Source: Bacteroidales bacterium (GTDB lineage: Bacteria > Bacteroidota > Bacteroidia > Bacteroidales > UBA932). Taken from it: DNA of 64,000 bases. The stretch spans positions 124,001 to 188,000 of the forward strand of contig JAFROX010000009.1 in the NCBI GenBank assembly GCA_017429475.1, in the 5' to 3' direction. The notes under the pieces are model-generated. The model was given only the letters and a program-made list of their open reading frames with translations, was not told where the DNA came from and did not search any database. Below are positions 1-64,000 of the stretch, in pieces. The translations under genes were made by a program, and so were the position numbers. The number at the start of each line of letters is the position of its first letter. Positions within the stretch are counted from its first letter, which is position 1.

Positions 1-618
1 CTGAGCGCGGTGCTCAGCGATGATTGCGTCAGCCTTCTGTGAGAAGAAGTCGTACATAACTCCCTCTACGGCAATGATGATCGCTGTGAAGAGGAAGCAG
101 CCTATTACAGCCAGGAACGGACCAACCTTAGGGATAAGACCAAGCACCAGGCTGATGGCGCAAACCACGATGCCGCAGAGCAGCCCGACGAAGAAGATGC
201 GCCACTTGTTGCCGTAAGTCGCATCATAACTGAGCTGGAGAGCCTTCAGTGGAGAGACGTGCTTGTCGATCAGGAAATAGATGGCGAAAGACCAGGCGAT
301 TCCGATGACCATAGCCGGGAAGAACATGAACAGCATTGCCGCAGTGACTCCGATGCTGATGAGGCCCATCAGGAGGAAGAAGTTGCCGAGATTCTTGAAG
401 TTGTCCTTCGAGAATATAGACAGGGGGTCAATCTTCTCGCCCCTGCCGACGCTGATGACAGCTTTGCAGAAGCCGATGGTAGTGCCGACATTGAGATAGG
501 GTATCCAGAATGTCAGGATATAGAGGATAATCATCAGAAACAGGGGAAAGAAATTCTTGAGGCCGCAGCGGATGCCGTCCCCGATGACCTTCATGATGTC
601 GAGTTTTTCAGTCGTCAT
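1..618 (-). CDS. Integral membrane protein, unknown function (3' end beyond window)
   Basis: The frame is open without a stop for 206 codons from the ATG at 618 to the window edge, so the C-terminus may be missing. The N-terminus MTTEKLDIMKVIGDGIRCGL is soluble, followed by hydrophobic blocks near residues 22-42, 76-116 and 136-185, enough for about five or six membrane spans. A short charged stretch after the last block (FFSQKADAIIAEH) suggests the end of the protein is near. I do not recognise the family; it resembles the poorly characterised polytopic membrane proteins common in Bacteroidales. A TAAATTTG -7-like box lies on the minus strand at 656-663, about 38 bases ahead of the start. 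The gene diverges from the GH2 lipoprotein. Confidence 0.75.
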   Translation of the reverse strand, partial: MTTEKLDIMKVIGDGIRCGLKNFFPLFLMIILYILTFWIPYLNVGTTIGFCKAVISVGRGEKIDPLSIFSKDNFKNLGNFFLLMGLISIGVTAAMLFMFFPAMVIGIAWSFAIYFLIDKHVSPLKALQLSYDATYGNKWRIFFVGLLCGIVVCAISLVLGLIPKVGPFLAVIGCFLFTAIIIAVEGVMYDFFSQKADAIIAEHRAQ

Positions 619-711
619 AGTATGTCAGTTTATTAGGTTAGAGACGTATAATATCCAAATTTAGCAAAAACATCGTAAATTAGCATTCATCTAAACTATC
701 TTAGGAAAACT

Positions 712-3700
712 ATGAACTTCTTCCGCAGAATCACATCCTGCCTTCTGCTCGCTGCCGCACTGACCGCCTGCACCGAGCCCGAATCCACAAGAGGCATAGG
801 CGTCTATCCCGGCAACCCCGACCAGTTCGACGGCCCCACACTCCAAGAGAACAATACCTACCGCAACCTGGCTCTCCAGCGTGCGGCCTGGCACTCTTCC
901 GCATATGACTACAACCTCACGGGTCATCTGGTCACCGACGGCATAGTCACCACCCAGTCTCCCTTCACTGTCGACGTGACGGTCAACGGAGAGCCTGTGA
1001 TAATGCGTCTTAAGGAAAGGCTGTTCGACGACAACTTCACCGGAATCACCGTTCCCGGCAAGGTTGACGCACGCGCTGAAGTGACATTCAGCGAAGGCGT
1101 CACTGCCGACAAGATATCTTTCGAGGGAAGCTGCCGCCTTCTGGCCGGCTCATTCCTCCCCCGCTCCTTCTCCCCGAAACTCATAGCCGTGCTTGAGGAC
1201 GGAACTCCCGTGGAGCTTCCCCTTCAACCCTGCAGTCCCACCATCCACGAGGGCGGCGGAAGCCAGAACGTCTCTGTGCTTGAAGGACTCACCGGCAAGA
1301 CGATGCAGCCCAAGAACGGCTCGTCAGGCGAGCTTGCGTTCGGCTACTCTGCCGATATTAACATGGGAAAGGTCTGCAGCCTCATAATGGATCTAGGCAA
1401 TGTCGCGGTACAAGAGTGGAACCTCACCGAGATGAACTTCTATGTCGACGGCCACGAGGTGTCGATGCTTCCTTCGGAGCGTTTCGTCAGCGCCTGGATA
1501 CCCGCAGGCACCAAGGGCGGATATGTGACCGTGGACCTCGGATCCGTCTCCAAGTTCAACAAATGCGTAATTCGCTGGGCAGGCAACGCGTCTGCTTCTG
1601 GACACATAGAAGTTTCTGCGGACGGCAAGGACTTCAGGCATATAGTGGGCTTCAACCAGGGCGCTTCCGAAATCGACGTGCACGAGAAGGCCCGCTACGT
1701 CCGGCTCTGCATCGACGGCCAGGCCGCAGTCTCTGAATTCGAAGTCTGGGGCACCGGCGGCCTCGATCCCAGGCCTCAGGCTGCAAAGACAGCCAAGGGC
1801 GACACTCTCGAGCTGTCCCGCGGCTTGTGGAAGCTGCAGCGCGCATCTGAGGTGAAGGATCGCGGTGAGACGATCTCCGCTCCTGACTTCAATGCCGACG
1901 GCTGGCTCGCAGCCACAGTACCTGGAACAGTACTTACCTCTTACTTCAACGCAGGAGCCATCCCCGACATACGCTACGACACCGACCAGCTGCAGCTCTC
2001 GGAGTCGTTCTTCAACAGCGACTTCTGGTACCGCGACACCTTCACCCTTCCCGAAGGTTTCGACGGCCGCAACCTCATACTCGACTTCAACGGCATCAAC
2101 TGGAAGGCCGACGTCTTCCTCAACGGACGCTTCATCGGCAAGATTGACGGAGCATTCCAAAGGGGACGCTTCGACGTTACCGGCAAGGTAGGCAAGGACA
2201 ATGTCCTCGCCGTTCTCATCCACCGCAACGCCCATCCAGGCATCATCAAGGAGCAGACGGCCATCACCGCCGACTCCAACGGCGGCATCCTCGGAGCCGA
2301 CAACCCTACCTTCCACCCTTCCATCGGCTGGGACTGGATCCCTACCGTCAGGGGCCGCAACATCGGCATCTGGGACAACGTCTACCTGAGAGCCGAGGGC
2401 AAGGTGACCGTGGATGACGGCTTCGTCCTCTGCAGGCTGGACGGCGGCAAGGCGATGGTATCTCCCGGCGCCGTGGTGAAGAACCTCACCGGCAAGGCCG
2501 TCGACGGACAGCTCAGGATCAAGATCGGCGATTTCCTGACTGAACAGACCGTAAGCCTGGCTCCGAACGAGGAGCGCGAGGTAGTGATGGAAGAGCGCCT
2601 TATGCCCGATGCCAAGCTCTGGTGGCCTGTAGGCTACGGAGAGCCGTATATGTATGACGTGACCGCCGAGTTCGTCTCCGGCGGAAAGACCGAGGGCAGC
2701 ACGGCATTCCAAAGCGGCCTTCGCGAAATGACCTACGACACTTCGAAGGGCATCCTCGACATCTTCATCAATGGCCGCAGGCTTATCTGCAACGGCGGCA
2801 ACTGGGGTTTCCCCGAGATTAACCTCACCTACCGCGAGAGGGAGTACGACGCCGCAGTGGCCTACCACGCCGATATGAATTTCACTATGATCCGCAACTG
2901 GGTGGGCCAGACCGGCGACGAGGAGTTCTTCGAGGCCTGCGACCGCCACGGCGTGATGATATGGCAGGACTTCTGGCTGGCCAATCCCTGGGACGGTCCG
3001 GACCCTGACGACAACGCGATGTTCATGGCCAACGCCGAGGACTTCGTGCGCAAGATACGCCGCCATCCGAGCATCGCTCTCTACTGCGGCCGCAACGAAG
3101 GCTACCCGCCCCAGATTCTGGACGACGGGCTGAGGCAGCTCGTGGCCGAGCGCCATCCGGGCATCATATACTTCCCGAACTCCGCCGACGACTTCGTGAG
3201 CGGACACGGCCCCTACAGGGCTATGCCGGTGAAGACCTACTTCGAGGCGGAGGTCGGCAAGGACCGACTCCACAGCGAGCGCGGAATGCCCAACGTGATG
3301 ACTGCCGAAAGCCTGAAACGCACTTTCCGCGAGGAGAACCAGTGGCCTCAGAACTATGTATGGGGCATCCACGACTACACCCTCGAGAACGCACAGAGCG
3401 CAGCCACCTTCAACGCTATGGTGGAGGAGCACTTCGGCCAGGCTTCTTCTATGGAGGAGTTCGCGAAATGGGCGCAGCTGGTAAACTATGACGGCTACCG
3501 CGCGATGTACGAGTCGCGCAGCTGGAACCGCAAGGGTCTCATCATCTGGATGAGCCACGCCTGCTGGCCTTCTATGGTATGGCAGACCTACGACTACTAC
3601 CTCGCTCCCACTGCAGCATACTTCGGCGCGAAGAAGGGATCTGCTCCGATCCGCATCCAGTGGAACCCGGTGCTCGAGTCCGTTGAGGTTGTCAACAACA

Positions 3701-4224
3701 GTTACGGTGACGTTACTGGCGCCGTGGCCGAGATCGGGGTCTACACCTACGACGGCAAGCTTGTGTTCTCGCGCAGCGACGAGGTTTCGATCGTGGACGA
3801 CAGCACCCTTCCGCTCGCTCCCCTGGCCGTGGATTCGACCAAGATCAGCGGTCCCCACTACCTGAAACTTACGCTTTCGAAGGCTGGCGAGACTCTCGCC
3901 GACAACTTCTATATCCACAGCTCTGACGGCGACCTCAAGGCGCTCAAGACTCTCCCGAAGACTACTGTCGAGATGCAGTCTCTGTTCAGGATGGTCGGCG
4001 ACGAGTGGGTCGGCGACGTGCAGTTCAAAAACACGGGCTCCACTCCTGCCCTGATGATGCAGCTCGACCTCCGTGCGGGCGGCCAGCAGGTTCTGCCGGT
4101 GCTCTACGAGGACAACTGGTTCTCGCTGCTCCCTGGCGAGTCGAAGTCTGTCACCATCCGCTGCAAGGTTCTCGACGCTCACGGCCGTCAGCCGGAGCTC
4201 AAGGTGTCTTCGCTGCTGAACTAA
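712..4224 (+). CDS. GH2-family lipoprotein, exo-beta-glucosaminidase/endo-beta-mannosidase-like, with N-terminal discoidin-type region
   Basis: 1170 residues. The N-terminus is a lipoprotein signal with lipobox LTAC and lipidated Cys20, so the enzyme is membrane-anchored, probably facing the periplasm or cell surface. Residues about 45-350 look like F5/8-type (discoidin) carbohydrate-binding modules (AAWHSSAYDYNLTGHLVTDG near 57; SADGKDF and ARYVRLCIDG near 305-335). The GH2 sugar-binding, sandwich and TIM-barrel domains follow from about 375. The acid/base is likely Glu796 in CGRNEG and the nucleophile Glu856 in HSERGMP; this pattern, with WQDFWLANPWDG, fits the GH2 branch of exo-beta-D-glucosaminidases and mannosylglycoprotein endo-beta-mannosidases. 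A TATCTTAG -7-like box is at 697-704. The exact substrate cannot be told from the sequence. Confidence 0.9.
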   Translation: MNFFRRITSCLLLAAALTACTEPESTRGIGVYPGNPDQFDGPTLQENNTYRNLALQRAAWHSSAYDYNLTGHLVTDGIVTTQSPFTVDVTVNGEPVIMRLKERLFDDNFTGITVPGKVDARAEVTFSEGVTADKISFEGSCRLLAGSFLPRSFSPKLIAVLEDGTPVELPLQPCSPTIHEGGGSQNVSVLEGLTGKTMQPKNGSSGELAFGYSADINMGKVCSLIMDLGNVAVQEWNLTEMNFYVDGHEVSMLPSERFVSAWIPAGTKGGYVTVDLGSVSKFNKCVIRWAGNASASGHIEVSADGKDFRHIVGFNQGASEIDVHEKARYVRLCIDGQAAVSEFEVWGTGGLDPRPQAAKTAKGDTLELSRGLWKLQRASEVKDRGETISAPDFNADGWLAATVPGTVLTSYFNAGAIPDIRYDTDQLQLSESFFNSDFWYRDTFTLPEGFDGRNLILDFNGINWKADVFLNGRFIGKIDGAFQRGRFDVTGKVGKDNVLAVLIHRNAHPGIIKEQTAITADSNGGILGADNPTFHPSIGWDWIPTVRGRNIGIWDNVYLRAEGKVTVDDGFVLCRLDGGKAMVSPGAVVKNLTGKAVDGQLRIKIGDFLTEQTVSLAPNEEREVVMEERLMPDAKLWWPVGYGEPYMYDVTAEFVSGGKTEGSTAFQSGLREMTYDTSKGILDIFINGRRLICNGGNWGFPEINLTYREREYDAAVAYHADMNFTMIRNWVGQTGDEEFFEACDRHGVMIWQDFWLANPWDGPDPDDNAMFMANAEDFVRKIRRHPSIALYCGRNEGYPPQILDDGLRQLVAERHPGIIYFPNSADDFVSGHGPYRAMPVKTYFEAEVGKDRLHSERGMPNVMTAESLKRTFREENQWPQNYVWGIHDYTLENAQSAATFNAMVEEHFGQASSMEEFAKWAQLVNYDGYRAMYESRSWNRKGLIIWMSHACWPSMVWQTYDYYLAPTAAYFGAKKGSAPIRIQWNPVLESVEVVNNSYGDVTGAVAEIGVYTYDGKLVFSRSDEVSIVDDSTLPLAPLAVDSTKISGPHYLKLTLSKAGETLADNFYIHSSDGDLKALKTLPKTTVEMQSLFRMVGDEWVGDVQFKNTGSTPALMMQLDLRAGGQQVLPVLYEDNWFSLLPGESKSVTIRCKVLDAHGRQPELKVSSLLN

Positions 4225-4240
4225 CTTATCTAGATATCCT

Positions 4241-4663
4241 ATGGCCAGGATTTATGTCGCCTCCAGCTGGAGGAACCAGTACTACCCAGAGGTCGTGACC
4301 CGTCTCCGCGAGGCTGGCCACGAGGTCTATGATTTCCGTAATCCTCCCCACGGAGGTAACGGCTTCCGCTGGACGGACATCGATCCTGAAGCGCTTCGCT
4401 GGTCTTTCGCTCAGTATGCGGAGGGTCTGCATCACCCCAAGGCCGAGCGCCAGTTCAGGGCTGACGAGGAGGCTCTGGACTGGGCCGACACCTGCGTGCT
4501 GGTCCTCCCCTGCGGGCGCAGTGCGCACACTGAGGCGGGATGGTTTGCGGGTGCTAAGAAGAAGGTGATCGCCTACATTCCGGAGATGGTGGAACCGGAA
4601 CTGATGTACAAGTTGTTCGACGGTGTCGTGGGCTCGCTGGACGAGCTCATAGACTGTCTGTGA
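4241..4663 (+). CDS. Nucleoside 2-deoxyribosyltransferase-like protein
   Basis: 140 residues, the usual size for this Rossmann-like family. MARIYVASSWRN at the N-terminus is the first beta-strand and phosphate/sugar-binding turn; RSAHTEAGWFAGAKK near 106-120 carries the glutamate used as nucleophile in nucleoside 2-deoxyribosyltransferases. Known members swap bases on deoxyribonucleosides or hydrolyse the N-glycosidic bond; which reaction this one performs is open. It starts 16 bases after the GH2 stop, so it could be co-transcribed, but no functional link is evident. It is convergent with the next gene, with four bases between the stops. Confidence 0.75.
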   Translation: MARIYVASSWRNQYYPEVVTRLREAGHEVYDFRNPPHGGNGFRWTDIDPEALRWSFAQYAEGLHHPKAERQFRADEEALDWADTCVLVLPCGRSAHTEAGWFAGAKKKVIAYIPEMVEPELMYKLFDGVVGSLDELIDCL

Positions 4664-4667
4664 AATG

Positions 4668-5555
4668 CTACTTGTTGCGGTTCAGCAGGCTGTCCAGCTG
4701 CCGGGCGTAGAGCAGGTTCGCATTGACTGAGTCTGCATCTGGGTGTGGCTGTTTGTAATCTGAGATATCCAGCTCCAGGTCATCTTCCTCTGCAACGTCT
4801 GCTAGGGCGTCGGTGAACGCCATCACTTCTTCCTCGGGGATGTCGATCAGCTTCATATTGCTGCGGTTCATCTGGCGGATATAGTCTGCACAGTAGGCGA
4901 GCCAGGCCTTGATCGAATTCGGCTGCAGCAGCTGCCGCCGTACCTGCTCGTCGCGAAGCAGTTTCTCGGTTATGGTCTTGCCTGGATAGGAAGAAGCGTT
5001 GTTGACTACCTGGGCTGGTTTCTGCGCATATTCGATAGCTTCGTCGTTGAGTTCCTGCTCTATGAAGTTCATATATGAGAAACAGGCTCCGACATTGTCG
5101 ATGAACTGGAAATTGCCCATATTCTTCCACGTGTCGATATTGCTGCTGAAGATGGTTTCGGCTGTCTTGTCGTGGCTCATTATGGGTGTCTCAAAGACTT
5201 CTGCTATCGCATCGTCGAACGGGCCTTCACCGAGTTTTGCAACTTGATCTATGGGCAGTCTGAGCAGCCAGGTCGCAATGCTGTCCATCCTGTTCCACTC
5301 TTCTGCCCTGTCTTCGAGGTTGCGGGCGAATGATTCGATGCTGCTCATCACCATCAGGGCGGTGAGACGGCGGTCTTTGTTGCGGTTGAAGTGGTTGATC
5401 AGCCCTGTGGTTCCGAATGTCAGGATGATGGACAGTGTGGTTCCTGCGAAGGCTACCAGCAGGCGTTCCATCAGGCTGCCTTTTTTCCTTTCGCGCTTCT
5501 CGCTCTTTTCGACCTTTTCGACCTTTGGTTCTTCCTTGGCTTTTGCCTTTGTCAT
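4668..5555 (-). CDS. Single-pass membrane protein, unknown function
   Basis: 295 residues, unrecognised. The first 30 residues are almost all Lys, Glu and Arg, then one membrane span follows at about 32-53 (LLVAFAGTTLSIILTFGTTGLI), then a mostly helical, acidic soluble domain to the end. The positive N-terminus ahead of the span suggests an N-in topology with the large domain outside the cytoplasm. It lies 19 bases after the stop of the 121-residue gene upstream on the same strand, so the two are probably co-transcribed. No catalytic motif is visible. Confidence 0.65.
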   Translation of the reverse strand: MTKAKAKEEPKVEKVEKSEKRERKKGSLMERLLVAFAGTTLSIILTFGTTGLINHFNRNKDRRLTALMVMSSIESFARNLEDRAEEWNRMDSIATWLLRLPIDQVAKLGEGPFDDAIAEVFETPIMSHDKTAETIFSSNIDTWKNMGNFQFIDNVGACFSYMNFIEQELNDEAIEYAQKPAQVVNNASSYPGKTITEKLLRDEQVRRQLLQPNSIKAWLAYCADYIRQMNRSNMKLIDIPEEEVMAFTDALADVAEEDDLELDISDYKQPHPDADSVNANLLYARQLDSLLNRNK

Positions 5556-5574
5556 ATAGATCCCTGGCTGTAGA

Positions 5575-5940
5575 TTATATTTCGCTTTTCACTTTCTGGT
5601 AGGGTATGCCGCGCCTGTCGAGTGACGTCAGTATCCTGGCGTAGGCTTTATGGGGTTCGTTTTGGGCGAATCTTCTGCCTATGGCTTTCAGCAGTGTGTC
5701 GGAGTGTTTTACGTTGAAGCTGTCTTTGAGTCTGGCGGTGTGCATCGGGCTGACTATGACTCCTTCGGCGTTTTTGGGGTCGTCGTCCCAGCCGTCGCGG
5801 GTGAGGATGAATTGTCCGTTCTCAACTTTTGCAACGATGCTGTAGCCGGCACGGTTGTAATATGTGGCTTGTGGTACGTTTTCTTTCCAGACGATCTCGA
5901 TGTTGGATGACCGCTGTTTCTTGATGTCTGACTTTGCCAT
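5575..5940 (-). CDS. Hypothetical protein, 121 residues
   Basis: A small soluble protein with basic ends and no signal or membrane segment. The middle (YYNRAGYSIVAKVENGQFILTRDGWDDDP) looks like beta strands, and the C-terminal third (LLKAIGRRFAQNEPHKAYARILTSLDRRGIPY) is helical and basic. I do not recognise the family. It is first in a probable two-gene transcript with the membrane protein that follows on the minus strand. Confidence 0.6.
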   Translation of the reverse strand: MAKSDIKKQRSSNIEIVWKENVPQATYYNRAGYSIVAKVENGQFILTRDGWDDDPKNAEGVIVSPMHTARLKDSFNVKHSDTLLKAIGRRFAQNEPHKAYARILTSLDRRGIPYQKVKSEI

Positions 5941-6006
5941 GGGATTACAATTGTTTTGGTACTGTTAGAGTACTAAAGTTAAGATAATTCTATGAAAACA
6001 TAATAA

Positions 6007-6813
6007 TTATTGCTGCGCAATCACTGTGATTTCGTGAAGGGTGAACAATCCGTTCTCATCAATGGTGAGGGGAACTGACAGTTCGGGCATATCGTCGTAA
6101 AACAGCACGGGAGCAGAAGCGTATTTCACTCCGGGAATGAAAATGACTTTGGGAGCACCGCTGCTGACATCATAGTACAGCTGCTCGGCTATCCATAACG
6201 GCTGCTGCTCATCGAAGCCGCCCATTTCCTTGAGGGAATTGGTGACTGTCGCCAGCAGCTTGTCTCCGTCGTAGAGCGAGATGGTTTCACCCTTGATGCT
6301 ATAACGCAGGCGTTGCTGCAGTTCCTGCTGCACTCCGTAGGGGTTGACTTCTGTCTTTACATAAGCCAGGTCGTTGTCGCCGAAGCGGATCTGATGGAGC
6401 CATTCTACCCGGATGCCCGTGCCTTCCATAGCCGAACTGGTAAGCCAGAGGTCGCCCGTTTTGGCATTGTAACTGGCCTGCGGTGCGCGGGTGTTGCGGA
6501 TGTTCGGGAAGGTGGTGGATATCGCTCCTTTCGTCACATTGATGCCATAGCCCTCAGTAGAGGTCTCGTCAACTTCGTCGATGCTTGCTACGTTTATTTC
6601 GTTTTCGGTGTCGTTAAACAGATCGTGGCAATGGTACTTCATCGCCTTTGTCATTGCCTGCTGGACATGGTCCGGCATATTGTCTGACATAACAGGCTCT
6701 TCCAATGTGCCTGCAAACTGCTTCTTGTCTGCACGGGCAGTCCTGCACCCGGCCACCATCATAGCAAACGTCAAGATTGCTATGGCAAAACTGATATAAG
6801 TCTTTCTTTTCAT
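6007..6813 (-). CDS. Lipoprotein, unknown function, coupled to fic
   Basis: 268 residues. MKRKTYISFAIAILTFAMMVAGC is a lipoprotein signal with lipobox VAGC. The mature part is beta-rich with no motif I recognise; segments such as AKTGDLWLTSSAM and SLYDGDKLLATVTNS look like short repeated strands. Its ATG overlaps the stop of the Fic gene by four bases, so translation is probably coupled. A lipoprotein directly coupled to a cytoplasmic AMP-transferase is an odd pairing; a functional connection is possible but not shown. Confidence 0.65.
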   Translation of the reverse strand: MKRKTYISFAIAILTFAMMVAGCRTARADKKQFAGTLEEPVMSDNMPDHVQQAMTKAMKYHCHDLFNDTENEINVASIDEVDETSTEGYGINVTKGAISTTFPNIRNTRAPQASYNAKTGDLWLTSSAMEGTGIRVEWLHQIRFGDNDLAYVKTEVNPYGVQQELQQRLRYSIKGETISLYDGDKLLATVTNSLKEMGGFDEQQPLWIAEQLYYDVSSGAPKVIFIPGVKYASAPVLFYDDMPELSVPLTIDENGLFTLHEITVIAQQ

Positions 6814-7703
6814 ATTGTGCGAATATACTGAATCTTGAAGTAGTCAAGCAACGCCTTGTAGTTGTCCTGGGCCGTAAGACAGGTGTCTGTGAGATAGCCA
6901 TTGACGTGCCCCCACTCTCTGAGACCTCTGTAATAGAATAGCTTGAGATCTTCGGTAATGATAAACGGTACGATTCCGTTCGCTAGGCATTCCTTGAACA
7001 TTACCAGTCTTCCGACCCTGCCGTTTCCATCCTGGAACGGATGGATGGCCTCAAACTTTTGGTGGAGGTCGATAATGTCCTCCAACGACTTGGGCTCTTT
7101 TGCGTTGTATGAAGACAGGAGGGCTTTCATCTGCGTGTGGACCTCTTCCGGAGGGCAGGTGGTGTTTCCGCCTACTTCATTGGGCAATTTCTTATAATCT
7201 ACGACATTGAACCAGGACTTGCTGCTGTCGGATGTCCCTGTCTTGAGTATTCTATGTATTTCCTTGATAAAAGGTTCGGAGAGTTTTTCTTCTGCCCGGT
7301 CAATGATAAGGTCGATGCAGCGGAAGTGATTGGTTGTCTCTATGATATCATCGACATTGATGTTCTCGTCTCTTATGCCGATTGTATTTGTCTCGAAAAT
7401 AAACCGGGTCTGTTCGTGTGTAAGACGGCTGCCTTCTATATGGTTGGAGTTATACGTGAAGTCTATCTGGGTACGATGATAGATGCCGCCGCTGATCTTG
7501 CCTTCCTTCTCTTCACGGAGTCGTTTCAGCAAAGGACTAGCTTTCTGCTTGCCTTTTCGCGGCAACGGGGCATCGGCAGGAATGTTCCAGGTCTTTCCGA
7601 CAAGCACAGCCCCTGCAATCTTCCCGGTCGCACACCAGTTCCTGACGGTACGCTCGGGGAGTTCATGTTGTTGTGCAAATTGGCTGACTGATATGAGTTC
7701 CAT
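6810..7703 (-). CDS. fic: Fic-domain AMP-transferase with N-terminal helix-turn-helix and self-inhibitory helix
   Basis: 297 residues from the ATG at 7703; a TTG four codons upstream is unlikely because it lies in the putative operator. The N-terminus (ISVSQFAQQHELPERTVRNW) is a MerR/excisionase-like helix-turn-helix. The class II inhibitory motif (S/T)xxxE(G/N) appears as SNHIEG at 86-91. The Fic active site HPFQDGNGRVGR is complete at 221-232 with catalytic His221. Fic enzymes transfer AMP (or related groups) from a nucleotide to Ser/Thr/Tyr of target proteins; the SNHIEG glutamate normally blocks productive ATP binding. The DNA-binding domain plus the palindromes ahead of the gene suggest autoregulation. 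A lipoprotein gene overlaps its stop by four bases. Confidence 0.88.
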   Translation of the reverse strand: MELISVSQFAQQHELPERTVRNWCATGKIAGAVLVGKTWNIPADAPLPRKGKQKASPLLKRLREEKEGKISGGIYHRTQIDFTYNSNHIEGSRLTHEQTRFIFETNTIGIRDENINVDDIIETTNHFRCIDLIIDRAEEKLSEPFIKEIHRILKTGTSDSSKSWFNVVDYKKLPNEVGGNTTCPPEEVHTQMKALLSSYNAKEPKSLEDIIDLHQKFEAIHPFQDGNGRVGRLVMFKECLANGIVPFIITEDLKLFYYRGLREWGHVNGYLTDTCLTAQDNYKALLDYFKIQYIRTI

Positions 7704-7705
7704 CC

Positions 7706-7772
7706 TTATCGGCAATTATTGCGTGATAACTGAGTACAAATATACCAATTCTTGCCGATATCGGCAAGAATT
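7706..7772 (-). promoter_or_regulatory. Promoter and palindromic operator of fic
   Basis: Read on the minus strand, a TTG (-33) is followed after 20 bases by TATATTTG (-7; plus 7737-7744), a standard Bacteroidota promoter. A perfect 26-base palindrome (arm ATTCTTGCCGAT, 7747-7772) covers the -33 box and most of the spacer. A second, imperfect inverted repeat (7706-7729) between the -7 box and the ATG carries the same TTGCCGATAA half-site. Both would block RNA polymerase if bound; the helix-turn-helix of Fic is the obvious candidate. The binding itself is inferred. Confidence 0.7.
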
Positions 7773-7778
7773 TACCGT

Positions 7779-8450
7779 TTACCAGATGAAGGGCAGGATT
7801 CTGTACTTGACTTTCTTCTTATACTCGGCATAGCCCTCCAGTCCTTCTTCGAGGACTTCCTCTTCATTCTTGATGCGTTTGGCTATCACGGGGATGTAGC
7901 CGAGCATTATGATGAAGGAAATGGGAGACGCAAGCACCAGAGGCATTGCCAGGAAGAGGATGGTGGTGGCCATATACATCGGATGACGGACAATGCCATA
8001 AAGGCCTGTATCGATGACCTTCTGGTTTTCCTGGACCTCGATGGTCCGGGACAGGTAGGTGTTCTCCCGAAGTACCTCGGCATACAGTAGATAAGAAACA
8101 ACAAACACACCTGCTGCCACCCAGACAACCCAATCGGGCAGCACGAGCCATCCATACCGCCAGTTCAGTCCGGCAACCACGAAAGCTGCGCAGAACAGCA
8201 GCCCGCTCAGTTTCACCACGGTCTTCTGTTCGGCCTCCTGCTCCCTGGCGTTGAGGCGTTTCCGCAACAGGTCGGGGTTCCTTGCCATCATCACCAGCCC
8301 GGCGATGAACATCGGCACGAAGAGGATGCCCATCAGCAGCCATCCTTGCCAAAAGTGAAATGAGCCCGCCGGCAGGAAAAGCAGCAGGCCGACGATGGCG
8401 ACGCCGAGCAGAAACTTTGCGAGCGACTGTATGAGCAATCTCTTATCCAT
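7779..8450 (-). CDS. Isoprenylcysteine carboxyl methyltransferase-like membrane methyltransferase
   Basis: 223 residues with about five membrane spans. The signature YGIVRHPMYMATTILFLAMPLVL in the C-terminal half and the final LEEGLEGYAEYKKKVKYRILPF, with its conserved Glu and Tyr, are typical of the ICMT/phospholipid methyltransferase superfamily, which binds S-adenosylmethionine at the membrane face. Bacteria do not usually prenylate proteins, so the natural substrate is probably a small hydrophobic thiol or a lipid; this is not resolvable here. It lies four bases downstream of the 67-residue membrane protein, in the same orientation. Confidence 0.8.
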   Translation of the reverse strand: MDKRLLIQSLAKFLLGVAIVGLLLFLPAGSFHFWQGWLLMGILFVPMFIAGLVMMARNPDLLRKRLNAREQEAEQKTVVKLSGLLFCAAFVVAGLNWRYGWLVLPDWVVWVAAGVFVVSYLLYAEVLRENTYLSRTIEVQENQKVIDTGLYGIVRHPMYMATTILFLAMPLVLASPISFIIMLGYIPVIAKRIKNEEEVLEEGLEGYAEYKKKVKYRILPFIW

Positions 8451-8454
8451 AAGT

Positions 8455-8658
8455 TTACTTTTGGCTTTGCTTCAATCTCTTGAGTCCATCCGCGATGAGA
8501 AGTACGGATGCGATAAGTGATGCGACTGCGAAGAACCAGCGCTTGAATTCGTGATTACCTGTGACAATTAGTTTGACGAGCAGGATGCAGCAGGCCAAAA
8601 CGACAAGGCTGCATACGACAACCATCACGATGGTCTGGGTTCGTTTCCTGGTATCCAT
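8455..8658 (-). CDS. Small two-span membrane protein
   Basis: 67 residues: a basic N-terminus MDTRKRTQ, a span at about 9-30 (IVMVVVCSLVVLACCILLVKLI), a short loop, a second span at about 40-57 (WFFAVASLIASVLLIADGL), and a basic tail. The family is unknown. It sits between crcB (24 bases upstream) and the methyltransferase (four bases downstream), both in the same direction, so it is probably part of that transcript. Confidence 0.55.
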   Translation of the reverse strand: MDTRKRTQTIVMVVVCSLVVLACCILLVKLIVTGNHEFKRWFFAVASLIASVLLIADGLKRLKQSQK

Positions 8659-8682
8659 AATTACTGATTTGTTTATGCGAGT

Positions 8683-9063
8683 TTAGCGGAAGAGATAATA
8701 GCCCATTGCAACCAAAGCCACACCGGCGATGACGCTCAGGGCAATGTATCCTGCAAAGCCCCAGATATTTCCGGATTGCAGCATCATCAGCACCTCTTTT
8801 GAGAAGGTTGAGAATGTGGTAAATCCTCCACATAGTCCCACTGTCAGGAACAGAGCCCAATTGCTGCCTTCGCTGGCGGTGCGACTGAACACACCCCACA
8901 GAAGCCCGATCAGGAAGCAACCGACCAGGTTCACGGCAAGGGTTGCCCAAGGGAATCCCTTACATACGCCTTTCATCAGCAGGGAGACAAGATACCTTGC
9001 CGCTCCGCCGATGAAACTGCCCGCGCCGACAACTGCGATATTTCTGATGATGTCTGAAACCAT
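8683..9063 (-). CDS. crcB: Fluoride channel CrcB/Fluc
   Basis: 126 residues, the normal size, with four membrane spans. GSFIGGAARYLVS near the N-terminus and GLCGGFTTFSTFSKE near 75-90 are the hallmark Fluc motifs; the phenylalanine/threonine track lines the fluoride pathway in the antiparallel dimer. It lowers cytoplasmic fluoride. It heads a leftward transcript with a small membrane protein and a methyltransferase. A TAAATTCG -7 box on the minus strand at 9084-9091 could drive it. I looked for a fluoride riboswitch in the leader and did not find one. Confidence 0.93.
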   Translation of the reverse strand: MVSDIIRNIAVVGAGSFIGGAARYLVSLLMKGVCKGFPWATLAVNLVGCFLIGLLWGVFSRTASEGSNWALFLTVGLCGGFTTFSTFSKEVLMMLQSGNIWGFAGYIALSVIAGVALVAMGYYLFR

Positions 9064-9083
9064 TGAATGCCGATTTGTCTATG

Positions 9084-9175
9084 CGAATTTAGCGATTCTC
9101 CGTGATATTGTGCAAAGAGCGCCTCGCCTTTGGCGCAGGAAAGCAAGGCCTTCTTTCCTGCTGGGGCGAGGCTCG
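9084..9175. repeat. Short hairpin element with inverted GCCTCGCC ends, upstream of crcB
   Basis: The block carries GCCTCGCC at its left and GGCGAGGC at its right, plus inner arms GCAGGAAAG and CTTTCCTGC, so it can fold into one long interrupted stem. Its left flank (GCGAATTTAG, read on the minus strand as the TAAATTCG promoter box) and its right end (CTTCTTTCC, then GGGCGAGGCT) both recur around the larger element at 11795-12055. It therefore looks like an internally deleted or minimal version of that repeat. It also carries the likely crcB promoter. Confidence 0.5.
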
Positions 9176-9192
9176 CGAACCATGCACTTGCT

Positions 9193-9684
9193 TCAGACCC
9201 TACCTGTCCTGATGAAATGTCCTTCCTGGACGGCGGCGAATGAAGCCACACTTGCAACGATTGCAACAGGAACAAAGGACCAGAACACTGTAGGGACTGA
9301 CAGGAAGAGCAAAAGACCTGTCAACTTGTTTGCCTTTGTGTGAGGAAAGCAGAAGCGTCTGAGGACAATCAGCGCCGAGACTTGATTGACTATCTTGATG
9401 GCTACAATTACCCCTGCCCAGATCCATAGCCATAACGGAATCTGCACAACGGAGATAAGCCGTAAGGCGCAACAAGCGACAAAGCAGATGTCAGCTAGAC
9501 TGTCCAGCACGGCGCCAGTTCTGCTCTCGGCGTGCAGTTTCCGCGCCAGGTAACCATCCAGCATATCGCTTATCCCACATAGGCCATAGATTACCCAGAA
9601 TGCAACACCTGCCGGATTACAGAACAGCAGACTGGTGGCCCCAAGGAATCTGAAGGCTGTTATTATGTTGGGAATGTGCTTCAC
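9193..9684 (-). CDS. CDP-alcohol phosphatidyltransferase family protein
   Basis: 163 residues, on the short side for the family. The complete catalytic signature D-x2-D-G-x2-A-R-x8-G-x3-D-x3-D is present in DMLDGYLARK followed by GAVLDSLAD (about residues 40-66), so the protein should be active. Family members transfer a phosphatidyl group from CDP-diacylglycerol to an alcohol such as glycerol phosphate, serine or inositol, inside the membrane; here about five to six spans are visible. The acceptor cannot be assigned. It stands alone between the crcB group and the amidohydrolase gene. Confidence 0.82.
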   Translation of the reverse strand: MKHIPNIITAFRFLGATSLLFCNPAGVAFWVIYGLCGISDMLDGYLARKLHAESRTGAVLDSLADICFVACCALRLISVVQIPLWLWIWAGVIVAIKIVNQVSALIVLRRFCFPHTKANKLTGLLLFLSVPTVFWSFVPVAIVASVASFAAVQEGHFIRTGRV

Positions 9685-9766
9685 CCTACCCTGATACGAC
9701 TTGCTGTTGTACCCTTCCGAGTAGATGAAATCCCTATGGCTTCTTCTCGGTAATCCATACGTTTTC

Positions 9767-10837
9767 TCAACGTTCTTTGCGAACTAATTCGAAACGGAAG
9801 GGCTTGTCAAACTGGCGGCGCGAATAGTATGTGACGGAAGGATGCGTGAGGTCCATCACCATAGTCCAGCATGTGCCGGAATGGGAGACTGACTGGATGG
9901 CATTTTGCAGGCCATCCTCGTCCATTGTTCCGCCAGTCTGTTCGAATCGCTCGCAGAGCTGCTCGTAACGGTAATCGCCCTCGAGAAGCCCGACATCCTT
10001 TTTGGCATCGCACAAATAATGGTTGGCTACGGCAGGAGACACCACTACGACTAGTTCATTGTCAACATATTCCACCACCACACTCCGGCCGGAAGCATCC
10101 GATATGGCATAATGGTGTGCGGAACCGATGTCAGAATGCATATCGATACTCCGGAGCAGTTCCAGGGCCTCATCCACATCGGCGGCATTCTTCAGCAGAT
10201 AACTGATGGCCGAGGTCGTGGTAAGCGCCGGTTTTCCTGTATTCTGGTGGGTCTCCACCTGGTCACCGGCCATAAGGTCGGCGATGGCCAGGCCCTTCTC
10301 ATTGATCCCGTCAAGGGCGAAAAAAAGTCCGCTCAAGGCCATATACTGGTTGGCGAACCCTTCCGGCAGCCATCCTTCGCCGAACCCGAAGAAATCTCCG
10401 TCGAAGGTGGTGATGGTCTCATAGCCGTGTTTGGGGATGGTGTGAAGGATAATGCCCGTTGCATCGGGCTCTCCCGTCGCCGTTCCCCAGTCATAGTTCC
10501 TGCCCATCATAACTCCATTTTCCGGAGTGCGGACTGTCAGTGCTGAGCAACCGTACGGCTGAGATGCGGGCGTGGGTTTCGGCGGATTGTAGAAACCTTT
10601 CGACAGGAAAGAGATCACGTATCCGACCAGTTCGCCGGAACTGCGTCCGCCGCCCTGTTCGATCAGTCCTGCGAATCCGTCATCTCCCTTGTATTCCATA
10701 TAGTAAAATCTCTCATCCAGTTTCTGGACGGACATAGCTCCTTTTACCAACGGGCCGAAGAGTATCCAGGAATAAACGCCAATAACGACAATCAGTCCCA
10801 GAAGAACCCATAGCGTTATTTTTATTGCTTTCTTCAT
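9767..10837 (-). CDS. Linear amide C-N hydrolase, choloylglycine hydrolase/acyltransferase-like (Ntn)
   Basis: 356 residues. A signal anchor (KITLWVLLGLIVVIGVYSWILFGP) covers about 5-28. The likely N-terminal-nucleophile cysteine is in QPYGCSAL near residue 96, followed by the family motif GRNYDW, matching the GRNxDW of bile-salt and penicillin V acylases. The long segment before the cysteine implies autoproteolytic maturation or export, as in the C45/C59-type relatives. It would cleave a linear amide such as an N-acyl amino acid or conjugated bile acid; the substrate is unknown. The transglutaminase-like pseudogene lies just upstream on the same strand, 17 bases away. Confidence 0.8.
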   Translation of the reverse strand: MKKAIKITLWVLLGLIVVIGVYSWILFGPLVKGAMSVQKLDERFYYMEYKGDDGFAGLIEQGGGRSSGELVGYVISFLSKGFYNPPKPTPASQPYGCSALTVRTPENGVMMGRNYDWGTATGEPDATGIILHTIPKHGYETITTFDGDFFGFGEGWLPEGFANQYMALSGLFFALDGINEKGLAIADLMAGDQVETHQNTGKPALTTTSAISYLLKNAADVDEALELLRSIDMHSDIGSAHHYAISDASGRSVVVEYVDNELVVVVSPAVANHYLCDAKKDVGLLEGDYRYEQLCERFEQTGGTMDEDGLQNAIQSVSHSGTCWTMVMDLTHPSVTYYSRRQFDKPFRFELVRKER

Positions 10838-10854
10838 TTCAAATTCGATTTGTC

Positions 10855-11784
10855 TTATTCTCCGGGAGCGGCCCAGAAAGCGTCGGCATCTGTTGTAACA
10901 ATCTCTCCATCGTTTTTGAATACGCCAAAGTTGAATCCGCCAAAGCCTGACGGAACAAGATAGATGTACCGACCAGCCTCACGCTCTCTGTTCTGCCCGT
11001 CTTCCTGATAATAGGAAAGCGTCTCCCAGCAACTGAACCAGTAGGTGTTCTTGGCCATATATGCGTAGTGCCCGCTCAGCTTTGTGGTGGCTTTCTTGAA
11101 TCCCGGATGATATTGCATCTTTTCTCCGGAAATATAATGTTCTCTGATCTCCCTGAGGGAAAGCGGAGTGCCGTCCAGATCGGATGCGTAGTTTCCACCC
11201 ATATCGCTGTCTATCATCGCCCATTTGCCCAGTTCGGGAAGCCAGACTTCATTGACCACGTGGCAGTCATTATCATACCTGTCTTACGGCATGCAGGTCA
11301 CAAAGCGTGCGTCCAGTCCGGCTGCGAGCATCAGTTCGAATGTGAGTATGCTGTGCAGACGGCAGTTGAATGCGGGTGCTACATCCTTGGTATACTCCCA
11401 CAGGTCGATGGCGTTGCGGTGCTCGGGTTCTATTGCCTGGTTGTCGTGCGGGATGTTTGATGCTACGTATTTGCCGATGGCGAGTGCTTTTGTCCAGGTG
11501 TCTGCTTCTGCGTCGTACAACTTGTCGAGCTGGAAATAATCTCTGATCTCTTTCGCACGGACGGGGTCCTGGACAATCTTCATCTCAAATGCAGCTGTGT
11601 CTTTAGCAAAGGGTCCTGATGTGCGAAGCAGATCTACATATTCATCGAACCTTCCTTTGGTTGACGGATAGATAGAGATGGTGGTCTTTCCATTAAGTAA
11701 GAAAAGGACACGCACGGTGAACAGAATCCCTATCACGGCGAATATGCCCCAGATGACTTTCAGAATCTTTTTCATTGGCCACAA
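10855..11784 (-). pseudogene. Transglutaminase-like protein interrupted by an in-frame stop
   Basis: One 310-codon frame runs from about 11784 to 10855 but contains a TAA at 11284-11286. Before it are a membrane anchor and the Cys half of a transglutaminase-like core (FNCRLHSILTFELMLAAGLDARFVTCMP); directly after it, in the same frame, comes the His/Asp half (NDCHVVNEVWLPELGKWAMID). The Cys, His and Asp of the expected triad therefore lie on both sides of the stop. Either the gene is recently inactivated by a single base change, or the stop is a sequence error, or it is read through. A likely true start is the second Met, in MKKILKVIW, at 11775. A TAAATTCG box is at 11795-11802. Confidence 0.75.
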
Positions 11785-11851
11785 GATTTCCGTGCGAATT
11801 TAGAGATAATCAGCGAGAATGCGAAAAGACCGCCTCGCACTGCTGCCTTGT

Positions 11852-12009
11852 CACAGACCTGACTTGCGGCGACCTCCGTTCGCTGACGCTCACTCCGACC
11901 CTCCCATTGCCTGCTTCGTCATCACTGCGTGATAACTTGCATTCAACGGGCCCCTCCCTCTTTACTTCCGAGGGCGGTAGTGTCGCCGGCAAGTCAGTCT
12001 GTTCGGGCG
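11852..12009 (-). repeat. Repeat B, left copy (inverted relative to the copy at 31138-31292)
   Basis: Read on the minus strand this begins CGCCCGAACAGACTGACTTG and ends in GCCGCAAGTCAGGTCTGTG. About 60 bases at one end and about 50 at the other match the copy near 31.2 kb almost without change; only a central stretch of 30-40 bases differs. No protein is convincingly encoded. The left flank (GCCTCGC at about 11832) and right flank (GGGCGAGGC at about 12043) form outer inverted ends. Confidence 0.75.
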
Positions 12010-12059
12010 ACCAGCTACCATTCAGACCTTCTTTCCCGCTAGGGCGAGGCTAAGGTACA

Positions 12060-12230
12060 ACCACCATGACAATAAAATTACTATAGATGTAATTGGTGTT
12101 TTGGCTTCTAATCACTATCTTTATGAGTCTCCTTTTCAAAATGCTTCTGAAATACAACATTTTGAAAAGTTCTTGGAAAACTGGAAACCCGCTCAAAGGG
12201 TAGCCCTGGAGAAATCCAGGGCTTTTTTGT
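12060..12230 (+). other. AT-rich remnant ending in a strong terminator
   Basis: Between repeats B and A lies AT-rich DNA unlike its flanks. One frame on the plus strand reads NHHDNKITIDVIGVLASNHY and on towards FLENWKPAQRVALEKSRAF with no proper start, so it may be the tail of a decayed gene. It ends in a textbook rho-independent terminator at 12202-12228: arms AGCCCTGGA and TCCAGGGCT, loop GAAA, then six T. A terminator without an intact gene in front of it supports the idea that something has been deleted here. Confidence 0.45.
12202..12228 (+). terminator. Rho-independent terminator
   Basis: Perfect 9-base stem AGCCCTGGA / TCCAGGGCT with a GAAA tetraloop and a run of six T. Oriented rightward. 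No intact gene precedes it. Confidence 0.8.
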
Positions 12231-12239
12231 TACAAGGCA

Positions 12240-12475
12240 CTGCAGCCGCCCCTCCAGGGCAACGCCTACGGGCGCAGAGCTGCGTTCGGGCGGCGGATTT
12301 CACTACGATTCGCCTGTCGCGACGAACTCGCCCTTATCGTCTTCGTCTTACGGCCTGCGGCCTCCAGCCTCGCCGAACGTGGCTCAGACATCATCGCTCC
12401 CGGGCGGCTCACTCCGCTCATCCGCTTCTTCGCCCTCACTTGATGCGCCCTCCGTCGTTCCCTTGAGGAGGCCGC
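12240..12475 (-). repeat. Repeat A, left copy (inverted relative to 24943-25190)
   Basis: The best-conserved core is 12311-12439. Read on the minus strand it matches 24978-25107 over about 130 bases with roughly ten differences, including the unbroken stretch AAGACGAAGACGATAAGGGC and the following GAGTTCGTCGCGACAGGCG. It borders the defence island on its left. Frames through it give low-complexity peptides rich in Arg, Ser and Pro, so I do not treat it as coding. Confidence 0.8.
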
Positions 12476-12541
12476 AAACTATCTTCATCGGCTAAAACGC
12501 AGTTGCTCCCTATCAGATTACTTTCTTTGAAAATTGAAGAG

Positions 12542-13069
12542 TTAAAGGTTCTTCACTTCAGACAAGAAGGATTGTTCTCTTGCTTTTCGTTCCTTTCTCT
12601 CATATAGATACACTTTCCTCGCTTCCCTTCTTCGTTCTTGGGTAGCTCGAAAGGTTTCCCCATTACGGACTATTTCAGCAGCGACTCGGCCTATTGTCTC
12701 TTCTAAAAATGCCTTCTTAATCTGACACTCCCAAAGAATGATAACACTCCACCCTTTCGCCTCTAGCTTCCGCCAAACTTCTTGATCTCGCTCCTGGTTC
12801 CGTGCAATCTTGGCTATCCAAAATTCGGTGTTTGTCTTGGGAACAGAATAGTATTTACAATCCTTGTGGCCATGCCAGAAGCATCCATTGACAAAAATAA
12901 CAGAACGAAACTTAGGTAATACGATGTCAGGAGTCCCCGGCAATCTCTTATCATTAACCCTATACCGAAAGCCCCGACGCCATAAAGCTTGACGCAGTAA
13001 TAACTCGGGCCCTGTATTCTTAGCCCGATTATGGGACATGCAAGTGAATCTTTGCTCGGGAGTTAGCAT
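12542..13069 (-). CDS. vsr: Very short patch repair endonuclease Vsr
   Basis: 175 residues. The N-terminal MSHNRAKNTGPELLLRQALW, then RLPGTPDIVLPKFRSVIFVNGCFWHGH with its catalytic Asp and zinc-binding Cys/His pattern, and KIARNQERDQEV are diagnostic of Vsr. The enzyme nicks 5' of a T mispaired with G where a 5-methylcytosine has deaminated. That fits its place beside a C5 cytosine methyltransferase: it would repair the mutations the methylase causes. It is transcribed leftward, diverging from the Sau3AI-like gene across a 106-base AT-rich gap. Confidence 0.95.
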   Translation of the reverse strand: MLTPEQRFTCMSHNRAKNTGPELLLRQALWRRGFRYRVNDKRLPGTPDIVLPKFRSVIFVNGCFWHGHKDCKYYSVPKTNTEFWIAKIARNQERDQEVWRKLEAKGWSVIILWECQIKKAFLEETIGRVAAEIVRNGETFRATQERRREARKVYLYERKERKAREQSFLSEVKNL

Positions 13070-13175
13070 TGTGTATGGTCGTCATATAAAGATACATAGA
13101 ATCAGATGGAAATGCTTAATTTTGGTAAAAATCATTCTTCCGATTTCTGATATCTCTCATATTCATCAGTAATTT

Positions 13176-14579
13176 ATGAATTTCAATTACAACAAGGCAG
13201 ATAAATGGTCCATTCTGGAGTATAGCAAGAAACTCCTTGGAAAGACTCTCGAAGAAGCGGTATTTCCAGATATCATTGACCCCAAGCGTGGAAAAGGGCA
13301 GCTGGGCCAATTAGTTGAACTTTATTTCTTCGGCATCGACAACAACAACAGACAAGAGGCCGACTTTCCTGAAGCTGGTCTTGAACTGAAAGTCTCTCCA
13401 CTGAAGGAGCTGAGAAATAAAACTTTAACCATAAAAGAGCGACTTGTCTGCACCATGATAGACTTCACGGAAGACCAGGCAATCCCATTTGAGCAGTCCC
13501 ACATCTACCTCAAATGCGCATTCATGCTAATTCCTTTTTATCTACATAAAGATAGCGTTCCCGTACATAAGCTCAAGTTCATCTATGATGTGCTATGGCA
13601 AATACCTGAGAAGGATTTGCTCATAATGAAACAGGATTACGAAAAAATAATTGCCAAAATCAAAGAAGGCAAAGCCCATGAATTATCCGAAGGCGATACA
13701 ACATACTTGGGGGCATGTAGAAAAGGGCAAAAAGGAGATGCAGACGTTTATTATCGTCTTCCCGATGGCACTATTGCTTCTATTCCCGCACCTAAAAGAG
13801 CTTTTTCCCTGAAGGTTCAATATATGCGCAGTATATTAGATTTTGCGAAGAAGTCAGGTGGCCAGGGATCATATAATATATCTGCACTAGTCCACGGATA
13901 CGGCCCCCATCTTATCAATGAGAGTGAGTTAAAAAAGGATAGTTTTGAACATATCTTACTCAATCGTCTCGAACCTTTTTATGACAAAACCTATCAAGAG
14001 CTATCACAAGACCTGGGTATTGACACACACGCCAAGAGTAAATATTTTCTAATTGCGAACGAGATCCTGACCCAGCGCAAGACTCGTGGAGCTGATGTCA
14101 CCAAATCAGAAGAATTCGTAAAGTCTGGCATTGTCATCAAAACAATACGGCTTAATAAGAATGGGAGGCCAGCTGAAGCAATGTCTTTTGAGAACATCAA
14201 TTACTTCGATATCCTCCAAGAGGATAACTGGTACGACTCACGTCTGTATGACATATTTACCCAGCGGTTCCTATTTGTAGTCTTTCAAGAAGACGCAAAC
14301 AGCGACGTACGGCTAAAGACTGCATTCTTCTGGACTATGCCAGCCCAGGACTTGGAAGAAGCGGAAGCATACTGGCTAAACATCAAAAACGCAGTTAAGA
14401 ATGATACGATAGCTCCTGAGTACTTTTATCGCGAAAGTCATCATAAAAAATTCCATGTGCGCCCCAAAGGAAAAGATTCTGCTGATGTTACTGATAGCCC
14501 ACATGGTGGCATGGTAAAAAAATACTGCTATTGGTTCAATCATGACTATATTAAAAATATTATCATGAATGCCGAATAG
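13176..14579 (+). CDS. Sau3AI/MutH-type restriction endonuclease, probably cutting at GATC
   Basis: 467 residues, close to Sau3AI (about 490). The N-terminal half has the MutH/Sau3AI nuclease pattern: ILEYSKKLLGKTLEEAV, then KGKGQLGQLVELYFFG with the first acidic residue, and EAGLELKVSPLKEL, where E-L-K supplies the D...ExK-type catalytic residues. The C-terminal half resembles the inactive second nuclease-like domain that makes Sau3AI bind two sites. The neighbouring methylase is M.Sau3AI-like, so GATC is the expected target. Start ATG chosen at MNFNYNKADKWS. Base composition is clearly more AT-rich than the flanking chromosome. Confidence 0.9.
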   Translation: MNFNYNKADKWSILEYSKKLLGKTLEEAVFPDIIDPKRGKGQLGQLVELYFFGIDNNNRQEADFPEAGLELKVSPLKELRNKTLTIKERLVCTMIDFTEDQAIPFEQSHIYLKCAFMLIPFYLHKDSVPVHKLKFIYDVLWQIPEKDLLIMKQDYEKIIAKIKEGKAHELSEGDTTYLGACRKGQKGDADVYYRLPDGTIASIPAPKRAFSLKVQYMRSILDFAKKSGGQGSYNISALVHGYGPHLINESELKKDSFEHILLNRLEPFYDKTYQELSQDLGIDTHAKSKYFLIANEILTQRKTRGADVTKSEEFVKSGIVIKTIRLNKNGRPAEAMSFENINYFDILQEDNWYDSRLYDIFTQRFLFVVFQEDANSDVRLKTAFFWTMPAQDLEEAEAYWLNIKNAVKNDTIAPEYFYRESHHKKFHVRPKGKDSADVTDSPHGGMVKKYCYWFNHDYIKNIIMNAE

Positions 14580-14613
14580 CACAATGCTGGTGCAATCCCC
14601 CGCATCTAGTATC

Positions 14614-15903
14614 TTACCTCAGTCTGGATTCGAGTTCCTTTCCCACTTTGGTAATGATACCACAAACCAGGGCATTTCCCATCAAGAAGGCTCTCTTTCC
14701 ATCGTCTATACCTTCCAACATAGTATGATTAGAAGGGAACATATTTAATCGCTCGAGTTCAACAGGGACTAACCGACGCAGGCGACCTGTTTGATCCTGA
14801 ATGACGTGACGACAGCGATCGGGACTCTTACCGCCTTCAGAAGTGATTATGGTTCTTGCTGGTTTGTCTATCGAATCCGGGAAGTCCATACAACCTTCGG
14901 CATAATAGTATTGACCACCATCTTTTCTAGTTCTGGGTTCACGTTTGGCACCCTTATAGTATTTCCAACGAGCAATTTGCGACTCGGGGACATAGAACTC
15001 TTCTGGCACCTCTTCAGGCGAAGCCATGATATCTCGTATTGTCATGGGCTTTTCCTTACAGATTGGAATTGTTGTGGTTGAATAAGCAACGCCATCAACC
15101 ATCACCCCACTACCTTCAAATGGCTTTCCTTTATTTGATTTATTAAACTCTTCTGTTATATCCAGCAATCGAAGATTCGTTTTAACGAATTCATCAGCAC
15201 TATCAAGCAATAAATCATCATTATTGTCTGACAATTTTGTCTTTATTATTTTTAAAGAACTGCTCTCCGCAACTGGGAATGCTTTAGCAAAGACTCCAGA
15301 ATTAATAATCCAATCATTGGGAGTTGTAAATCCATCGGCAATAGGGCTGTTTTTTTGATAACCCAAGATGTATGTACGACGGCGTTTTTGGGGCATAGCA
15401 TAATCAGCCGCATTAATAATTCGCCACTCAACCATATAACCTAACTCGTTAAGGCATTCAAGAATGATTGCAAAATCACGTCCTCTTTGCTTTGCTGGAG
15501 ATAACAGTAAGCGATCAACATTTTCTAGGAAAACTAGTTGCGGACGTTTTTCGCCTTTATCTCTCAGGATACGGTAAATAGACCACCATAAAACCCCCTT
15601 CTTCCCTTCAATACCTTTAGAATTACTTAAAGTAGTCGCAACAGAGTAATCTTGGCAAGGGAACCCGCCAACGAGCATGTCATGATCCGGTATCACTTCA
15701 GTTTTCACCAGATTGATGTCTTCATTAACCACACTACCTTCTCCAAAATTCTTTTCATAAACCATCGCAGCATGCTGAATCTTGGTCGCAGGCTCCCACT
15801 GATTAGCCCAAATAGTCTTAAAGAATTCAGCGTCAGCCCTTTCTAGTCCGACTCTGAAACCGCCTACACCGGCAAATAATTCTATAACCCTTACTTCTTT
15901 CAT
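14614..15903 (-). CDS. DNA (cytosine-5) methyltransferase, M.Sau3AI-like
   Basis: 429 residues with all main C5-methylase motifs: I FAGVGGFRVG, IV GGFPCQDYS (catalytic Cys), VI ENVDRL, VIII QKRRRTY, and X near the end (GNALVCGI). The segments WANQWEPATKIQHA and LSPAKQRGRDFAI are characteristic of the M.Sau3AI subgroup, which modifies the C of GATC. It protects host DNA against the endonuclease encoded convergently next door (stops 35 bases apart). Its promoter is at 15920-15951 and carries a GATC site. The part between motifs VIII and X (about residues 200-290), normally target recognition, is the least conserved. Confidence 0.93.
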   Translation of the reverse strand: MKEVRVIELFAGVGGFRVGLERADAEFFKTIWANQWEPATKIQHAAMVYEKNFGEGSVVNEDINLVKTEVIPDHDMLVGGFPCQDYSVATTLSNSKGIEGKKGVLWWSIYRILRDKGEKRPQLVFLENVDRLLLSPAKQRGRDFAIILECLNELGYMVEWRIINAADYAMPQKRRRTYILGYQKNSPIADGFTTPNDWIINSGVFAKAFPVAESSSLKIIKTKLSDNNDDLLLDSADEFVKTNLRLLDITEEFNKSNKGKPFEGSGVMVDGVAYSTTTIPICKEKPMTIRDIMASPEEVPEEFYVPESQIARWKYYKGAKREPRTRKDGGQYYYAEGCMDFPDSIDKPARTIITSEGGKSPDRCRHVIQDQTGRLRRLVPVELERLNMFPSNHTMLEGIDDGKRAFLMGNALVCGIITKVGKELESRLR

Positions 15904-15919
15904 AAGAAAACTCCGGATT

Positions 15920-15951
15920 CAAAGTTACTGAGTTATTCCTTTCGATCCAAA
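15920..15951 (-). promoter_or_regulatory. Promoter of the C5 methyltransferase, with a GATC in the spacer
   Basis: On the minus strand: TTTG (plus 15948-15951), then 20 bases, then TAACTTTG (plus 15920-15927), the optimal Bacteroidota spacing. A GATC lies at 15944-15947 within the spacer, directly next to the -33 box. Because the methylase is predicted to modify GATC, methylation of its own promoter could feed back on expression. The promoter call is firm; the feedback is inferred. Confidence 0.7.
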
Positions 15952-16001
15952 TAATTTGATAAGAAAGATTCTTCCATTAGGGATGTCTGGTAACAGAATA
16001 A

Positions 16002-16781
16002 TCAATTATGAGGAGCAAAAATATGGTCTAGATGATATTGAAGAAAGACTGGGTTTGGCTTATGCTCTTCGGGCAGCAACATAGGGCTGTGTTCAATTGT
16101 AGCAAAGCATATTTTGTAGAACTCTTCATTTTTATACTCCTTCAATTCCTTAGACAACAGTATTTCATATTCAGGAGATATACCTATTAAACCGGTATCG
16201 AAAGCCTTGTCATATAGAGGAGAAAGACAAATCCCATTCTCAGGATTAAGTCGCTCCTTTTGATTATCAGCCCATGGAATAATATGGCTTGCAATTAAAA
16301 GGCTAGTAAGATTCAATCCTGAAATGGCACAACGAGAATCATAATTGTTTAAAACCATAGTCCTAAATACATTCTGATTAACTCGTTGCCTGATTACCGC
16401 AATTCGATCTTTTCCGGAAACCTTAATATTGGTTAGACCAAGATGCTCGTCAACTTTTTTTCTCTCATATGAAGCCAAATAATACTCGGCATCAAAAAAA
16501 AGTTTCTCTCTGTTAAGCGCATATTCATCCCAAACTGGTTGACATATAGATAGGCCACCTACCATACCTCTACGTCCGGAATTAATTATATAGGGATCAC
16601 ATGCTGCAAAATTGGAGAGTCTTAGAGCGACTGAATTTGCTGACCGACCTATCAGCCGAGCGAGATCGATAACCTCTTTTGTCGTATGATTAAGGCGACC
16701 AAAAGGCAATTGGAAATACAGCGCCAATGTCACAACCAGCTCCGCTTTTGTCCATAATCTTTGTAATCTGAGCTCTGGCAT
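16002..16781 (-). CDS. HNH endonuclease of the putative restriction enzyme family
   Basis: 259 residues. The N-terminal third (WTKAELVVTLALYFQLPFGR followed by LARLIGRSANSVALRLSNFA) is the helical region found in a family of stand-alone HNH nucleases annotated as restriction enzymes. The HNH core is CAISGLNLTSLLIASHIIPW (His-His), with NPENGICLSPLYDKAFDTG completing the H-N-H site at about residues 165-210. It probably cuts DNA as part of the island; whether it needs a modified or unmodified site is unknown. Same strand as the methylase, 98 bases upstream of it, and divergent from the GHKL ATPase operon. Confidence 0.85.
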   Translation of the reverse strand: MPELRLQRLWTKAELVVTLALYFQLPFGRLNHTTKEVIDLARLIGRSANSVALRLSNFAACDPYIINSGRRGMVGGLSICQPVWDEYALNREKLFFDAEYYLASYERKKVDEHLGLTNIKVSGKDRIAVIRQRVNQNVFRTMVLNNYDSRCAISGLNLTSLLIASHIIPWADNQKERLNPENGICLSPLYDKAFDTGLIGISPEYEILLSKELKEYKNEEFYKICFATIEHSPMLLPEEHKPNPVFLQYHLDHIFAPHN

Positions 16782-16884
16782 AATTATTAATTCAAATGTT
16801 GATTATTAAAATGAATACGAATCTGTAATCCTCTATATTCCAACAAGGTACTATTTTGATAATAGCTCTTAATTATTTAAATTT

Positions 16885-16902
16885 ACAAAATAATTATTTT
16901 GT
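16885..16902. promoter_or_regulatory. 18-base perfect palindrome ahead of the GHKL ATPase operon
   Basis: ACAAAATAATTATTTTGT is its own reverse complement and ends 21 bases before the ATG at 16924. It lies in the divergent region between the HNH gene and the ATPase operon, where a repressor could control both. AT-rich palindromes arise easily by chance, so this is tentative. Confidence 0.4.
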
Positions 16903-16923
16903 TTTGGTAGCCAAATAATCATT

Positions 16924-18390
16924 ATGGGCAAAAGAGTTGTTAAGAATTATCCCTCTCCTAGATTAATGGAGACAATCGGTGCAACGAACCAATCGCCACA
17001 AGCAGCGATTGGAGAACTGGTAGCTAACTGTTTTGATGCAAGGTGTGGCGAAGAAAAGCTAAATATTTCAATCGACATGAGGAACGATCAGATAGTCGTA
17101 TTGGATAATGGAAAAGGTATGACTTCTGAAATCCTGGAGAAAGCCGTTTGCATAGGTGAAGATATGTCTAGGTATCTTGAGAGAGGCGAAGGCACTAAAG
17201 GCCACTTTGGAATGGGGTTCAAAACTTCTTGCTCTACGCTGGGTGATTATTATGAAATTTACACTAGGCCCGTTGGTGAGAATATAGAGTATCATACCGC
17301 TTTCGACATTAAAGACTACAGTGTACGTCCGTCCGGTTCTGATGCGTGGGATATTGCCATAGAAGATGGTAGGCCTTCTATCTACTCGCCTTTAAAAAAG
17401 GCTCCTCACGGAACTGCTTTCGTCATTAAGAACCTGAAGATTAACGAGTTCCCCGTAAGTGCCGCGCTTGAGTATCTTGGAGATGCTTTCAAGGGACATA
17501 TCGAAGGCGGTGATATCATCACAGTAATTGATGAAAATGATAGTCACATTGCCAAGCCAAAGACGTACAACTTTGTCAAGGGGACAAAAGTCATAATTGA
17601 CGAGAAGTTTGGACCCGGGAATAAATACCACATTACGGGTTGGGTCGCCATAGACAAACAGACTCACAACGATGGTCTATATGGTTTTAATATCTACCGC
17701 AGGGGCCAATTAGTCGTCTCGCACGACAAGAGCTGGTTCACTGCTCACTTGATGACTAGCCGTATCATAGGTGAGGTGAATATGGATTTCCTCGATGCAA
17801 CATTCTACAAACAGGGTGTGCAACAGTCTGAGGATTGGGAATTTGTGAGAATCCATATGAAAGATTATCTTAAGGGTGTAGTGGCTGCCTCTCGTAACCT
17901 TAGCAGAGGACACAACATCAATAAACCGTCTGAAAAGAAAGCTGTTCTTGAGCAGTTAGGCAAAGAGTATGTAATCGAGAATGAAGGTGCTGATACTCCG
18001 GCAACAGAGCCAAACAACGAACCCAGCGAGGATAATAAACCGAGCGTCAGTATTAACGACTCTGTGAAAAGCATTGTGACTGAAAAGTCGCTTTTCTTAG
18101 AAGATGGGAGTGAAATCCATATTACTTATTTAGAGAAGGAAGAAGATGGACACGAAGTAGGACCCTTTGACTACATTCTTGATATGTATCAGGAGCCGCA
18201 AGAACTGCAGGTCATTGTCTATAAAGACCATTCGCTTTGGCGAAAAAAGATTGATGGCGAAGTGCGTAGAATAATTGCAACTTCCGATGCTATTTATCGC
18301 TCTCTAGTAGAGGAATTGGGCGTCGATAGCAGGAAGGCATTAAAGATTAGAAATGAATGGGTCTCACAGAGGACTGAATCAATGAAGTAG
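16924..18390 (+). CDS. GHKL ATPase of the prokaryotic MORC/paraMORC type
   Basis: 488 residues. The ATP-binding motifs are complete: N-box ELVANCFDA (Glu31, Asn35, Asp38), G1 box DNGKGM (61-66) and G2 box KGHFGMGFKT (92-101). An S5-like region follows (YGFNIYRRGQLV near 255-270). The C-terminal 150 residues are acidic and of unknown fold. Prokaryotic MORC/paraMORC ATPases are known from restriction-modification neighbourhoods together with superfamily II helicases and nucleases, which is exactly the context here. They are thought to reshape DNA or DNA-protein complexes through ATP-driven dimer closure. First gene of an operon; the next gene starts two bases after its stop. Confidence 0.88.
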   Translation: MGKRVVKNYPSPRLMETIGATNQSPQAAIGELVANCFDARCGEEKLNISIDMRNDQIVVLDNGKGMTSEILEKAVCIGEDMSRYLERGEGTKGHFGMGFKTSCSTLGDYYEIYTRPVGENIEYHTAFDIKDYSVRPSGSDAWDIAIEDGRPSIYSPLKKAPHGTAFVIKNLKINEFPVSAALEYLGDAFKGHIEGGDIITVIDENDSHIAKPKTYNFVKGTKVIIDEKFGPGNKYHITGWVAIDKQTHNDGLYGFNIYRRGQLVVSHDKSWFTAHLMTSRIIGEVNMDFLDATFYKQGVQQSEDWEFVRIHMKDYLKGVVAASRNLSRGHNINKPSEKKAVLEQLGKEYVIENEGADTPATEPNNEPSEDNKPSVSINDSVKSIVTEKSLFLEDGSEIHITYLEKEEDGHEVGPFDYILDMYQEPQELQVIVYKDHSLWRKKIDGEVRRIIATSDAIYRSLVEELGVDSRKALKIRNEWVSQRTESMK

Positions 18391-18392
18391 CC

Positions 18393-19034
18393 ATGGACAA
18401 GATTGATGCGTTGGAATTAATTAGAAAGACTTGGGATTCGAAGAATCTGAGTCTGGAAGAGAAGATTGTTACAATCTCTGAAGCTTTCTATTCGGTCGGT
18501 CTTGACATAGCCACTACAGCTAACTTTATTAAGACCACACCTGCAGAACTCTATGCATTTTTGTCTTTGAGTAATCTTGACGAAGACATGATTAGGATGA
18601 TTTCTGATGCTAATCCTCCTAAGACAACGTGGCCATTATTATCAAGTGGCAATGATGACGAGATTAAGAAGGCTTTATCCGCGCTGTCCGATACATCCAG
18701 ATCAAAGAATGAATCAGTCAGTGAGTTTATATATCAACAGATGATTGAAGTGGCTGGATCTTCTTCTGAGCAGCTACTTTCTGAAATTACAGGAGGAGAA
18801 ATGTTTGCCCTGGCGAAAAAGGCAAAGAACTTCACGTCGGTGAATCCAAGCGCCATCAAGTTCTTAAATAGCTTGGCCGGGCAAAAGAAATGGGGCAAAG
18901 CATTAAGCGAAAAACAGATAGCCACTTTGAAGGATATTCTTAATAACCTTGCAGACAATAAAGTCATCCAACGCAACAGTATTGATGGCGACGAAGAGTT
19001 GTGTGATAAGGTATTGGACGCTCTCGGAAGATAG
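18393..19034 (+). CDS. Hypothetical helical protein between the ATPase and helicase genes
   Basis: 213 residues, predicted almost wholly helical, acidic, with no signal, membrane span or catalytic motif. TTANFIKTTPAELYAFLSLSNL (about 40-62) could be a helix-turn-helix. It starts two bases after the ATPase stop and ends two bases before the helicase start, so its amount is tied to both. I do not recognise the family. An adaptor or recognition subunit of the ATPase-helicase machine is the simplest guess. Confidence 0.75.
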   Translation: MDKIDALELIRKTWDSKNLSLEEKIVTISEAFYSVGLDIATTANFIKTTPAELYAFLSLSNLDEDMIRMISDANPPKTTWPLLSSGNDDEIKKALSALSDTSRSKNESVSEFIYQQMIEVAGSSSEQLLSEITGGEMFALAKKAKNFTSVNPSAIKFLNSLAGQKKWGKALSEKQIATLKDILNNLADNKVIQRNSIDGDEELCDKVLDALGR

Positions 19035-19036
19035 GT

Positions 19037-22000
19037 ATGGGGCTCAAGGACATAGATATCAAAGTCAGTTATGCTGGTAAAGGAGGAGAGATTCTTAAAA
19101 ATTTTCTTTTGCCTTCGATAGATGCGAGTGTCCACTATGACCGCGTCACAAGTTTTTATACAGTTGAATCATTGTTGGCCATCTCCCAGGGGATAGATTC
19201 CCTATACCGGAAGCATGGAAGGATGAGGTTGATTATAGGTATTCACAGTTTCCCCGGAGAATTCCTTGATGCTGTAACGAGAAGGAAATACCTTGAAGAG
19301 CAAATAGCGGAGATAAGGAACAATCTGAGATTAGGTATTGAATCCATCAAAGATAGTCTAGAGAGACAGCGGTTGGCAACCGTAGCCTGGATGATTGAAG
19401 ATGGCCTTCTTGAGATAAAAACTGCAGATGTTATAGGAGAGGGCATTTTCCATCCTAAGACATTGCTGTTAGCCGATGAAAATGGAGATAAAATCGTGGC
19501 GATTGGTAGCCCCAATGAGACGAGCTCAGGATTAGGCGGTAACTTTGAGCAGGTCATGGTGGCTAAATCTTGGGAGCAACCTGATGCCGTGGCCGTCCAA
19601 GAAGAATTCTTCAATTCTCTATGGAATAATAATCTTGAAGATGCCATTACCCTTGATGTTACGGAAGGTACCGCAGAGATTATCAAGCAAGGATTAGGCA
19701 CTTATCCCAACCCGTCCAAGTCAAATCATTCTACAAAGAATGATTTGATTAAGGTGTCCTCGACCATGTTGTCAAACTTCTTTGTCTCGGGTGACATCCC
19801 TGCCTTGTATGTGCATCAAGAACGCGCGGTTATTGACGCACTTTCCAGATGGCCGGTTAGAGTGTTATTCTCTGACGAGGTTGGCTTGGGAAAGACTTTC
19901 GAAGTCGCAGCTACAATGGTTTTCATGGTAAAGTATTGCGGCGTAAAGAGGGTGATTATACTTACACCGAAATCCGTTTTGAAACAGTGGCAGGATGAAC
20001 TGAAAGAGCACTTCAGGCTGAATGTATGGAGGTATGATTCCGGTAGCAAATCTTATATTGACTCTTTCGACCACGTAAAGTATGTAACCGGTTCAAATCC
20101 TATTGGAAAAGGGTCTCCTGACATAATACTTATGTCGGCTCAGTTTGCGCGAGGCTCCGGTAACAATGGTGATATTTTCTCCAGAAATGGAGCCTGTCTG
20201 CCAGACTTACTTATTCTTGATGAAGCACATTCGGCGAGAGTAAGTAAAGACATCTCCGGAAGCAGTAAAAAGACGCAAATCTATGCGATGCTGGAGAGGG
20301 TCTCGGGGAAGATTCCTCACATGATATTAGCGACAGCCACCCCCATGCAAAAAGAAGCTGGAGAGTACCATTCGCTTCTTAAGCTCCTTGGTTTGCCGAA
20401 GGCTTGGCAAAAGACGCCGGTCTATATGAAATCATTAGACCTAATTTCATGTTCCGAGTATCCTAGCCTTACAGATTTGAGTGGCGCGGCGAAAATGCTC
20501 AACATGACTATGGAGGGTATGAAGCCATCCATTGATAGATTAAACGAAGAACAGAAAGGAGTATTAAACCGAGTAATTGAACTCAAGGATGGAGACGTGA
20601 CATTCCTAACTGATTATGTACGTGACAACTGGTCAACCATACGTCAGTTGCTAGTTCTCTTGCATCCTGCCCATTTACTGACGGTCAGAAATACAAGGCG
20701 CTCTCTATCTGAAAAAGGTTACAAATTTCCCAATAGGAAGTTGACCCCGATTTCAATTCCAGACTCCATGGAAATAGAGATGTTCTATGACCATGTAAAC
20801 AGCTATCTTTCAAAAAGATGTTTCTCCATAGAAGAGATTCTTTTCCCGGACAGAAAGATATCTATCGGCTTTGTGCGAGTGAGTTACCAGCAAAGGGTTG
20901 CCTCGTCATTGTTTTCATGTAAGAAGAGCCTGGAAAGGCGCCTAGAGAAAATCAACAACCTTAAGAAGACTTTAGAACGATATCTCAACGCCAATGGGGC
21001 ATCCCTTTACAACCCGACAGGACTTGATGACATCGATCTCGAAGATTTACTTGATGAAGGTTACGATGATACGTTTGATGTAAATCTTTCCAACGTGAAT
21101 ATTCCGGAGCTGCGCCAAGCCATCGCTCTTGAATCAACTGCAATTTCGCCTCTCATAAAGCGAGCCGGTGAACTGTTGGATAATCGCAAAGACCTTAAGA
21201 TTAAGGAATCAATCACCCTCGCAAAAAAGAGCCTAGACGCTAATGACAAAGTCTTGGTCTTTTCCAGGTATACTGATACAGTTGATGCCCTTCTTAACGA
21301 ATTCAATCTTCTAGGACTGAACAAATTATATAAATACGGCGTGTACACAGGAGCAACGTCATGTATCGTCTGGAATGGGAAAGAGTGGCCTTGTGACAAG
21401 AATGACCTCAAGCGGGGTCTATTCTCAGGAGAGATAAAAATCGTATTCTGTTCTGATGCTGCTTCAGAAGGCTTGAACCTTCAGGCAGCAAGAGTCTTAA
21501 TCAATGTTGATGTCCCTTGGACTCCAGCCAGACTTGAGCAGCGAGTTGGCCGTATTGCCCGTTTGGGCCAGGTTGCGGATGAAGTTGTCATTTACAATGT
21601 ATGGTATCCCCATAGTATTGAGGCTCGCATGTACCATAGGATACAGACACGCCTTGAGAATAGCAACCTCGCCATAGGAGAGTTCCCTGATGTCGTTGCA
21701 AAGAAGATTAGGGCTGCAATCATGGAAGATGCCGATAGTGACAACCTGGGCCTTAATGAGTTGCTCGAGATCCGTAATTCTAAACAGGTGGCCGCTCTTG
21801 AAGAACTGTGGAGTCAAACTGGTAAAGGGACCGAGAGTGACTTGTTTAGAGAGCGCCTACTGAAAATCTGTTCAAGGTTCCTCAAAGAAGCGGACACGGA
21901 ACTGGGAGGAATAATCAAAGTGCTTGTGGCAACGGACGGGACACTATTCAAGTTGTCAGCAAAAAGTGGCTTAGCAGAAAGTATTTCTCTAAAGGCTAGA

Positions 22001-22267
22001 GTCTGGGAACACATAAAGTGTTTTGACGATTCCGTATCCGTAGTGAAGGATAAGAATCTCAGACCCGCATATTTCACCATCAATAATGATGGAGTGACAA
22101 TCGAGTTGAAGCATTCAAGTATTTACAAAGTCATCCTAAAGGAAGAGCTCGGCGGAGAAGATGTGTTGATGGGCTATCCTCCGATGCTACCAAATAGCAA
22201 ACGGTTGGATTTATCCTATGCAGTCGAATGTGACATAAAACCTGCACCCGTGTACTGGGTTGAATAA
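19037..22267 (+). CDS. PLD-fused SNF2-type helicase
   Basis: 1076 residues. Residues 1-210 form a phospholipase D-like (HKD) domain; the visible half-motif is FHPKTLLLADENGDKIVAIGS with H-x-K, followed by the typical SPNETSSG. The helicase core has motif I DEVGLGKT (Lys286), motif II DEAH (395-398), motif III ATATPMQ, and VI QRVGRIARLGQ, the SNF2/RapA pattern. A long insertion (about 470-720) between the two RecA-like lobes is coiled-coil rich. A translocase with its own nuclease-like domain suits a defence effector. It is the third gene of the ATPase operon; a small possible nuclease gene begins 10 bases after its stop. Confidence 0.92.
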   Translation: MGLKDIDIKVSYAGKGGEILKNFLLPSIDASVHYDRVTSFYTVESLLAISQGIDSLYRKHGRMRLIIGIHSFPGEFLDAVTRRKYLEEQIAEIRNNLRLGIESIKDSLERQRLATVAWMIEDGLLEIKTADVIGEGIFHPKTLLLADENGDKIVAIGSPNETSSGLGGNFEQVMVAKSWEQPDAVAVQEEFFNSLWNNNLEDAITLDVTEGTAEIIKQGLGTYPNPSKSNHSTKNDLIKVSSTMLSNFFVSGDIPALYVHQERAVIDALSRWPVRVLFSDEVGLGKTFEVAATMVFMVKYCGVKRVIILTPKSVLKQWQDELKEHFRLNVWRYDSGSKSYIDSFDHVKYVTGSNPIGKGSPDIILMSAQFARGSGNNGDIFSRNGACLPDLLILDEAHSARVSKDISGSSKKTQIYAMLERVSGKIPHMILATATPMQKEAGEYHSLLKLLGLPKAWQKTPVYMKSLDLISCSEYPSLTDLSGAAKMLNMTMEGMKPSIDRLNEEQKGVLNRVIELKDGDVTFLTDYVRDNWSTIRQLLVLLHPAHLLTVRNTRRSLSEKGYKFPNRKLTPISIPDSMEIEMFYDHVNSYLSKRCFSIEEILFPDRKISIGFVRVSYQQRVASSLFSCKKSLERRLEKINNLKKTLERYLNANGASLYNPTGLDDIDLEDLLDEGYDDTFDVNLSNVNIPELRQAIALESTAISPLIKRAGELLDNRKDLKIKESITLAKKSLDANDKVLVFSRYTDTVDALLNEFNLLGLNKLYKYGVYTGATSCIVWNGKEWPCDKNDLKRGLFSGEIKIVFCSDAASEGLNLQAARVLINVDVPWTPARLEQRVGRIARLGQVADEVVIYNVWYPHSIEARMYHRIQTRLENSNLAIGEFPDVVAKKIRAAIMEDADSDNLGLNELLEIRNSKQVAALEELWSQTGKGTESDLFRERLLKICSRFLKEADTELGGIIKVLVATDGTLFKLSAKSGLAESISLKARVWEHIKCFDDSVSVVKDKNLRPAYFTINNDGVTIELKHSSIYKVILKEELGGEDVLMGYPPMLPNSKRLDLSYAVECDIKPAPVYWVE

Positions 22268-22277
22268 TGCCGTTATT

Positions 22278-22868
22278 ATGAAAACAAGATTATTGGCAAG
22301 CCCGTGGACGAAACCTCAGCTAACTCGTGAAACTGCAGAAGCAATCGAGCTTCTCCATGACGATGTGTGGAAAGAAGCATCTGTATTGTTTGCTGCTGAG
22401 CGGGATGCGAAATTAAGGTCCGGTCAGAGCGCCCCCAAGGGAATGCAGCGATATTTGAATGACGTCATTACTAAGCGCTTTACATCAAAGGGATGGATTG
22501 GTGAAGCTGGATACTTCTTCAAAGAAAAGACCTGGGTAAGAGTCACTTTTAGGCACCAGATGAGTCTGGGAGCAGATATTCTCGATGCCATTAAAGTGTG
22601 TAAAAAAGAAGGGATGCAACAAGCTGTTATCCTTGCAGCAAATAGAAAAACGCTGAATCTGGTTACGCCTAATGACGCCGCAGCGATTGTGTCGTTTGAG
22701 AAGTTGGAAAGGGAAATCATGAGTCTCAACGGTGCCCTTGATATTCCCTTATTGTTTGGTGAACTAACTCCGTTGTCCAGCGCATCAAGCGACATCAATG
22801 AAGAATTAAAGAAGGCAAGGCCGAGAGATATTTCAGTGCCCCAGCACAAGAGGAAATTAACCCTTTGA
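22278..22868 (+). CDS. Unknown protein, possible small restriction-type nuclease
   Basis: 196 residues from the ATG at 22278; a TTG at 22260 inside the helicase gene is less likely. The middle, GWIGEAGYFFKEKTWVRVTF followed by RHQMSLGADILDAIKVCKKE and GMQQAVILAANRKTL, has the strand-turn-helix-strand order seen in compact restriction nucleases such as the BglII/BstYI group, whose members recognise GATC-centred sites. A convincing catalytic E-x-K/Q is not obvious, so activity is doubtful. It is last in the operon with the GHKL ATPase and helicase, and probably acts with them. Function inferred, weakly. Confidence 0.6.
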   Translation: MKTRLLASPWTKPQLTRETAEAIELLHDDVWKEASVLFAAERDAKLRSGQSAPKGMQRYLNDVITKRFTSKGWIGEAGYFFKEKTWVRVTFRHQMSLGADILDAIKVCKKEGMQQAVILAANRKTLNLVTPNDAAAIVSFEKLEREIMSLNGALDIPLLFGELTPLSSASSDINEELKKARPRDISVPQHKRKLTL

Positions 22869-22978
22869 TTGCGTGATTCTATTCTACCACATTGGTTTGG
22901 TTATCCGCTGGAGATTGATTCAGGTTTCCCCGATGAACACGCATTAAGGCAGAATAATAAACTAACAATTTGATAATT

Positions 22979-24862
22979 ATGATTGAAAACGAAGAATTAT
23001 TGGCAACCTATACTCTATTGTCGTATATTAGAGAGACTTTAGGTATCGAAAAGCGTGACACCTTAGCATATGTGTTCGTCCCACTGGTTAGGGAGGGTAT
23101 TTCTGCCGTCTTTTCTGCAAATGGTTTCAAGGAAGTAAAAGGGAAAGATTTCACAGAAATTCAATCACATGTAAACAATCTTTTTAAGATTGTTATTCCG
23201 ATACCTGTACTCGAAACAATAATGCCCATTTTGAGTAAAGAAGCAGGAGACGCGTTTCAATTGAATAAGGATCATTCTTTTATTATCAAGTCTAAAGTTG
23301 GCAGCTCGATTATGGGCGACTACCGTAATCAAAAGGGAAGAATAACACTATTAGAAAAGGACTATATAAGGTTTTGCCAAGGGGAAGGTGTTCAACCTGA
23401 ATTTGATGGACTCATCTCCTTCATTCAAGATCAAAAGAATAGATTATTTGATAAGGTTAATACAACCAAGATAGAGGACCAAAGCTACCATGTCTCTAAG
23501 TATATTAACTTTTTGAAAAACAAAAAGAACGCTCACTATGAGACTGTTTGTGATTTGTATTTAGGAGGCATTATATCGTCTTACCTAAAGTTTCAGGTCA
23601 AAAGACGTATTGTTGATGCAGATCTTCTCATTGACACGAACTTTTATACAAGTTTGATGAATTTGAATACAGAAGAGTCGTATGCAACTTGTAAGCAGCT
23701 ATATGATATTACTATGGCAATGGGGTTTCGGTACAAGATACTGGAAACAACAATTGACCAGATTAAAATATTGTTCAGCAGCAAGTTGTCAGAGTTCAAC
23801 AAAAAAGATGTTTTTACGGTACTCAATGATGCTGACATTCTTGCCGCATGCGACAGAAGAGGGCTGAGTTATTCTGATCTTCAGGCCTATAAAGATGGGG
23901 TATTGGAGAGTTTGAGTAAGTTGGGGGTTACAACCCTTTATAAAAGCAATATTCCTCAATTAGTGGATAACGTTAAGAAATCCAGAGAATTAAAGAGCTT
24001 AACATGCATTAGAGGTAATTATGACAGCGCATTCAATGATTTGCTCGCGGAAGAATACGTTGGCTTTAAAAGAGCCCGAGTGCCCATTACAGAATTTATA
24101 GATGCTAACTGCTGGTTCTTGACCAATTCGTATTCTACCAATAAGTCTGAATTAGCACTTCCTGTTTGCCAAAGGCGGAAGATTAATGCTGCAGATTTAC
24201 TCGTTCTATTATGGTATGCTAATCCATCATTAAGTATTGGTAACGAAAAAGATATGCTAGCGGCAACCAGCCTTGGTGCAAATGTATTGAGATACCGAAC
24301 CGAGAAGTTGCCAACGGAGAAAGTAATCACTGATTTGACAAACAAAATTGCCAAACTTCAACAAAGCAATTTAATTACGGAGCAATCGCTTGCTAAACTA
24401 TGTATTAGGATGTCGGAGGGGTGCATCGATAATACCGAGGCGGAACGATTAGTTACGCTCACCTCGGCTGAATTTCTTGATTATGTAGATAAAATACAAG
24501 TTCAAAACGCGGCATATACAGATGCCCAGGAGAAAATAGATACCCTTCAGGAAAAGCTCGATGAGAGCAAACTAGAAAGATATAAAGAGAGGGTTCGAGG
24601 GGAAATCTGGAAGAGACGAACTTGGGCTGTTGTTTATGTAATTATTATTTTTGCAACTTATTTCATTGCCGTATCGTCGTTGATTGATAAAATACCAAAT
24701 GGTATCTTGAGGTATAGTGTTCATTGTGTGTATTGGCTGGCATTGACATTTGGCCTTAATTGGTTTTCACACTCCTATTTCCTCGATGGGATTGTTTCTA
24801 TCTTCAACTATCAACGCATTTTTGACAAGCTGATGAAGAAAGAAAAAAAGAATAACGGATAG
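22979..24862 (+). CDS. PIN-like domain protein with C-terminal coiled coil and two membrane spans
   Basis: 627 residues from the ATG at 22979. Residues about 220-400 look like a large PIN-type nuclease: DADLLIDTNFYTSLMNL supplies the first Asp, RYKILETTIDQI a second acidic strand, and CWFLTNSY the late strand typical of PIN folds. A coiled coil follows at about 500-540 (DAQEKIDTLQEKLDESKLER), then two membrane spans at about 550-605. A nuclease tethered to the membrane next to a restriction island would suit an abortive-infection effector, but this is inference. A 110-base AT-rich gap separates it from the operon, so it may have its own promoter. It is the most AT-rich gene in the window. Confidence 0.7.
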   Translation: MIENEELLATYTLLSYIRETLGIEKRDTLAYVFVPLVREGISAVFSANGFKEVKGKDFTEIQSHVNNLFKIVIPIPVLETIMPILSKEAGDAFQLNKDHSFIIKSKVGSSIMGDYRNQKGRITLLEKDYIRFCQGEGVQPEFDGLISFIQDQKNRLFDKVNTTKIEDQSYHVSKYINFLKNKKNAHYETVCDLYLGGIISSYLKFQVKRRIVDADLLIDTNFYTSLMNLNTEESYATCKQLYDITMAMGFRYKILETTIDQIKILFSSKLSEFNKKDVFTVLNDADILAACDRRGLSYSDLQAYKDGVLESLSKLGVTTLYKSNIPQLVDNVKKSRELKSLTCIRGNYDSAFNDLLAEEYVGFKRARVPITEFIDANCWFLTNSYSTNKSELALPVCQRRKINAADLLVLLWYANPSLSIGNEKDMLAATSLGANVLRYRTEKLPTEKVITDLTNKIAKLQQSNLITEQSLAKLCIRMSEGCIDNTEAERLVTLTSAEFLDYVDKIQVQNAAYTDAQEKIDTLQEKLDESKLERYKERVRGEIWKRRTWAVVYVIIIFATYFIAVSSLIDKIPNGILRYSVHCVYWLALTFGLNWFSHSYFLDGIVSIFNYQRIFDKLMKKEKKNNG

Positions 24863-24942
24863 TTTTACATGATACTCGCAGTAACGTGTGCATTGTATTG
24901 GCGGATTCACATTCATAAGATGTTCCTTTGTCATTGATGCAG

Positions 24943-25190
24943 CCCAGGCGTCAGCATGCGGCGTTAAGGGCACTGGCGTGAGGGCGAAGAAGCGGATGAG
25001 CGGAGTTCCGCCGCCCGGGAGCGATGCTGTTTGAGCCACGTTCGGCGAGGCTGAAGGTCGCAGACCGGAAGACGAAGACGATAAGGGCGAGTTCGTCGCG
25101 ACAGGCGGACGCAGCGCTAGACGCCGCCCGAGCGTCTTTGTGCCCTCTGAGCCGCTGGGCTGTGCCAAGGCTGCGCTGCAAAACTCGCCG
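24943..25190 (+). repeat. Repeat A, right copy (inverted relative to 12240-12475)
   Basis: The conserved core at 24978-25107 matches the left copy on the opposite strand. Its leading module, CAGGCGTCAG, then GCGGCGT, then AAGGGCACTGGCG (24943-24977), also precedes repeat B at 31059-31084, showing that A and B share a part. It marks the right edge of the AT-rich defence island. The 340 bases from 24863 to 25202 hold nothing else that I can see. Confidence 0.8.
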
Positions 25191-25202
25191 TAAAGACCCA
25201 AA

Positions 25203-25550
25203 CTATCGGGCACAGATAGACCTGAATCCAACGGTAATGTCGAAATAGAATTCCTCCTGATGCACCGTGCCGTCGGATTCCGTCACGTCATAGACCAACT
25301 TGTCGTACTTCTTTTCATCTTTCTCGATAAGAAACTGAATTGCGAACTCGTGTTCCTTGCCGCGAAGAAAGAGTTCCGCCAGCATATATTCCATCCTAAC
25401 ATACCCTTCAGCGATATCAATTACAATCGCTTTTTCCAGGCTTCGCCCCATGGTGAATGTCTTCTCGTTCACCGGCATCATTTCGTTCTTCTTTAGGATT
25501 TCCACCATCGTCTTAACCTCTACAGGCATCTTATCATAAACTTCAGTCAT
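25203..25550 (-). CDS. Hypothetical protein, 115 residues
   Basis: A small acidic protein. The N-terminal half is helical (VEVKTMVEILKKNEMMPVNEKTF), and the C-terminal half is alternating strands (YDKLVYDVTESDGTVHQEEFYFDITVGF). No signal or membrane segment and no family I recognise. GC content is intermediate. It lies just beyond the right border of the island and is transcribed towards it. Confidence 0.6.
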   Translation of the reverse strand: MTEVYDKMPVEVKTMVEILKKNEMMPVNEKTFTMGRSLEKAIVIDIAEGYVRMEYMLAELFLRGKEHEFAIQFLIEKDEKKYDKLVYDVTESDGTVHQEEFYFDITVGFRSICAR

Positions 25551-25633
25551 AATGATGTGTATTATTGTTTAAGGATCTGTTATGTATACTTTGCATCACA
25601 AAACTATTATTCGCAAATAATCAGATGAATTTT

Positions 25634-25648
25634 CTGCAAGGCTTGCAG
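25634..25648. repeat. CTGCAAGnCTTGCAG palindrome, copy 1
   Basis: Perfect 7-base arms around a single G, in the divergent gap between the 115-residue gene and the winged-helix gene. One of five copies between 25.6 and 30.9 kb. Confidence 0.65.
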
Positions 25649-25729
25649 AGAATTGGGATGCTAGTATACACTATCTACTTTTGTTCTCGGGTAGTGCATT
25701 TCCCGTTGCATGGATACGATGATCCCAGA

Positions 25730-25807
25730 GGCATTCCAAAAGGAATAACGGTGATTGCCTGCAAATTAGTTTTTGCTGAGGACAGCCAGCTCACCTTTCG
25801 GAATGCC
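25730..25807 (+). promoter_or_regulatory. Long-range hairpin in the leader of the winged-helix gene
   Basis: GGCATTCCAAAAGG (25730-25743) and CCTTTCGGAATGCC (25794-25807) are complementary over 14 bases with one mismatch, with a 50-base loop, and six T follow. It lies 115 bases before the ATG at 25923. It could be an attenuator or a transcription stop protecting that gene. The rest of 25551-25922 shows nothing beyond this and the palindrome at 25634. Confidence 0.45.
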
Positions 25808-25898
25808 TTTTTTATGTTTGTTCAGCCGGGAATTAATGGCTTTTCCCGGCCGTGCGTTGCAGTCGCAGCCGATGGTGGTTTATGTGCCGTATTATTGC

Positions 25899-25906
25899 TA
25901 CCTTCG
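25899..25906 (+). promoter_or_regulatory. -7 box of the winged-helix gene (TACCTTCG)
   Basis: The context ATTATTGCTACCTTCGC closely matches ATTATTGCTATCTTCGC ahead of the gene at 31373 and, on the minus strand, ATTATTGCTATTTTTGC ahead of the gene at 37799. The repeated wording supports a real promoter class. The start codon is 16 bases downstream. Confidence 0.55.
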
Positions 25907-25922
25907 CATAAATCCAATTGCA

Positions 25923-26969
25923 ATGTCCCCCACCCTGTTTGACCAAGATTCCCAAGTCCGTTTGCCCTCATCTTTCCTGAGAGGCAAAACCGTGCTGTTT
26001 GTCAGCGGCAAGGATGATGCGGTGAATGAATTCATCAGGAAAGCCCAGGCCGAACTTGCCGACAGGTTCGAAGATGTGGGATACCGTCTCCTCTTCATTC
26101 CCGAACTAGCGTTCAATCTGAATCAGTCGCTGTTGAACTATATGTTCCCCGGAGTACAAGGCGAACTGTCAGTCGAAGGAATCTACCAGCACATCCAGGA
26201 CATTGCCAACCTCAAAGGCCAGTCAGGCTTCCTCTACAAGAAGAGCGGCAAAGCGCACTTCAGGGTTGTGGCCGAAGAAAACATCGAAGCAGCCGTAGAT
26301 GAATTCATCGATTTCCTTGGTGAACCATATACCGGCGTGCTTGAGTCGGCCGTGCCTGAGCCTGAAATTCGCTTCAGCAGACAGAGCGCTGAAATGCATT
26401 GTGAAAAGAAGGCCCGCGAGTCTTTCAAGCAGCTCCATCTTCCTGAAGCCATTGCCGAGACACCCCTCGACGAGCGCGCCCGCAAGATCATAGCAGCCTG
26501 GGAAGAAATCGAGAGACGGTTCGGCATCTCCATCGAAGACCTCGAAATCATGCTCGGCTACCGCGTCAAGCTCAGCCACCTCAACATCACCACCGCAGGC
26601 AAGATAATCCTCACCGACTGGGAAGGCCGCCCAGAAGTCAAGATGGACGACCTCACCAAAGCAGTGTACTTCTTCTACCTCAGGCACCCAAAAGGCTGCA
26701 GCCTCAAGGAACTGCAGGACCACGAGCAGGAGATACTCCACCACTATATGAGCATCACCGGCAGGGACAACGTCGAGGAAATCCGCAGGAGCGTCCACAA
26801 CCTGCTCGACCCCTACGGCAACAGCCTCAACGTATGCATCTCACGCATCAAGAAAGCCTTCAGAGACATCGTAGGCGACCGCGTGGCCAAGTTCTACTAC
26901 GTAGACGGACGCTATGCCGAGAAACGCAAAATAGCCATCGACCGCGACCTCGTCATCTGGAGCCACTGA
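25923..26969 (+). CDS. Winged-helix-ending protein, paralogue of the protein at 29333-29854
   Basis: 348 residues from the ATG at 25923; longer starts would run through the promoter. The N-terminal 100 residues (GKTVLFVSGKDDAVNEFIRKAQAELADRF) resemble a small Rossmann-like sensor. The C-terminal 130 residues (ITTAGKIILTDWEGR to RKIAIDRDLVIW) end in an OmpR/PhoB-like winged helix with NVCISRIKKAFRDIVG. The same end is seen in the 173-residue protein at 29.3 kb (TNISRIKRKLVEKVG, then YRIAVSRDLV), so the two are paralogues. Its stop is two bases from that of the convergent von Willebrand A gene. I infer a DNA-binding or signalling role; the family is not one I can name. Confidence 0.75.
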   Translation: MSPTLFDQDSQVRLPSSFLRGKTVLFVSGKDDAVNEFIRKAQAELADRFEDVGYRLLFIPELAFNLNQSLLNYMFPGVQGELSVEGIYQHIQDIANLKGQSGFLYKKSGKAHFRVVAEENIEAAVDEFIDFLGEPYTGVLESAVPEPEIRFSRQSAEMHCEKKARESFKQLHLPEAIAETPLDERARKIIAAWEEIERRFGISIEDLEIMLGYRVKLSHLNITTAGKIILTDWEGRPEVKMDDLTKAVYFFYLRHPKGCSLKELQDHEQEILHHYMSITGRDNVEEIRRSVHNLLDPYGNSLNVCISRIKKAFRDIVGDRVAKFYYVDGRYAEKRKIAIDRDLVIWSH

Positions 26970-26971
26970 CA

Positions 26972-27616
26972 CTACTCGTCATCCTCGTCGAAAATATCAG
27001 TCAGAGAGCCGCAGACACCAGCCAGATCCTGCTCCTTCATCTTTGCACAAGCCTTGCTGCGAGCCCTGCTCCATCTGAGGCTCATCAGTGTGACACCCTC
27101 TCCGGTAGCGTCGAAGTTCAGCGCATTGCTGATGTGCAGCTCCCTGGCAACCTCCACCGCATCCTGATTCGCACCGATGTAGGCAAGCGTCCAGCCCTTC
27201 GCGCGCAGACGGTCCACCAGCGCCTTGATGGTACGGCCCGAATACTCCTCCGATGAATTCTCGTAGCCGTCCGTGATGACGGTAGCCAGCACACGGTCCC
27301 CCTCCGGAACCAGAGGTTCAAGCTCGTTCAGAGTCTTGCCCATAGCATCGTAAAGAGGCGTGCAGGCGCCCGGCCGGTAGTCCTTCTCGGTAAAGTCCTT
27401 GACATTCTCGATAGGCACACGGTCACGACGCATCTTGACGCCCTTGACGCCCTCCCCCTCGAAAGTCACTATAGTCACGAAATTCTTCTGGTCAGGATGA
27501 TCCTCCTGATCCCTGCGGATACCGTTCAGCACCTCGTTCATGCTGCTCAAAGTTTCCTTGTAGATGGCCGACATGCTCCCGCTCTCGTCCAGGATAATAA
27601 CATTGTAGATATTCAT
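26972..27616 (-). CDS. von Willebrand factor A domain protein
   Basis: 214 residues from the ATG at 27616. The metal-ion site is complete: DESGSM (D-x-S-x-S, residues 10-15), the Thr in ACTPLYDAMG and the Asp in VITDGYENSS. Such domains bind ligands through Mg and are common in protein-assembly and conflict systems; many serve as stand-alone partners of other proteins. The tail is charged and acidic (FDEDDE). It converges with the winged-helix gene, leaving two bases between stops. A TTG and TACTTTG pair on the minus strand just before the ATG fits a Bacteroidota promoter with a very short leader. Confidence 0.85.
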   Translation of the reverse strand: MNIYNVIILDESGSMSAIYKETLSSMNEVLNGIRRDQEDHPDQKNFVTIVTFEGEGVKGVKMRRDRVPIENVKDFTEKDYRPGACTPLYDAMGKTLNELEPLVPEGDRVLATVITDGYENSSEEYSGRTIKALVDRLRAKGWTLAYIGANQDAVEVARELHISNALNFDATGEGVTLMSLRWSRARSKACAKMKEQDLAGVCGSLTDIFDEDDE

Positions 27617-27660
27617 AGCACAAAGTATTAATTGGTTTTCGGGTGCAATATTACCAACGG

Positions 27661-28035
27661 TCACCCGCCTGGACATAAAACCTGCAAGGCTTGCATTTTT
27701 TTGGTTTTTCGACTATAGCAGAGGACCTTTGTTCCAAGAAAGCAAACGCCGGTTCCCTCTTCCCAGAGTATATCTTCGTTTATCGGTCCAAACGCCATAA
27801 ATACATCCTCTATGGCATCCGCAGGAATAGACTGTCCAGACTCCACGAAATACTTTAGTCCTTGCTCATCCAATCTCAATATGGCATCCATATAGTATCG
27901 CTTTGCAGTAGAAATAAAGCCAGATGCCTTAGATGCTTCCGTAGAAACCCCGGGGCCCAACGTCCGAAACGACTCTGGCAGATAAAAGGCGGTGTATGGC
28001 TTAAGGCCTGCTTGGCTTTCCGGCTCCTTCTTCAA
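27661..28035 (-). CDS. Hypothetical protein or gene fragment
   Basis: 124 codons open from a TTG at 28035; no good ATG or ribosome-binding site is visible, so the 5' end may be lost. The middle (YYMDAILRLDEQGLKYFVES, then GQSIPADAIEDVFMAFGPIN) reads like genuine protein, probably helical. The 3' end (MQALQVLCPGG) is formed by a copy of the CTGCAAGnCTTGCAG-type palindrome at 27682-27696, suggesting that the repeat replaced the original end. Unrecognised. Confidence 0.4.
   Translation of the reverse strand: MKKEPESQAGLKPYTAFYLPESFRTLGPGVSTEASKASGFISTAKRYYMDAILRLDEQGLKYFVESGQSIPADAIEDVFMAFGPINEDILWEEGTGVCFLGTKVLCYSRKTKKMQALQVLCPGG
27682..27696. repeat. CTGCAAGnCTTGCAG palindrome, copy 2
   Basis: Reads CTGCAAGGCTTGCAT, with one mismatch at the outer base. 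Lies at the 3' end of the 124-codon frame. Confidence 0.55.
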
Positions 28036-28377
28036 CGTCGTATGCTTTCGCCCACAACTGTACGTCCGAAACGACTGGGGTACGCTGGCGCATTGCCCGC
28101 CACCATGTTAGTCCGGCAGCTCTTCTTCGAATTACCAACTCGACGCTTATCCGGATACCACCGCCAACCTTTCACGCTTTCAGATGCATAAGTAACGTCT
28201 TATGTTGTGGCACCAAAATTCCTGCAAGCCTTGCATGGATTTGAAGAACTAGTAACCAATAATGCCCTTTGTGATGGCAATGGCCTAGTTTAAGGCGTTT
28301 AGCTCTACGTCCCGCGATGGGAATTTGCTCTGGTAGGAGCGCCAGCTTGAGAGGCATCTTCCTGGCCATTGCCTTCG
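28036..28377. other. Gene-free stretch with a palindrome copy and a probable tRNA 5' fragment
   Basis: No credible gene. A 15-base string ACGTCCGAAACGACT occurs at 27960-27974 and again at 28062-28076. Palindrome copy 3 (CTGCAAGCCTTGCAT) is at 28222-28236. At about 28322-28358 the plus strand has a D-arm-like GCTC/TGGTAG/GAGC hairpin followed by GCC..CTTGAGA..GGC, resembling the 5' half of a tRNA with no T arm. Overall it looks like decayed tRNA and repeat DNA. Confidence 0.4.
28222..28236. repeat. CTGCAAGnCTTGCAG palindrome, copy 3
   Basis: Reads CTGCAAGCCTTGCAT, with one mismatch at the outer base, in gene-free DNA. Confidence 0.55.
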
Positions 28378-28441
28378 GCCGATGTATGCTTAACTGGTAA
28401 AGCAATATTGGAGAATGCTGGTTCGAGCCCAGCCATCGGCC
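28378..28441 (+). pseudogene. tRNA lacking an anticodon arm (tRNA remnant)
   Basis: GCCGATG and CATCGGC pair as a 7-base acceptor stem; T8-A9 follow; TGCT/AGCA with the loop TAACTGGTAA is a good D arm; GCTGG-TTCGAGC-CCAGC is a perfect T arm. Between D and T arms there are only about 12 bases (ATATTGGAGAAT) where about 22 are expected, so the anticodon arm is gone. Position 73 is C. Acceptor and T stems are intact, which is unusual for random decay. It most resembles a Thr- or Val-type tRNA. Confidence 0.6.
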
Positions 28442-28558
28442 CCAACGTCACCATTTTTCAATTCTGAATTCTGACATTTTCTTCCGCCGCGACAATAGTA
28501 GGACGATTGTCACCAGGGTATCTTTATTTCTATTCCTGATGCGTAGATTCGTTGCGCT

Positions 28559-28882
28559 ATGAAAACAATTGAATCAAAAGGAAACGTGTCGGAGGTCTTA
28601 TTCGAGAATGTGGCCTCACTGATTGAAGAATCGCGCAAGCAGGTCAGGACAGCAATTAACCTAACTATGGTCTATACCTACTATTGCATCGGACGCTATA
28701 TAGTAGAGGATGAACAGAAAGGACAGTATCGGGCTGCGTATGGAAGGCAAGTGCTAGAGGAATTATCTCGGCGGCTTACAGAATGTTATGGCAAGGGATG
28801 GTCTGTCGATACACTTGAAAACTGTCGTAAGTTCTACAAGGTATATTCAATTTCCGAAACATTGTCTCGGAAATTTGAGTAA
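28559..28882 (+). pseudogene. Truncated DUF1016 (YhcG-type) nuclease, N-terminal domain only
   Basis: 107 residues. LFENVASLIEESRKQVRTAI followed by YYCIGRYIVEDEQKG, then YGRQVLEELSRRLTECYGKGWS and VDTLENCRKFYKVY, are the classic DUF1016 N-terminal domain. Intact proteins are about 330-370 residues and carry a C-terminal PD-(D/E)XK nuclease domain, which is missing here. The frame stops 53 bases before the tRNA-Met gene, so the 3' two-thirds appear to have been lost when the tRNA region was joined. A shortened stand-alone protein cannot be excluded. Confidence 0.75.
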
Positions 28883-28934
28883 AACCGATAAATCTGCGAA
28901 GTACCCCTTCACTACGGCAGCCAATCTAAAAGAG

Positions 28935-29007
28935 TTGCGGGAGGCGGATTCGAACCGCCGATCCAGGGATTATGAGACCCGGATGTTTACCACTACACCA
29001 TCCCACA
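28935..29007 (-). tRNA. tRNA-Met(CAT)
   Basis: Acceptor TGTGGGA/TCCCGCA, short D loop, anticodon loop CTCATAA, T arm GGCGG-TTCGAAT-CCGCC, A at 73. The anticodon stem has only three good pairs, so function is a little uncertain. CAT could also belong to an Ile tRNA modified at C34. CCA is not encoded. Confidence 0.8.
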
Positions 29008-29048
29008 ATATAAACTATTGTTTTAAAAGGCCGGGTAACACCGGCTTG

Positions 29049-29123
29049 GTGGACCCTGTGGGAATCGAACCCACGACTCCCGCCTTAAAAGGGCGGTGCT
29101 CTACCAACTGAGCTAAAAGTCCA
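29049..29123 (-). tRNA. tRNA-Lys(TTT)
   Basis: Canonical cloverleaf: acceptor TGGACTT/GGGTCCA, D arm AGCTCAGTTGGTAGAGC, anticodon stem-loop CCGCC-CTTTTAA-GGCGG, T loop TTCGATT. A truncated paralogue of the winged-helix gene abuts its 5' end. Confidence 0.92.
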
Positions 29124-29281
29124 TTATTAAGGAGCAAGGTCGGTTTGTTCATTTCCATCCAAGCCTTGACTGCGGCAGAGCATATGCTTTCGTCGTCCTG
29201 GCCTTCGTCATAAAGCGACCCGACCAAATCGATTATGTATTGTGGCAACTGCAACGATTCAGGTTTTAGATACGGCGGCAA
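29124..29281 (-). pseudogene. Truncated paralogue of the winged-helix protein
   Basis: About 50 codons (PPYLKPESLQLPQYIIDLVG, then SLYDEGQDDESICSAAVKAW) resemble the start of the neighbouring 29333-29854 gene (MLDDDTRALVLAVKDLLKDL, then RARGLNDDAIDALI). There is no ATG, and the frame runs into tRNA-Lys, so the 3' part is lost. A promoter-like TACCTTTG is still present on the minus strand at 29279-29286. This is a third, decayed member of the family. Confidence 0.5.
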
Positions 29282-29313
29282 AGGTAGAGGATGCCTGCAA
29301 GCCGCAGAAATCT

Positions 29314-29328
29314 CTGCAAGACTTGCAG
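29314..29328. repeat. CTGCAAGnCTTGCAG palindrome, copy 4
   Basis: Perfect 7-base arms around A, four bases beyond the stop of the 29333-29854 gene. Shares the longer left context GAAATCTCTGCAAG with copy 5. A half copy (CCTGCAAG, then CCGCAG) lies at about 29294-29307. Confidence 0.65.
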
Positions 29329-29332
29329 GCTT

Positions 29333-29854
29333 CTACACGGGCAAAGTCACCAGATCTCTGGAAACGGCTATTCTGTAGACACCGTCCCTTCCCCTCACGA
29401 TGGCGTACTGGTCGGCAGCAATCTTGCCCACCTTCTCCACCAGTTTCCTCTTGATCCTCGAGATGTTGGTCTGCAAGGTAGCCCGATCGTCATCGCAGAG
29501 GGCGTCGACTGCAGCCTCTATCTGGTCGGGATCGTCATAGACGGTCTGCTTGCGATAGATGTCGCAGAGTTCGTCATAGTACATCCAGATGTCATCGGCT
29601 GAAATACCCTTGTCGTACCTCAGAAGAAGGGTGTAAAGGGTCCTTTCTATCGGGTTGAGATAGATTGTCACATTGCCGTAATCAGGCAGGGTGAGAATAC
29701 CGTTTCTGTCCAGGACAATTCTTCCCGGTCCGTCCCTTCTGATGAGGGCATCGATCGCATCGTCGTTGAGGCCCCTCGCCCTGAGATCCTTCAGAAGGTC
29801 TTTTACCGCAAGGACGAGTGCCCTGGTATCGTCATCAAGCATCAACTGTTCCAT
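29333..29854 (-). CDS. Small winged-helix protein, paralogue of 25923-26969
   Basis: 173 residues from the ATG at 29854; a longer frame to 29890 would use a weaker start that crosses a palindrome. The N-terminal 35 residues are one or two helices (RALVLAVKDLLKDLRARGLN); then LDRNGILTLPDYGNVTIYLN leads into an OmpR/PhoB-like winged helix with ATLQTNISRIKRKLVEKVG and QYAIVRGRDGVYRIAVSRDL. No receiver domain is present. Probably a DNA-binding regulator. CGTGTCCGTCGGACACG, a near-perfect palindrome at 29863-29879, sits directly upstream and is a candidate operator. It interrupts the tRNA cluster, lying between tRNA-Lys and tRNA-Cys. Confidence 0.75.
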   Translation of the reverse strand: MEQLMLDDDTRALVLAVKDLLKDLRARGLNDDAIDALIRRDGPGRIVLDRNGILTLPDYGNVTIYLNPIERTLYTLLLRYDKGISADDIWMYYDELCDIYRKQTVYDDPDQIEAAVDALCDDDRATLQTNISRIKRKLVEKVGKIAADQYAIVRGRDGVYRIAVSRDLVTLPV

Positions 29855-29862
29855 AGCAAAGG

Positions 29863-29879
29863 CGTGTCCGTCGGACACG
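29863..29879. promoter_or_regulatory. CGTGTCC/GGACACG palindrome ahead of the small winged-helix gene
   Basis: 17 bases with 8-base complementary arms around a single central base, ending nine bases before the ATG at 29854. Its position between likely promoter and start fits autoregulation by the winged-helix protein. Not tested. Confidence 0.45.
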
Positions 29880-30077
29880 GTTGTGCGCAAAGTGCGCGAT
29901 TGATAAATGGATTTTTGCCCTGAGAACGGCAGGGCTACCGATTTGAATTAGCTGAGGGATGTCCTGTAACTAAATCGCGGTTGATGCTTTAGATTTTTGC
30001 ATTCGGACATGACACAGCCAGTGATGCTCATTGAGCGCCACTTCTTGCACCTTGTTCCTATGATCTGTATCATATCC

Positions 30078-30140
30078 ATTGCGTTCGTTTTTTGCGGGTG
30101 CAAATATAGTTGCACCCCGTGAATTAGCAAATATTACTTG
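30078..30140 (-). promoter_or_regulatory. Leftward promoter with an embedded GGGTGCAA/TTGCACCC inverted repeat
   Basis: On the minus strand TTTG is followed after 19 bases by TATATTTG (plus 30101-30108), a good Bacteroidota promoter. The -7 box lies in the loop of a perfect 8-base inverted repeat, GGGTGCAA...TTGCACCC (30096-30117). Downstream lie about 240 bases holding only a weak 44-codon frame, and then the small winged-helix gene, which this promoter probably serves. Confidence 0.5.
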
Positions 30141-30213
30141 AGCTCGGAGAGGGATTCGAACCCCCGAATGTCGGTTTTGCGGACCGATACGTTCACCACT
30201 TCGCCACCCGAGC
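30141..30213 (-). tRNA. tRNA-Cys(GCA)
   Basis: Acceptor GCTCGGG/CTCGAGC-type pairing (GCTCGGG with CCGAGC), anticodon stem-loop TCGGT-CCGCAAA-ACCGA, T arm GGGGG-TTCGAAT-CCCTC, T at 73 (U73 is the Cys identity base). The base before the anticodon is C rather than the usual T33, as in two neighbours. Confidence 0.85.
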
Positions 30214-30217
30214 GTTG

Positions 30218-30288
30218 CAGGAGTAGAAAGAGTCGAACTCCCATCTACGGTTTTGGAGACCGCCATGCTGCCATTGCACCATACTCCC
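30218..30288 (-). tRNA. tRNA-Trp(CCA)
   Basis: 71 bases. Acceptor GGGAGTA/TACTCCT, a short D arm GGTGCAATGGCAGCATG, anticodon stem-loop GCGGT-CTCCAAA-ACCGT, and a T arm GGGAG-TTCGACT-CTTTC with two G-T wobbles; G at 73 fits Trp identity. The D arm is more compact than in the usual bacterial tRNA-Trp. Confidence 0.88.
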
Positions 30289-30293
30289 ATCAG

Positions 30294-30381
30294 CGGAAGG
30301 TGTGAGATTCGAACTCACGGAACCATTTCTAGTTCGTCGGTTTTCAGGACCGGTGCCATAAACCAACTCGGCCAACCTTCC
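30294..30381 (-). tRNA. tRNA-Ser(TGA)
   Basis: 88 bases with a long variable arm (GAAC...GTTC), so class II; acceptor GGAAGGT/ACCTTCC, G at 73 as in Ser. The anticodon loop reads CCTGAAA: position 33 is C instead of the near-universal T. Confidence 0.85.
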
Positions 30382-30387
30382 TTATAG

Positions 30388-30475
30388 CGGAAGCAGAAAG
30401 ATTCGAACTTTCGGAACTCATGACGAGTTCAGCACCTTAGCAGGGTGCCGCCTTAGACCTCTCGGCCATACTTCC
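30388..30475 (-). tRNA. tRNA-Ser(GCT)
   Basis: 88 bases, class II with a long variable arm (GAACTC...GAGTTC). Acceptor GGAAGTA/TGCTTCC, anticodon stem-loop GCACC-CTGCTAA-GGTGC, G at 73. Normal T33. Confidence 0.92.
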
Positions 30476-30481
30476 TTAGTG

Positions 30482-30553
30482 CGGGAATAGAAGGACTCGA
30501 ACCTACGACCCGATGGTTAACAGCCATCCGCTCTACCACTGAGCTATATTCCC
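30482..30553 (-). tRNA. tRNA-Asn(GTT)
   Basis: Canonical: acceptor GGGAATA/TATTCCC, D arm AGCTCAGTGGTAGAGC, anticodon stem-loop GATGG-CTGTTAA-CCATC, T loop TTCGAGT, G at 73. Confidence 0.93.
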
Positions 30554-30557
30554 ATTG

Positions 30558-30632
30558 GGTGAATGGAGGGGCTCGAACCCTCGGCCTCCTGATCCACAAT
30601 CAGGCACTCTTGCCAACTGAGCTACAATCACC
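30558..30632 (-). tRNA. tRNA-His(GTG)
   Basis: Has the extra G at -1 facing C73, the His identity element. Anticodon stem-loop CCTGA-TTGTGGA-TCAGG. The acceptor stem GTGATTG/CATTCAC has one T-T mismatch. Confidence 0.9.
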
Positions 30633-30638
30633 ATATCG

Positions 30639-30711
30639 TGGAGCCTCGCGGAGTTGAACCACGTTCTATGGATTTTCAGTCCATCGCATACACCTAGTCT
30701 GCCAAAGCTCC
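30639..30711 (-). tRNA. tRNA-Phe(GAA)
   Basis: Acceptor GGAGCTT/AGGCTCC with one wobble, anticodon stem-loop ATGGA-CTGAAAA-TCCAT, T arm CGTGG-TTCAACT-CCGCG, A at 73 as expected for Phe. The D arm (GCAGACTAGGTGTATGC) has a stem of only three pairs. Confidence 0.85.
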
Positions 30712-30717
30712 ATATTG

Positions 30718-30789
30718 TACTCCCGGGAGGAATCGAACCTCCATCACTGGTTCCGTGGACCAGCATCCTATCCGTTAAACGACAAGAGT
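30718..30789 (-). tRNA. tRNA-Arg(ACG)
   Basis: Acceptor ACTCTTG/CGGGAGT with two wobbles, anticodon stem-loop CTGGT-CCACGGA-ACCAG, T arm GGAGG-TTCGATT-CCTCC, A at 73. The base before the anticodon is C, not T. First gene of the leftward tRNA cluster. Confidence 0.8.
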
Positions 30790-30841
30790 ATTTTTAAATT
30801 GCATAGCAAAGAAACATCTCGCATCGCGGACAGTGAAATCT

Positions 30842-30856
30842 CTGCAAGTCTTGCAG
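30842..30856. repeat. CTGCAAGnCTTGCAG palindrome, copy 5
   Basis: Perfect 7-base arms around T, about 50 bases upstream of the tRNA-Arg gene, where it could influence transcription of the cluster. Confidence 0.65.
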
Positions 30857-30860
30857 CAAG

Positions 30861-31008
30861 TTCCGCAAAAGTGTGGCCGGAGGAATGGCTCCACAAAGCA
30901 CTGTAGCGATGGTGGCCGGGGCACACTGGCAGTTCTGAGGGTGGTGTGCCCCGATGATAGCTCCTGTATGCATTGTGAGGGGGATTGAGCAACCACACTT
31001 TGGCGGAA
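30861..31008. repeat. 150-base structured element with nested inverted repeats
   Basis: Outer arms TTCCGCAAAAGTGTGG (30861-30876) and CCACACTTTGGCGGAA (30993-31008) pair over 16 bases with one mismatch. Inside, GGGGCACAC (30918-30926) and GTGTGCCCC (30944-30952) form a perfect 9-base stem with a 17-base loop. The whole can fold as one long, branched hairpin. I could not match it to 6S RNA, SRP RNA, RNase P RNA or tmRNA. Confidence 0.55.
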
Positions 31009-31058
31009 ATGCGCAAAATGGCTGGGACGTGAGGAAGCGATAAGGAGCAGGCGTCAGG

Positions 31059-31320
31059 GCAGCGGCGTAAAGGGCACTGGCGCGAGTTCTGAGGAAGGCC
31101 TGTTCACATTCCGAAGAAAACCCTGTCGGCGACAAGCCGCCCGAACAGACTGACTTGCCGGCGACACTACCGCCCTCGGAAGTAAAGAGGGAGGGGCCCG
31201 ACGTAGACGAGTTCTGCGAAGCAGGACGAAGTATACGTTGGGAGGGTCGGAGTGAGCGTCAGCGAACGGAGGTCGCCGCAAGTCAGTCTGTGACACGGCG
31301 GCTCAGGCGCCAGCAGCCGC
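31059..31320 (+). repeat. Repeat B, right copy, with the leading module shared with repeat A
   Basis: 31138-31292 matches 11852-12009 on the other strand, including an unbroken run of about 60 bases beginning CGCCCGAACAGACTGACTTG. The leading module at 31059-31084 (CAGGCGTCAGGGCAGCGGCG, then AAAGGGCACTGGCG) also begins repeat A at 24943. With the structured element to its left, 30790-31340 contains no gene. Confidence 0.75.
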
Positions 31321-31341
31321 AGATTGAATGCAAATTATTGC

Positions 31342-31349
31342 TATCTTCG
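31342..31349 (+). promoter_or_regulatory. -7 box (TATCTTCG) of the membrane protein gene at 31373
   Basis: Sits in ATTATTGCTATCTTCGC, the same wording as ahead of 25923. The start codon is 23 bases downstream. The longer frame beginning at 31328 would start upstream of the promoter and is rejected. Confidence 0.55.
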
Positions 31350-31372
31350 CCTCCGAATTAGTCAACCCACCT

Positions 31373-32125
31373 ATGAAACGAATACTGTTATTGTTTGCGA
31401 TCCTTATGTGCAGCAATGCGCTGTGCGACGCACAGGACCTGATCATCACAAAGAATGGAGACGAAATACAGGCAAAGATCCTGGAAGTCTCTCCGAAGAC
31501 CATCACCTACAAGAGATTCAGCAACCCCGACGGCCCCAACTTCGTCCTCAACACCTCAGACATCATAATGGTGAGATACGAGAACGGAGAAAAAGACATC
31601 TTCGACGAAGCCCCGACAATCAGCTACACAGTCGACGGAATCCACGAAGGAATGCGCTACAGAGACTACAAAGATCTCTACGACACATCCTTCTACGTCC
31701 CCGATCTGTATGACCCGTACAGCCCCTTCTGGTCAGGCGTGGCATCGTTCTTCATACCCGGACTCGGACAGTGCATTTGCGGAGAATGGGAACGCGGACT
31801 GTTGATCTTCGGATCGAGCGTGCTGCTCGAAGCAGCCGTGCTCGGCTCAGTAGAACTGGCAGACATATCCACCTACGACGCCCACATCGTGACAGACCCC
31901 GGAACCCTGCTGGCCATCGCCTCGTCAGTCGGCCTGGCCGTACTGGAAATATGGAACATCTGCGACGCAGTCCATATGGCAAAAGTCAAGGATATGTACG
32001 TTCGGGACATCCTCTCGCAGAGAGCAGGCATCGACCTCAAACTCGAGCCGTTCCTGTCATACTCGAAAGTCAACATAGCAGGCTACCAGCCCGCCGCAGG
32101 CCTCTCCCTGAAACTGACCTTCTAG
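31373..32125 (+). CDS. Exported membrane protein with beta domain and C-terminal spans (DUF5683-like)
   Basis: 250 residues. Signal peptide MKRILLLFAILMCSNALCDA; then a strand-rich domain (DLIITKNGDEIQAKILEVSP, then TITYKRFSNPDG) found at the front of many Bacteroidota envelope proteins. Two or three hydrophobic segments follow at about 125-205, beginning FFIPGLGQCICGEWERGLLI, the pattern of DUF5683/TM2-like proteins. The function of these is unknown; an envelope location is likely. The NERD gene follows after six bases in the same direction. Confidence 0.75.
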   Translation: MKRILLLFAILMCSNALCDAQDLIITKNGDEIQAKILEVSPKTITYKRFSNPDGPNFVLNTSDIIMVRYENGEKDIFDEAPTISYTVDGIHEGMRYRDYKDLYDTSFYVPDLYDPYSPFWSGVASFFIPGLGQCICGEWERGLLIFGSSVLLEAAVLGSVELADISTYDAHIVTDPGTLLAIASSVGLAVLEIWNICDAVHMAKVKDMYVRDILSQRAGIDLKLEPFLSYSKVNIAGYQPAAGLSLKLTF

Positions 32126-32131
32126 CCATTT

Positions 32132-32827
32132 ATGGAAGACGGGCTGCTGACGACGATACTTGCGGCTGCGATATTTGCAGTGATAATGTACTTCTTCCGG
32201 TTGCTGATGAACCGGATGAAAGGCAAGGTCGGCGAGAAAGTCGTAGCCAGGATGCTCGGCAGGCTGCCCGGGGATAAATACATCGTTCTGGACGACGTCA
32301 CGGTCCCCACGCCCCGCGGCAGCAACCAGATCGACCACCTGATAATCTCAATATTCGGGATCTTCGTCCTAGAGACCAAGAACTACACCGGATGGATCTA
32401 CGGCAACGAAAGCTCCGAATACTGGACCCAGAACATCTACGGCAACAAGAACCAGCTCTACAACCCCATATTCCAGAATGCAGGACACGTGCGCGCCCTG
32501 AAACGGGTGCTTACAGACTTCGAGCCCCTGCCCTACATCTCAATAGTAGCATTCTCCGAAAAGGCAGACCTCAAAGTCACGGCAAAGCAAAGCCACGTAA
32601 TCTACTGGGGTCAGATAGCCGACGTCATCGGCAGTTATGACTGCGAGCGGCTCTCCTGGGAACAAGTCCTCGCAATCCGGGACTGCATCGAGAGCAACCG
32701 CCTCGAGCCAGGCCGCGAAACCAACCGCGAGCACATCCGCAACGTCCGCAAGGTCAAGGAGCAGAAATGGCATAGCCTGAGCATTACGCCCCTATCACCC
32801 ACTTGCTGCCGGGAATCAGCGAGATGA
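32132..32827 (+). CDS. NERD-domain protein (nuclease-related), membrane-anchored
   Basis: 231 residues. One membrane span at about 5-25, then the NERD domain: GKVGEKVVARMLGRLP, DDVTVPTPRGSNQIDHLIIS (catalytic-type Asp) and GIFVLETKNYTGWIYG (E-x-K). The PD-(D/E)XK-like residues are all present, so it may be an active nuclease. The C-terminal tail (EHIRNVRKVKEQKWHSLSIT) is basic. Its last 44 bases overlap the 3' end of the convergent acyltransferase gene, which means the end of one of the two frames may be extended. Confidence 0.88.
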   Translation: MEDGLLTTILAAAIFAVIMYFFRLLMNRMKGKVGEKVVARMLGRLPGDKYIVLDDVTVPTPRGSNQIDHLIISIFGIFVLETKNYTGWIYGNESSEYWTQNIYGNKNQLYNPIFQNAGHVRALKRVLTDFEPLPYISIVAFSEKADLKVTAKQSHVIYWGQIADVIGSYDCERLSWEQVLAIRDCIESNRLEPGRETNREHIRNVRKVKEQKWHSLSITPLSPTCCRESAR

Positions 32828-33899
32828 GCTTCGTCGTCAGCGCGCAGCAGATGTAGGTGGCTACCGCGATGAGCGGGATGGCCAGCCACATCGGAACCAG
32901 CGGATTGGCAGTGTCGCTGCCCACCACCAGCATCGAAATCGGAATGAGGAAGAGCATATGCATCAGGTACATTCCGTAGGAACGCTTGGACACGTTAGTC
33001 ACAATGGCAGGAGCCTCCTTGCGCTCTATGCACGAGAACACCAGGAACAGGCCGAATGTCGAAACCAGCAGGTTCGGCATGCAGAACTCCCATGCCCACT
33101 CCACGTCAGGAGTCGGCATCGGCACACCCGGCACGGCCTTGGCCCAGAACGCCAGGAAAGTAAAGGCAGAGCCCAGCAGGAAGCAGGCCCAGCCCACAGC
33201 CAGGCGGCGCCTGCGGCTCCAGTCCAGATGCACGCGGATATAGTGAGCCATCACCAGGTAGCCCAGATAGCCCGAGCAATACCACAGGGCGGTGAAGCCG
33301 TTCCAGAAACATTCGCCCCAAAGCTCCTTGGTGATGAAACGGTGGATCCACGGAATGAAGGTCGACAGAGCGAAGAGAGCCAGAAATATGCGCTCGTCCT
33401 TCGCCGAAGCCTTCGCCAGCCACGGTGACACCACGGGAATGATCAGGTAAATGCTTATAAGCGGATACATGAACCACAGGTGGCCACCGGTAGAAGGGAA
33501 ATTGAACGGCAGCATCTTGAGGTCGTGCAGGCCGTCGGCCCAGCTCATCCAGCCGAACAGCGGAGGAAGGATGCAGTAGAGCACCATGAAGATCAGCATC
33601 GGAGGGAGGATGCGCGTGAAGCGGCGCTTATAAAAGCCGGCCATAGTCTGCTCAGGCTTCATCGGAACAAGCAGGAAAGCCGAGACAATCATGAACAGAG
33701 GGACGCAGGTACGGGCTACGAAACCGTCGTAGAAAGCCACCCAGAAACGGGCGGCCTCGTTCGGAACCAGCGACATGTCGGTAGCCAGGCCAAAGCCGCC
33801 GCCACCGTAGAAACACTCGCTGGAGTGCACCAACATCACCAGGAAACACGCAATCACGCGGATGTAGTCTATAAAGACTATTCGGTTGGAGTCTTGCAT
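32784..33899 (-). CDS. Acyltransferase family 3 (OafA/YrhL-like) membrane protein
   Basis: 371 residues from the ATG at 33899; a start at 33932 is possible. About ten membrane spans. RIVFIDYIRVIACFLVMLVHSSE at the N-terminus, with Arg and His of the R-x10-H motif, and the following YDGFVARTCVPLFMIVSAFLL are typical. These enzymes move acetyl or other acyl groups across the membrane onto polysaccharides or other surface glycans. The acceptor is unknown. It is divergent from the CYTH gene. Confidence 0.85.
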   Translation of the reverse strand: MQDSNRIVFIDYIRVIACFLVMLVHSSECFYGGGGFGLATDMSLVPNEAARFWVAFYDGFVARTCVPLFMIVSAFLLVPMKPEQTMAGFYKRRFTRILPPMLIFMVLYCILPPLFGWMSWADGLHDLKMLPFNFPSTGGHLWFMYPLISIYLIIPVVSPWLAKASAKDERIFLALFALSTFIPWIHRFITKELWGECFWNGFTALWYCSGYLGYLVMAHYIRVHLDWSRRRRLAVGWACFLLGSAFTFLAFWAKAVPGVPMPTPDVEWAWEFCMPNLLVSTFGLFLVFSCIERKEAPAIVTNVSKRSYGMYLMHMLFLIPISMLVVGSDTANPLVPMWLAIPLIAVATYICCALTTKLISLIPGSKWVIGA

Positions 33900-33937
33900 A
33901 ACGGAAGAAACATTTTCCGCTAAGTTACGCAATTTGT

Positions 33938-33945
33938 TATATTTG
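33938..33945 (+). promoter_or_regulatory. -7 box (TATATTTG) of the CYTH gene
   Basis: TATATTTG lies 23 bases before the ATG at 33969, in the divergent gap with the acyltransferase gene. Confidence 0.55.
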
Positions 33946-33968
33946 TCATCGGCAGAAAAGACACTCTT

Positions 33969-34448
33969 ATGGCAACCGAGAACGAACGAAAATTCCTTGT
34001 GAAGGACGACAGCTACAAGGCTGAGGCATACGAATCAATCCCCATTGCTCAGGGCTACCTGTCGACAGTCCCGCAGCGCACCGTGCGCATCCGCATCGCA
34101 GGCGACAAGGCTTTCATCACAATCAAGGGAGAGCACAAGGAAGGCAGCTCGGAGTGCTTCGAGTGGGAAAAGGAAATCCCCGTGGAGGAAGCCCGGGAGC
34201 TTATGGCACTTGCCGAACCCGGAGCCATCGACAAGACCCGCTGGAAAGTGAAAAGAACCCCTGCGGGCTCCCACGACTGGGAAGTCGATGAATTCCACGG
34301 CGACAACGAAGGCCTCGTAATGGCAGAACTGGAGTTATCCCCCGAAGACGGGCCCTTCGACCGCCCCGCCTGGCTCGGCCTGGAAGTCACCGGCGACGAT
34401 CGCTACTACAACGCCGCTCTCAGCAAGAATCCCTACAAGAACTGGTAG
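33969..34448 (+). CDS. CYTH-domain protein (triphosphate tunnel metalloenzyme)
   Basis: 159 residues, normal for a single CYTH domain. It starts with the signature E-x-E-x-K as ENERKFLV; the following RTVRIRIAGDKAFITIKGE and FEWEKEIPVEEA carry the Arg/Lys and Glu residues that line the tunnel, and ELELSP near 120 supplies further metal-binding acids. Family members hydrolyse tripolyphosphate or organic triphosphates, or make cAMP; most bacterial stand-alone ones are tripolyphosphatases. The substrate here is unknown. Confidence 0.9.
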   Translation: MATENERKFLVKDDSYKAEAYESIPIAQGYLSTVPQRTVRIRIAGDKAFITIKGEHKEGSSECFEWEKEIPVEEARELMALAEPGAIDKTRWKVKRTPAGSHDWEVDEFHGDNEGLVMAELELSPEDGPFDRPAWLGLEVTGDDRYYNAALSKNPYKNW

Positions 34449-34539
34449 GCTGACCACCCGAATCTGGCAAATCCAACTTTCGCATTCGGTAAAAACAGGC
34501 CGGAACGCAGTTTTTCGCACAATGAGAAAGGTGGAGCAG

Positions 34540-34830
34540 AAGTTATCTCCCGGCGGCGCTGCGGGGAGGCGACGGAGGGAGCATTGCGGGAGGGCGGGAG
34601 AAGGATGAGCGGCAGGACGCCGCCCGGGAGCGACGCCTGATCGACGACGGTTAGGCGCGGATTGAGTTGAAGGAAGACTCGGCTGCGCCAGCAGCCAGAG
34701 TCTGAATGAAACGAAAGACGCAGACTAAGACGGAGGAGTTCGTCGCGACAGGCGGACGAAGCGAAATCCGCCGCCCGGACGCACTCTGCTCCCGGAGATG
34801 CTCTCCCCGCAAGCCGCAGCAAGCAGGTGT
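34540..34830 (+). repeat. Repeat A, third and more diverged copy
   Basis: Same orientation as the copy at 24943. Recognisable pieces are GATGAGCGG, CGCCGCCCGGGAGCGA, GAGTTCGTCGCGACAGGCGG and CCGCCGCCCG, in that order, separated by diverged or lengthened DNA. The gap 34449-34982 between the CYTH and SGNH genes holds nothing else that I can see. Confidence 0.65.
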
Positions 34831-34982
34831 CAGTTCGCACAAGTGCGCCTAACCTGCAAAAAGTTGGGACGTCTACCGCGCCTGAACAGGCAAGGCAATC
34901 CTCCTTTCTGCATCAAGAAGTGCGGAATCCACGAGATTATTTCGTAAGTTTGGGTAATGAAACTACTTTAAACCGTTACGAA

Positions 34983-35687
34983 ATGAAAAAGATACTTCTC
35001 GTATGCTGCCTGCTCCTGACGATAGCAGCGACAGCGAACGCACAGCAAGGACAGAGGCAACAGCAGCAGAGGCCGAGAGTGGCCAACCTGCAGAGATATG
35101 CCCAGGCCAACAAGGACCTCGTCTTCACCACCGGCCCCCGCGTGGTCCTTTTCGGCGACTCCATCACCGACAACTGGGCCAGGATGCGTCCGGGCTTCTT
35201 CGTGGAGCACGGATTCGTAGGCCGCGGCATCAGCGGAGAAGTGACCGCCCAGATGCTGCTCCGTATGAGAGCCGACGTAATCGACATCCAGGCGTCGACG
35301 ATGGTCCTGCTGGCAGGCATCAACGACATTGCCGAAAACCTCGGCGACGAATATAACGAAGACGCCACCTTCTCCAACATCCAGAGCATGGTGGAACTCT
35401 GCTGGATGAACGGCATCCGTCCGGTGATATGCTCGCTTCTGCCTTCCTACTCATTCTTCTGGAGGCCCGAAGCAAAGAACCACCTGCAGAAAGTCGAGAG
35501 CCTCAACGCCCGCCTGCAGGAATACTGCGGCCGCCACGGCATCACATACGTCAACTACCACGACGCCCTGCTGAGTTCCGACGGTCACAAGATCGACACT
35601 AAGTTTGCTGACGACACCGTACACCCCAACGACGCCGGATATGAAATAATGGAAGACCTCCTTCTGAAGGCCCTCGGATACAAATAG
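34983..35687 (+). CDS. Secreted SGNH/GDSL-family hydrolase
   Basis: 234 residues from the ATG at 34983; a longer frame would run into the repeat. Signal peptide MKKILLVCCLLLTIAATANA, then a Gln/Arg-rich linker. The four SGNH blocks are clear: VVLFGDSITDNW (Ser), GRGISGEVT (Gly), LLAGINDIAEN (Asn) and DDTVHPNDAGY (Asp, His). Such proteins deacylate carbohydrates or lipids; in Bacteroidales, GDSL proteins of this type often remove acetyl groups from glycans or act as sialate-type esterases. The C69 dipeptidase starts six bases later. Confidence 0.88.
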   Translation: MKKILLVCCLLLTIAATANAQQGQRQQQQRPRVANLQRYAQANKDLVFTTGPRVVLFGDSITDNWARMRPGFFVEHGFVGRGISGEVTAQMLLRMRADVIDIQASTMVLLAGINDIAENLGDEYNEDATFSNIQSMVELCWMNGIRPVICSLLPSYSFFWRPEAKNHLQKVESLNARLQEYCGRHGITYVNYHDALLSSDGHKIDTKFADDTVHPNDAGYEIMEDLLLKALGYK

Positions 35688-35693
35688 GATATT

Positions 35694-37094
35694 ATGACAG
35701 ACGAAGCTTGCACAATGATAATAGTCGGCTCGAAGCAGATGGCCGACGGCTCTATGATATCCGCCCGCTCAGATGACTCCAGAGCAATAAGGGCAACCCG
35801 CCTGGCCTGGTATCCCGCAGGCAAGGGCCCTGAAGAATTCGTAGCGCTCGACAGACCTTTCCGCTGTCCGCTGCCTCCCACAAGACGCGCGTTCAGCGCC
35901 CTTGAAAGAGCCGACCTCCCCTACCACTGGGGCGAAGCCGGATTCAACGACGCAGGCGTGGGAATGAGCTCCACCGAGACCATCTTCGCAAAGGAAGAAG
36001 TCCTCGCCCTCGACCCCTACGTGCATGAAGGAGTCGCAGAGAACTGCGTGTTCCACATAGTTCTCCCCTACGTCTCCACAGCCCGCGAAGGTGTGCTGAG
36101 GCTCGGCGGACTGATAGAAAAATACGGCAGCGCCGAAGGCTTCGGAATAGCCTTCATGGACGAGAATGAAACCTGGTATCTCGAGAACGCAGGCGGCCAC
36201 CGCTGGCTCGCCAAGAAGATGCCCGAAGACAAATACTTCGTGTCGGGCAACCAGGGCCGCTACCGCGAGTATGACCCGAAGGAAGACCTCGCATCGGCCG
36301 ACCTCGTGGAGTGGGCCCGCGAGCATAAGCTCTTCACTGGCAAGTTCGACTTCCACGAGGCATATTGCCTCGAGTGCAAGAACGACAAGAACTACAACTA
36401 CCCCCGCGTGTGGTATCTGCAGCATATGTTCACCCCGTCGGTAAAGACCGACGTGGAGGTCAACGACTTCCCCGTCTACCAGAAAGCAGACCGCATGCTT
36501 ACCGTCGAGGACATCAAGAAAGCCTTCCGCTCGCACTACAACGGCACGGAGCACGACCCCTACCTGCACTGCAACCCGAAGGAGCCCTACCGCCCCATAT
36601 CGATATTCCGCACCATCAACACCCACATCCTCCAGGTAAGGCCCGGACTGCCCAAGGAGATAGGCAGGCTCGACTATATGGCCGAGGGAATGGCAGACCT
36701 CAGCGTCTACCTTCCCCTCTACCAGGGAGTCACCTCCTATCCCAAGGCATACGGAGTCGGCCGCAAGTTCTCGCAGAAGAGCTCTGCCTACTGGACCTAC
36801 CGCAAGGTGGCCGCACTCGGAATGACCGACTACAACAAGTTCGCTCCCATCATCAAGAAGCGCTATGCGAAGTTCGAGGCCGATATGGCGGCAAGCCAGA
36901 CGAAGCTCGAAGCTGCCTTCCTCAAGATGTGCAAGGGCCACGAGGACGCTCCTGCCGAAGCCATAAGCCTGCTCCAGAAATGGTCCGACAAGTGGCTCAC
37001 CAAGGCCCTGGGGGTAGCCTCGGACCTCGAGGAGAAACTCTTCACCGAGCTCACCAAGGACATCGAGGCGAACTACTACTTCCACGGAGCATAA
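35694..37094 (+). CDS. C69-family dipeptidase
   Basis: 466 residues. The Ntn-type nucleophile is Cys6 in MTDEACTMIIVG, exposed after removal of five residues. EAGFNDAGVGMSSTETI and YGSAEGFGIAFMDENETWYLENAGGH are typical of peptidase family C69 (U34). It cleaves dipeptides. No signal peptide, so probably cytoplasmic, unlike the SGNH gene six bases upstream with which it is likely co-transcribed. A terminator follows. Confidence 0.92.
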   Translation: MTDEACTMIIVGSKQMADGSMISARSDDSRAIRATRLAWYPAGKGPEEFVALDRPFRCPLPPTRRAFSALERADLPYHWGEAGFNDAGVGMSSTETIFAKEEVLALDPYVHEGVAENCVFHIVLPYVSTAREGVLRLGGLIEKYGSAEGFGIAFMDENETWYLENAGGHRWLAKKMPEDKYFVSGNQGRYREYDPKEDLASADLVEWAREHKLFTGKFDFHEAYCLECKNDKNYNYPRVWYLQHMFTPSVKTDVEVNDFPVYQKADRMLTVEDIKKAFRSHYNGTEHDPYLHCNPKEPYRPISIFRTINTHILQVRPGLPKEIGRLDYMAEGMADLSVYLPLYQGVTSYPKAYGVGRKFSQKSSAYWTYRKVAALGMTDYNKFAPIIKKRYAKFEADMAASQTKLEAAFLKMCKGHEDAPAEAISLLQKWSDKWLTKALGVASDLEEKLFTELTKDIEANYYFHGA

Positions 37095-37120
37095 TGCCCC
37101 TGCAGCCCCCTGTAAAGCAG

Positions 37121-37147
37121 AAACGGCCGGATCAATTCCGGCCGTTT
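37121..37147. terminator. Hairpin terminator between convergent genes
   Basis: AAACGGCCGGA and TCCGGCCGTTT pair over 11 bases around the loop TCAAT. Located 27 bases after the C69 stop and 20 bases beyond the stop of the convergent barrel gene. A-rich on one side and T-rich on the other, so it could serve both directions. Confidence 0.8.
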
Positions 37148-37166
37148 CGCGTATATAACATTACCG

Positions 37167-37799
37167 TTATTTCCTCTTTTTAAAGGTAAAAAAGTAGCCC
37201 ACGCCCACTCTGACCGAGAACGAATGAGTGGGATCGACCTCGAAGTTCTCGTAGAAGGCCTTGGTGTTCTCGGGCAGTACGCCGAAGTCGAAGCCGGCGA
37301 ACAGTTTCATATGGTTCCAAACCTCGAGACCCACGGTGGCACCCAGGTCACAGTTGAACAGCTTGTTGTAGCCCAGGTCCTTGGGGTGGATCTTGCTGCC
37401 GAGACCCACGCCATATACGGGACCGTACCAGTCGTTGGTCATAATCCAGCGCATCGACGGGCCGAAGTCGAGGAAGAAATTGATCTTGTCACCGGCCGGC
37501 TTGCTGAAGCCGTAGTGGAACGGGAACTCCATCGAGTTGGTGTAGTAGTAGAAATCATCGGGGCTGGTGGCCTTGCTCCGGTAGCTCGAGCTCTCGAAAC
37601 GGGGAGCGAACGACACATACCAGCCGTTCTTCATTATATAGCGCACCTGAAGCTCACCGAAATAGCCGGGACCGAAGGTCGCGTTCTTGTTGGTGTCGCC
37701 TCCGAGCACTCCGCCGGAGTTGGCACCTATCGAGATCTGTGCGTTGGCCGTGAACACGCCTGCGAGCAGTGCGAAGGCCAATATCATCAATTTCTTCAT
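37167..37799 (-). CDS. Outer-membrane beta-barrel protein
   Basis: 210 residues from the ATG at 37799. Signal peptide MKKLMILAFALLAGVFTANA. The mature part consists of alternating amphipathic strands (YFGELQVRYIMKNGWYVSFA, INFFLDFGPSMRWIM) and ends in VRVGVGYFFTFKKR with an aromatic near the C-terminus, as expected for a small eight-strand barrel of the OmpA-barrel/PorT-like type. No functional assignment. The promoter TATTTTTG is on the minus strand at 37823-37830. Confidence 0.8.
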   Translation of the reverse strand: MKKLMILAFALLAGVFTANAQISIGANSGGVLGGDTNKNATFGPGYFGELQVRYIMKNGWYVSFAPRFESSSYRSKATSPDDFYYYTNSMEFPFHYGFSKPAGDKINFFLDFGPSMRWIMTNDWYGPVYGVGLGSKIHPKDLGYNKLFNCDLGATVGLEVWNHMKLFAGFDFGVLPENTKAFYENFEVDPTHSFSVRVGVGYFFTFKKRK

Positions 37800-37822
37800 C
37801 AGTTGTTCTTTTGAATGCGGAG

Positions 37823-37830
37823 CAAAAATA
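37823..37830 (-). promoter_or_regulatory. -7 box (TATTTTTG) of the barrel gene
   Basis: Sits in ATTATTGCTATTTTTGC on the minus strand, 23 bases before the start codon at 37799, sharing the ATTATTGCTA wording with the promoters at 25899 and 31342. Confidence 0.55.
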
Positions 37831-37863
37831 GCAATAATCGTGCTCATCTGCAAAGGACGGCCT

Positions 37864-39861
37864 CTACAGCCTGGTGAAGCGCGCGGTCCAGCCTCCGCCG
37901 GGAGCCATATGGATGCTCATAGTGTGGTTTGCGGCAGACACCGAAACGGTCTTGAACTCGTGGACGAAGTCGCGTGCGGTACGGTCGGCGTTGGGACCGT
38001 CGCGGAAGATTTCCACCTGGTAGCTTCCTGCGGGCAGGAAGGCGCTCAGGTCAAGCTCGAGGTCGCGTGCGTCCCAGTCGGTCATTGCACCCACATACCA
38101 GGCTCCGCCCTTGCTGCGGGCTATTGCGGCATAGTCGCCGATGCTGCCTTCGAGAGCCACGGTCTGGTCCCATACGGTAGGTATGGACGCCATCCATTTC
38201 AGGCACACCGGCTCGGCAAGATAGCTTGTCGGAGCGTCGCAGAGCATCGTCAGCGGCGCCTCGAAGATGACGTACTCGGCAAGCTGGCGGCAGCGCGTTC
38301 CCTGGCTCATAGGCTCGCTGTTGACCGGACGGTAGTTGCGGCGGGTGGCGTTGCGCATAGCGCCCTGCGTGTAGTCGAGCGGACCGGCGAACATCCTGAT
38401 GAACGGGATCTGCACGTCGTAGGTCACCTGGTCGACGGTGGCCTGGGCCCATTTCATCTGCTCGAGACCGGCCACTCCCTCGTGGTTGATCACGTTCGGA
38501 TAGGGACGCTGCAGGCCGCTCGGCTTGAAGGCGCCGTGGAAGTCCACCAGCAGGTGATAGCGGGCGGCTGTCTCTGCAACACGGGTGTAGAAGTCCACCA
38601 TCATCTGGTCGTCGCGGTTCATGAAGTCGATCTTGAAGCCCTTGACGCCCATTTCCGAGAAATGCTTGCAGATGCCTTCCACGTCGCGGTCCATAGCATA
38701 GTAGCCGGCCCAGAGGATGATGCCCACGCCCTTGGAGTTGGCGTAGCGTACGATCTCGGGAAGGTCTATCTCGGGGATGATCTGGTAGAGGTCGGCCTGC
38801 AGGTTCACTGCCCAGCCTTCGTCGAGAATGACATATTCGATGCCGTTGGCGGCTGCGAAATCTATGTAATATTTATATGTCTGGGTGTTGATGCCGGCCC
38901 GGAAATCCACGCCGTGGATGTTCCAGTCGTTCCACCAGTCCCAGGCTACCTTGCCGGGCTTCACCCAGCTCCAGTCGACGTCCGCTGCCGGACGGCTCAG
39001 TTCGTAGACCAGGTCGCTGTCAAGCAGGTCTCTGTCTTTCTGCGCCACGGCCACGATGCGCCAGGGCAGCGAAGCTCCGGCGGGCTGTTTGGCGATATAG
39101 TCTTCGGTGGTGCGCACGATGCCCTGCAGCTTGTTGTAGCCGTCCTGCTCGATGAGCTTGGGATAGGGAGCGAACAGGCCGCCAAGGGCTGCACCGCCGA
39201 GGTGTTTCAGATACATTCCGGGATAGTCCAGCAGGTCGGACTCGGTGACGTTCACCCTCCAGCCGTTGGCCATCTTGAAGGATACGGGAAGGAATGCCTT
39301 CTCGCCCTGCTTCCAGGCGCTCAGGGGATGGATGTCATAGTATGCCTCGAAACTGTTGAGGAAGGGGTCGCGCGGTGAATCCTGCTTCACATAGGGAACC
39401 ATGGCCTCGACATCCTCAGCGAAGCGGAACTCGGCCTGCTCGTCACGCACGATGAAATCTTTCTTGGAGCGCGACACGAAGCGCCAGGCTATGCCGGCGT
39501 CATAGGCGCGGAAGACCAGGTCGAAAGTCTTGTAGCGAAGCGTCAGCTCGTTGTATTTTTCCTTGACGACTGCACGCTTGTAGACGTGTGCCTCGAAGCT
39601 GCCGTCCACGGAGCGGCGCAGTGCCTTTTCGAAACGTACGGCTCCGTCATAGGCCGTTCCATCGGCAAGCTGCACGGAGAGTGTCGAAGGTGCCATCACG
39701 GGAGTTCCCTTGAAAGACAGCTGGTAGCTTATCTGGGGAGCGGTCTGGACATCGAGCGTAAGCTGTCCGTCAGGAGAGCTGAGTTGGAAAGAGCGCGGCG
39801 CTGCCGCAACTGATAATGCGACAGTCAGCAGCACGGTCGCCAGTGCGATGAATCTTTTCAT
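37864..39861 (-). CDS. Glycoside hydrolase family 97, probable retaining alpha-galactosidase type
   Basis: 665 residues. Signal peptide of about 21 residues, so periplasmic. N-terminal beta-sandwich to about 270, then a TIM barrel with YVILDEGWAVNLQADLYQ, GFKIDFMNRDDQ (Asp412) and HEGVAGLEQ (Glu461), and a C-terminal beta domain. GH97 splits into inverting alpha-glucosidases, which use a Glu base, and retaining enzymes, which use an Asp nucleophile on barrel strand 4. Asp412 in KIDFM places this one with the retaining group, whose characterised members are alpha-galactosidases. It is the last gene of a leftward group with the M15 peptidase and DUF1080 genes. Confidence 0.92.
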   Translation of the reverse strand: MKRFIALATVLLTVALSVAAAPRSFQLSSPDGQLTLDVQTAPQISYQLSFKGTPVMAPSTLSVQLADGTAYDGAVRFEKALRRSVDGSFEAHVYKRAVVKEKYNELTLRYKTFDLVFRAYDAGIAWRFVSRSKKDFIVRDEQAEFRFAEDVEAMVPYVKQDSPRDPFLNSFEAYYDIHPLSAWKQGEKAFLPVSFKMANGWRVNVTESDLLDYPGMYLKHLGGAALGGLFAPYPKLIEQDGYNKLQGIVRTTEDYIAKQPAGASLPWRIVAVAQKDRDLLDSDLVYELSRPAADVDWSWVKPGKVAWDWWNDWNIHGVDFRAGINTQTYKYYIDFAAANGIEYVILDEGWAVNLQADLYQIIPEIDLPEIVRYANSKGVGIILWAGYYAMDRDVEGICKHFSEMGVKGFKIDFMNRDDQMMVDFYTRVAETAARYHLLVDFHGAFKPSGLQRPYPNVINHEGVAGLEQMKWAQATVDQVTYDVQIPFIRMFAGPLDYTQGAMRNATRRNYRPVNSEPMSQGTRCRQLAEYVIFEAPLTMLCDAPTSYLAEPVCLKWMASIPTVWDQTVALEGSIGDYAAIARSKGGAWYVGAMTDWDARDLELDLSAFLPAGSYQVEIFRDGPNADRTARDFVHEFKTVSVSAANHTMSIHMAPGGGWTARFTRL

Positions 39862-39870
39862 AGCGGAATG

Positions 39871-40602
39871 TTATTTTTCGAAATGCTGATAATCCTTGAG
39901 GCTGGTCCAGGCTCCGCCCCAGGTGAAACCGTGGGCGATGAATAGCTTGTAGGCCAGGTCGTTCTTGTCTATCTTGTAAGGATAGTCGCCGTTGCGGTCG
40001 ACATACTTGCCCGCGTTGGCTGGCTGAATGACGGTCTTGCCGTTCGTGGTCTTGACGTAGGGGTTGTAGAGCGGATTGAGGTCCACCGCCAGGCCCTTTG
40101 CGTGGTTCGACAGCTTGGTGCTGCCGGCTATCGCACGGTAGCAGAACGACGAACTGTTGTTGGCCCTCATCGAGTTCTCGTCATCGGCGCCGTACTCGTC
40201 GATGCGCACCATCCTCTCTATAGGATAGCCCTGGTGGTAGAGTTCGCGGAAGATGTCAATCAGGTCGGCTGCTATGGACTTGTTGCATACCATCTCGCCG
40301 CAAAGCGTGTCGCGGTCGAGATTGACGTGGAGCACCCTGATGCAGCGCAGCTCGTCGGTGCTGATGAGCGCACCGCTGGCAGGATACGAGCCGCCGGCGA
40401 TCATCGATGCCTTCAACGCGCTATCGATGGGCATTACTGCAAAGCAGCTCTCCTCCCCGCCCCAACTGTCTATCACGGCTGACGTGACGGTCCTGCCAGC
40501 AACCCACTCTTCCTGGGGCGCGGCCTCAAGTTCTGTGGAGTCACGGCTGCAGTCCGACACCACGCCGGCGCCGAGCAGTACGGCAAGCAGCAGCCTTATC
40601 AT
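39871..40602 (-). CDS. M15-family peptidase (VanY/D-Ala-D-Ala carboxypeptidase-like)
   Basis: 243 residues. Hydrophobic N-terminus with a possible lipobox (VVSDC), so probably exported. The metal site is visible: STKLSNHAKGLAVDLNPLYN (His and Asp, H-x6-D) and YQHFEK at the extreme C-terminus (His). M15 enzymes trim D-alanine from peptidoglycan stems. The start overlaps the stop of the DUF1080 gene by four bases. Confidence 0.88.
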   Translation of the reverse strand: MIRLLLAVLLGAGVVSDCSRDSTELEAAPQEEWVAGRTVTSAVIDSWGGEESCFAVMPIDSALKASMIAGGSYPASGALISTDELRCIRVLHVNLDRDTLCGEMVCNKSIAADLIDIFRELYHQGYPIERMVRIDEYGADDENSMRANNSSSFCYRAIAGSTKLSNHAKGLAVDLNPLYNPYVKTTNGKTVIQPANAGKYVDRNGDYPYKIDKNDLAYKLFIAHGFTWGGAWTSLKDYQHFEK

Positions 40603-41249
40603 TTGGCGAGACGGGTGACCGTTACGTTGCGGAACTCAAGCGGACCGCCTTCGCTCTGAAGCGCGAAGTATCCTTCTGTAAAGTTCTTGTTGGTCACGTG
40701 GTTCTGGTGGACGCCGTTGATGGTGATGTCCACGCCGCCGTCACTGGTGACCACGATTTCGGCAAGGTTCCACTCGCCGTCGGCTTTCTCGCTTGAGTCA
40801 GCTTCCTTGCGTACCATAGGAAAACGGGGACGCTCTGCGCCTTCGGGAACTTCGAGTTCCTTGACGTCAGAGCCGCCGAGCAGGACTACGTCACCTGCCG
40901 AACCGGCCTTAAGCTGGCATTCGATGGCATTCGGCCAGGCGAGCAGACCGTCCTGGACGAGGCTGAAGATACCGCTGTTGGTACCCTGGCCCACCCAGCG
41001 CCATTCCGCGCGGAGCACGCAGTCGGTGAATTTCTCGTTTGTGCGCATGAAGCCGAAGGGATTGCCGGCTATGCGGATGTTGCCGTCCACTACGCTGAAC
41101 ACGTCGGTCGGGGCAACTTCGGGATCATTGACAAAGAGGGTCCAGCCTTCGAGGTCCTTGCCGTTGAAGAGCTGGATGACTTCGGGTTTCTGGCTGCAGG
41201 CTGTTGCAAGCACGAGCAACATAGCCGCGATGAATGCTGATTTTCTCAT
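40599..41249 (-). CDS. DUF1080 (3-keto-disaccharide hydrolase-like) lipoprotein
   Basis: 216 residues. Lipobox ATAC, Cys18. EVIQLFNGKDLEGWTLFV is the standard start of the DUF1080/concanavalin-like fold; GQGTNSGIFSL and ECQLKAG in the middle and GYFALQSEGGPLEFRNVTV at the end complete it. Members hydrolyse 3-ketosugars or bind glycans on the outside of the cell. It overlaps its neighbours on both sides by four bases and so sits in a translationally coupled row of three genes. Confidence 0.88.
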   Translation of the reverse strand: MRKSAFIAAMLLVLATACSQKPEVIQLFNGKDLEGWTLFVNDPEVAPTDVFSVVDGNIRIAGNPFGFMRTNEKFTDCVLRAEWRWVGQGTNSGIFSLVQDGLLAWPNAIECQLKAGSAGDVVLLGGSDVKELEVPEGAERPRFPMVRKEADSSEKADGEWNLAEIVVTSDGGVDITINGVHQNHVTNKNFTEGYFALQSEGGPLEFRNVTVTRLAK

Positions 41250-42424
41250 AACGTATTCAATATTGATTTCTTTTCGTGATTTGCGATGAGTCTCTTGTAT
41301 TCTTCGTAGACATCGTCGACGACCTGGTCCCAGGTGCGGTAGATGTCGCGGAAGGCTCCTTCTGACACCTTCAGGTAATAGGCTTCGTTAGAGAGGATGT
41401 CCATGATCTTCCAGGCATAGGCGTGCTCGTCGTTGTCCGCGAGGAAGCCGTTGACATCTTCCGTCACGTTGCCGGCAGTGCGGGCGCCGCGCAGGAACAG
41501 CGACGGGGTGCTCTGGCAGGCGGCCTCGATCTGCACCAGCGAGTTGGCGTCGTAGAGCGACGGGAAGAGGAAGAGTTTTGCGCGGCTGTATATCTTCTCC
41601 AGCATCGACTTCTCCCTCACCAGGCCGCACATCACCACATCCTCGTCGAGCTCCAGCTCGGACACGAGGGCCTTCAGCTTGTCCTCGTCCTGCCCCTGGC
41701 CCACGAACAGCATCTTGAAGCGCAGGCCCTTGTCCTTGACTATCCTGAGCGAACGCACGAGGAAATCGATGTTCTTGATGAAGTTGATGCGGCCTACGAA
41801 GAGCAGCACGAGGTCGTCCGGATCAAGCCCGTATTTCTCGTTGACATCCGCCGCGGCCAGCTGACGGTCGTACACCGGCACGTGGTCGGTGGCGTTCTGC
41901 TTCACCTTGCAGGGAGCCGTGAGGGCATATTCGTGGATGTAGAGCTGGCGCACGGCTTCGTTCACAGTCCAGCACTCGTCGCAGCCGTTGAAGATGCTCA
42001 TTATGGTCATCATCGCCAGGTTCACGGTGGACTGCAGCTTGAGCGTCCTCTCGAAATCCCGCTTGTACTGGGAGTGGATGGTAGCCACCACCGGCACGTC
42101 CCTCAGGCGGGCGTAGTTAAGGCCGATGAGACCTATCGAGAACGGAGAATGGATATGCACCAGGTCGAGCTTGCTGCGGATGATGGCAGCCTCGAACGCC
42201 GGGTCGAAATAGGGCATCGGCACCGAGTAATCGAAATTTCTGAAGTTGAGAGTGTTGCACCTCTCCACAGGGTACGGCACCCTGATATCCGTGTTCTTGC
42301 CTATGCCGGGAGCGAAAACCGTCACCTCGCATTTGTCCACCAGCCTGCGGGCATAGCTGTCCACAACCTTTATGACACCGTCCACCATCGGATAATATGC
42401 ATCCGTAAACAATCCTATTCTCAT
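41246..42424 (-). CDS. Glycosyltransferase family 4, probable membrane-lipid glucosyl/galactosyltransferase
   Basis: 392 residues, GT-B fold. MRIGLFTDAYYPMVDGVIKV is the acceptor-domain start seen in diacylglycerol glucosyltransferases; VHIHSPFSIGLIG and HSQYKRDF (His) belong to the N-domain. LLFVGRINFIKNID, VMCGLV and LFPSLYDANSLVQIEAA carry the nucleotide-sugar site of GT4 enzymes; the usual second Glu of E-x7-E is at SLYDANSLVQIE, where Asp replaces the first Glu. The likely product is a glycolipid. The regulator upstream overlaps by four bases. Confidence 0.85.
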   Translation of the reverse strand: MRIGLFTDAYYPMVDGVIKVVDSYARRLVDKCEVTVFAPGIGKNTDIRVPYPVERCNTLNFRNFDYSVPMPYFDPAFEAAIIRSKLDLVHIHSPFSIGLIGLNYARLRDVPVVATIHSQYKRDFERTLKLQSTVNLAMMTIMSIFNGCDECWTVNEAVRQLYIHEYALTAPCKVKQNATDHVPVYDRQLAAADVNEKYGLDPDDLVLLFVGRINFIKNIDFLVRSLRIVKDKGLRFKMLFVGQGQDEDKLKALVSELELDEDVVMCGLVREKSMLEKIYSRAKLFLFPSLYDANSLVQIEAACQSTPSLFLRGARTAGNVTEDVNGFLADNDEHAYAWKIMDILSNEAYYLKVSEGAFRDIYRTWDQVVDDVYEEYKRLIANHEKKSILNTL

Positions 42425-43035
42425 AAGTCAGTCTTCTTCTTTATCAATTTCCTGAATTTGCTCGGCGGCATCCCGATTCTCTTCTTGAAGGAGGAGTGGA
42501 AAGCCTGCCTGTTGTTGAAACCGCAGCTCTCGCCTATGGCCTCTACAGTGTAAATGGCATTTGCCGGATCACTGAACAGGGACACCGCCTTGGTAACGCG
42601 GTAATTATTCAGGAATGTCGGGAAGTTGCAGCCGAACTCCTCATTGATGAAATGGGACATCCGGGCCTTGGTGGTACCTGCCATTTTTGCAAGCGACTCG
42701 ATAGACAGATTCTTGTCGAGATATACTTCTTTTTCTTCGAACAGGGTCCTCAGTTCGCCCAGCAGCTTGGCGTCTGCCTCGTCGCGCACCTTGGCACTGT
42801 CGAAGTCATAATCGTAGTTGAGAACCTCCGGAATAGCTTGCATCTCCGCACTCTTGGACAGGAGGTTGCGCAGGCTTCGGCGAGTGTCGAAATAGAGCAG
42901 CGCGAAAACCGCGGCGAGGGCTGCGAACACAACGGAAAGGGCGTTGTCCCTGATCCAGCCGGGCCAGATGCTTATGACTGCCAGAAGGGCCAGAAAAAGC
43001 ATCACATATATTATGGTCTTCGCTTTCTGCGACAT
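42421..43035 (-). CDS. AraC-type regulator with two N-terminal membrane spans
   Basis: 204 residues. Two spans at about 7-24 and 31-47, then a linker of about 60 residues. The C-terminal AraC domain has both helix-turn-helices: SIESLAKMAGTTKARMSHFI and AIGESCGFNNRQAFHSSFKK, ending GMPPSKFRKL. It lacks a periplasmic sensor, so it may sense through the membrane spans or a partner. First gene of the leftward run; divergent from the sphingolipid-type operon. It may control one or both sides. Confidence 0.88.
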   Translation of the reverse strand: MSQKAKTIIYVMLFLALLAVISIWPGWIRDNALSVVFAALAAVFALLYFDTRRSLRNLLSKSAEMQAIPEVLNYDYDFDSAKVRDEADAKLLGELRTLFEEKEVYLDKNLSIESLAKMAGTTKARMSHFINEEFGCNFPTFLNNYRVTKAVSLFSDPANAIYTVEAIGESCGFNNRQAFHSSFKKRIGMPPSKFRKLIKKKTDL

Positions 43036-43169
43036 ATCCGGATATGTTTTATCCTGCTAATTTACCCATTTTTCTCCTTGGAGAAACATATTTTTACGTA
43101 AAAAGTCCAAATGGTTACACCGCCTCCCCAATCCTTACCGATTCGGTCGGCTTTAATCCCAAATTTTTG

Positions 43170-43177
43170 TATCTTTG
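43170..43177 (+). promoter_or_regulatory. -7 box (TATCTTTG) of the VOC-SPT operon
   Basis: Exact match to the Bacteroidota consensus TAnnTTTG, 24 bases before the ATG at 43202. The 166-base gap to the divergent AraC-type gene shows no other clear signal. Confidence 0.65.
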
Positions 43178-43201
43178 AAAATTATTGATTCAATATTCAG
43201 T

Positions 43202-44275
43202 ATGGCAAAATTCAACATCAGCGGAATACAGCAGGTCGGCGTCGGTTGCGAGAATTTCTACGAAAGCTGGCAGTGGTACATCGACCGTTTCGGTGCTAAC
43301 GTCCGCATCCTCGAAGACGATACGGTAGCTGAAAGGATGCTTCCCTACACGGGAGGCAAGGCCCAGAAGCGTCACGCCTGCATAGCAGTGAACCTCCAGG
43401 GAGGCAGCGGTTTCGAAATCTGGCAATATTCTGAGCGCAAGCCCAGCCCCGTGCCTTTCGACATAGCCGTGGCTGACACAGGCGTCTTCGGAGCGAAGCT
43501 GCGCAGCAACGACGTGGCGGCGTTCCACAAGGAGATCAGCGCCGCATATGACGCTGTCGGCCCGCTCTCGAAAGCACCCGACGGCAAACCCACGTTCTGG
43601 ATCAGGGACCCCTGGGGCAACCATTTCCAGGCAGTGGAAGACAAATACGTATTCATCGACCAGGGACGCCACAACGGAGGCGTCTGCGGTGCTGTCATCG
43701 GAGTGACCGATATGGACAAGTCCGTGGCCTTCTATTCAGAGGTGCTCGGATATGACAAGGTGCTTTATGACCAGACAGGCAAGTTCGAAGACTGGAGCAT
43801 AATGCCCGGCAGCGAAGGCCGTTTCCGCAGAGTCCTGCTCGCCCCGTCAAAGCCGCAGAAAGGTGCATTCAGCTCTATGTTCGGCAACAGCACCCTCGAG
43901 CTTGTCGAGCCTCTCGACCGCAAGCCCCGCAAGATTTTCGAAGGCCGCTACTGGGGAGACCCCGGCTTCATCCAGGTATGCTTCGACGTCACCGGAATGC
44001 GAGCCCTCGGCGAGTTCTGCGCATCGAAGGGCCATCCCTTCACCGTGGACAGCTGCCCCAACGACGAGCGTTTCGATATGGGAGAGGCCTCAGGCCACTT
44101 CACCTACATCGAGGATCCCGACGGAACCCTCATCGAATTCGTGGAAACTCAGAAGATACCCGTGCTCAAGAAGCTCGGCCTCTATATAGATATGACTAAA
44201 CGCGACCCGCTCAAGCCTCTGCCAAAATTCCTCTTCCGGCTTATGGGTCTCACAAAAATCAAAACCTTAAAATAA
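43202..44275 (+). CDS. Two-domain VOC (glyoxalase/dioxygenase superfamily) protein
   Basis: 357 residues from the ATG at 43202. Two VOC modules: ISGIQQVGVGCENFYESWQW to about 150, and GAVIGVTDMDKSVAFYSEVL to about 320. A metal-binding Glu is seen near the end (GTLIEFVE); a His is expected at the start of each module but Gln/Val occupies the first (QQVGVGC), so metal binding may be incomplete. The domain layout resembles 4-hydroxyphenylpyruvate dioxygenase-like proteins. The stop overlaps the ATG of the serine palmitoyltransferase by one base, so it is translationally coupled to it. Reaction unknown. Confidence 0.82.
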   Translation: MAKFNISGIQQVGVGCENFYESWQWYIDRFGANVRILEDDTVAERMLPYTGGKAQKRHACIAVNLQGGSGFEIWQYSERKPSPVPFDIAVADTGVFGAKLRSNDVAAFHKEISAAYDAVGPLSKAPDGKPTFWIRDPWGNHFQAVEDKYVFIDQGRHNGGVCGAVIGVTDMDKSVAFYSEVLGYDKVLYDQTGKFEDWSIMPGSEGRFRRVLLAPSKPQKGAFSSMFGNSTLELVEPLDRKPRKIFEGRYWGDPGFIQVCFDVTGMRALGEFCASKGHPFTVDSCPNDERFDMGEASGHFTYIEDPDGTLIEFVETQKIPVLKKLGLYIDMTKRDPLKPLPKFLFRLMGLTKIKTLK

Positions 44276-45546
44276 TGAAAGACATATTCGACAGGATCAA
44301 AGAATCGACCGGCGGCCCTATCGGCCAGTACAGGGAAATTGCCGAAGGTTATTACTCATTCCCCAAGCTTGAAGGCGAAATCGGCCCTCATATGCGCTTC
44401 AACGGCGAAGACGTGCTTTGCTGGAGCCTCAACAACTACCTGGGCCTCGCAAACCACCCCGCAATCCGCAAGATCGACGCGGAAGCTTCCGCAAGATGGG
44501 GTCTCGCCTATCCTATGGGAAGCCGTATGCTCACCGGCAACACTGCTCTCCACGAGCAGCTTGAGAAGGAACTCGCAGAGTTCGAGCACAAGGAAGCCGC
44601 TTTCGAATTCAACTTCGGATATCAGGGCATCGTTTCGACCATCGACTCTCTCGTGAGCCGTCACGACGTCATAGTGTTCGACGCCGAGGCACACGCCTGC
44701 CTGCTCGACGGCAAGCGCCTCCACACCGGAAAGTCATTCTCATACAAGCATAACGACATCGTAAGCTGCGAGCAGAAGCTGAAAGTCGCCACCCAGATCG
44801 CTGAAGAGCAGGGCGGCGGCGTGCTCCTGATCACCGAAGGCGTCTACGGAATGACCGGAGCCCTCGGAATCCTCGACCAGATCTGCGCCCTCAAGAAGAA
44901 ATACAAATTCCGCATCCTCATCGACGACGCCCACGGTTTCGGCGTTATGGGCCCGACCGGCCGCGGTACCAGCGAGCATTTCGGCGTTATGGACGAAGTG
45001 GACATCTACATCGGTGCATATGCCAAGTCAATGGCCATCATCGGCGGTTTCGTAGCCAGCGAGAAGCCCATCATCGACTTCCTCAAATACAATATGCGTT
45101 CGCAGATCTACGCCAAGTCGCTGCCTATGCCCATCGTGGAAGGCTGCCTCAAGCGTCTCGAGATCATCCGCTCCGCTGAAGGCGACGAGCTCCGCAAGAA
45201 GCTCTGGACGGTTACCCGCCGCCTGCAGAACGGCTTCCGCGAGATGGGCTTCGACATCGGCCCGGCCGAGGCTTGCGTAACCCCCGTACAAGTGTTCGGA
45301 GGCGAGCACCAGGCAATGAACATGGCACTCGAGCTCCGTTCGAAGTACCATATCTTCTGCTCTGTAGTCATCTACCCCGTAATCCCGAAGGGTATGGTCA
45401 TCTTCCGCATCATTCCGACCGCCGCACACAGCATCGAAGATGTGGACTACACCCTCAACGCATTCAGGGAGATCAAAGAGAACCTGGCAAAGGGTGCTTA
45501 CGACTACCCTACCCCCGACCTCGCAACACTTCTCAGAAAATCATAA
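44275..45546 (+). CDS. Serine palmitoyltransferase-like alpha-oxoamine synthase
   Basis: 423 residues, fold-type I PLP enzyme. SLNNYLGLANHP, GSRMLTGNTALHEQLE, DDAHGFGVMGPTGRG (PLP-binding Asp, His) and GAYAKSMAIIGGF with Lys251 as the Schiff-base lysine place it in the 2-oxoamine synthase family. Length and the motif VIYPVIPKGMVIFRIIPTAA fit Bacteroidota serine palmitoyltransferases, which join serine and an acyl-CoA/acyl-ACP to give 3-ketosphinganine. Related enzymes (KBL, BioF, AlaS) use Gly or Ala, so the amino acid is likely but not certain. A candidate ketone reductase (SDR) sits two genes downstream. Confidence 0.88.
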   Translation: MKDIFDRIKESTGGPIGQYREIAEGYYSFPKLEGEIGPHMRFNGEDVLCWSLNNYLGLANHPAIRKIDAEASARWGLAYPMGSRMLTGNTALHEQLEKELAEFEHKEAAFEFNFGYQGIVSTIDSLVSRHDVIVFDAEAHACLLDGKRLHTGKSFSYKHNDIVSCEQKLKVATQIAEEQGGGVLLITEGVYGMTGALGILDQICALKKKYKFRILIDDAHGFGVMGPTGRGTSEHFGVMDEVDIYIGAYAKSMAIIGGFVASEKPIIDFLKYNMRSQIYAKSLPMPIVEGCLKRLEIIRSAEGDELRKKLWTVTRRLQNGFREMGFDIGPAEACVTPVQVFGGEHQAMNMALELRSKYHIFCSVVIYPVIPKGMVIFRIIPTAAHSIEDVDYTLNAFREIKENLAKGAYDYPTPDLATLLRKS

Positions 45547-46769
45547 TGAGCAACAAATACAAACTTATATGCACGGCTTGCGGTGCTGACTGCGGCGACT
45601 TCTCGGACTGGTTTGCACACGACCAGAAGTGCAGCTGCGGCTGCCAGAGGGCCGAGGCCGTATACAATGCGGACTACAGCAAACTGTTCAACGGAGAAGG
45701 CTTCGAAGACAGCCTGTTCCGCTATTTCGACTTCCTCCCTCTCGAGGACCGCGCCAACGTGGTTTCCTGCGGCGAAGGAGCCGAGCCCATCGAAGAATGG
45801 GATTTCCTCGAGAATTTCGCAAAGGAGAAACACGGAGTGGACTGCAAGGTCTTCGTGGTCCGCAACGACCTCAACGGAGGCAGCGGAACCTTCAAGGACA
45901 TAGCGGCAGCCCTCGGAGCGTCCATCTTCAAGGAGAAGGGCGTGAAGAACTTCTGCCTCGCGTCCACCGGCAACGCAGCCACGGCGTTCAGCCGCTACTG
46001 CTCGCTGGCAGGCGTGACCTTCGACGTGTTTATGCCGAACGACGTGTGCAAGGACACCGCAGACACCATCCGCTCACACGGCCAGATACTCCATATATCG
46101 CAGGGCGGTTACGGAGCGGCGAAGAAAGAAGCCGCCGACTTCCACGTCAGCGAGAACGTGCTCATCTCTGCCGGCAACATCGACCCGATCCGTGTCGAGG
46201 CCAAGCGTACGATGGCGTTCGAATTCCTCCGCCAGCTGGGCAAGATGCCCGACGTGTTCTTCCAGGCCGTTGCCGGAGGCACAGGCCCCATCGCCCTCGA
46301 CAAGGGAGTGCGTGAACTGCAGAAATACTACGACAAGAACATAAAGATGCCGCGCCTGATCCTCGCCCAGCAGGACACCTGCGACCCTATGGTCAGGGCC
46401 TGGGAGAAAGCCACGGCAGAGAACTTCCCCAAAGGTTGGGAGAAGGATTTTCCCACCGTCATCCCGCAGACCAAGATTTCCATCCTGTCGGCCGGCACTC
46501 CGGGTATGTATCCGGTAGTGGCGCCGATGGTCCGCGCCACAAATGGCGGTTTCGTAAGGGTTCAGGAATCCGGACTGGCAGGCCTCGCGAAGACGATACA
46601 GGAGCACACCGGAGTGATCTTCGGCCCGGCTTCGATGGTATGCTTCGCAGGCTTCTATCAGGCTCTCGCACAGAATATGATCAATCAGGGTGAAACCATC
46701 CTGCTGAACATCGGTGAGGGCAGCGAAAGGGCCCGCTGGTTCGCTAAGGAAGTGGAGGAATGCCGATGA
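45546..46769 (+). CDS. Threonine synthase-like PLP enzyme with N-terminal zinc-finger-like cysteines
   Basis: 407 residues from the ATG at 45546, which overlaps the previous stop. CTACGADCGDFSDW and CSCGC in the first 40 residues look like a rubredoxin-type zinc site, as in short threonine synthases. NDLNGGSGTFKDIAAALGAS carries the PLP lysine; ASTGNAATAFSRYCSLAGV and AGGTGPIALDKG bind the cofactor phosphate. The housekeeping threonine synthase would not be expected inside this operon, so this may be a paralogue making or exchanging a beta- or gamma-substituted amino acid for the SPT step. That role is inferred. Confidence 0.82.
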   Translation: MSNKYKLICTACGADCGDFSDWFAHDQKCSCGCQRAEAVYNADYSKLFNGEGFEDSLFRYFDFLPLEDRANVVSCGEGAEPIEEWDFLENFAKEKHGVDCKVFVVRNDLNGGSGTFKDIAAALGASIFKEKGVKNFCLASTGNAATAFSRYCSLAGVTFDVFMPNDVCKDTADTIRSHGQILHISQGGYGAAKKEAADFHVSENVLISAGNIDPIRVEAKRTMAFEFLRQLGKMPDVFFQAVAGGTGPIALDKGVRELQKYYDKNIKMPRLILAQQDTCDPMVRAWEKATAENFPKGWEKDFPTVIPQTKISILSAGTPGMYPVVAPMVRATNGGFVRVQESGLAGLAKTIQEHTGVIFGPASMVCFAGFYQALAQNMINQGETILLNIGEGSERARWFAKEVEECR

Positions 46770-47566
46770 ACGTCTGGATTACAGGAGCCTCTTCCGGCAT
46801 AGGACAGGCCACAGCATACAGCTTCGCATCGAGGGGCCACCGCGTGATACTCACCGCCCTCGACGCCCCCGAACTCTATGACACCGCGGAGGAATGCAGG
46901 AAGAAAGGCGCTCCCGACGTGAAGTGCCTCCCCGCGAACCTGCTTGAAACCAAGGACATCCCCGCTCTCGCAGAGCAGGCCTGGAACGCCTTCGAAGGCG
47001 GAGTCGACGTGCTCTACTGCAACGCCGGCATCAGCCAGCGGACCAATGTCATCGACACCGACGAGCCGATGATTCGCAAGATTATGGAGCTGAACTACTT
47101 CTCCCCCGTCCTGATGGCCAAGGAGATCCTGCCGAGGATGCTCGAACGCGAGCCCAGGGACGGCATCCGCGGACAGATAGCAGTGACCACCAGCATCAAC
47201 GGACGCTTCGGCTTCCCGCTGCGCTGCACTTACAGCTCTTCGAAGCACGCCCTCTACGGCTTCTTCGAGACCCTCGCCGCTGAATACTACGACCAGGGTA
47301 TCCGCGTAACCATCGTGTGTCCCGGCCGCGTACAGACCAACATCTCGTTCTTCGCCCTCGAGAAGGGCGGCAAGCAGCACGGCAAACTCGACGCCGGACA
47401 GGCATCGGGTCTTCCCGCCGACAAGGCCGGCGAAAAGATCTGCAAGGCCATCCTCAAGCGCAAGAGAGAAGTGCTCGTGGGCCGCAAGGAACTGCTGATG
47501 GTCTACATAAAGAGGTTCTTCCCGGGCCTCTGCGCGAAGCTCAGCAGGAAGATCGAACCCATGTAA
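46766..47566 (+). CDS. Short-chain dehydrogenase/reductase, candidate 3-ketosphinganine reductase
   Basis: 266 residues; the ATG at 46766 overlaps the upstream stop. TGASSGIGQATA (NADP-binding Gly motif), NAGISQ, and YSSSKHALYGFFE (catalytic Tyr-x3-Lys, preceded by Ser in VTTSING) make it a classical SDR. The sequence resembles DHRS7/3-ketosphinganine-reductase-type SDRs, with a basic C-terminal tail (FPGLCAKLSRKIEPM) for membrane association. After SPT makes a 3-keto base, such an enzyme would give sphinganine. Last gene of the four-gene operon. Confidence 0.85.
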   Translation: MNVWITGASSGIGQATAYSFASRGHRVILTALDAPELYDTAEECRKKGAPDVKCLPANLLETKDIPALAEQAWNAFEGGVDVLYCNAGISQRTNVIDTDEPMIRKIMELNYFSPVLMAKEILPRMLEREPRDGIRGQIAVTTSINGRFGFPLRCTYSSSKHALYGFFETLAAEYYDQGIRVTIVCPGRVQTNISFFALEKGGKQHGKLDAGQASGLPADKAGEKICKAILKRKREVLVGRKELLMVYIKRFFPGLCAKLSRKIEPM

Positions 47567-47579
47567 CCGGAAATATAAC

Positions 47580-48845
47580 TCAGGAATCTATCCTCGACAT
47601 CAGACGTTCTGCACAGGCGTTTGCATTGTCGAGGATTTCTTGTTCTCCCTCGACCTTGCGCCCGCGCATCACGATGCGTCCGTCGCAGATCAGAGTGTCG
47701 ATGCAGGAACTGTTGGCCGAATAGACCAGGTTTGCCTCGAAGTCGTAGTTGGGCGTGAACCACACGTTGTTCATATCGATGAGCGCGATGTCGGCCAGCC
47801 TTCCCTCCTCTATCTTACCGGCGTTGAGGCCCAGGGCCTTGGCGGCGTTCTCGGAACCTATCTTCAGGAGCGTCTCCAGAGGAATGGCCTCCGGATTCCT
47901 GCGCCAGGCTTTCTGGACTATCGCTGCGGTCTTGAGGGCCTCGAGCATATCGAGATTGTTGGAGCTTCCACAGCCGTCGGTGCCGAGGGTGACGTTGGCT
48001 CCGGCAGCCATCAGTTCCTCCATCGGGAACTTGTAGCCGCTGGCTATCTTGAGGTTGCTGTTGATGTTGTGTACTGCGGTCACGCCGTAGGCACCCATCA
48101 GTTCGATGTCGTGGGGGCTCAGCCAGAGGCTGTGGGCGGCGATGACGCGGTCGCTCAGGATGCCGAGGCTCTCGCAGTATTCCACCGGCGAGCAGCCCCA
48201 TTCGCGCTGGGCATCCTTGATCTCCTGCTCCGTCTCACTGAGGTGGATGTGAAGCAGCAGGTTGTTCTGCTCGGCGAACATTGCGGCGAAGCGCATATTG
48301 TCCTCACATACGGTATAGGGAGCGTGCACTGACACGGCGAACATATTGAGGGAAGAGAACGACTTCGACTTCTCGAAGGCACGGAGCAGCGCCCTGCGCT
48401 CCTTCTCTGCCTTCTCCATATTGCCGTTATCCAGCATACAGTAGGAATGCACTCCGCGGATGCCCATCTCGTCGCAGGCGCGGGCGGCGATGTCCACTCC
48501 CCAGTACATGTCGTTGAAGCAGGTGGTTCCCGTCTTGATCATCTCGAGGCAGGCGAGCTTGTTGCCCCAGTAGAGGATTTCCTCATCGAAATGTGCCTCT
48601 ATCTTCCAGATGTACTGGAGCCACGGGTGCAGCTTCATATCTTCCTTGGCGCTGCGGGTCATCGTCATCGCAGCGTGGGTGTGCATATTGATGAAGCCGG
48701 GGATGGCGGCCATACGGCTGCAGTCGATGACTTCTGCGCCAGGGGCTTCTATGCCGTCGGCTATCTTTGCTATGATGTTGCCGCGCACGAGGATGTCGGT
48801 GCGGCGGCCGTTCGTATATACGTTCTTAAGAAGGATCTCACTCAT
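47580..48845 (-). CDS. mtaD: 5-methylthioadenosine/S-adenosylhomocysteine deaminase
   Basis: 421 residues, amidohydrolase superfamily. Metal-binding HTHAAMTMTR, HLSETEQE (His) and LGTDGCGSSNNLDML (Asp) are present, and the TRZ/ATZ-type order MKLHPWLQYIWKIEAHFDEE is diagnostic for MtaD. It deaminates the adenine of MTA or SAH, feeding methionine salvage, where MtnA and the phosphorylase at 62.8-64 kb act. Convergent with the SDR gene. Part of a leftward run with RluD. Confidence 0.9.
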   Translation of the reverse strand: MSEILLKNVYTNGRRTDILVRGNIIAKIADGIEAPGAEVIDCSRMAAIPGFINMHTHAAMTMTRSAKEDMKLHPWLQYIWKIEAHFDEEILYWGNKLACLEMIKTGTTCFNDMYWGVDIAARACDEMGIRGVHSYCMLDNGNMEKAEKERRALLRAFEKSKSFSSLNMFAVSVHAPYTVCEDNMRFAAMFAEQNNLLLHIHLSETEQEIKDAQREWGCSPVEYCESLGILSDRVIAAHSLWLSPHDIELMGAYGVTAVHNINSNLKIASGYKFPMEELMAAGANVTLGTDGCGSSNNLDMLEALKTAAIVQKAWRRNPEAIPLETLLKIGSENAAKALGLNAGKIEEGRLADIALIDMNNVWFTPNYDFEANLVYSANSSCIDTLICDGRIVMRGRKVEGEQEILDNANACAERLMSRIDS

Positions 48846-48861
48846 AAGGATGGCAATTTAC

Positions 48862-49911
48862 TCAAATTTCCTGTGCTTCACTCAGCCTTGCGGCATATTT
48901 TCTCCACTTGTCGAGCAGAGCCTGCATGTCGGCAGGAATTTCGCTGTCGAAGAAAACCTCCTTGCGGGTGGTGGGATGGATGAAGCCCAGCGTCTTGGCG
49001 TGGAGGGCCTGACGGGGCATTATTTCAAAGCAGTTGTCGATGAACTGCTTGTATTTCGTATAGAGGGGGCCCTTGAGCACGCGGTCTCCGCCATAACGGT
49101 CGTCGTTGAACAGCGGATGGCCTATGTAGTTCATATGAACCCTGATCTGGTGGGTGCGGCCTGTCTCGAGCTTGCACTCGACGAGAGTCACGTAGCCGAA
49201 GCGCTCCAGCACCCTGTAGTGCGTGACGGCTGTCTTGCCCTGGTCGCCTTCGGGGAACACCTTGAAGCGCATACGGTCGTTGGGGTCCCGGCCTATGTTG
49301 CCTTCTATCGTTCCGGAATCATCAGCCACGTTGCCCCATACCAGGGCGACATAGGTCCTCTGGATGGTATGGTAGAAGAACTGCCTGGAGAGGAACATCT
49401 GCGCATCCTCGTTCTTGGCCACGAGCAGCAGCCCGGAAGTGTCCTTGTCGATGCGGTGCACGAGGATGCCCATCCGGTCGTCCTCTGCGTCAGGCCCCTG
49501 GCTTATGCCGAGATGGTATGCCAGCGCATTGACGAGGGTTCCGGTGATGTGGCCGTGACCGGGATGGACCACCAGTCCCGGGGGCTTGTTGACCACCAGC
49601 AGGTCGTCGTCTTCATAGACTATGTCGAGGGGGATGTTCTCGGGCACCACTTCGAAGCCGCGGCGCTGATAGGGCATCACTATGGTGATGACGTCGAGAG
49701 GCTTGACCTTGTAGTTGGCCTTGACCACCTTGTCGTTGACACGCACATAGCCGGCCTCTATGGCGAGCTGCACCCTGTGACGGGATGTCTGCTCCATATG
49801 GTCGGTGATATACCTGTCTACGCGCAGCAGCCCCTGCTTCTTGTCGCTTACGAAACGGAAATGCTCGAACATTTCCTCTTCGGGAAGGAGGAGGCTGTCG
49901 TCTTCTGTCAT
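48862..49911 (-). CDS. rluD: 23S rRNA pseudouridine synthase RluD family
   Basis: 349 residues. N-terminal S4 RNA-binding domain (RVDRYITDHMEQTSRHRVQL), then the RluA-type catalytic loop ILVHRIDKDTSGLLLVAKNE (Asp is the nucleophile) and LETGRTHQIRVHMNYIGHPL. RluD modifies U1911/1915/1917 in helix 69 of 23S rRNA. The gene begins seven bases after the PASTA gene stops, so they are probably one transcript. Confidence 0.92.
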   Translation of the reverse strand: MTEDDSLLLPEEEMFEHFRFVSDKKQGLLRVDRYITDHMEQTSRHRVQLAIEAGYVRVNDKVVKANYKVKPLDVITIVMPYQRRGFEVVPENIPLDIVYEDDDLLVVNKPPGLVVHPGHGHITGTLVNALAYHLGISQGPDAEDDRMGILVHRIDKDTSGLLLVAKNEDAQMFLSRQFFYHTIQRTYVALVWGNVADDSGTIEGNIGRDPNDRMRFKVFPEGDQGKTAVTHYRVLERFGYVTLVECKLETGRTHQIRVHMNYIGHPLFNDDRYGGDRVLKGPLYTKYKQFIDNCFEIMPRQALHAKTLGFIHPTTRKEVFFDSEIPADMQALLDKWRKYAARLSEAQEI

Positions 49912-49917
49912 ATCGGA

Positions 49918-50754
49918 TTACTGTCTTGGAACTACCTTGTCGGAGTCAAGGGTGAGCCAGATGTCCACGTTCGAACCCATCACCACGCCGTTTGAGCCGA
50001 TGACGCTGGCTTCGCCGTCCTCGTTGGTCCTTACCCTGGGCATAGGGCTCTGCCTGTAGACTACGGCACGGAGGGAATCCTGGTAGTCCTTGACGGTTTC
50101 GTCATACCTGACGTTGCCCACGTTCAGGGAGTTCTCATTGATGGAAGTCGCAGCCACCTGCACATTGTAGCCCACCACGTAGGGAATGTAGGTGATGTTG
50201 TCGGAAGGATTGAGACCTAGCACCAGGTCGATCTGGGATTCTGTTTCCACCAGCGTGCCGGGAATCACCTGACGGCCCTTGTAGCGCTGCTCGAGCACGT
50301 TGTTGGTAGCCATGTCGGTGCGGTATATCAGCTTGCCGATGGTCAGGCCCCTTGCCATAAGTTCGGCGCTTGCCTGACGCAGCGAGTATCCCACCACATT
50401 GGGAACCGAAGTCATCTGGGGCGTATTGGCATTGATGGTGATCAGGATGCGGCGGTTCTTCTTGACTGCCTTGCCAGCCTCGGGATTCTGGTGGTAGACC
50501 GCACCGTGGGCGAGCCTCTTCACATACACTGAATCCACGACGTCCAGACGGAGGTCGTTCTTGGCTGCGAGATGCCTTGCCTCAGCGAGACTGAGTGTTG
50601 TGAAATCCGGAACGGCCAGTTCCTTGTTGTGACGGGTACAGGCCCTGAGTCCCATAGAGAGCACCAGCAGCAATGCGAAGATGAAGATGATGCCGCCGAT
50701 GAAGTTGCGTCTCAGGATATGCTGGTTTTTGTCTTTGTTTTTCAACTCTTCCAT
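49918..50754 (-). CDS. PASTA-domain membrane protein
   Basis: 278 residues from the ATG at 50754. One span at about 18-38 (GGIIFIFALLLVLSMGLRAC), then three PASTA repeats: VPDFTTLSLAEARHLAAKND, VPNVVGYSLRQASAELMARG and IPYVVGYNVQVAATSINENS, each followed by strands. PASTA domains bind peptidoglycan stem peptides or beta-lactams. No kinase or penicillin-binding domain is attached, which is common in Bacteroidota. A role in sensing cell-wall state is inferred. Confidence 0.88.
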   Translation of the reverse strand: MEELKNKDKNQHILRRNFIGGIIFIFALLLVLSMGLRACTRHNKELAVPDFTTLSLAEARHLAAKNDLRLDVVDSVYVKRLAHGAVYHQNPEAGKAVKKNRRILITINANTPQMTSVPNVVGYSLRQASAELMARGLTIGKLIYRTDMATNNVLEQRYKGRQVIPGTLVETESQIDLVLGLNPSDNITYIPYVVGYNVQVAATSINENSLNVGNVRYDETVKDYQDSLRAVVYRQSPMPRVRTNEDGEASVIGSNGVVMGSNVDIWLTLDSDKVVPRQ

Positions 50755-50769
50755 AAGCACAAATTTAAA

Positions 50770-50800
50770 CAAAAAAGGCAACCCCGCAAAGGAGATGCCT
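50770..50800 (-). terminator. Rho-independent terminator after rpmH
   Basis: On the minus strand AGGCATCTCC and GGGGTTGCCT pair across a short loop, followed by six T. Positioned 25 bases after the rpmH stop. Confidence 0.75.
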
Positions 50801-50824
50801 CATAATGCTTTTTCTAATACACTG

Positions 50825-50977
50825 TTAGAAATTGTCCTCGCTTGAAACGGTCAGTTTCTTGCGACCGTGACGGCGGCGTGCTGCAAGCACCCTGCGTCCG
50901 TTAGGAGTGGACATACGCTCGCGAAAGCCGTGTTTGTTGCGACGCTTGCGCTGTGAGGGTTGAAATGTACGTTTCAT
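50825..50977 (-). CDS. rpmH: 50S ribosomal protein L34
   Basis: 50 residues starting [20 protein letters not shown] and continuing [20 protein letters not shown], an unmistakable L34, with the short acidic tail SSEDNF. ATG at 50977. Small basic protein of the large ribosomal subunit, binding 23S rRNA. In many bacteria rpmH lies with rnpA near the origin; here rnpA is not adjacent. A terminator follows. Confidence 0.97.
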
Positions 50978-51045
50978 TATAATAGCTATTTATATTGTCG
51001 ATTTTGGGAGTGCAAAAGTAAAAAGTCTCTTTTAATTAACCAAAT

Positions 51046-51669
51046 TTATCTCTTGATTATCACAATCTTTTTTTCCACGAACCATTCTTCGCCGAAGAAA
51101 TCGCTTATGTCGATGACAGAAAGCATCTTCGGATCGAAAAGCCGGCGCGAGATGCAGCGGTCGATCTCTTCGTCGATATCCCCTCCCTTGAGGTAGAGCA
51201 CGCCCTTGCCGTAGCGGCCCTTGATCCAGGGGAGCATCTTGTCGAGCGATGTCACAGCGCGCGACACCACGTAGTCGAAACTGCCGGGCAGGTTCTCCGC
51301 ACGGTCGTTGACCACGGTCACGTTGTCGAGATTGAGCGCGGCGGCCACTTCCGAAGCCACCTTGGTCTTCTTGTTCACCGAGTCGCAGAGCAGGAACTCG
51401 CAGTCCTCGAAAAAGATGGCCAGCGGGATTCCGGGGAAGCCTCCGCCGGTGCCGAGGTCGAGTATCCTGTCGCCGGGCACGAGCATATTCTTCAGGGGGA
51501 TGGCCAGGGCCAGCGAATGCAGCACGTGATGCTCGTAGAAATTGTCCATATCCTTGCGGGATATGACGTTGATCTTGCTGTTCCAGTCCTCGTACAGGGC
51601 CTTCAGCGCTTCGAATCTTTCTATCTGAAGCGGGCTGAGCGAGGGAAAATATCGTAATATCCGTTCCAT
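51046..51669 (-). CDS. rsmG: 16S rRNA (guanine-527 N7)-methyltransferase RsmG
   Basis: 207 residues. LYEDWNSKINVISRKDMDNF, then HVLHSLAL, and the SAM site RILDLGTGGGFPGIPLAIFF, are characteristic of RsmG (GidB). The enzyme methylates G527 of 16S rRNA; loss gives low-level streptomycin resistance in other bacteria. Four bases separate it from the polA stop upstream, so it is probably the last gene of the polA transcript. Confidence 0.95.
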   Translation of the reverse strand: MERILRYFPSLSPLQIERFEALKALYEDWNSKINVISRKDMDNFYEHHVLHSLALAIPLKNMLVPGDRILDLGTGGGFPGIPLAIFFEDCEFLLCDSVNKKTKVASEVAAALNLDNVTVVNDRAENLPGSFDYVVSRAVTSLDKMLPWIKGRYGKGVLYLKGGDIDEEIDRCISRRLFDPKMLSVIDISDFFGEEWFVEKKIVIIKR

Positions 51670-51673
51670 TCTT

Positions 51674-54304
51674 CTAATGGGCCTCCAGCCAGTTGCGGCC
51701 GCTGCCGCATTCTGCGATCAGGGGGACGCTCAGGGAGCAGACGCTCTCCATCTGCTCGCGGGCGAGCTCCATCACCCTGTCAAGTTCTTCGGGCACGACG
51801 TCGAACACGAGCTCGTCGTGAACCTGCAGCACCATCCTGCTCCTGAGCCCCTCTTCCTTCATCCTGCGCCACACGCTCACCATCGCCAGCTTGATGATGT
51901 CAGCCGCGCTGCCCTGGATGGGCGCGTTGACGGCGTTGCGCTCCGCGAAGGCGCGCAGGTTATAATTGCGGGCGTTGATGTCGGGCAGGTAGCGCTTGCG
52001 GTGGAAGACCGTCTCCACATAGCCGTTCTGGCGGCACTCCGCAACGACGCGGTCGATGTATTCCCGCACGCCTTTGTAGTTCTCGAAATACTGGTCGATG
52101 AGCTGCTTCGACTCCTGGCGGCTGATGGACAGACGCTGCGAGAGGCCGAAAGCAGATATGCCGTAAATGATGCCGAAGTTGGCGGTCTTGGCGCGGCTGC
52201 GCTGCTCGCGCGTCACCTGGTCCACGGGCACCTTGAATATCTTGGCGGCGGTGGCGGCGTGGATGTCGTGGCCGCTGCGGAAATCTTCTATCATTCCTTC
52301 GTCACCGCTCAGATGGGCCATTATGCGGAGCTCGATCTGCGAGTAGTCGGCCGACACTATGTATCCGTCCCTGGCAGACGGCACGAAGGCCTTGCGGATC
52401 TGCTGCCCCTGGGCCGTACGGACGGGAATGTTCTGCAGGTTGGGCTTCAGCGAGCTCAGGCGGCCGGTGGCTGTCAGGGCCTGCGTGAAGGTGGTGTGGA
52501 TCTTTCCGTCCACGGGGTCGGTGAGCTGCTGGAACGGCTCGATATAGGTCGAGATGAGCTTCTTCAGCCCTCTGAATTCCAGTATCTTGTCTATCAGGGG
52601 ATGCTTGTGGGCCAGAGCCTGGAGCGTCTCCTCGTCGGTGGGATAGTTGTCGCGTACGTTCTTCTTGGCCTTGTCGTCGAGATGCAGTTTCTCGTAGAGC
52701 ACTATGCCGATCTGGCGGGGGCTGGAAAGGTTCAGGTCCGGCTCTCCGGCCAGTTTGCGGGCTTCCTCCTCCACCTTAATCATCTGGGCGTTGAGTTCGC
52801 GGCCGTATTCTATCAGGGCGGCGGTGTCGACCTTGACACCTTCGTGTTCCATACTTGCCAGCACTTCTATCATCGGCATCTCTATCTTCATATAGAGGTC
52901 CGTCACTCCCTGGGCCTTGAGTTCTTCCCACAGCTTTTCCTTCAGCAGGCTGCAGGCTACGGTCTCCCTGGCCGCACGGAGCTTGTCCTCCGTGTCTTCG
53001 GCAGCCTCCTGGGCGGCGAACAGGTCGCCCTGCACCGCGCTGTCCTGCTCCACGGGCTCGTCGAGCGAGAGTTCCAGATAGCTCTTGACCAGCATATCCA
53101 GCTTGTGCGAACGTTCCGGGTTTATGAGGTAGTGCATTATCTCTATGTCGTAGGGATCTCCGGCGAAGACGGCGCCCTGTCTCAACAGCTGGCGCATCAC
53201 GGCCTTCAGGTTATAACCGGTCTTCGCTATGGATGCATCGGCCAGCAGCGCGAGAGCCTTGGGATCGTCCGTTGCGCAGCGGCAGAATCCGTTGCCGGAC
53301 GCGAATACGAATCCGTTCCCCAGGGAGACAGCCACTTCAGAACTGGCGGCGGCAGCCTTGCGGAGCTCCTCGAAGCTCACCTGGTTCACCTCCAGCGACC
53401 TGACTGTGGCTGCCACGGCTTCGGGCAGGGGCTCCGGAGAGTCCGGAAGCAGCCTGCGCAGCGAATTCATCTCGTGGCGGGAGAACAGTTCCGCTACGGC
53501 GGCGTTGTAGCAAGCCTTGTTGACGAAGTCGTCCTCGCTGCAGTCCAGCGGCACGTCTTTCTTTATCGTTATGAGGAACTTGCTCAGGGCTATGGTGTCC
53601 TGAGACTCCCTGAACTTCTCCTGCATCTTCTCGGGCAGGCGGTCCAGGTTGGCGTAGATGTTCTCCACGCTGCCCCATTCGCCCACAAGTTTCTGGGCGC
53701 CCTTCTCTCCCACTCCCTTCACTCCGGGCACGTTGTCCGAAGCGTCGCCCCATATCGTGAGGATGTCAATCACCTGCAGCGGGTCCTGGATGCCGTACTG
53801 GGCGCAGATGGCGGCCTTGTCGACCACCTCGCTGTCGGCTCCGCCTTTACCGGGCTTGTACTGGAAGATATGGTCGTCTATGGCCTGGCCGAAATCCTTG
53901 TCGGGGGTCACCATATAGACGTCGGTCCCTTCACCCGCAAAACGGGATGCGAGAGTGCAAATCACGTCGTCCGCCTCGAATCCTTCCTTCATTATGACCG
54001 GAATGCCGAGTGCCTTAGCTATCTCGGTAAGGGGCTCCACTGAGTCTATCACAAGCTGGGGAGCCGCCGTGCGGTTGGCCTTGTATTCGGGATAGGCCTC
54101 GTGGCGGAAGGTCTTGGCGTGTGCGTCGAAACAAATCGCGACGTGGGTGGGATGCTCCTTGGCCAGCACTTCCAACAGGTACTTGGTGAAGCCGAAGAGG
54201 ATGGAGGTATCCTCCCCCTTCGAGTTGACCATCGGCCTGCGGAAGAAGGCATAGAACATCCTGAACACCAGGGCGTGACCGTCTATGATGAAGAACTTTT
54301 TCAT
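51674..54304 (-). CDS. polA: DNA polymerase I, probably without proofreading
   Basis: 876 residues. N-terminal 5'-3' exonuclease/flap domain (FFIIDGHALVFRMFYAFF; MVTPDKDFGQ; DASDNVPGVKGVGEKGA). C-terminal polymerase domain complete: motif A VSADYSQIELRIMAHL, O-helix RAKTANFGIIYGISAFGL, motif C QVHDELVFD. The 3'-5' exonuclease region at about 300-440 lacks the D-x-E of active proofreading domains: the first strand reads EVAVSLGNGFVFAS. The domain is kept as a scaffold, as in Taq and Bst polymerases. Its ATG overlaps the rlmB stop by four bases. Confidence 0.95.
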   Translation of the reverse strand: MKKFFIIDGHALVFRMFYAFFRRPMVNSKGEDTSILFGFTKYLLEVLAKEHPTHVAICFDAHAKTFRHEAYPEYKANRTAAPQLVIDSVEPLTEIAKALGIPVIMKEGFEADDVICTLASRFAGEGTDVYMVTPDKDFGQAIDDHIFQYKPGKGGADSEVVDKAAICAQYGIQDPLQVIDILTIWGDASDNVPGVKGVGEKGAQKLVGEWGSVENIYANLDRLPEKMQEKFRESQDTIALSKFLITIKKDVPLDCSEDDFVNKACYNAAVAELFSRHEMNSLRRLLPDSPEPLPEAVAATVRSLEVNQVSFEELRKAAAASSEVAVSLGNGFVFASGNGFCRCATDDPKALALLADASIAKTGYNLKAVMRQLLRQGAVFAGDPYDIEIMHYLINPERSHKLDMLVKSYLELSLDEPVEQDSAVQGDLFAAQEAAEDTEDKLRAARETVACSLLKEKLWEELKAQGVTDLYMKIEMPMIEVLASMEHEGVKVDTAALIEYGRELNAQMIKVEEEARKLAGEPDLNLSSPRQIGIVLYEKLHLDDKAKKNVRDNYPTDEETLQALAHKHPLIDKILEFRGLKKLISTYIEPFQQLTDPVDGKIHTTFTQALTATGRLSSLKPNLQNIPVRTAQGQQIRKAFVPSARDGYIVSADYSQIELRIMAHLSGDEGMIEDFRSGHDIHAATAAKIFKVPVDQVTREQRSRAKTANFGIIYGISAFGLSQRLSISRQESKQLIDQYFENYKGVREYIDRVVAECRQNGYVETVFHRKRYLPDINARNYNLRAFAERNAVNAPIQGSAADIIKLAMVSVWRRMKEEGLRSRMVLQVHDELVFDVVPEELDRVMELAREQMESVCSLSVPLIAECGSGRNWLEAH

Positions 54305-55037
54305 TGTCTCTGTCTTACTGCTTCGTAAAGGACGATGGCGGCTGCCACGGAAACGTTCAGGCTGCCGATCTCACCCATCATCGGGATGCGGGCCTCGGCT
54401 GTGCAGAGGTCGAGCACGGCCGGGCTTATGCCCTTCTGCTCAGATCCCATCACGATGGCGGTGGGCTTGCGGAAGTTGACTTCATAGAGGGATGTCTCGG
54501 CCTTTTCGGTGGCCGCTACAACCTGGAAGCCGGACTCCAGCAGATAGTAGAGCGGAAGCTTGAGGTTAGTAACCTTGGCTGTGGGGACCCTGAGCAGGGC
54601 GCCGGCGGATGTCTTCACCGCGTCGGCGTTGATGGCGGCTCCGCCCTTTGCGGGAAGGATCAGGCCGTCAACCCCGGCACATTCGGCCGTACGGGCAATT
54701 GCCCCGAAGTTGCGCACGTCGCTCACACCGTCGAGCAGCACGAACAGCGGTGCCTCCTTACGGCTCATCGCCAGTTCAATCATCTCTTCGAACGGCACGT
54801 AGTCTATCTGGCTGATATACGCCACCACACCCTGGTGGGCGCCTTTCACGAGGCTGTTGAGCTTCTGGAAAGGGACGAACTGGAAAGGAATTTCGTTCTG
54901 CATCAGCAGGTCGAGCAGCTCGCGGTACTGAGTGCCTTCCATCCCCTGCTTGAAGAGGACCTTCTCGAATTTGCGTCCGCTGCGCACGGCTTCCGTGACG
55001 GCGCGCATTCCGTAGATGTAGTGGGTAGTCTGTTCCA

Positions 55038-55038
<1 letters not shown>
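54301..55038 (-). CDS. rlmB: 23S rRNA (guanosine-2'-O-)-methyltransferase RlmB (TrmH family)
   Basis: 245 residues from the ATG at 55038, which overlaps the stop of the ABC-F gene by one base. N-terminal L30e-like domain (YIYGMRAVTEAVRSGRKFEK) and SPOUT domain with a trefoil knot: DGVSDVRNFGAIARTAECAG, IVMGSEQKGISP and IPMMGEIGSLNVSVAAAIVL. RlmB methylates G2251 in the peptidyl-transferase centre; TrmH-family relatives act on tRNA. The order polA-rlmB-ABC-F suggests co-expression for growth. Confidence 0.92.
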
Positions 55039-56959
<1,921 letters not shown>

Positions 56960-56963
<4 letters not shown>

Positions 56964-57844
56964 TCGCCGGCCTCCCCGGCTTCGATGAGAGCGTGGTCGT
57001 CGACGTCGCTTTCGTCTTCGTCCATCTCTTCGTAGTCATCTTCCTCCTCGTCATCGCTCTCCTTGTTCTGCTCCTTCTCGCTGCGGCATACCATTATGCT
57101 GAACTCGTAGAGCAGATAGAGCGGGATGGCGACTATCATCATCGTGAAAGCGTCGCCGCTCGGCGTGATGATGGCCGCCAGGATGACCAGGATGACCATT
57201 GCATGCCGCCTGTATTTCTTGAGCAGTTCCTTGTTGATGATACCCACGCGCGACAGCAGCGCCGCCAGTATGGGCATCTCGAACACGATTCCCATCACCA
57301 GGATCAGTCCGAGGAACATGCCGATGTATGATGTAAGAGAGATTTCGTTGGGAATGTCAGGCGACACCTGGTACGTTCCCAGGAACTTCACGGTCAGAGG
57401 CAGCACGAGGAAATATCCGCAGGCCAGTCCGAGATAGAACAGGATGCCTGCGAAACCGAACGTGCCTCTGATGGCCCTCTTCTCCCTGGGGTACAGCGCC
57501 GGACGGATGAAGGTCCACAGCTGGTAGAAGAAAAAGGGCATCCCTATGATCAGGGCCACGAAAAACGAGACTTTCAGATGCGTAAAGAACTGCGCGGACA
57601 TTTCGATATTCATCACTTTGATATCGAAACTGTCCACACCCTTCAAACCCACCAGGCCGAGCAGCTTGTCGAAACCCTTGTACAGGATGAAATCGGAGTT
57701 CAAGGGACCGAAGATCACGTTGAACATCGGTTCCTTGAAGAAGAATGCCGCTACGGTGAGCACCAGCAGCACTCCGACTATCCTGAACAGTACTTTCCGC
57801 AGCTCGTCAAGATGGTCCCAGAAGGACATCTTTACATCTGCCAT
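56960..57844 (-). CDS. tatC: Twin-arginine translocase subunit TatC
   Basis: 294 residues, six membrane spans. MSFWDHLDELRKVLFRIVG is the conserved N-terminus with Leu-Arg, and PFFFYQLWTFIRPALYPREK is the TatC signature. It forms the receptor for twin-arginine signal peptides. The acidic C-terminal tail (EEEDDYEEMDEDESDVDDHA) is longer than usual. It overlaps the ABC-F start by four bases and is preceded by tatA. Confidence 0.95.
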
Positions 57845-57850
57845 CCCGTA

Positions 57851-58069
57851 CTATTTTTTTGTATCATCAGACATTACGTCCTTCTTGATGTCGTCGAATT
57901 CCTTCTCGGCTTCTTTCATTCCGCCTTTGAACTCCTTGACACCCTTGCCGAGACCGCGCATCAGCTCGGGAATCTTCTTGCCTCCGAAGAGCAGGAGGAC
58001 TACAAGGACGATGGCTACTATTTCCCAGGTTCCCAGGGTAAGGGGCATAATGAACATTGCTGTGATCAT
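57851..58069 (-). CDS. tatA: Twin-arginine translocase subunit TatA/TatE
   Basis: 72 residues. A short span ([20 protein letters not shown]), the [20 protein letters not shown] hinge and amphipathic helix, and a charged tail are the TatA hallmarks. Oligomers form the protein-conducting path. Six bases before tatC. Confidence 0.93.
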
Positions 58070-58090
58070 AGCTGTAAGTATTTGTGTTTG

Positions 58091-60775
58091 TTATGACAAT
58101 TCTTTCAAACGGGCTCTGAGAGCCTCGATCTTGGCGGTGGCGTCGGAGAGTTTCTTGCGCTCGGTCTCGACCACCTGTGCCGGTGCGTTGGCCACGAACT
58201 TCTCGTTCGAGAGCTTGGCGTTAACGCCTTTCAGGAAGCCTTCGTAGCGGGCGATCTCAGCCTGGATCTTGGCAATCTCGCCTTCCTTGTCGATCATTCC
58301 TTCCAGTGGAACGAAGAACTCGAGCGTGCCTACCAGGAAACTCTGGCCGCTGCCTTCGTTCTCGAAGCCGGCGGTCTTTGCGATGGATCCGATGTTGGCC
58401 ATCTTCTCCACTACCGGGTACATAGTTTCGCTGAAGTCACCTTTCACCTTTAGGTTCAGAGCATCCTTGGGTGAGATGCCCTTGCCCTGACGGAGGGCGC
58501 GGAGCTCCATCACCACCTTGCAGGCTGCTTCGAAGTCGGCAATCAGCTTGTCATCGCTGGCACCTGCTACAGGCATATCCTGAAGCATTATGGTCTCGCC
58601 TTCCCTGCGCTCCGCGATGTTCTGCCACAGTTCCTCAGTGATGAACGGCATGAACGGGTGCAGGAGCTTCAGCAGGGCGTCGAAGAAGCCGATGGTGGCG
58701 TCGTAGGTGGCGCGGTCGATGGGCTGCCCGAAAGCGGGCTTGACAAGCTCCAGGTACCAGGCGCAGAAATCATCCCAGAACAGCTTGTATACTGCCATCG
58801 CAGCGTCCGAGATGCGGAACTTGCTGAAATGGTCTTCGTAGGCCTCGATGGTCTTCGACAGATGGCTGCTGAACCAGTCGACGGCAACTTTGGCTGCCTT
58901 GTCCTGAGCCTTGTCGGCCACCTGCCAGCCCTTCACGAGGCGGTAGGCGTTCCAGATCTTGTTGCAGAAGTTGCGGCCCTGCTCCACCTGGCTCTCGTCG
59001 AATAGAATGTCGTTGCCCGCTGAGGTGCAGAGCATCATTCCCAGGCGGACGCCGTCAGCGCCGTAGTTGTCGATAAGACCTATGGGATCCGGACTGTTGC
59101 CGAGCGACTTGCTCATCTTGCGGCCGAGCTTGTCACGGACGATGCCGGTGAAGTATACGTTCTCGAAGGGGAAGTCTCCCATATACTCCTCGCCAGCCAT
59201 AATCATACGGGCCACCCAGAAGAAAATGATGTCCGGGGCGGTCACAAGGTCGCTGGTGGGATAGTAATATTTGATCTCCGGGTTGCCGGGGTTGTTGATG
59301 CCGTCGAAAAGGGAAACGGGCCAGAGCCAGCTTGAGAACCAGGTGTCGAGGGCGTCCTCGTCCTGGCGCAGGTCGGCGTCGGTAACGCTTGCGTCCTTGG
59401 CTTGGGCCAGCTTCAGAGCTTCCTCGCGGGTCTCCGCAACCACATAGTCGCCTTTCTCGTTATAGTAGTAGGCAGGGATGCGGTGTCCCCACCAGAGCTG
59501 GCGGCTGATGCACCAGTCCTGGATGTTCTCCAGCCAGTTGCGGTAGGTGTTGACGTATTTGGGAGGATAGAAGTGCATCTGCTCCTCGACCACGGGCTTG
59601 AGTGCGATCTCTGCAAAATGCTTCATCGAGAGGAACCACTGCATTGACAGACGGGGCTCGATGGCGGTGTCCATATTGCGCTCAGAATAGCCCACCTTGT
59701 TGACATAGTCCTCGACGCGCTCCATCAGGCCGGCTTCCTCAAGGTCCTTGGCAATCTGCTTGCGGCAGGCCATACGGTCCATACCCACATAGATGGGGCT
59801 CTGGTCGGAGATGGTGGCGTCTTCGTTGAAGATGTCGATGGTCTCGAGGTTGTGGGTCTTGCCGAGCATATAGTCGTTGACGTCGTGTGCGGGGGTCACC
59901 TTGAGGCAGCCTGTTCCGAACTCGATGTCGACGTAGCGGTCCTCGATCACGCGGATCACGCGGCCCACCAGGGGCACGATCACCTTGCGGCCCTTGAGCC
60001 ACTGGTTCTTCGGGTCCTTGGGGTTGATGCACATCGCGGTATCGCCCATTATGGTCTCGGGGCGGGTGGTGGCTACGACTGCATAGTAGCCTTTGGCATC
60101 CTTGTGGATCACGTTGCCGGCAGCCTTCAGCTCCTCTTCGTTCTCAAGGGCGGTCAGGCCGTCGACATAATATTTCAGGTGGAAGAGATGGCTCTTCTCC
60201 TCCTTGTAGATCACTTCTTCGGTAGAAAGGGCGGTGAGGGCCTTGGGGTCCCAGTTCACCATACGCAGGTCGCGGTAGATATAGCCCTTGCGGTAGAGGT
60301 CCACGAAGACCTTGATGACGCTCTGGGAGCGTTTCTCGTCCATCGTGAAGGCGGTGCGGTCCCAGTCGCAGGAAGCGCCGAGACGGCGCAGCTGCTTGAG
60401 GATGATGCCGCCGTGCTCGCGGGTCCAGTCCCAGGCGTGCTCGAGGAACTGATCGCGGGTGAGCTCGTGCTTCTTAATGCCCTGCTCGGCGAGCTTCTTC
60501 ACCACCTTAGACTCGGTGGCGATCGATGCGTGGTCGGTGCCGGGCACCCAGCAGGCATTCTTGCCTTTCATACGTGCGTGGCGCACCAGCACGTCCTGGA
60601 TCGTATTGTTGAGCATATGGCCCATATGGAGCACGCCCGTTACATTGGGCGGGGGAATCACTATCGTATACGGTTCCCTCTCATCAGGCTCCGAATGGAA
60701 AAACTTATGATCAACCCAATAGGAATACCACTTCCCTTCTACATCTGCCGGATTATATTTTGCGGATAATTCCAT
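58091..60775 (-). CDS. valS: Valyl-tRNA synthetase
   Basis: 894 residues from the ATG at 60775 ([20 protein letters not shown]). HIGH motif as [21 protein letters not shown] as [15 protein letters not shown], and the editing domain between them. The C-terminal coiled coil (about 830-894) binds tRNA. Housekeeping; it is followed by tatA after 21 bases. Confidence 0.97.
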
Positions 60776-60853
60776 AGTTTCAAACAATTCTAATGCAAAG
60801 TATGCAAAAATACAGAATTACTTGAATCAAATCAAATAACCGCGCAGAATTCG

Positions 60854-61441
60854 CTACGCGAAAGATTTCAGGGCAGCGTAGAGCTTGTGGACGGGAAGAC
60901 CCATCACATTGTAGAAGGAGCCGCGGATGGTGCCGATGGATGCGTAGCCGAACCATTCCTGCACGCCGTAGGCGCCGGCCTTGTCGTAAGGACGGAAATG
61001 GTCCACGTAGTATTCGAGTTCCGCTTCGGAAAGCACGTCGACATCCACCTCGGTCGAGTCGGTGAAGGTGACGGTCCGCTCACTGCTGCGCAGGCAGACT
61101 CCGGTGAGGACATAGTGCGTATGGCCGCAGAGTTCGCGCAGCATCTTCAGCGCATCTTCCCTGTCGGCCGGCTTGCCGAGTATCTTCATGTCGTCTCCTT
61201 CAGGGAGGAACACGAGAGTGTCGGCGGTTATGAGGATTTCTTCAGGAAGCAGATCCCTGTGGAAAGTCTCGCTCTTGTGACGTGCAAGGAACTCCGGCAC
61301 CTCCTTCCAGGGGATGTCATCGGTATAGGCTTCCTTCTCGTCCTTCGCGGGTTCCACGGTGAAAGCGACGTTCAGCCCGGCAAGCAGTTCCCTGCGGCGG
61401 GGCGAAGCGGAGGCCAGCGTTATCTTGAGATTATTCAACAT
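60854..61441 (-). CDS. maf: Maf-like nucleotide pyrophosphatase
   Basis: 195 residues. LASASPRRRELLAGL is the Maf signature; ITADTLVFLPEGD carries the metal-binding Asp; YDKAGAYGVQEW near 155 completes the site. Maf proteins hydrolyse dTTP/UTP or modified nucleotides to monophosphates, acting as house-cleaning enzymes. The start overlaps the preceding kdsC by 11 bases. Confidence 0.93.
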   Translation of the reverse strand: MLNNLKITLASASPRRRELLAGLNVAFTVEPAKDEKEAYTDDIPWKEVPEFLARHKSETFHRDLLPEEILITADTLVFLPEGDDMKILGKPADREDALKMLRELCGHTHYVLTGVCLRSSERTVTFTDSTEVDVDVLSEAELEYYVDHFRPYDKAGAYGVQEWFGYASIGTIRGSFYNVMGLPVHKLYAALKSFA

Positions 61442-62006
61442 AGCGTCCAGATTTGAACTGTGCGGAGTTGACTTCTTCCCTGTAGCTGAAGCCCCAGGGC
61501 TGATTGGGATCGAAGAGCCACTTGTCCTGCGAGCGGAGAGTCCTCTCGACTATGTCCCTGACAAATCTGCGGCCGCCGCAGAAATCAGAAACGACGTCGG
61601 CAGCTTCCTGGCATTCTATGCAGGCGTCCTTGGGGCAGATGCCGAGGCCAGCGGCCTTGATCGCCTCCACGTCCGGGACATCGTCCCCTGCGAATATCAC
61701 CTGGCTTATGTCGAGGTTGTGACGCTTGCAGAAATGCAGCAGGTCGGGCAGCTTGTTCTTCGACATCTGGTAGATGTCGGAAGCTGGTATCCCGAGCGAG
61801 TTGAAACGGCTGATGATGCTCTCCGAACAGCCGCCGGTAATGATTGCCACCGGGAATCCGTTCATAACGGCCGTGCGCACCGAGAAAGAGTCCTTCGCGT
61901 TGAATGTGCGCAGCAGGTCGCCGTTGTCCAGGGCGAGCACGCTGCCGTCGGTGAATATGCCGTCCACGTCGAAAGCAAAAGCTTTTATGTCCTTGAGTTC
62001 TGTCAT
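61431..62006 (-). CDS. kdsC: 3-deoxy-D-manno-octulosonate-8-phosphate phosphatase (KdsC-like HAD)
   Basis: 191 residues. HAD motif I FDVDGIFTDGS, motif II IITGG, motif III Lys in SKNKLPDLLHF, and motif IV FAGDDVPDVEAI are all in place, without a cap domain, as in the C0 KdsC family. It frees KDO for lipopolysaccharide. Overlaps its neighbours by 4 and 11 bases. The C-terminal 25 residues are an extension. Confidence 0.88.
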   Translation of the reverse strand: MTELKDIKAFAFDVDGIFTDGSVLALDNGDLLRTFNAKDSFSVRTAVMNGFPVAIITGGCSESIISRFNSLGIPASDIYQMSKNKLPDLLHFCKRHNLDISQVIFAGDDVPDVEAIKAAGLGICPKDACIECQEAADVVSDFCGGRRFVRDIVERTLRSQDKWLFDPNQPWGFSYREEVNSAQFKSGRYVE

Positions 62007-62797
62007 GATTCGAATACAAAGAGTTCAGAAGAAGTCCTGCGGGGCAGGGCTTTGAGCAATATGTGTGTTGCGCCGGCATCCTGCAGTGCGGCTGAAGCGC
62101 TTTGCAGGGCCAGCTCAGGTGTGTTGTTGTTCTCGCTGAGATGGCAGAGGAACACCGACTGCACGCCGGGGCCCGCCACCTTGCGCAGCAGTTCGGCGGC
62201 CTGGTCGTTCGACAGATGGCCGTTGCCGTTGCGGATGCGGCGTTTCAGTTCGGGAGTGTACGGACCGTTCATCAGCATATCAAAGTCATAATTACTCTCG
62301 ATGATGAGATGGCCAGCCTTTCCGCAATAGTCTACCACTTCGTTGGTCACTGCGCCGAGGTCGGTGATGAAGGTGAAGGTAGTGCCGAAGAAGTCTATGT
62401 GATAGCCCACGGTGTCGTGCGCGTCGTGCGGCACCATGAAAGGAGTGAACTTCACGCCAAGGCACTCTGAGGTCACGCCGGCCTCCGTCTCCTTCACGCA
62501 GCCGTAGAGACGGCCGCGCGTGCAGAAGTGGTTGTCGAGGGCACGGTGCAGCTCCTTCGTGGCGAACACGGGCTTGTGGTAATGCTCGGTGAAAGAGCCC
62601 AGATACTTGATGTGGTCCACGTGGTCGTGCGAAACCAGCACGAAGTCCACGTCGTTTATGTCGATGCCCAGTGTGGCGAGCCGCTTGCGGATGGTCCTGC
62701 CTCCCACCCCAACGTCGATGAGGAAGGATACATCGTCATTGCCGATGTAATAGCAGTTACCGTTGCTGCCGCTCGACAGACTGAGGAACCTTGTCAT
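62003..62797 (-). CDS. MBL-fold metallohydrolase (YycJ/WalJ-like)
   Basis: 264 residues. SLSSGSNGNCYYIG is the typical start; LVSHDHVDHIKYLG carries the H-x-H-x-D-H metal site and VFLCHLSENNNTPELAL the C-terminal His. YycJ/WalJ proteins are 5'-3' exonuclease-like enzymes linked to cell-wall control or DNA repair in Firmicutes; the role in Bacteroidota is unclear. Overlaps kdsC and mtnA by four bases each. Confidence 0.87.
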   Translation of the reverse strand: MTRFLSLSSGSNGNCYYIGNDDVSFLIDVGVGGRTIRKRLATLGIDINDVDFVLVSHDHVDHIKYLGSFTEHYHKPVFATKELHRALDNHFCTRGRLYGCVKETEAGVTSECLGVKFTPFMVPHDAHDTVGYHIDFFGTTFTFITDLGAVTNEVVDYCGKAGHLIIESNYDFDMLMNGPYTPELKRRIRNGNGHLSNDQAAELLRKVAGPGVQSVFLCHLSENNNTPELALQSASAALQDAGATHILLKALPRRTSSELFVFES

Positions 62798-63834
62798 TTG
62801 GAGATTCCGTTTTCGGTGATAATACCGGTGATCATCGATGCCGGAGTGACGTCGAAGGCCGGATTGTAGACCTTTGTCCCTATGGGAGCCGAAGGCTTTT
62901 CGAAGTACATTTCCGTCACCTCGTAGCCTGGCCTCTCCTCTATCTTCACATCAAAACCGGTGGGGCGGTTGCTGTCGATGGTCTGCGACGGACAGAGCAC
63001 GTAGAACGGGACGCCGTAATGCTGGGCGAGTATCGCGAGGCCGCTCGTGCCGACCTTGTTGACCACGTCGCCGTTGGCAGCCACCGTATCGGCACCGACA
63101 AAGATCATATCCACCTTCTTGCGGCTCATCACTATCGAAGCCATGTTGTCGCAGATAAGCGTGGCGTCGACGCCGGCCTTGCCCAGTTCGTAGGCGGTCA
63201 GCCTGGCGCCCTGAAGCAGCGGCCTGGTCTCGCAGACGAAGACCTTCGGCATATATCCGTTCTCCTGAGCCAGGAAGATCGGGCCGAGAGCCGTGCCATA
63301 GCGCGAAACGGCCAGGTGTCCGGCGTTGCAGTACGTCATTATGCACGCACCTGGCTTCATCAGGCCGAAACCATATTCGGCTATCGCAAGACAGGTCTTG
63401 ATCTTCTCGAGCTTGATGTTCCTTGCCTCTGCGGTGAGACGGTCCTTGATTCGGTCTATGGCCTCCCCGCTTTCCTCGGCGGCGCTCATCTGCTCATAGA
63501 AGCAGCTTTCCATCCTGTTGAGGTCGGTGAAAAGGTCGACGGCCGAAGGGCGGCTTATCGCCAGGTATTTCTTGACGCGGAGGAACTCCTTCTCGAGCAC
63601 CCGCAGGTCGTTTGTCTCGAAGCGGTTCATGCACATCGCCAGTCCGAGTGCGGCAGATATGCCGATGGCGTGGGATCCGCGCACCTTCAGCAGCGTGATT
63701 GCATAGAAAAGCTGCTCAGCAGTCGTGATGTGGATGTATTTCTCCTGGTTGGGCAGCAGCGTCTGGTCGAGTATGATCAGTTCTTTACCGTCTGGGGTAA
63801 GTTCTACAGCATCGTTCTCAAAAAAGCTTTTCAT
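62794..63834 (-). CDS. mtnA: S-methyl-5-thioribose-1-phosphate isomerase-like (MtnA)
   Basis: 346 residues of the eIF2B-alpha/MtnA fold. LIILDQTLLPNQEKYIH, VRGSHAIGISAALGL (the family normally has RGAPAIG), ICDNMASIVM with Asp, and GADTVAANGDVVNKVGT are clear. MtnA converts methylthioribose-1-phosphate to methylthioribulose-1-phosphate. The ATG overlaps the stop of the phosphorylase, which would produce its substrate from MTA. Ser-His in place of Ala-Pro in the first motif is unusual; ribose-1-phosphate isomerase activity is an alternative. Confidence 0.88.
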   Translation of the reverse strand: MKSFFENDAVELTPDGKELIILDQTLLPNQEKYIHITTAEQLFYAITLLKVRGSHAIGISAALGLAMCMNRFETNDLRVLEKEFLRVKKYLAISRPSAVDLFTDLNRMESCFYEQMSAAEESGEAIDRIKDRLTAEARNIKLEKIKTCLAIAEYGFGLMKPGACIMTYCNAGHLAVSRYGTALGPIFLAQENGYMPKVFVCETRPLLQGARLTAYELGKAGVDATLICDNMASIVMSRKKVDMIFVGADTVAANGDVVNKVGTSGLAILAQHYGVPFYVLCPSQTIDSNRPTGFDVKIEERPGYEVTEMYFEKPSAPIGTKVYNPAFDVTPASMITGIITENGISK

Positions 63835-64000
63835 CAGAGAGATTCTATCAGCCTTGTAAATAAAACAGTCAGTTTGCCGGCAGCCTCTTCGGCAGCCTTG
63901 ATAACCTCGTCACCGTCTATGAAATAGTCTGCGGCAGTATCGTGGGGATTGCTGGACACCACGGAGACTCCGAACACCCGGATGCCCGCGTGCCTGGCCA
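63834..64000 (-). CDS. Purine nucleoside/MTA phosphorylase, C-terminal end only (cut by window)
   Basis: 55 codons ending in a TGA at 63834-63836 that overlaps the mtnA ATG. GIRVFGVSVVSSNPHDTAAD, then EVIKAAEEAAGKLTVLFTRL, is the typical tail of trimeric purine nucleoside phosphorylases, in which the residue after VS helps decide base preference. With mtnA it makes a phosphorylase-isomerase pair. The N-terminal four-fifths lie outside the window. Confidence 0.75.
   Translation of the reverse strand, partial: ARHAGIRVFGVSVVSSNPHDTAADYFIDGDEVIKAAEEAAGKLTVLFTRLIESL

What the first reader, a model, noticed from the sequence alone, without database searches (positions are those of the whole stretch)
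12542..24862. Composite defence island: Sau3AI-type restriction-modification, Vsr, HNH, and a MORC-like ATPase/PLD-helicase operon
Seen: nine genes in an AT-richer block, including a complete GATC-type restriction pair plus Vsr, and a four-gene operon (GHKL ATPase, unknown helical protein, PLD-SNF2 helicase, possible small nuclease) with gaps of only 2, 2 and 10 bases. Known: prokaryotic MORC/paraMORC ATPases occur next to superfamily II helicases and nucleases in restriction neighbourhoods. Inference: the operon is a defence machine of its own, using the methylation mark or the restriction cuts. The 213- and 196-residue proteins are of unknown family and would be its undescribed parts.
Basis: partly seen in the sequence, partly recalled or inferred. 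Interest (0 to 1): 0.78.

Follow-up and report, generated by a model that had tools for sequence, protein, structure and literature searches.

The report
MORC-helicase restriction operon keyed to GATC
A probable rumen-type bacterium carries a rare set of genes (a MORC-like ATPase, a helicase fused to a nuclease-like domain and two small proteins of unknown family) that turns up in both bacteria and archaea together with one particular kind of DNA-methylating restriction system, which makes it a good candidate for an undescribed energy-driven defence against phages.

Summary
In detail: nine ORFs at 12.5-24.9 kb, GC 40-44% against 49-60% outside, with a complete Sau3AI-type module (REase, C5 methylase, Vsr), an HNH protein and a tight four-gene operon. 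New here: (1) the MORC-like ATPase, the 213-aa protein and the HKD-SNF2 helicase form a trio, same order in 8 of 8 members found (bacteria and archaea); the 196-aa protein is in 5 of 8. (2) All 8 genomes or records also carry a related C5 methylase and 7 of 8 a Sau3AI-family REase, against 3 of 148 other genomes of the window's order. (3) Operon and R-M module have different histories: silent-site divergence .28-.36 against .71-.75, and a supported tree conflict; partners are swapped yet stay together. (4) One member keeps the methylase beside the operon with no Sau3AI match in its draft genome, so the operon is probably itself a methylation-keyed restriction effector. (5) Two inverted copies of an interspersed repeat bracket the island. 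MORC-helicase R-M operons were predicted in 2008; the libraries used do not name this set. The 213- and 196-aa proteins have no family; the 'small nuclease' guess is unsupported. A new variant of a known kind.

The parts
12311..12439 (+). Left inverted repeat, a copy of an interspersed repeat
   Evidence: arms 12311-12408/25010-25107 (94% complementary) and 12411-12439/24978-25006 (100%); 88.6% over 158 nt to the right copy, other copies elsewhere on the contig
12542..13069 (-). vsr, very-short-patch mismatch endonuclease
   Evidence: PF03852 1.2e-30, TIGR00632 141 bits
13176..14579 (+). Sau3AI/MutH-family REase (GATC specificity inferred from the family)
   Evidence: NF040973 397 bits (cut-off 300); MutH domain 8.6e-34
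14614..15903 (-). C5-cytosine methylase of the Sau3AI module; proposed mark-setter
   Evidence: PDLC03329 1.1e-154, PF00145 5.5e-60; related methylase in all 8 genomes or records with the operon
16002..16781 (-). HNH endonuclease; accessory, found at 2 of 8 loci
   Evidence: HNH_2 8.7e-12; PDLC04132 1.8e-82; 34% relative in L098
16924..18390 (+). MORC-like GHKL-S5 ATPase, core gene 1
   Evidence: HATPase_c_3 and Morc6_S5; family profile finds MORC3 at 8.4e-15; GHKL motifs kept in 7 of 7 aligned
18393..19034 (+). 213-aa protein, core gene 2; C-terminal part resembles the tail of an AIPR protein
   Evidence: alignment; one search match in G084 at 1.1e-4 (23 bits); that protein is AIPR
19037..22267 (+). 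HKD(PLD)-SNF2/RapA-type helicase, core gene 3
   Evidence: PLD_Helicase 1.1e-57, PbeA 8.5e-51; NF042964 2.4e-88 (297.5 bits, cut-off 1100); motifs kept in 7 of 7 aligned (broken copy of L034 left out)
22278..22868 (+). 196-aa protein, optional gene 4
   Evidence: the four relatives are 59-95% identical to it; no family
22979..24862 (+). 627-aa protein with a C-terminal stretch that reads as membrane-spanning; probably a passenger
   Evidence: No library hit; not found at the other members' fetched loci
24978..25107 (-). Right inverted repeat

Best explanation
The MORC-like/213-aa/HKD-helicase operon (with the 196-aa protein in 5 of the 6 bacterial members) is an ATP-dependent restriction effector that shares one C5 methylase with the Sau3AI REase. 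Proposed steps: the methylase marks host DNA, probably at GATC (inferred from the Sau3AI family). The MORC-like dimer clamps and loops DNA that lacks the mark, with the 213-aa (and 196-aa) protein as adaptor or site reader (inferred). The SNF2 motor translocates and its N-terminal HKD domain cuts (motifs shown intact, activity inferred). Where Sau3AI is also present the cell has two restriction enzymes on one mark; where Sau3AI is missing (L035) the operon is the restriction arm. Shown: the genes, their conserved order, the constant company of one methylase family, and swapping of partners. Inferred: complex formation, GATC as the site, cutting, anti-phage effect.
For: Trio in the same order in 8 of 8 members, MORC 36-96% identical to the window's; members were found through MORC or the 213-aa protein, not through R-M genes. 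Related C5 methylase in all 8 genomes or records: at the locus in 6 of 8, about 10 kb away on the same plasmid in Haladaptatus, on another contig in Methanomassiliicoccus. In L035, L038 and L098 the methylase ends 40-44 nt upstream of MORC on the same strand; in Butyrivibrio the four operon genes, an AspBHI-like gene, vsr, Sau3AI and methylase form one run of eight same-strand genes. Sau3AI family in 7 of 8, against 3 of 148 other genomes of the window's order. Window against L034: fourfold-site divergence .71-.75 in vsr/Sau3AI/methylase.28-.36 in the four operon genes. Tree conflict: L035's methylase pairs with that of a quartet-less Sau3AI module (L126, 84% identical, FastTree support 1.0), its MORC with window/L034 (78-79%, support 1.0); L038 and L098 are closer in methylase (76%) and Sau3AI (72%) than in MORC (55%). 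L035's genome gave no Sau3AI-family match. HKD, GSxNET and helicase motifs kept in 7 of 7 aligned.
Against: No activity has been measured. Eight members is a small sample (window and L034 are near-copies in the operon), and the genome scan that found five of them was capped and used two peptide patterns only. Absence of Sau3AI in L035's genome rests on a draft MAG of untold completeness. In Haladaptatus the R-M genes lie beyond a DISARM-like trio, the Sau3AI homologue is short (283 aa) and the methylase could belong to something else. In Methanomassiliicoccus the two parts are on different contigs with no overlap. The 3-of-148 background is from the window's order alone, while most members are from other groups. 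L034's helicase is split by a frame break. Other GHKL proteins also sit near C5 methylases: 7 of 72 non-member loci scanned show a methylase match. Defence genes cluster in islands anyway.
Confidence: 0.55

Rival explanations
1. The operon is a helper of Sau3AI: it takes DNA cut at GATC, and the helicase-HKD protein unwinds and degrades it, much as MutL-MutH-UvrD work in mismatch repair (Sau3AI is MutH-like, MORC distantly MutL-like).
For: Sau3AI family in 7 of 8 genomes or records; Sau3AI carries a MutH domain; the MORC-like protein has weak MutL similarity (mutl 7.7e-5; MutL 0.008).
Against: L035 keeps methylase and quartet with no Sau3AI match in its draft genome. Sau3AI modules also exist without the quartet (L126), so Sau3AI does not need it.
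Confidence: 0.2
2. An independent defence system that lodges next to R-M genes by chance or by island clustering.
For: Separate histories of operon and R-M module; interspersed repeats flank the island; DISARM-like genes next to the archaeal copy.
Against: The companion is the same methylase family in 8 of 8 genomes or records, and a Sau3AI family member in 7 of 8, against 3 of 148 for Sau3AI in the background.
Confidence: 0.13
3. A silencing or compaction machine: the MORC-like ATPase condenses unmarked invading DNA, as eukaryotic MORCs do, without cutting it.
For: Best solved relatives are MORC3 and MORC4. [quoted passage not shown]
Against: HKD-type residues are kept in 7 of 7 aligned helicases, and PMC10853773 argues for cleavage in Pbe systems (passages).
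Confidence: 0.1

Closest known systems
MORC/paraMORC R-M operons of Iyer, Abhiman and Aravind 2008 (PMC2292703; parts 1-3 of 4 read, figures not held)
   Same: GHKL-S5 ATPase with SF2 helicase (SWI2/SNF2 is one of three types), C5 methylase, Vsr, HNH or other nuclease; laterally mobile
   Different: The text read names no Sau3AI partner and no 213- or 196-aa protein, and in running text mentions an HKD domain only with Rad25-like helicases; the arginine of the MORC S5 signature is glutamine here
CglI / NgoAVII ATP-dependent R-M (PMC5737866 abstract; PMC4267653 abstract start in a search listing)
   Same: Methylase plus endonuclease plus helicase-like ATPase, with NTP-dependent cutting
   Different: There endonuclease and helicase-like ATPase are separate proteins; the abstracts mention no MORC-like ATPase
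PbeABCD / CxC-ABC systems (PMC6459918, PMC10853773, passages)
   Same: PbeA is an HKD-SF2 helicase fusion, and PbeA is the second-best PADLOC family for the window helicase
   Different: Pbe has a CxC ABC ATPase, a DndE-like protein and a 66-aa protein; none was matched by the nine proteins
BREX-related type-2 BR systems (PMC12839542, passages)
   Same: HKD-SNF2 helicase effector plus methylase; 25-27% helicase relatives on 8 further plasmids, 7 of them haloarchaeal, one hit spanning a DUF1156 gene
   Different: They have a DUF499 ATPase, an N6-methylase with DUF1156 and DUF3780; here a MORC-like ATPase and a C5 methylase
MZA (MzaB ATPase)
   Same: The GHKL ATPase matches MzaB weakly (the Haladaptatus member 1.2e-11); an AIPR protein shares a C-terminal stretch with the 213-aa protein. 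That MZA contains an AIPR protein is recalled
   Different: MzaB match far below cut-off (27 bits against 850); no AIPR hit among the nine proteins

Membership tests
Sau3AI-type R-M module | Sau3AI-family REase over the curated cut-off | tested here: met
   NF040973 397 bits, cut-off 300; a D..ELK stretch (DFPEAGLELK) read in the sequence
Sau3AI-type R-M module | C5 methylase beside it | tested here: met
   convergent neighbour 34 nt away
Sau3AI-type R-M module | Specificity for GATC | not testable with these tools
   Inferred from the family; recalled
MORC family (Iyer 2008) | GHKL domain with ATP motifs plus S5 domain | tested here: met
   (HATPase_c_3 54.6 bits over 25; Morc6_S5 28.2 over 26.2)
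MORC family (Iyer 2008) | S5 signature GhXhhpXXRhl | tested here: not met
   GFNIYRRGQLV in the window: the arginine is glutamine in all 8 members. Hence 'MORC-like'
MORC-SF2 helicase R-M operons (Iyer 2008) | MORC-type ATPase with SF2 helicase in one operon, near methylase and nuclease genes | tested here: met
PbeABCD | CxC ABC ATPase (PbeC), DndE-like PbeD, small PbeB | tested here: not met
   Only PbeA among the PADLOC hits shown for the nine proteins
BREX-related type-2 BR | DUF499, DUF1156 N6-methylase, DUF3780 | tested here: not met
   None among the Pfam hits of the nine proteins
DISARM | DrmA, DrmB (DUF1998), DrmC | tested here: not met
   Only helicase similarity to DrmD/DrmA and methylase similarity to DrmMII; no DUF1998
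MZA | MzaB over cut-off, and an AIPR gene | tested here: not met
   27 bits against 850; no AIPR hit
NF042964 phospholipase D-like anti-phage protein | Score over 1100 bits | tested here: not met
   297.5 bits
BglII-fold REase (for the 196-aa protein) | Profile similarity to PF09195 members | tested here: inconclusive
   Hand alignment suggestive; family mean reached by 8 of 2000 shuffles, but hhalign and hmmsearch not significant

The most novel reading that the evidence does not exclude
The quartet is a new type of ATP-dependent restriction enzyme: a MORC-like clamp plus an HKD-SNF2 motor plus dedicated adaptors, reading C5 methylation at GATC. It can share a methylase with an ordinary type II enzyme, or take over the methylase and replace that enzyme. 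The 196-aa protein would be a catalytically dead REase-fold site reader. This would give prokaryotic MORC-like proteins a defined, testable job.
Probability: 0.3. Interest if true: 0.78.

Novelty: new variant of a known kind. Interest (0 to 1): 0.6.

Why it matters
MORC ATPases help to silence transposons in plants and mice (abstracts listed), and it was proposed in 2008 that eukaryotes got them from bacterial R-M systems (PMC2292703); bacterial MORCs were still called biochemically poorly understood in 2021 (PMC8011034, passages). This set is compact (three or four genes), keeps company with one methylase family, and includes a natural arrangement with methylase but apparently no Sau3AI. That makes the old proposal testable with one plasmid. 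It would also show that one methylation mark can be served by exchangeable restriction arms.

Tried and rejected
Structure prediction of the 213- and 196-aa proteins could not be run, so no fold search was made. Sequence profiles against the PDB gave nothing for the 196-aa protein (best E 0.17) and only designed armadillo repeats at E 0.03 or worse for the 213-aa protein, taken as compositional. Pfam and PHROGs gave nothing significant for either (best E 0.03, for the Haladaptatus 213-aa relative).

BglII-like fold for the 196-aa protein: by eye, an ungapped 45-residue match with the active-site positions replaced (those positions are recalled). Tests used 8 of the 9 fetched BglII-family sequences (5 of 9). 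hhalign score 20.97 against a maximum of 21.44 and a 95th percentile of 17.51 in 100 shuffles; position-matrix family mean reached by 8 of 2000 shuffles, single members equalled or beaten by 8 to 83 of 1520 background ORFs; hmmsearch ranks 20 to 123 among 1550 sequences, and global hhalign score reached by 120 of 200 shuffles. Kept only as a lead.

Contig ends of the archaeal MAG were compared to see whether the Sau3AI-methylase run and the operon are contiguous: no shared k-mers, so not claimed. Viral contigs: MORC, 213-aa and 196-aa queries gave no member (the 8 hits match at most 145 residues and were not examined further). Plasmids: one member, Haladaptatus. Phages: no match for the 196-aa protein (the other proteins were not tried there). 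Dropped before counting members: 43 of the 48 loci (at most 268 of 488 residues matched), the non-self hits (partial GHKL matches), G084 (tail of an AIPR protein) and G1281 (a piece at a contig start, E 6.3e-11, no MORC seen beside it).

Literature searches for a named set. One search (Sau3AI and MORC, whole words) found 0 papers in the held library, which lacks most subscription journals.
Full report
Observation. The nine ORFs, their strands and the tight spacing are as described. The block is AT-rich, 0.40-0.44 GC against 0.49-0.60 in the rest of the window. Library scans identify Vsr, a Sau3AI-family REase over its curated cut-off, a C5 methylase, an HNH protein, a GHKL-S5 (MORC-like) ATPase and an SNF2/RapA-type helicase with an N-terminal HKD-type domain (Pfam PLDc_2 below cut-off, PADLOC PLD_Helicase and PbeA strong); the 213-, 196- and 627-aa proteins match nothing significant. 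Two inverted copies of a repeat, 88.6% identical over 158 nt, stand about 100 nt outside the outermost genes (12311-12439 and 24978-25107). The repeat is interspersed: beside these two, one partial copy in the window and three in L133 were seen in the 344 kb examined (window plus 14 stretches of its contig). The island thus looks like a cassette bracketed by recombinogenic repeats; that it moved this way is inference.

Members. A tblastn search of plasmids gave one relative, a Haladaptatus plasmid with MORC-213-helicase in the same order. One more member came from a search of the family of the Coriobacteriaceae member with the 213-aa profile. All 8 carry MORC, the 213-aa protein and the helicase in that order (L034's helicase is split by a frame break); 5 of 8 carry the 196-aa protein directly after the helicase. 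In the family of L038 the 196-aa profile hits 1 of 140 genomes, the one (G1160, L098) that also has the operon; L038's genome has the trio but no hit. The set is rare. 213-aa matches, centre genomes counted in: 2 of 99 relatives (own and G016), 2 of 393 of the order (own, and one AIPR tail), 1 of 348 in Butyrivibrio's family (itself), 2 of 140 in L038's family (itself and G1160), 2 of 243 in the archaeal phylum (itself and a fragment).

Company. A related C5 methylase lies at the locus in 6 of 8 members; in L035, L038 and L098 it ends 40-44 nt upstream of MORC on the same strand, and in Butyrivibrio the four operon genes, an AspBHI-N/Mrr protein, Vsr, Sau3AI and methylase are one run of eight genes. 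In Haladaptatus, methylase and a short MutH/Sau3AI homologue (283 aa) lie about 10 kb away, beyond a DISARM-like trio. In Methanomassiliicoccus a Vsr-Sau3AI-methylase run sits near the end of another contig. Over genomes or records, a Sau3AI-family match is present in 7 of 8, against 3 of 148 other genomes of the window's order: two over the cut-off, one of these with stops, and one in pieces. The converse does not hold: L126 has Sau3AI-methylase-Vsr with no quartet nearby, and its genome G456, which by handle number was among the 393, had no 213-aa match there.

Histories. Between window and L034 the fourfold-degenerate sites differ at 30/42, 93/126 and 102/137 in vsr, Sau3AI and methylase, but at 60/176, 24/74, 97/267 and 21/76 in MORC, the 213-aa gene, the helicase part compared and the 196-aa gene. 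The two blocks therefore parted at different times although the layout is alike. Trees agree: L035's methylase (with a C-terminal extension) joins quartet-less L126 at 84% identity with support 1.0, while its MORC joins window and L034 with support 1.0; conversely L038 and L098 are closer in methylase (76%) and Sau3AI (72%) than in MORC (55%). Units that recombine apart and still end up together point to a functional tie rather than to hitch-hiking.

Mechanism. L035 is the key case: its methylase resembles that of a Sau3AI-type module, its draft genome gave no Sau3AI match, and the methylase is followed after 44 nt by the quartet. The simplest reading is that the quartet can be the restriction arm for the same mark. 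The motor and HKD motifs are intact in 7 of 7 helicases aligned (L034's broken copy left out), and the GHKL motifs of the ATPase are kept in the 7 aligned members. The 2008 paper proposed DNA looping by MORCs between recognition and cleavage sites; a SNF2 motor with an HKD nuclease could then cut. The 213-aa protein is a likely adaptor: its C-terminal part matches the tail of an AIPR protein (E 1.1e-4), a family that the 2008 paper lists in R-M operons. Its N-terminal half reads like a helix-turn-helix, which was not tested. For the 196-aa protein a dead BglII-like fold was considered and not established.

Against the reading. No biochemistry exists; the sample is 8, two of them near-copies; L035's lack of Sau3AI rests on a draft genome; the archaeal linkage is loose; the background rate comes from one order; 7 of 72 non-member loci with GHKL matches also show a C5-methylase match nearby, as the 2008 theme predicts; and island clustering of defence genes is common.

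Known or new. MORC with SF2 helicase, C5 methylase, Vsr and HNH was predicted as an R-M theme in 2008 (PMC2292703, parts 1-3 of 4, figures not seen). This set adds a defined core with an unnamed protein family, an HKD-SNF2 motor, a specific partner (Sau3AI-type modules), partner swapping, and a probable Sau3AI-free form. It is not Pbe, BREX-related, DISARM or MZA by the tests listed. PADLOC and NCBIfam give no set-specific name, and no held paper contains both 'Sau3AI' and 'MORC' as whole words.

Noticed in passing
window 12311-12439 and 24978-25107; partial copy 34712-34797; L133 near 8548, 9017 and 15595: Interspersed repeat of about 160-180 bp; two inverted copies bracket the island closely. 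A second repeat (11840-12060, 31138-31302) also recurs.
   Followed up: partly
window 22979-24862: 627-aa protein with no family; a stretch LLIDTNFYTS recalls PIN nucleases and the C-terminus reads as membrane-spanning; not found at the other members' loci.
   Followed up: partly
L036 16023-17228: 401-aa AspBHI-N plus Mrr-catalytic protein (AspBHI is modification-dependent, recalled) between the quartet and vsr in the Butyrivibrio run.
   Followed up: no
L124 9336-15359: DISARM-like trio (helicase, DUF1998 protein, PLD protein) directly after the archaeal operon on the Haladaptatus plasmid.
   Followed up: no
L087 1-1743: AIPR protein whose C-terminal tail matches the C-terminal part of the 213-aa protein.
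   Followed up: partly
L098 15210-15631: Six CRISPR-like repeats (74-79 nt spacing) at the contig end near the operon.
   Followed up: no
L098 3142-4857: 571-aa protein with a weak GIY-YIG match (below cut-off) and a Schlafen-group-3 helicase domain between Sau3AI and methylase.
   Followed up: no
L034 5081-5995 and 11750-14978: AbiH gene beside the sister island; the helicase gene there is split into two ORFs by a frame break.
   Followed up: no
L035 6947-8740 and L126 8126-9862: C5 methylases with a shared C-terminal extension of unknown family.
   Followed up: no
window 28934-30789: Ten tRNA genes on the minus strand, about 4 kb beyond the island.
   Followed up: no
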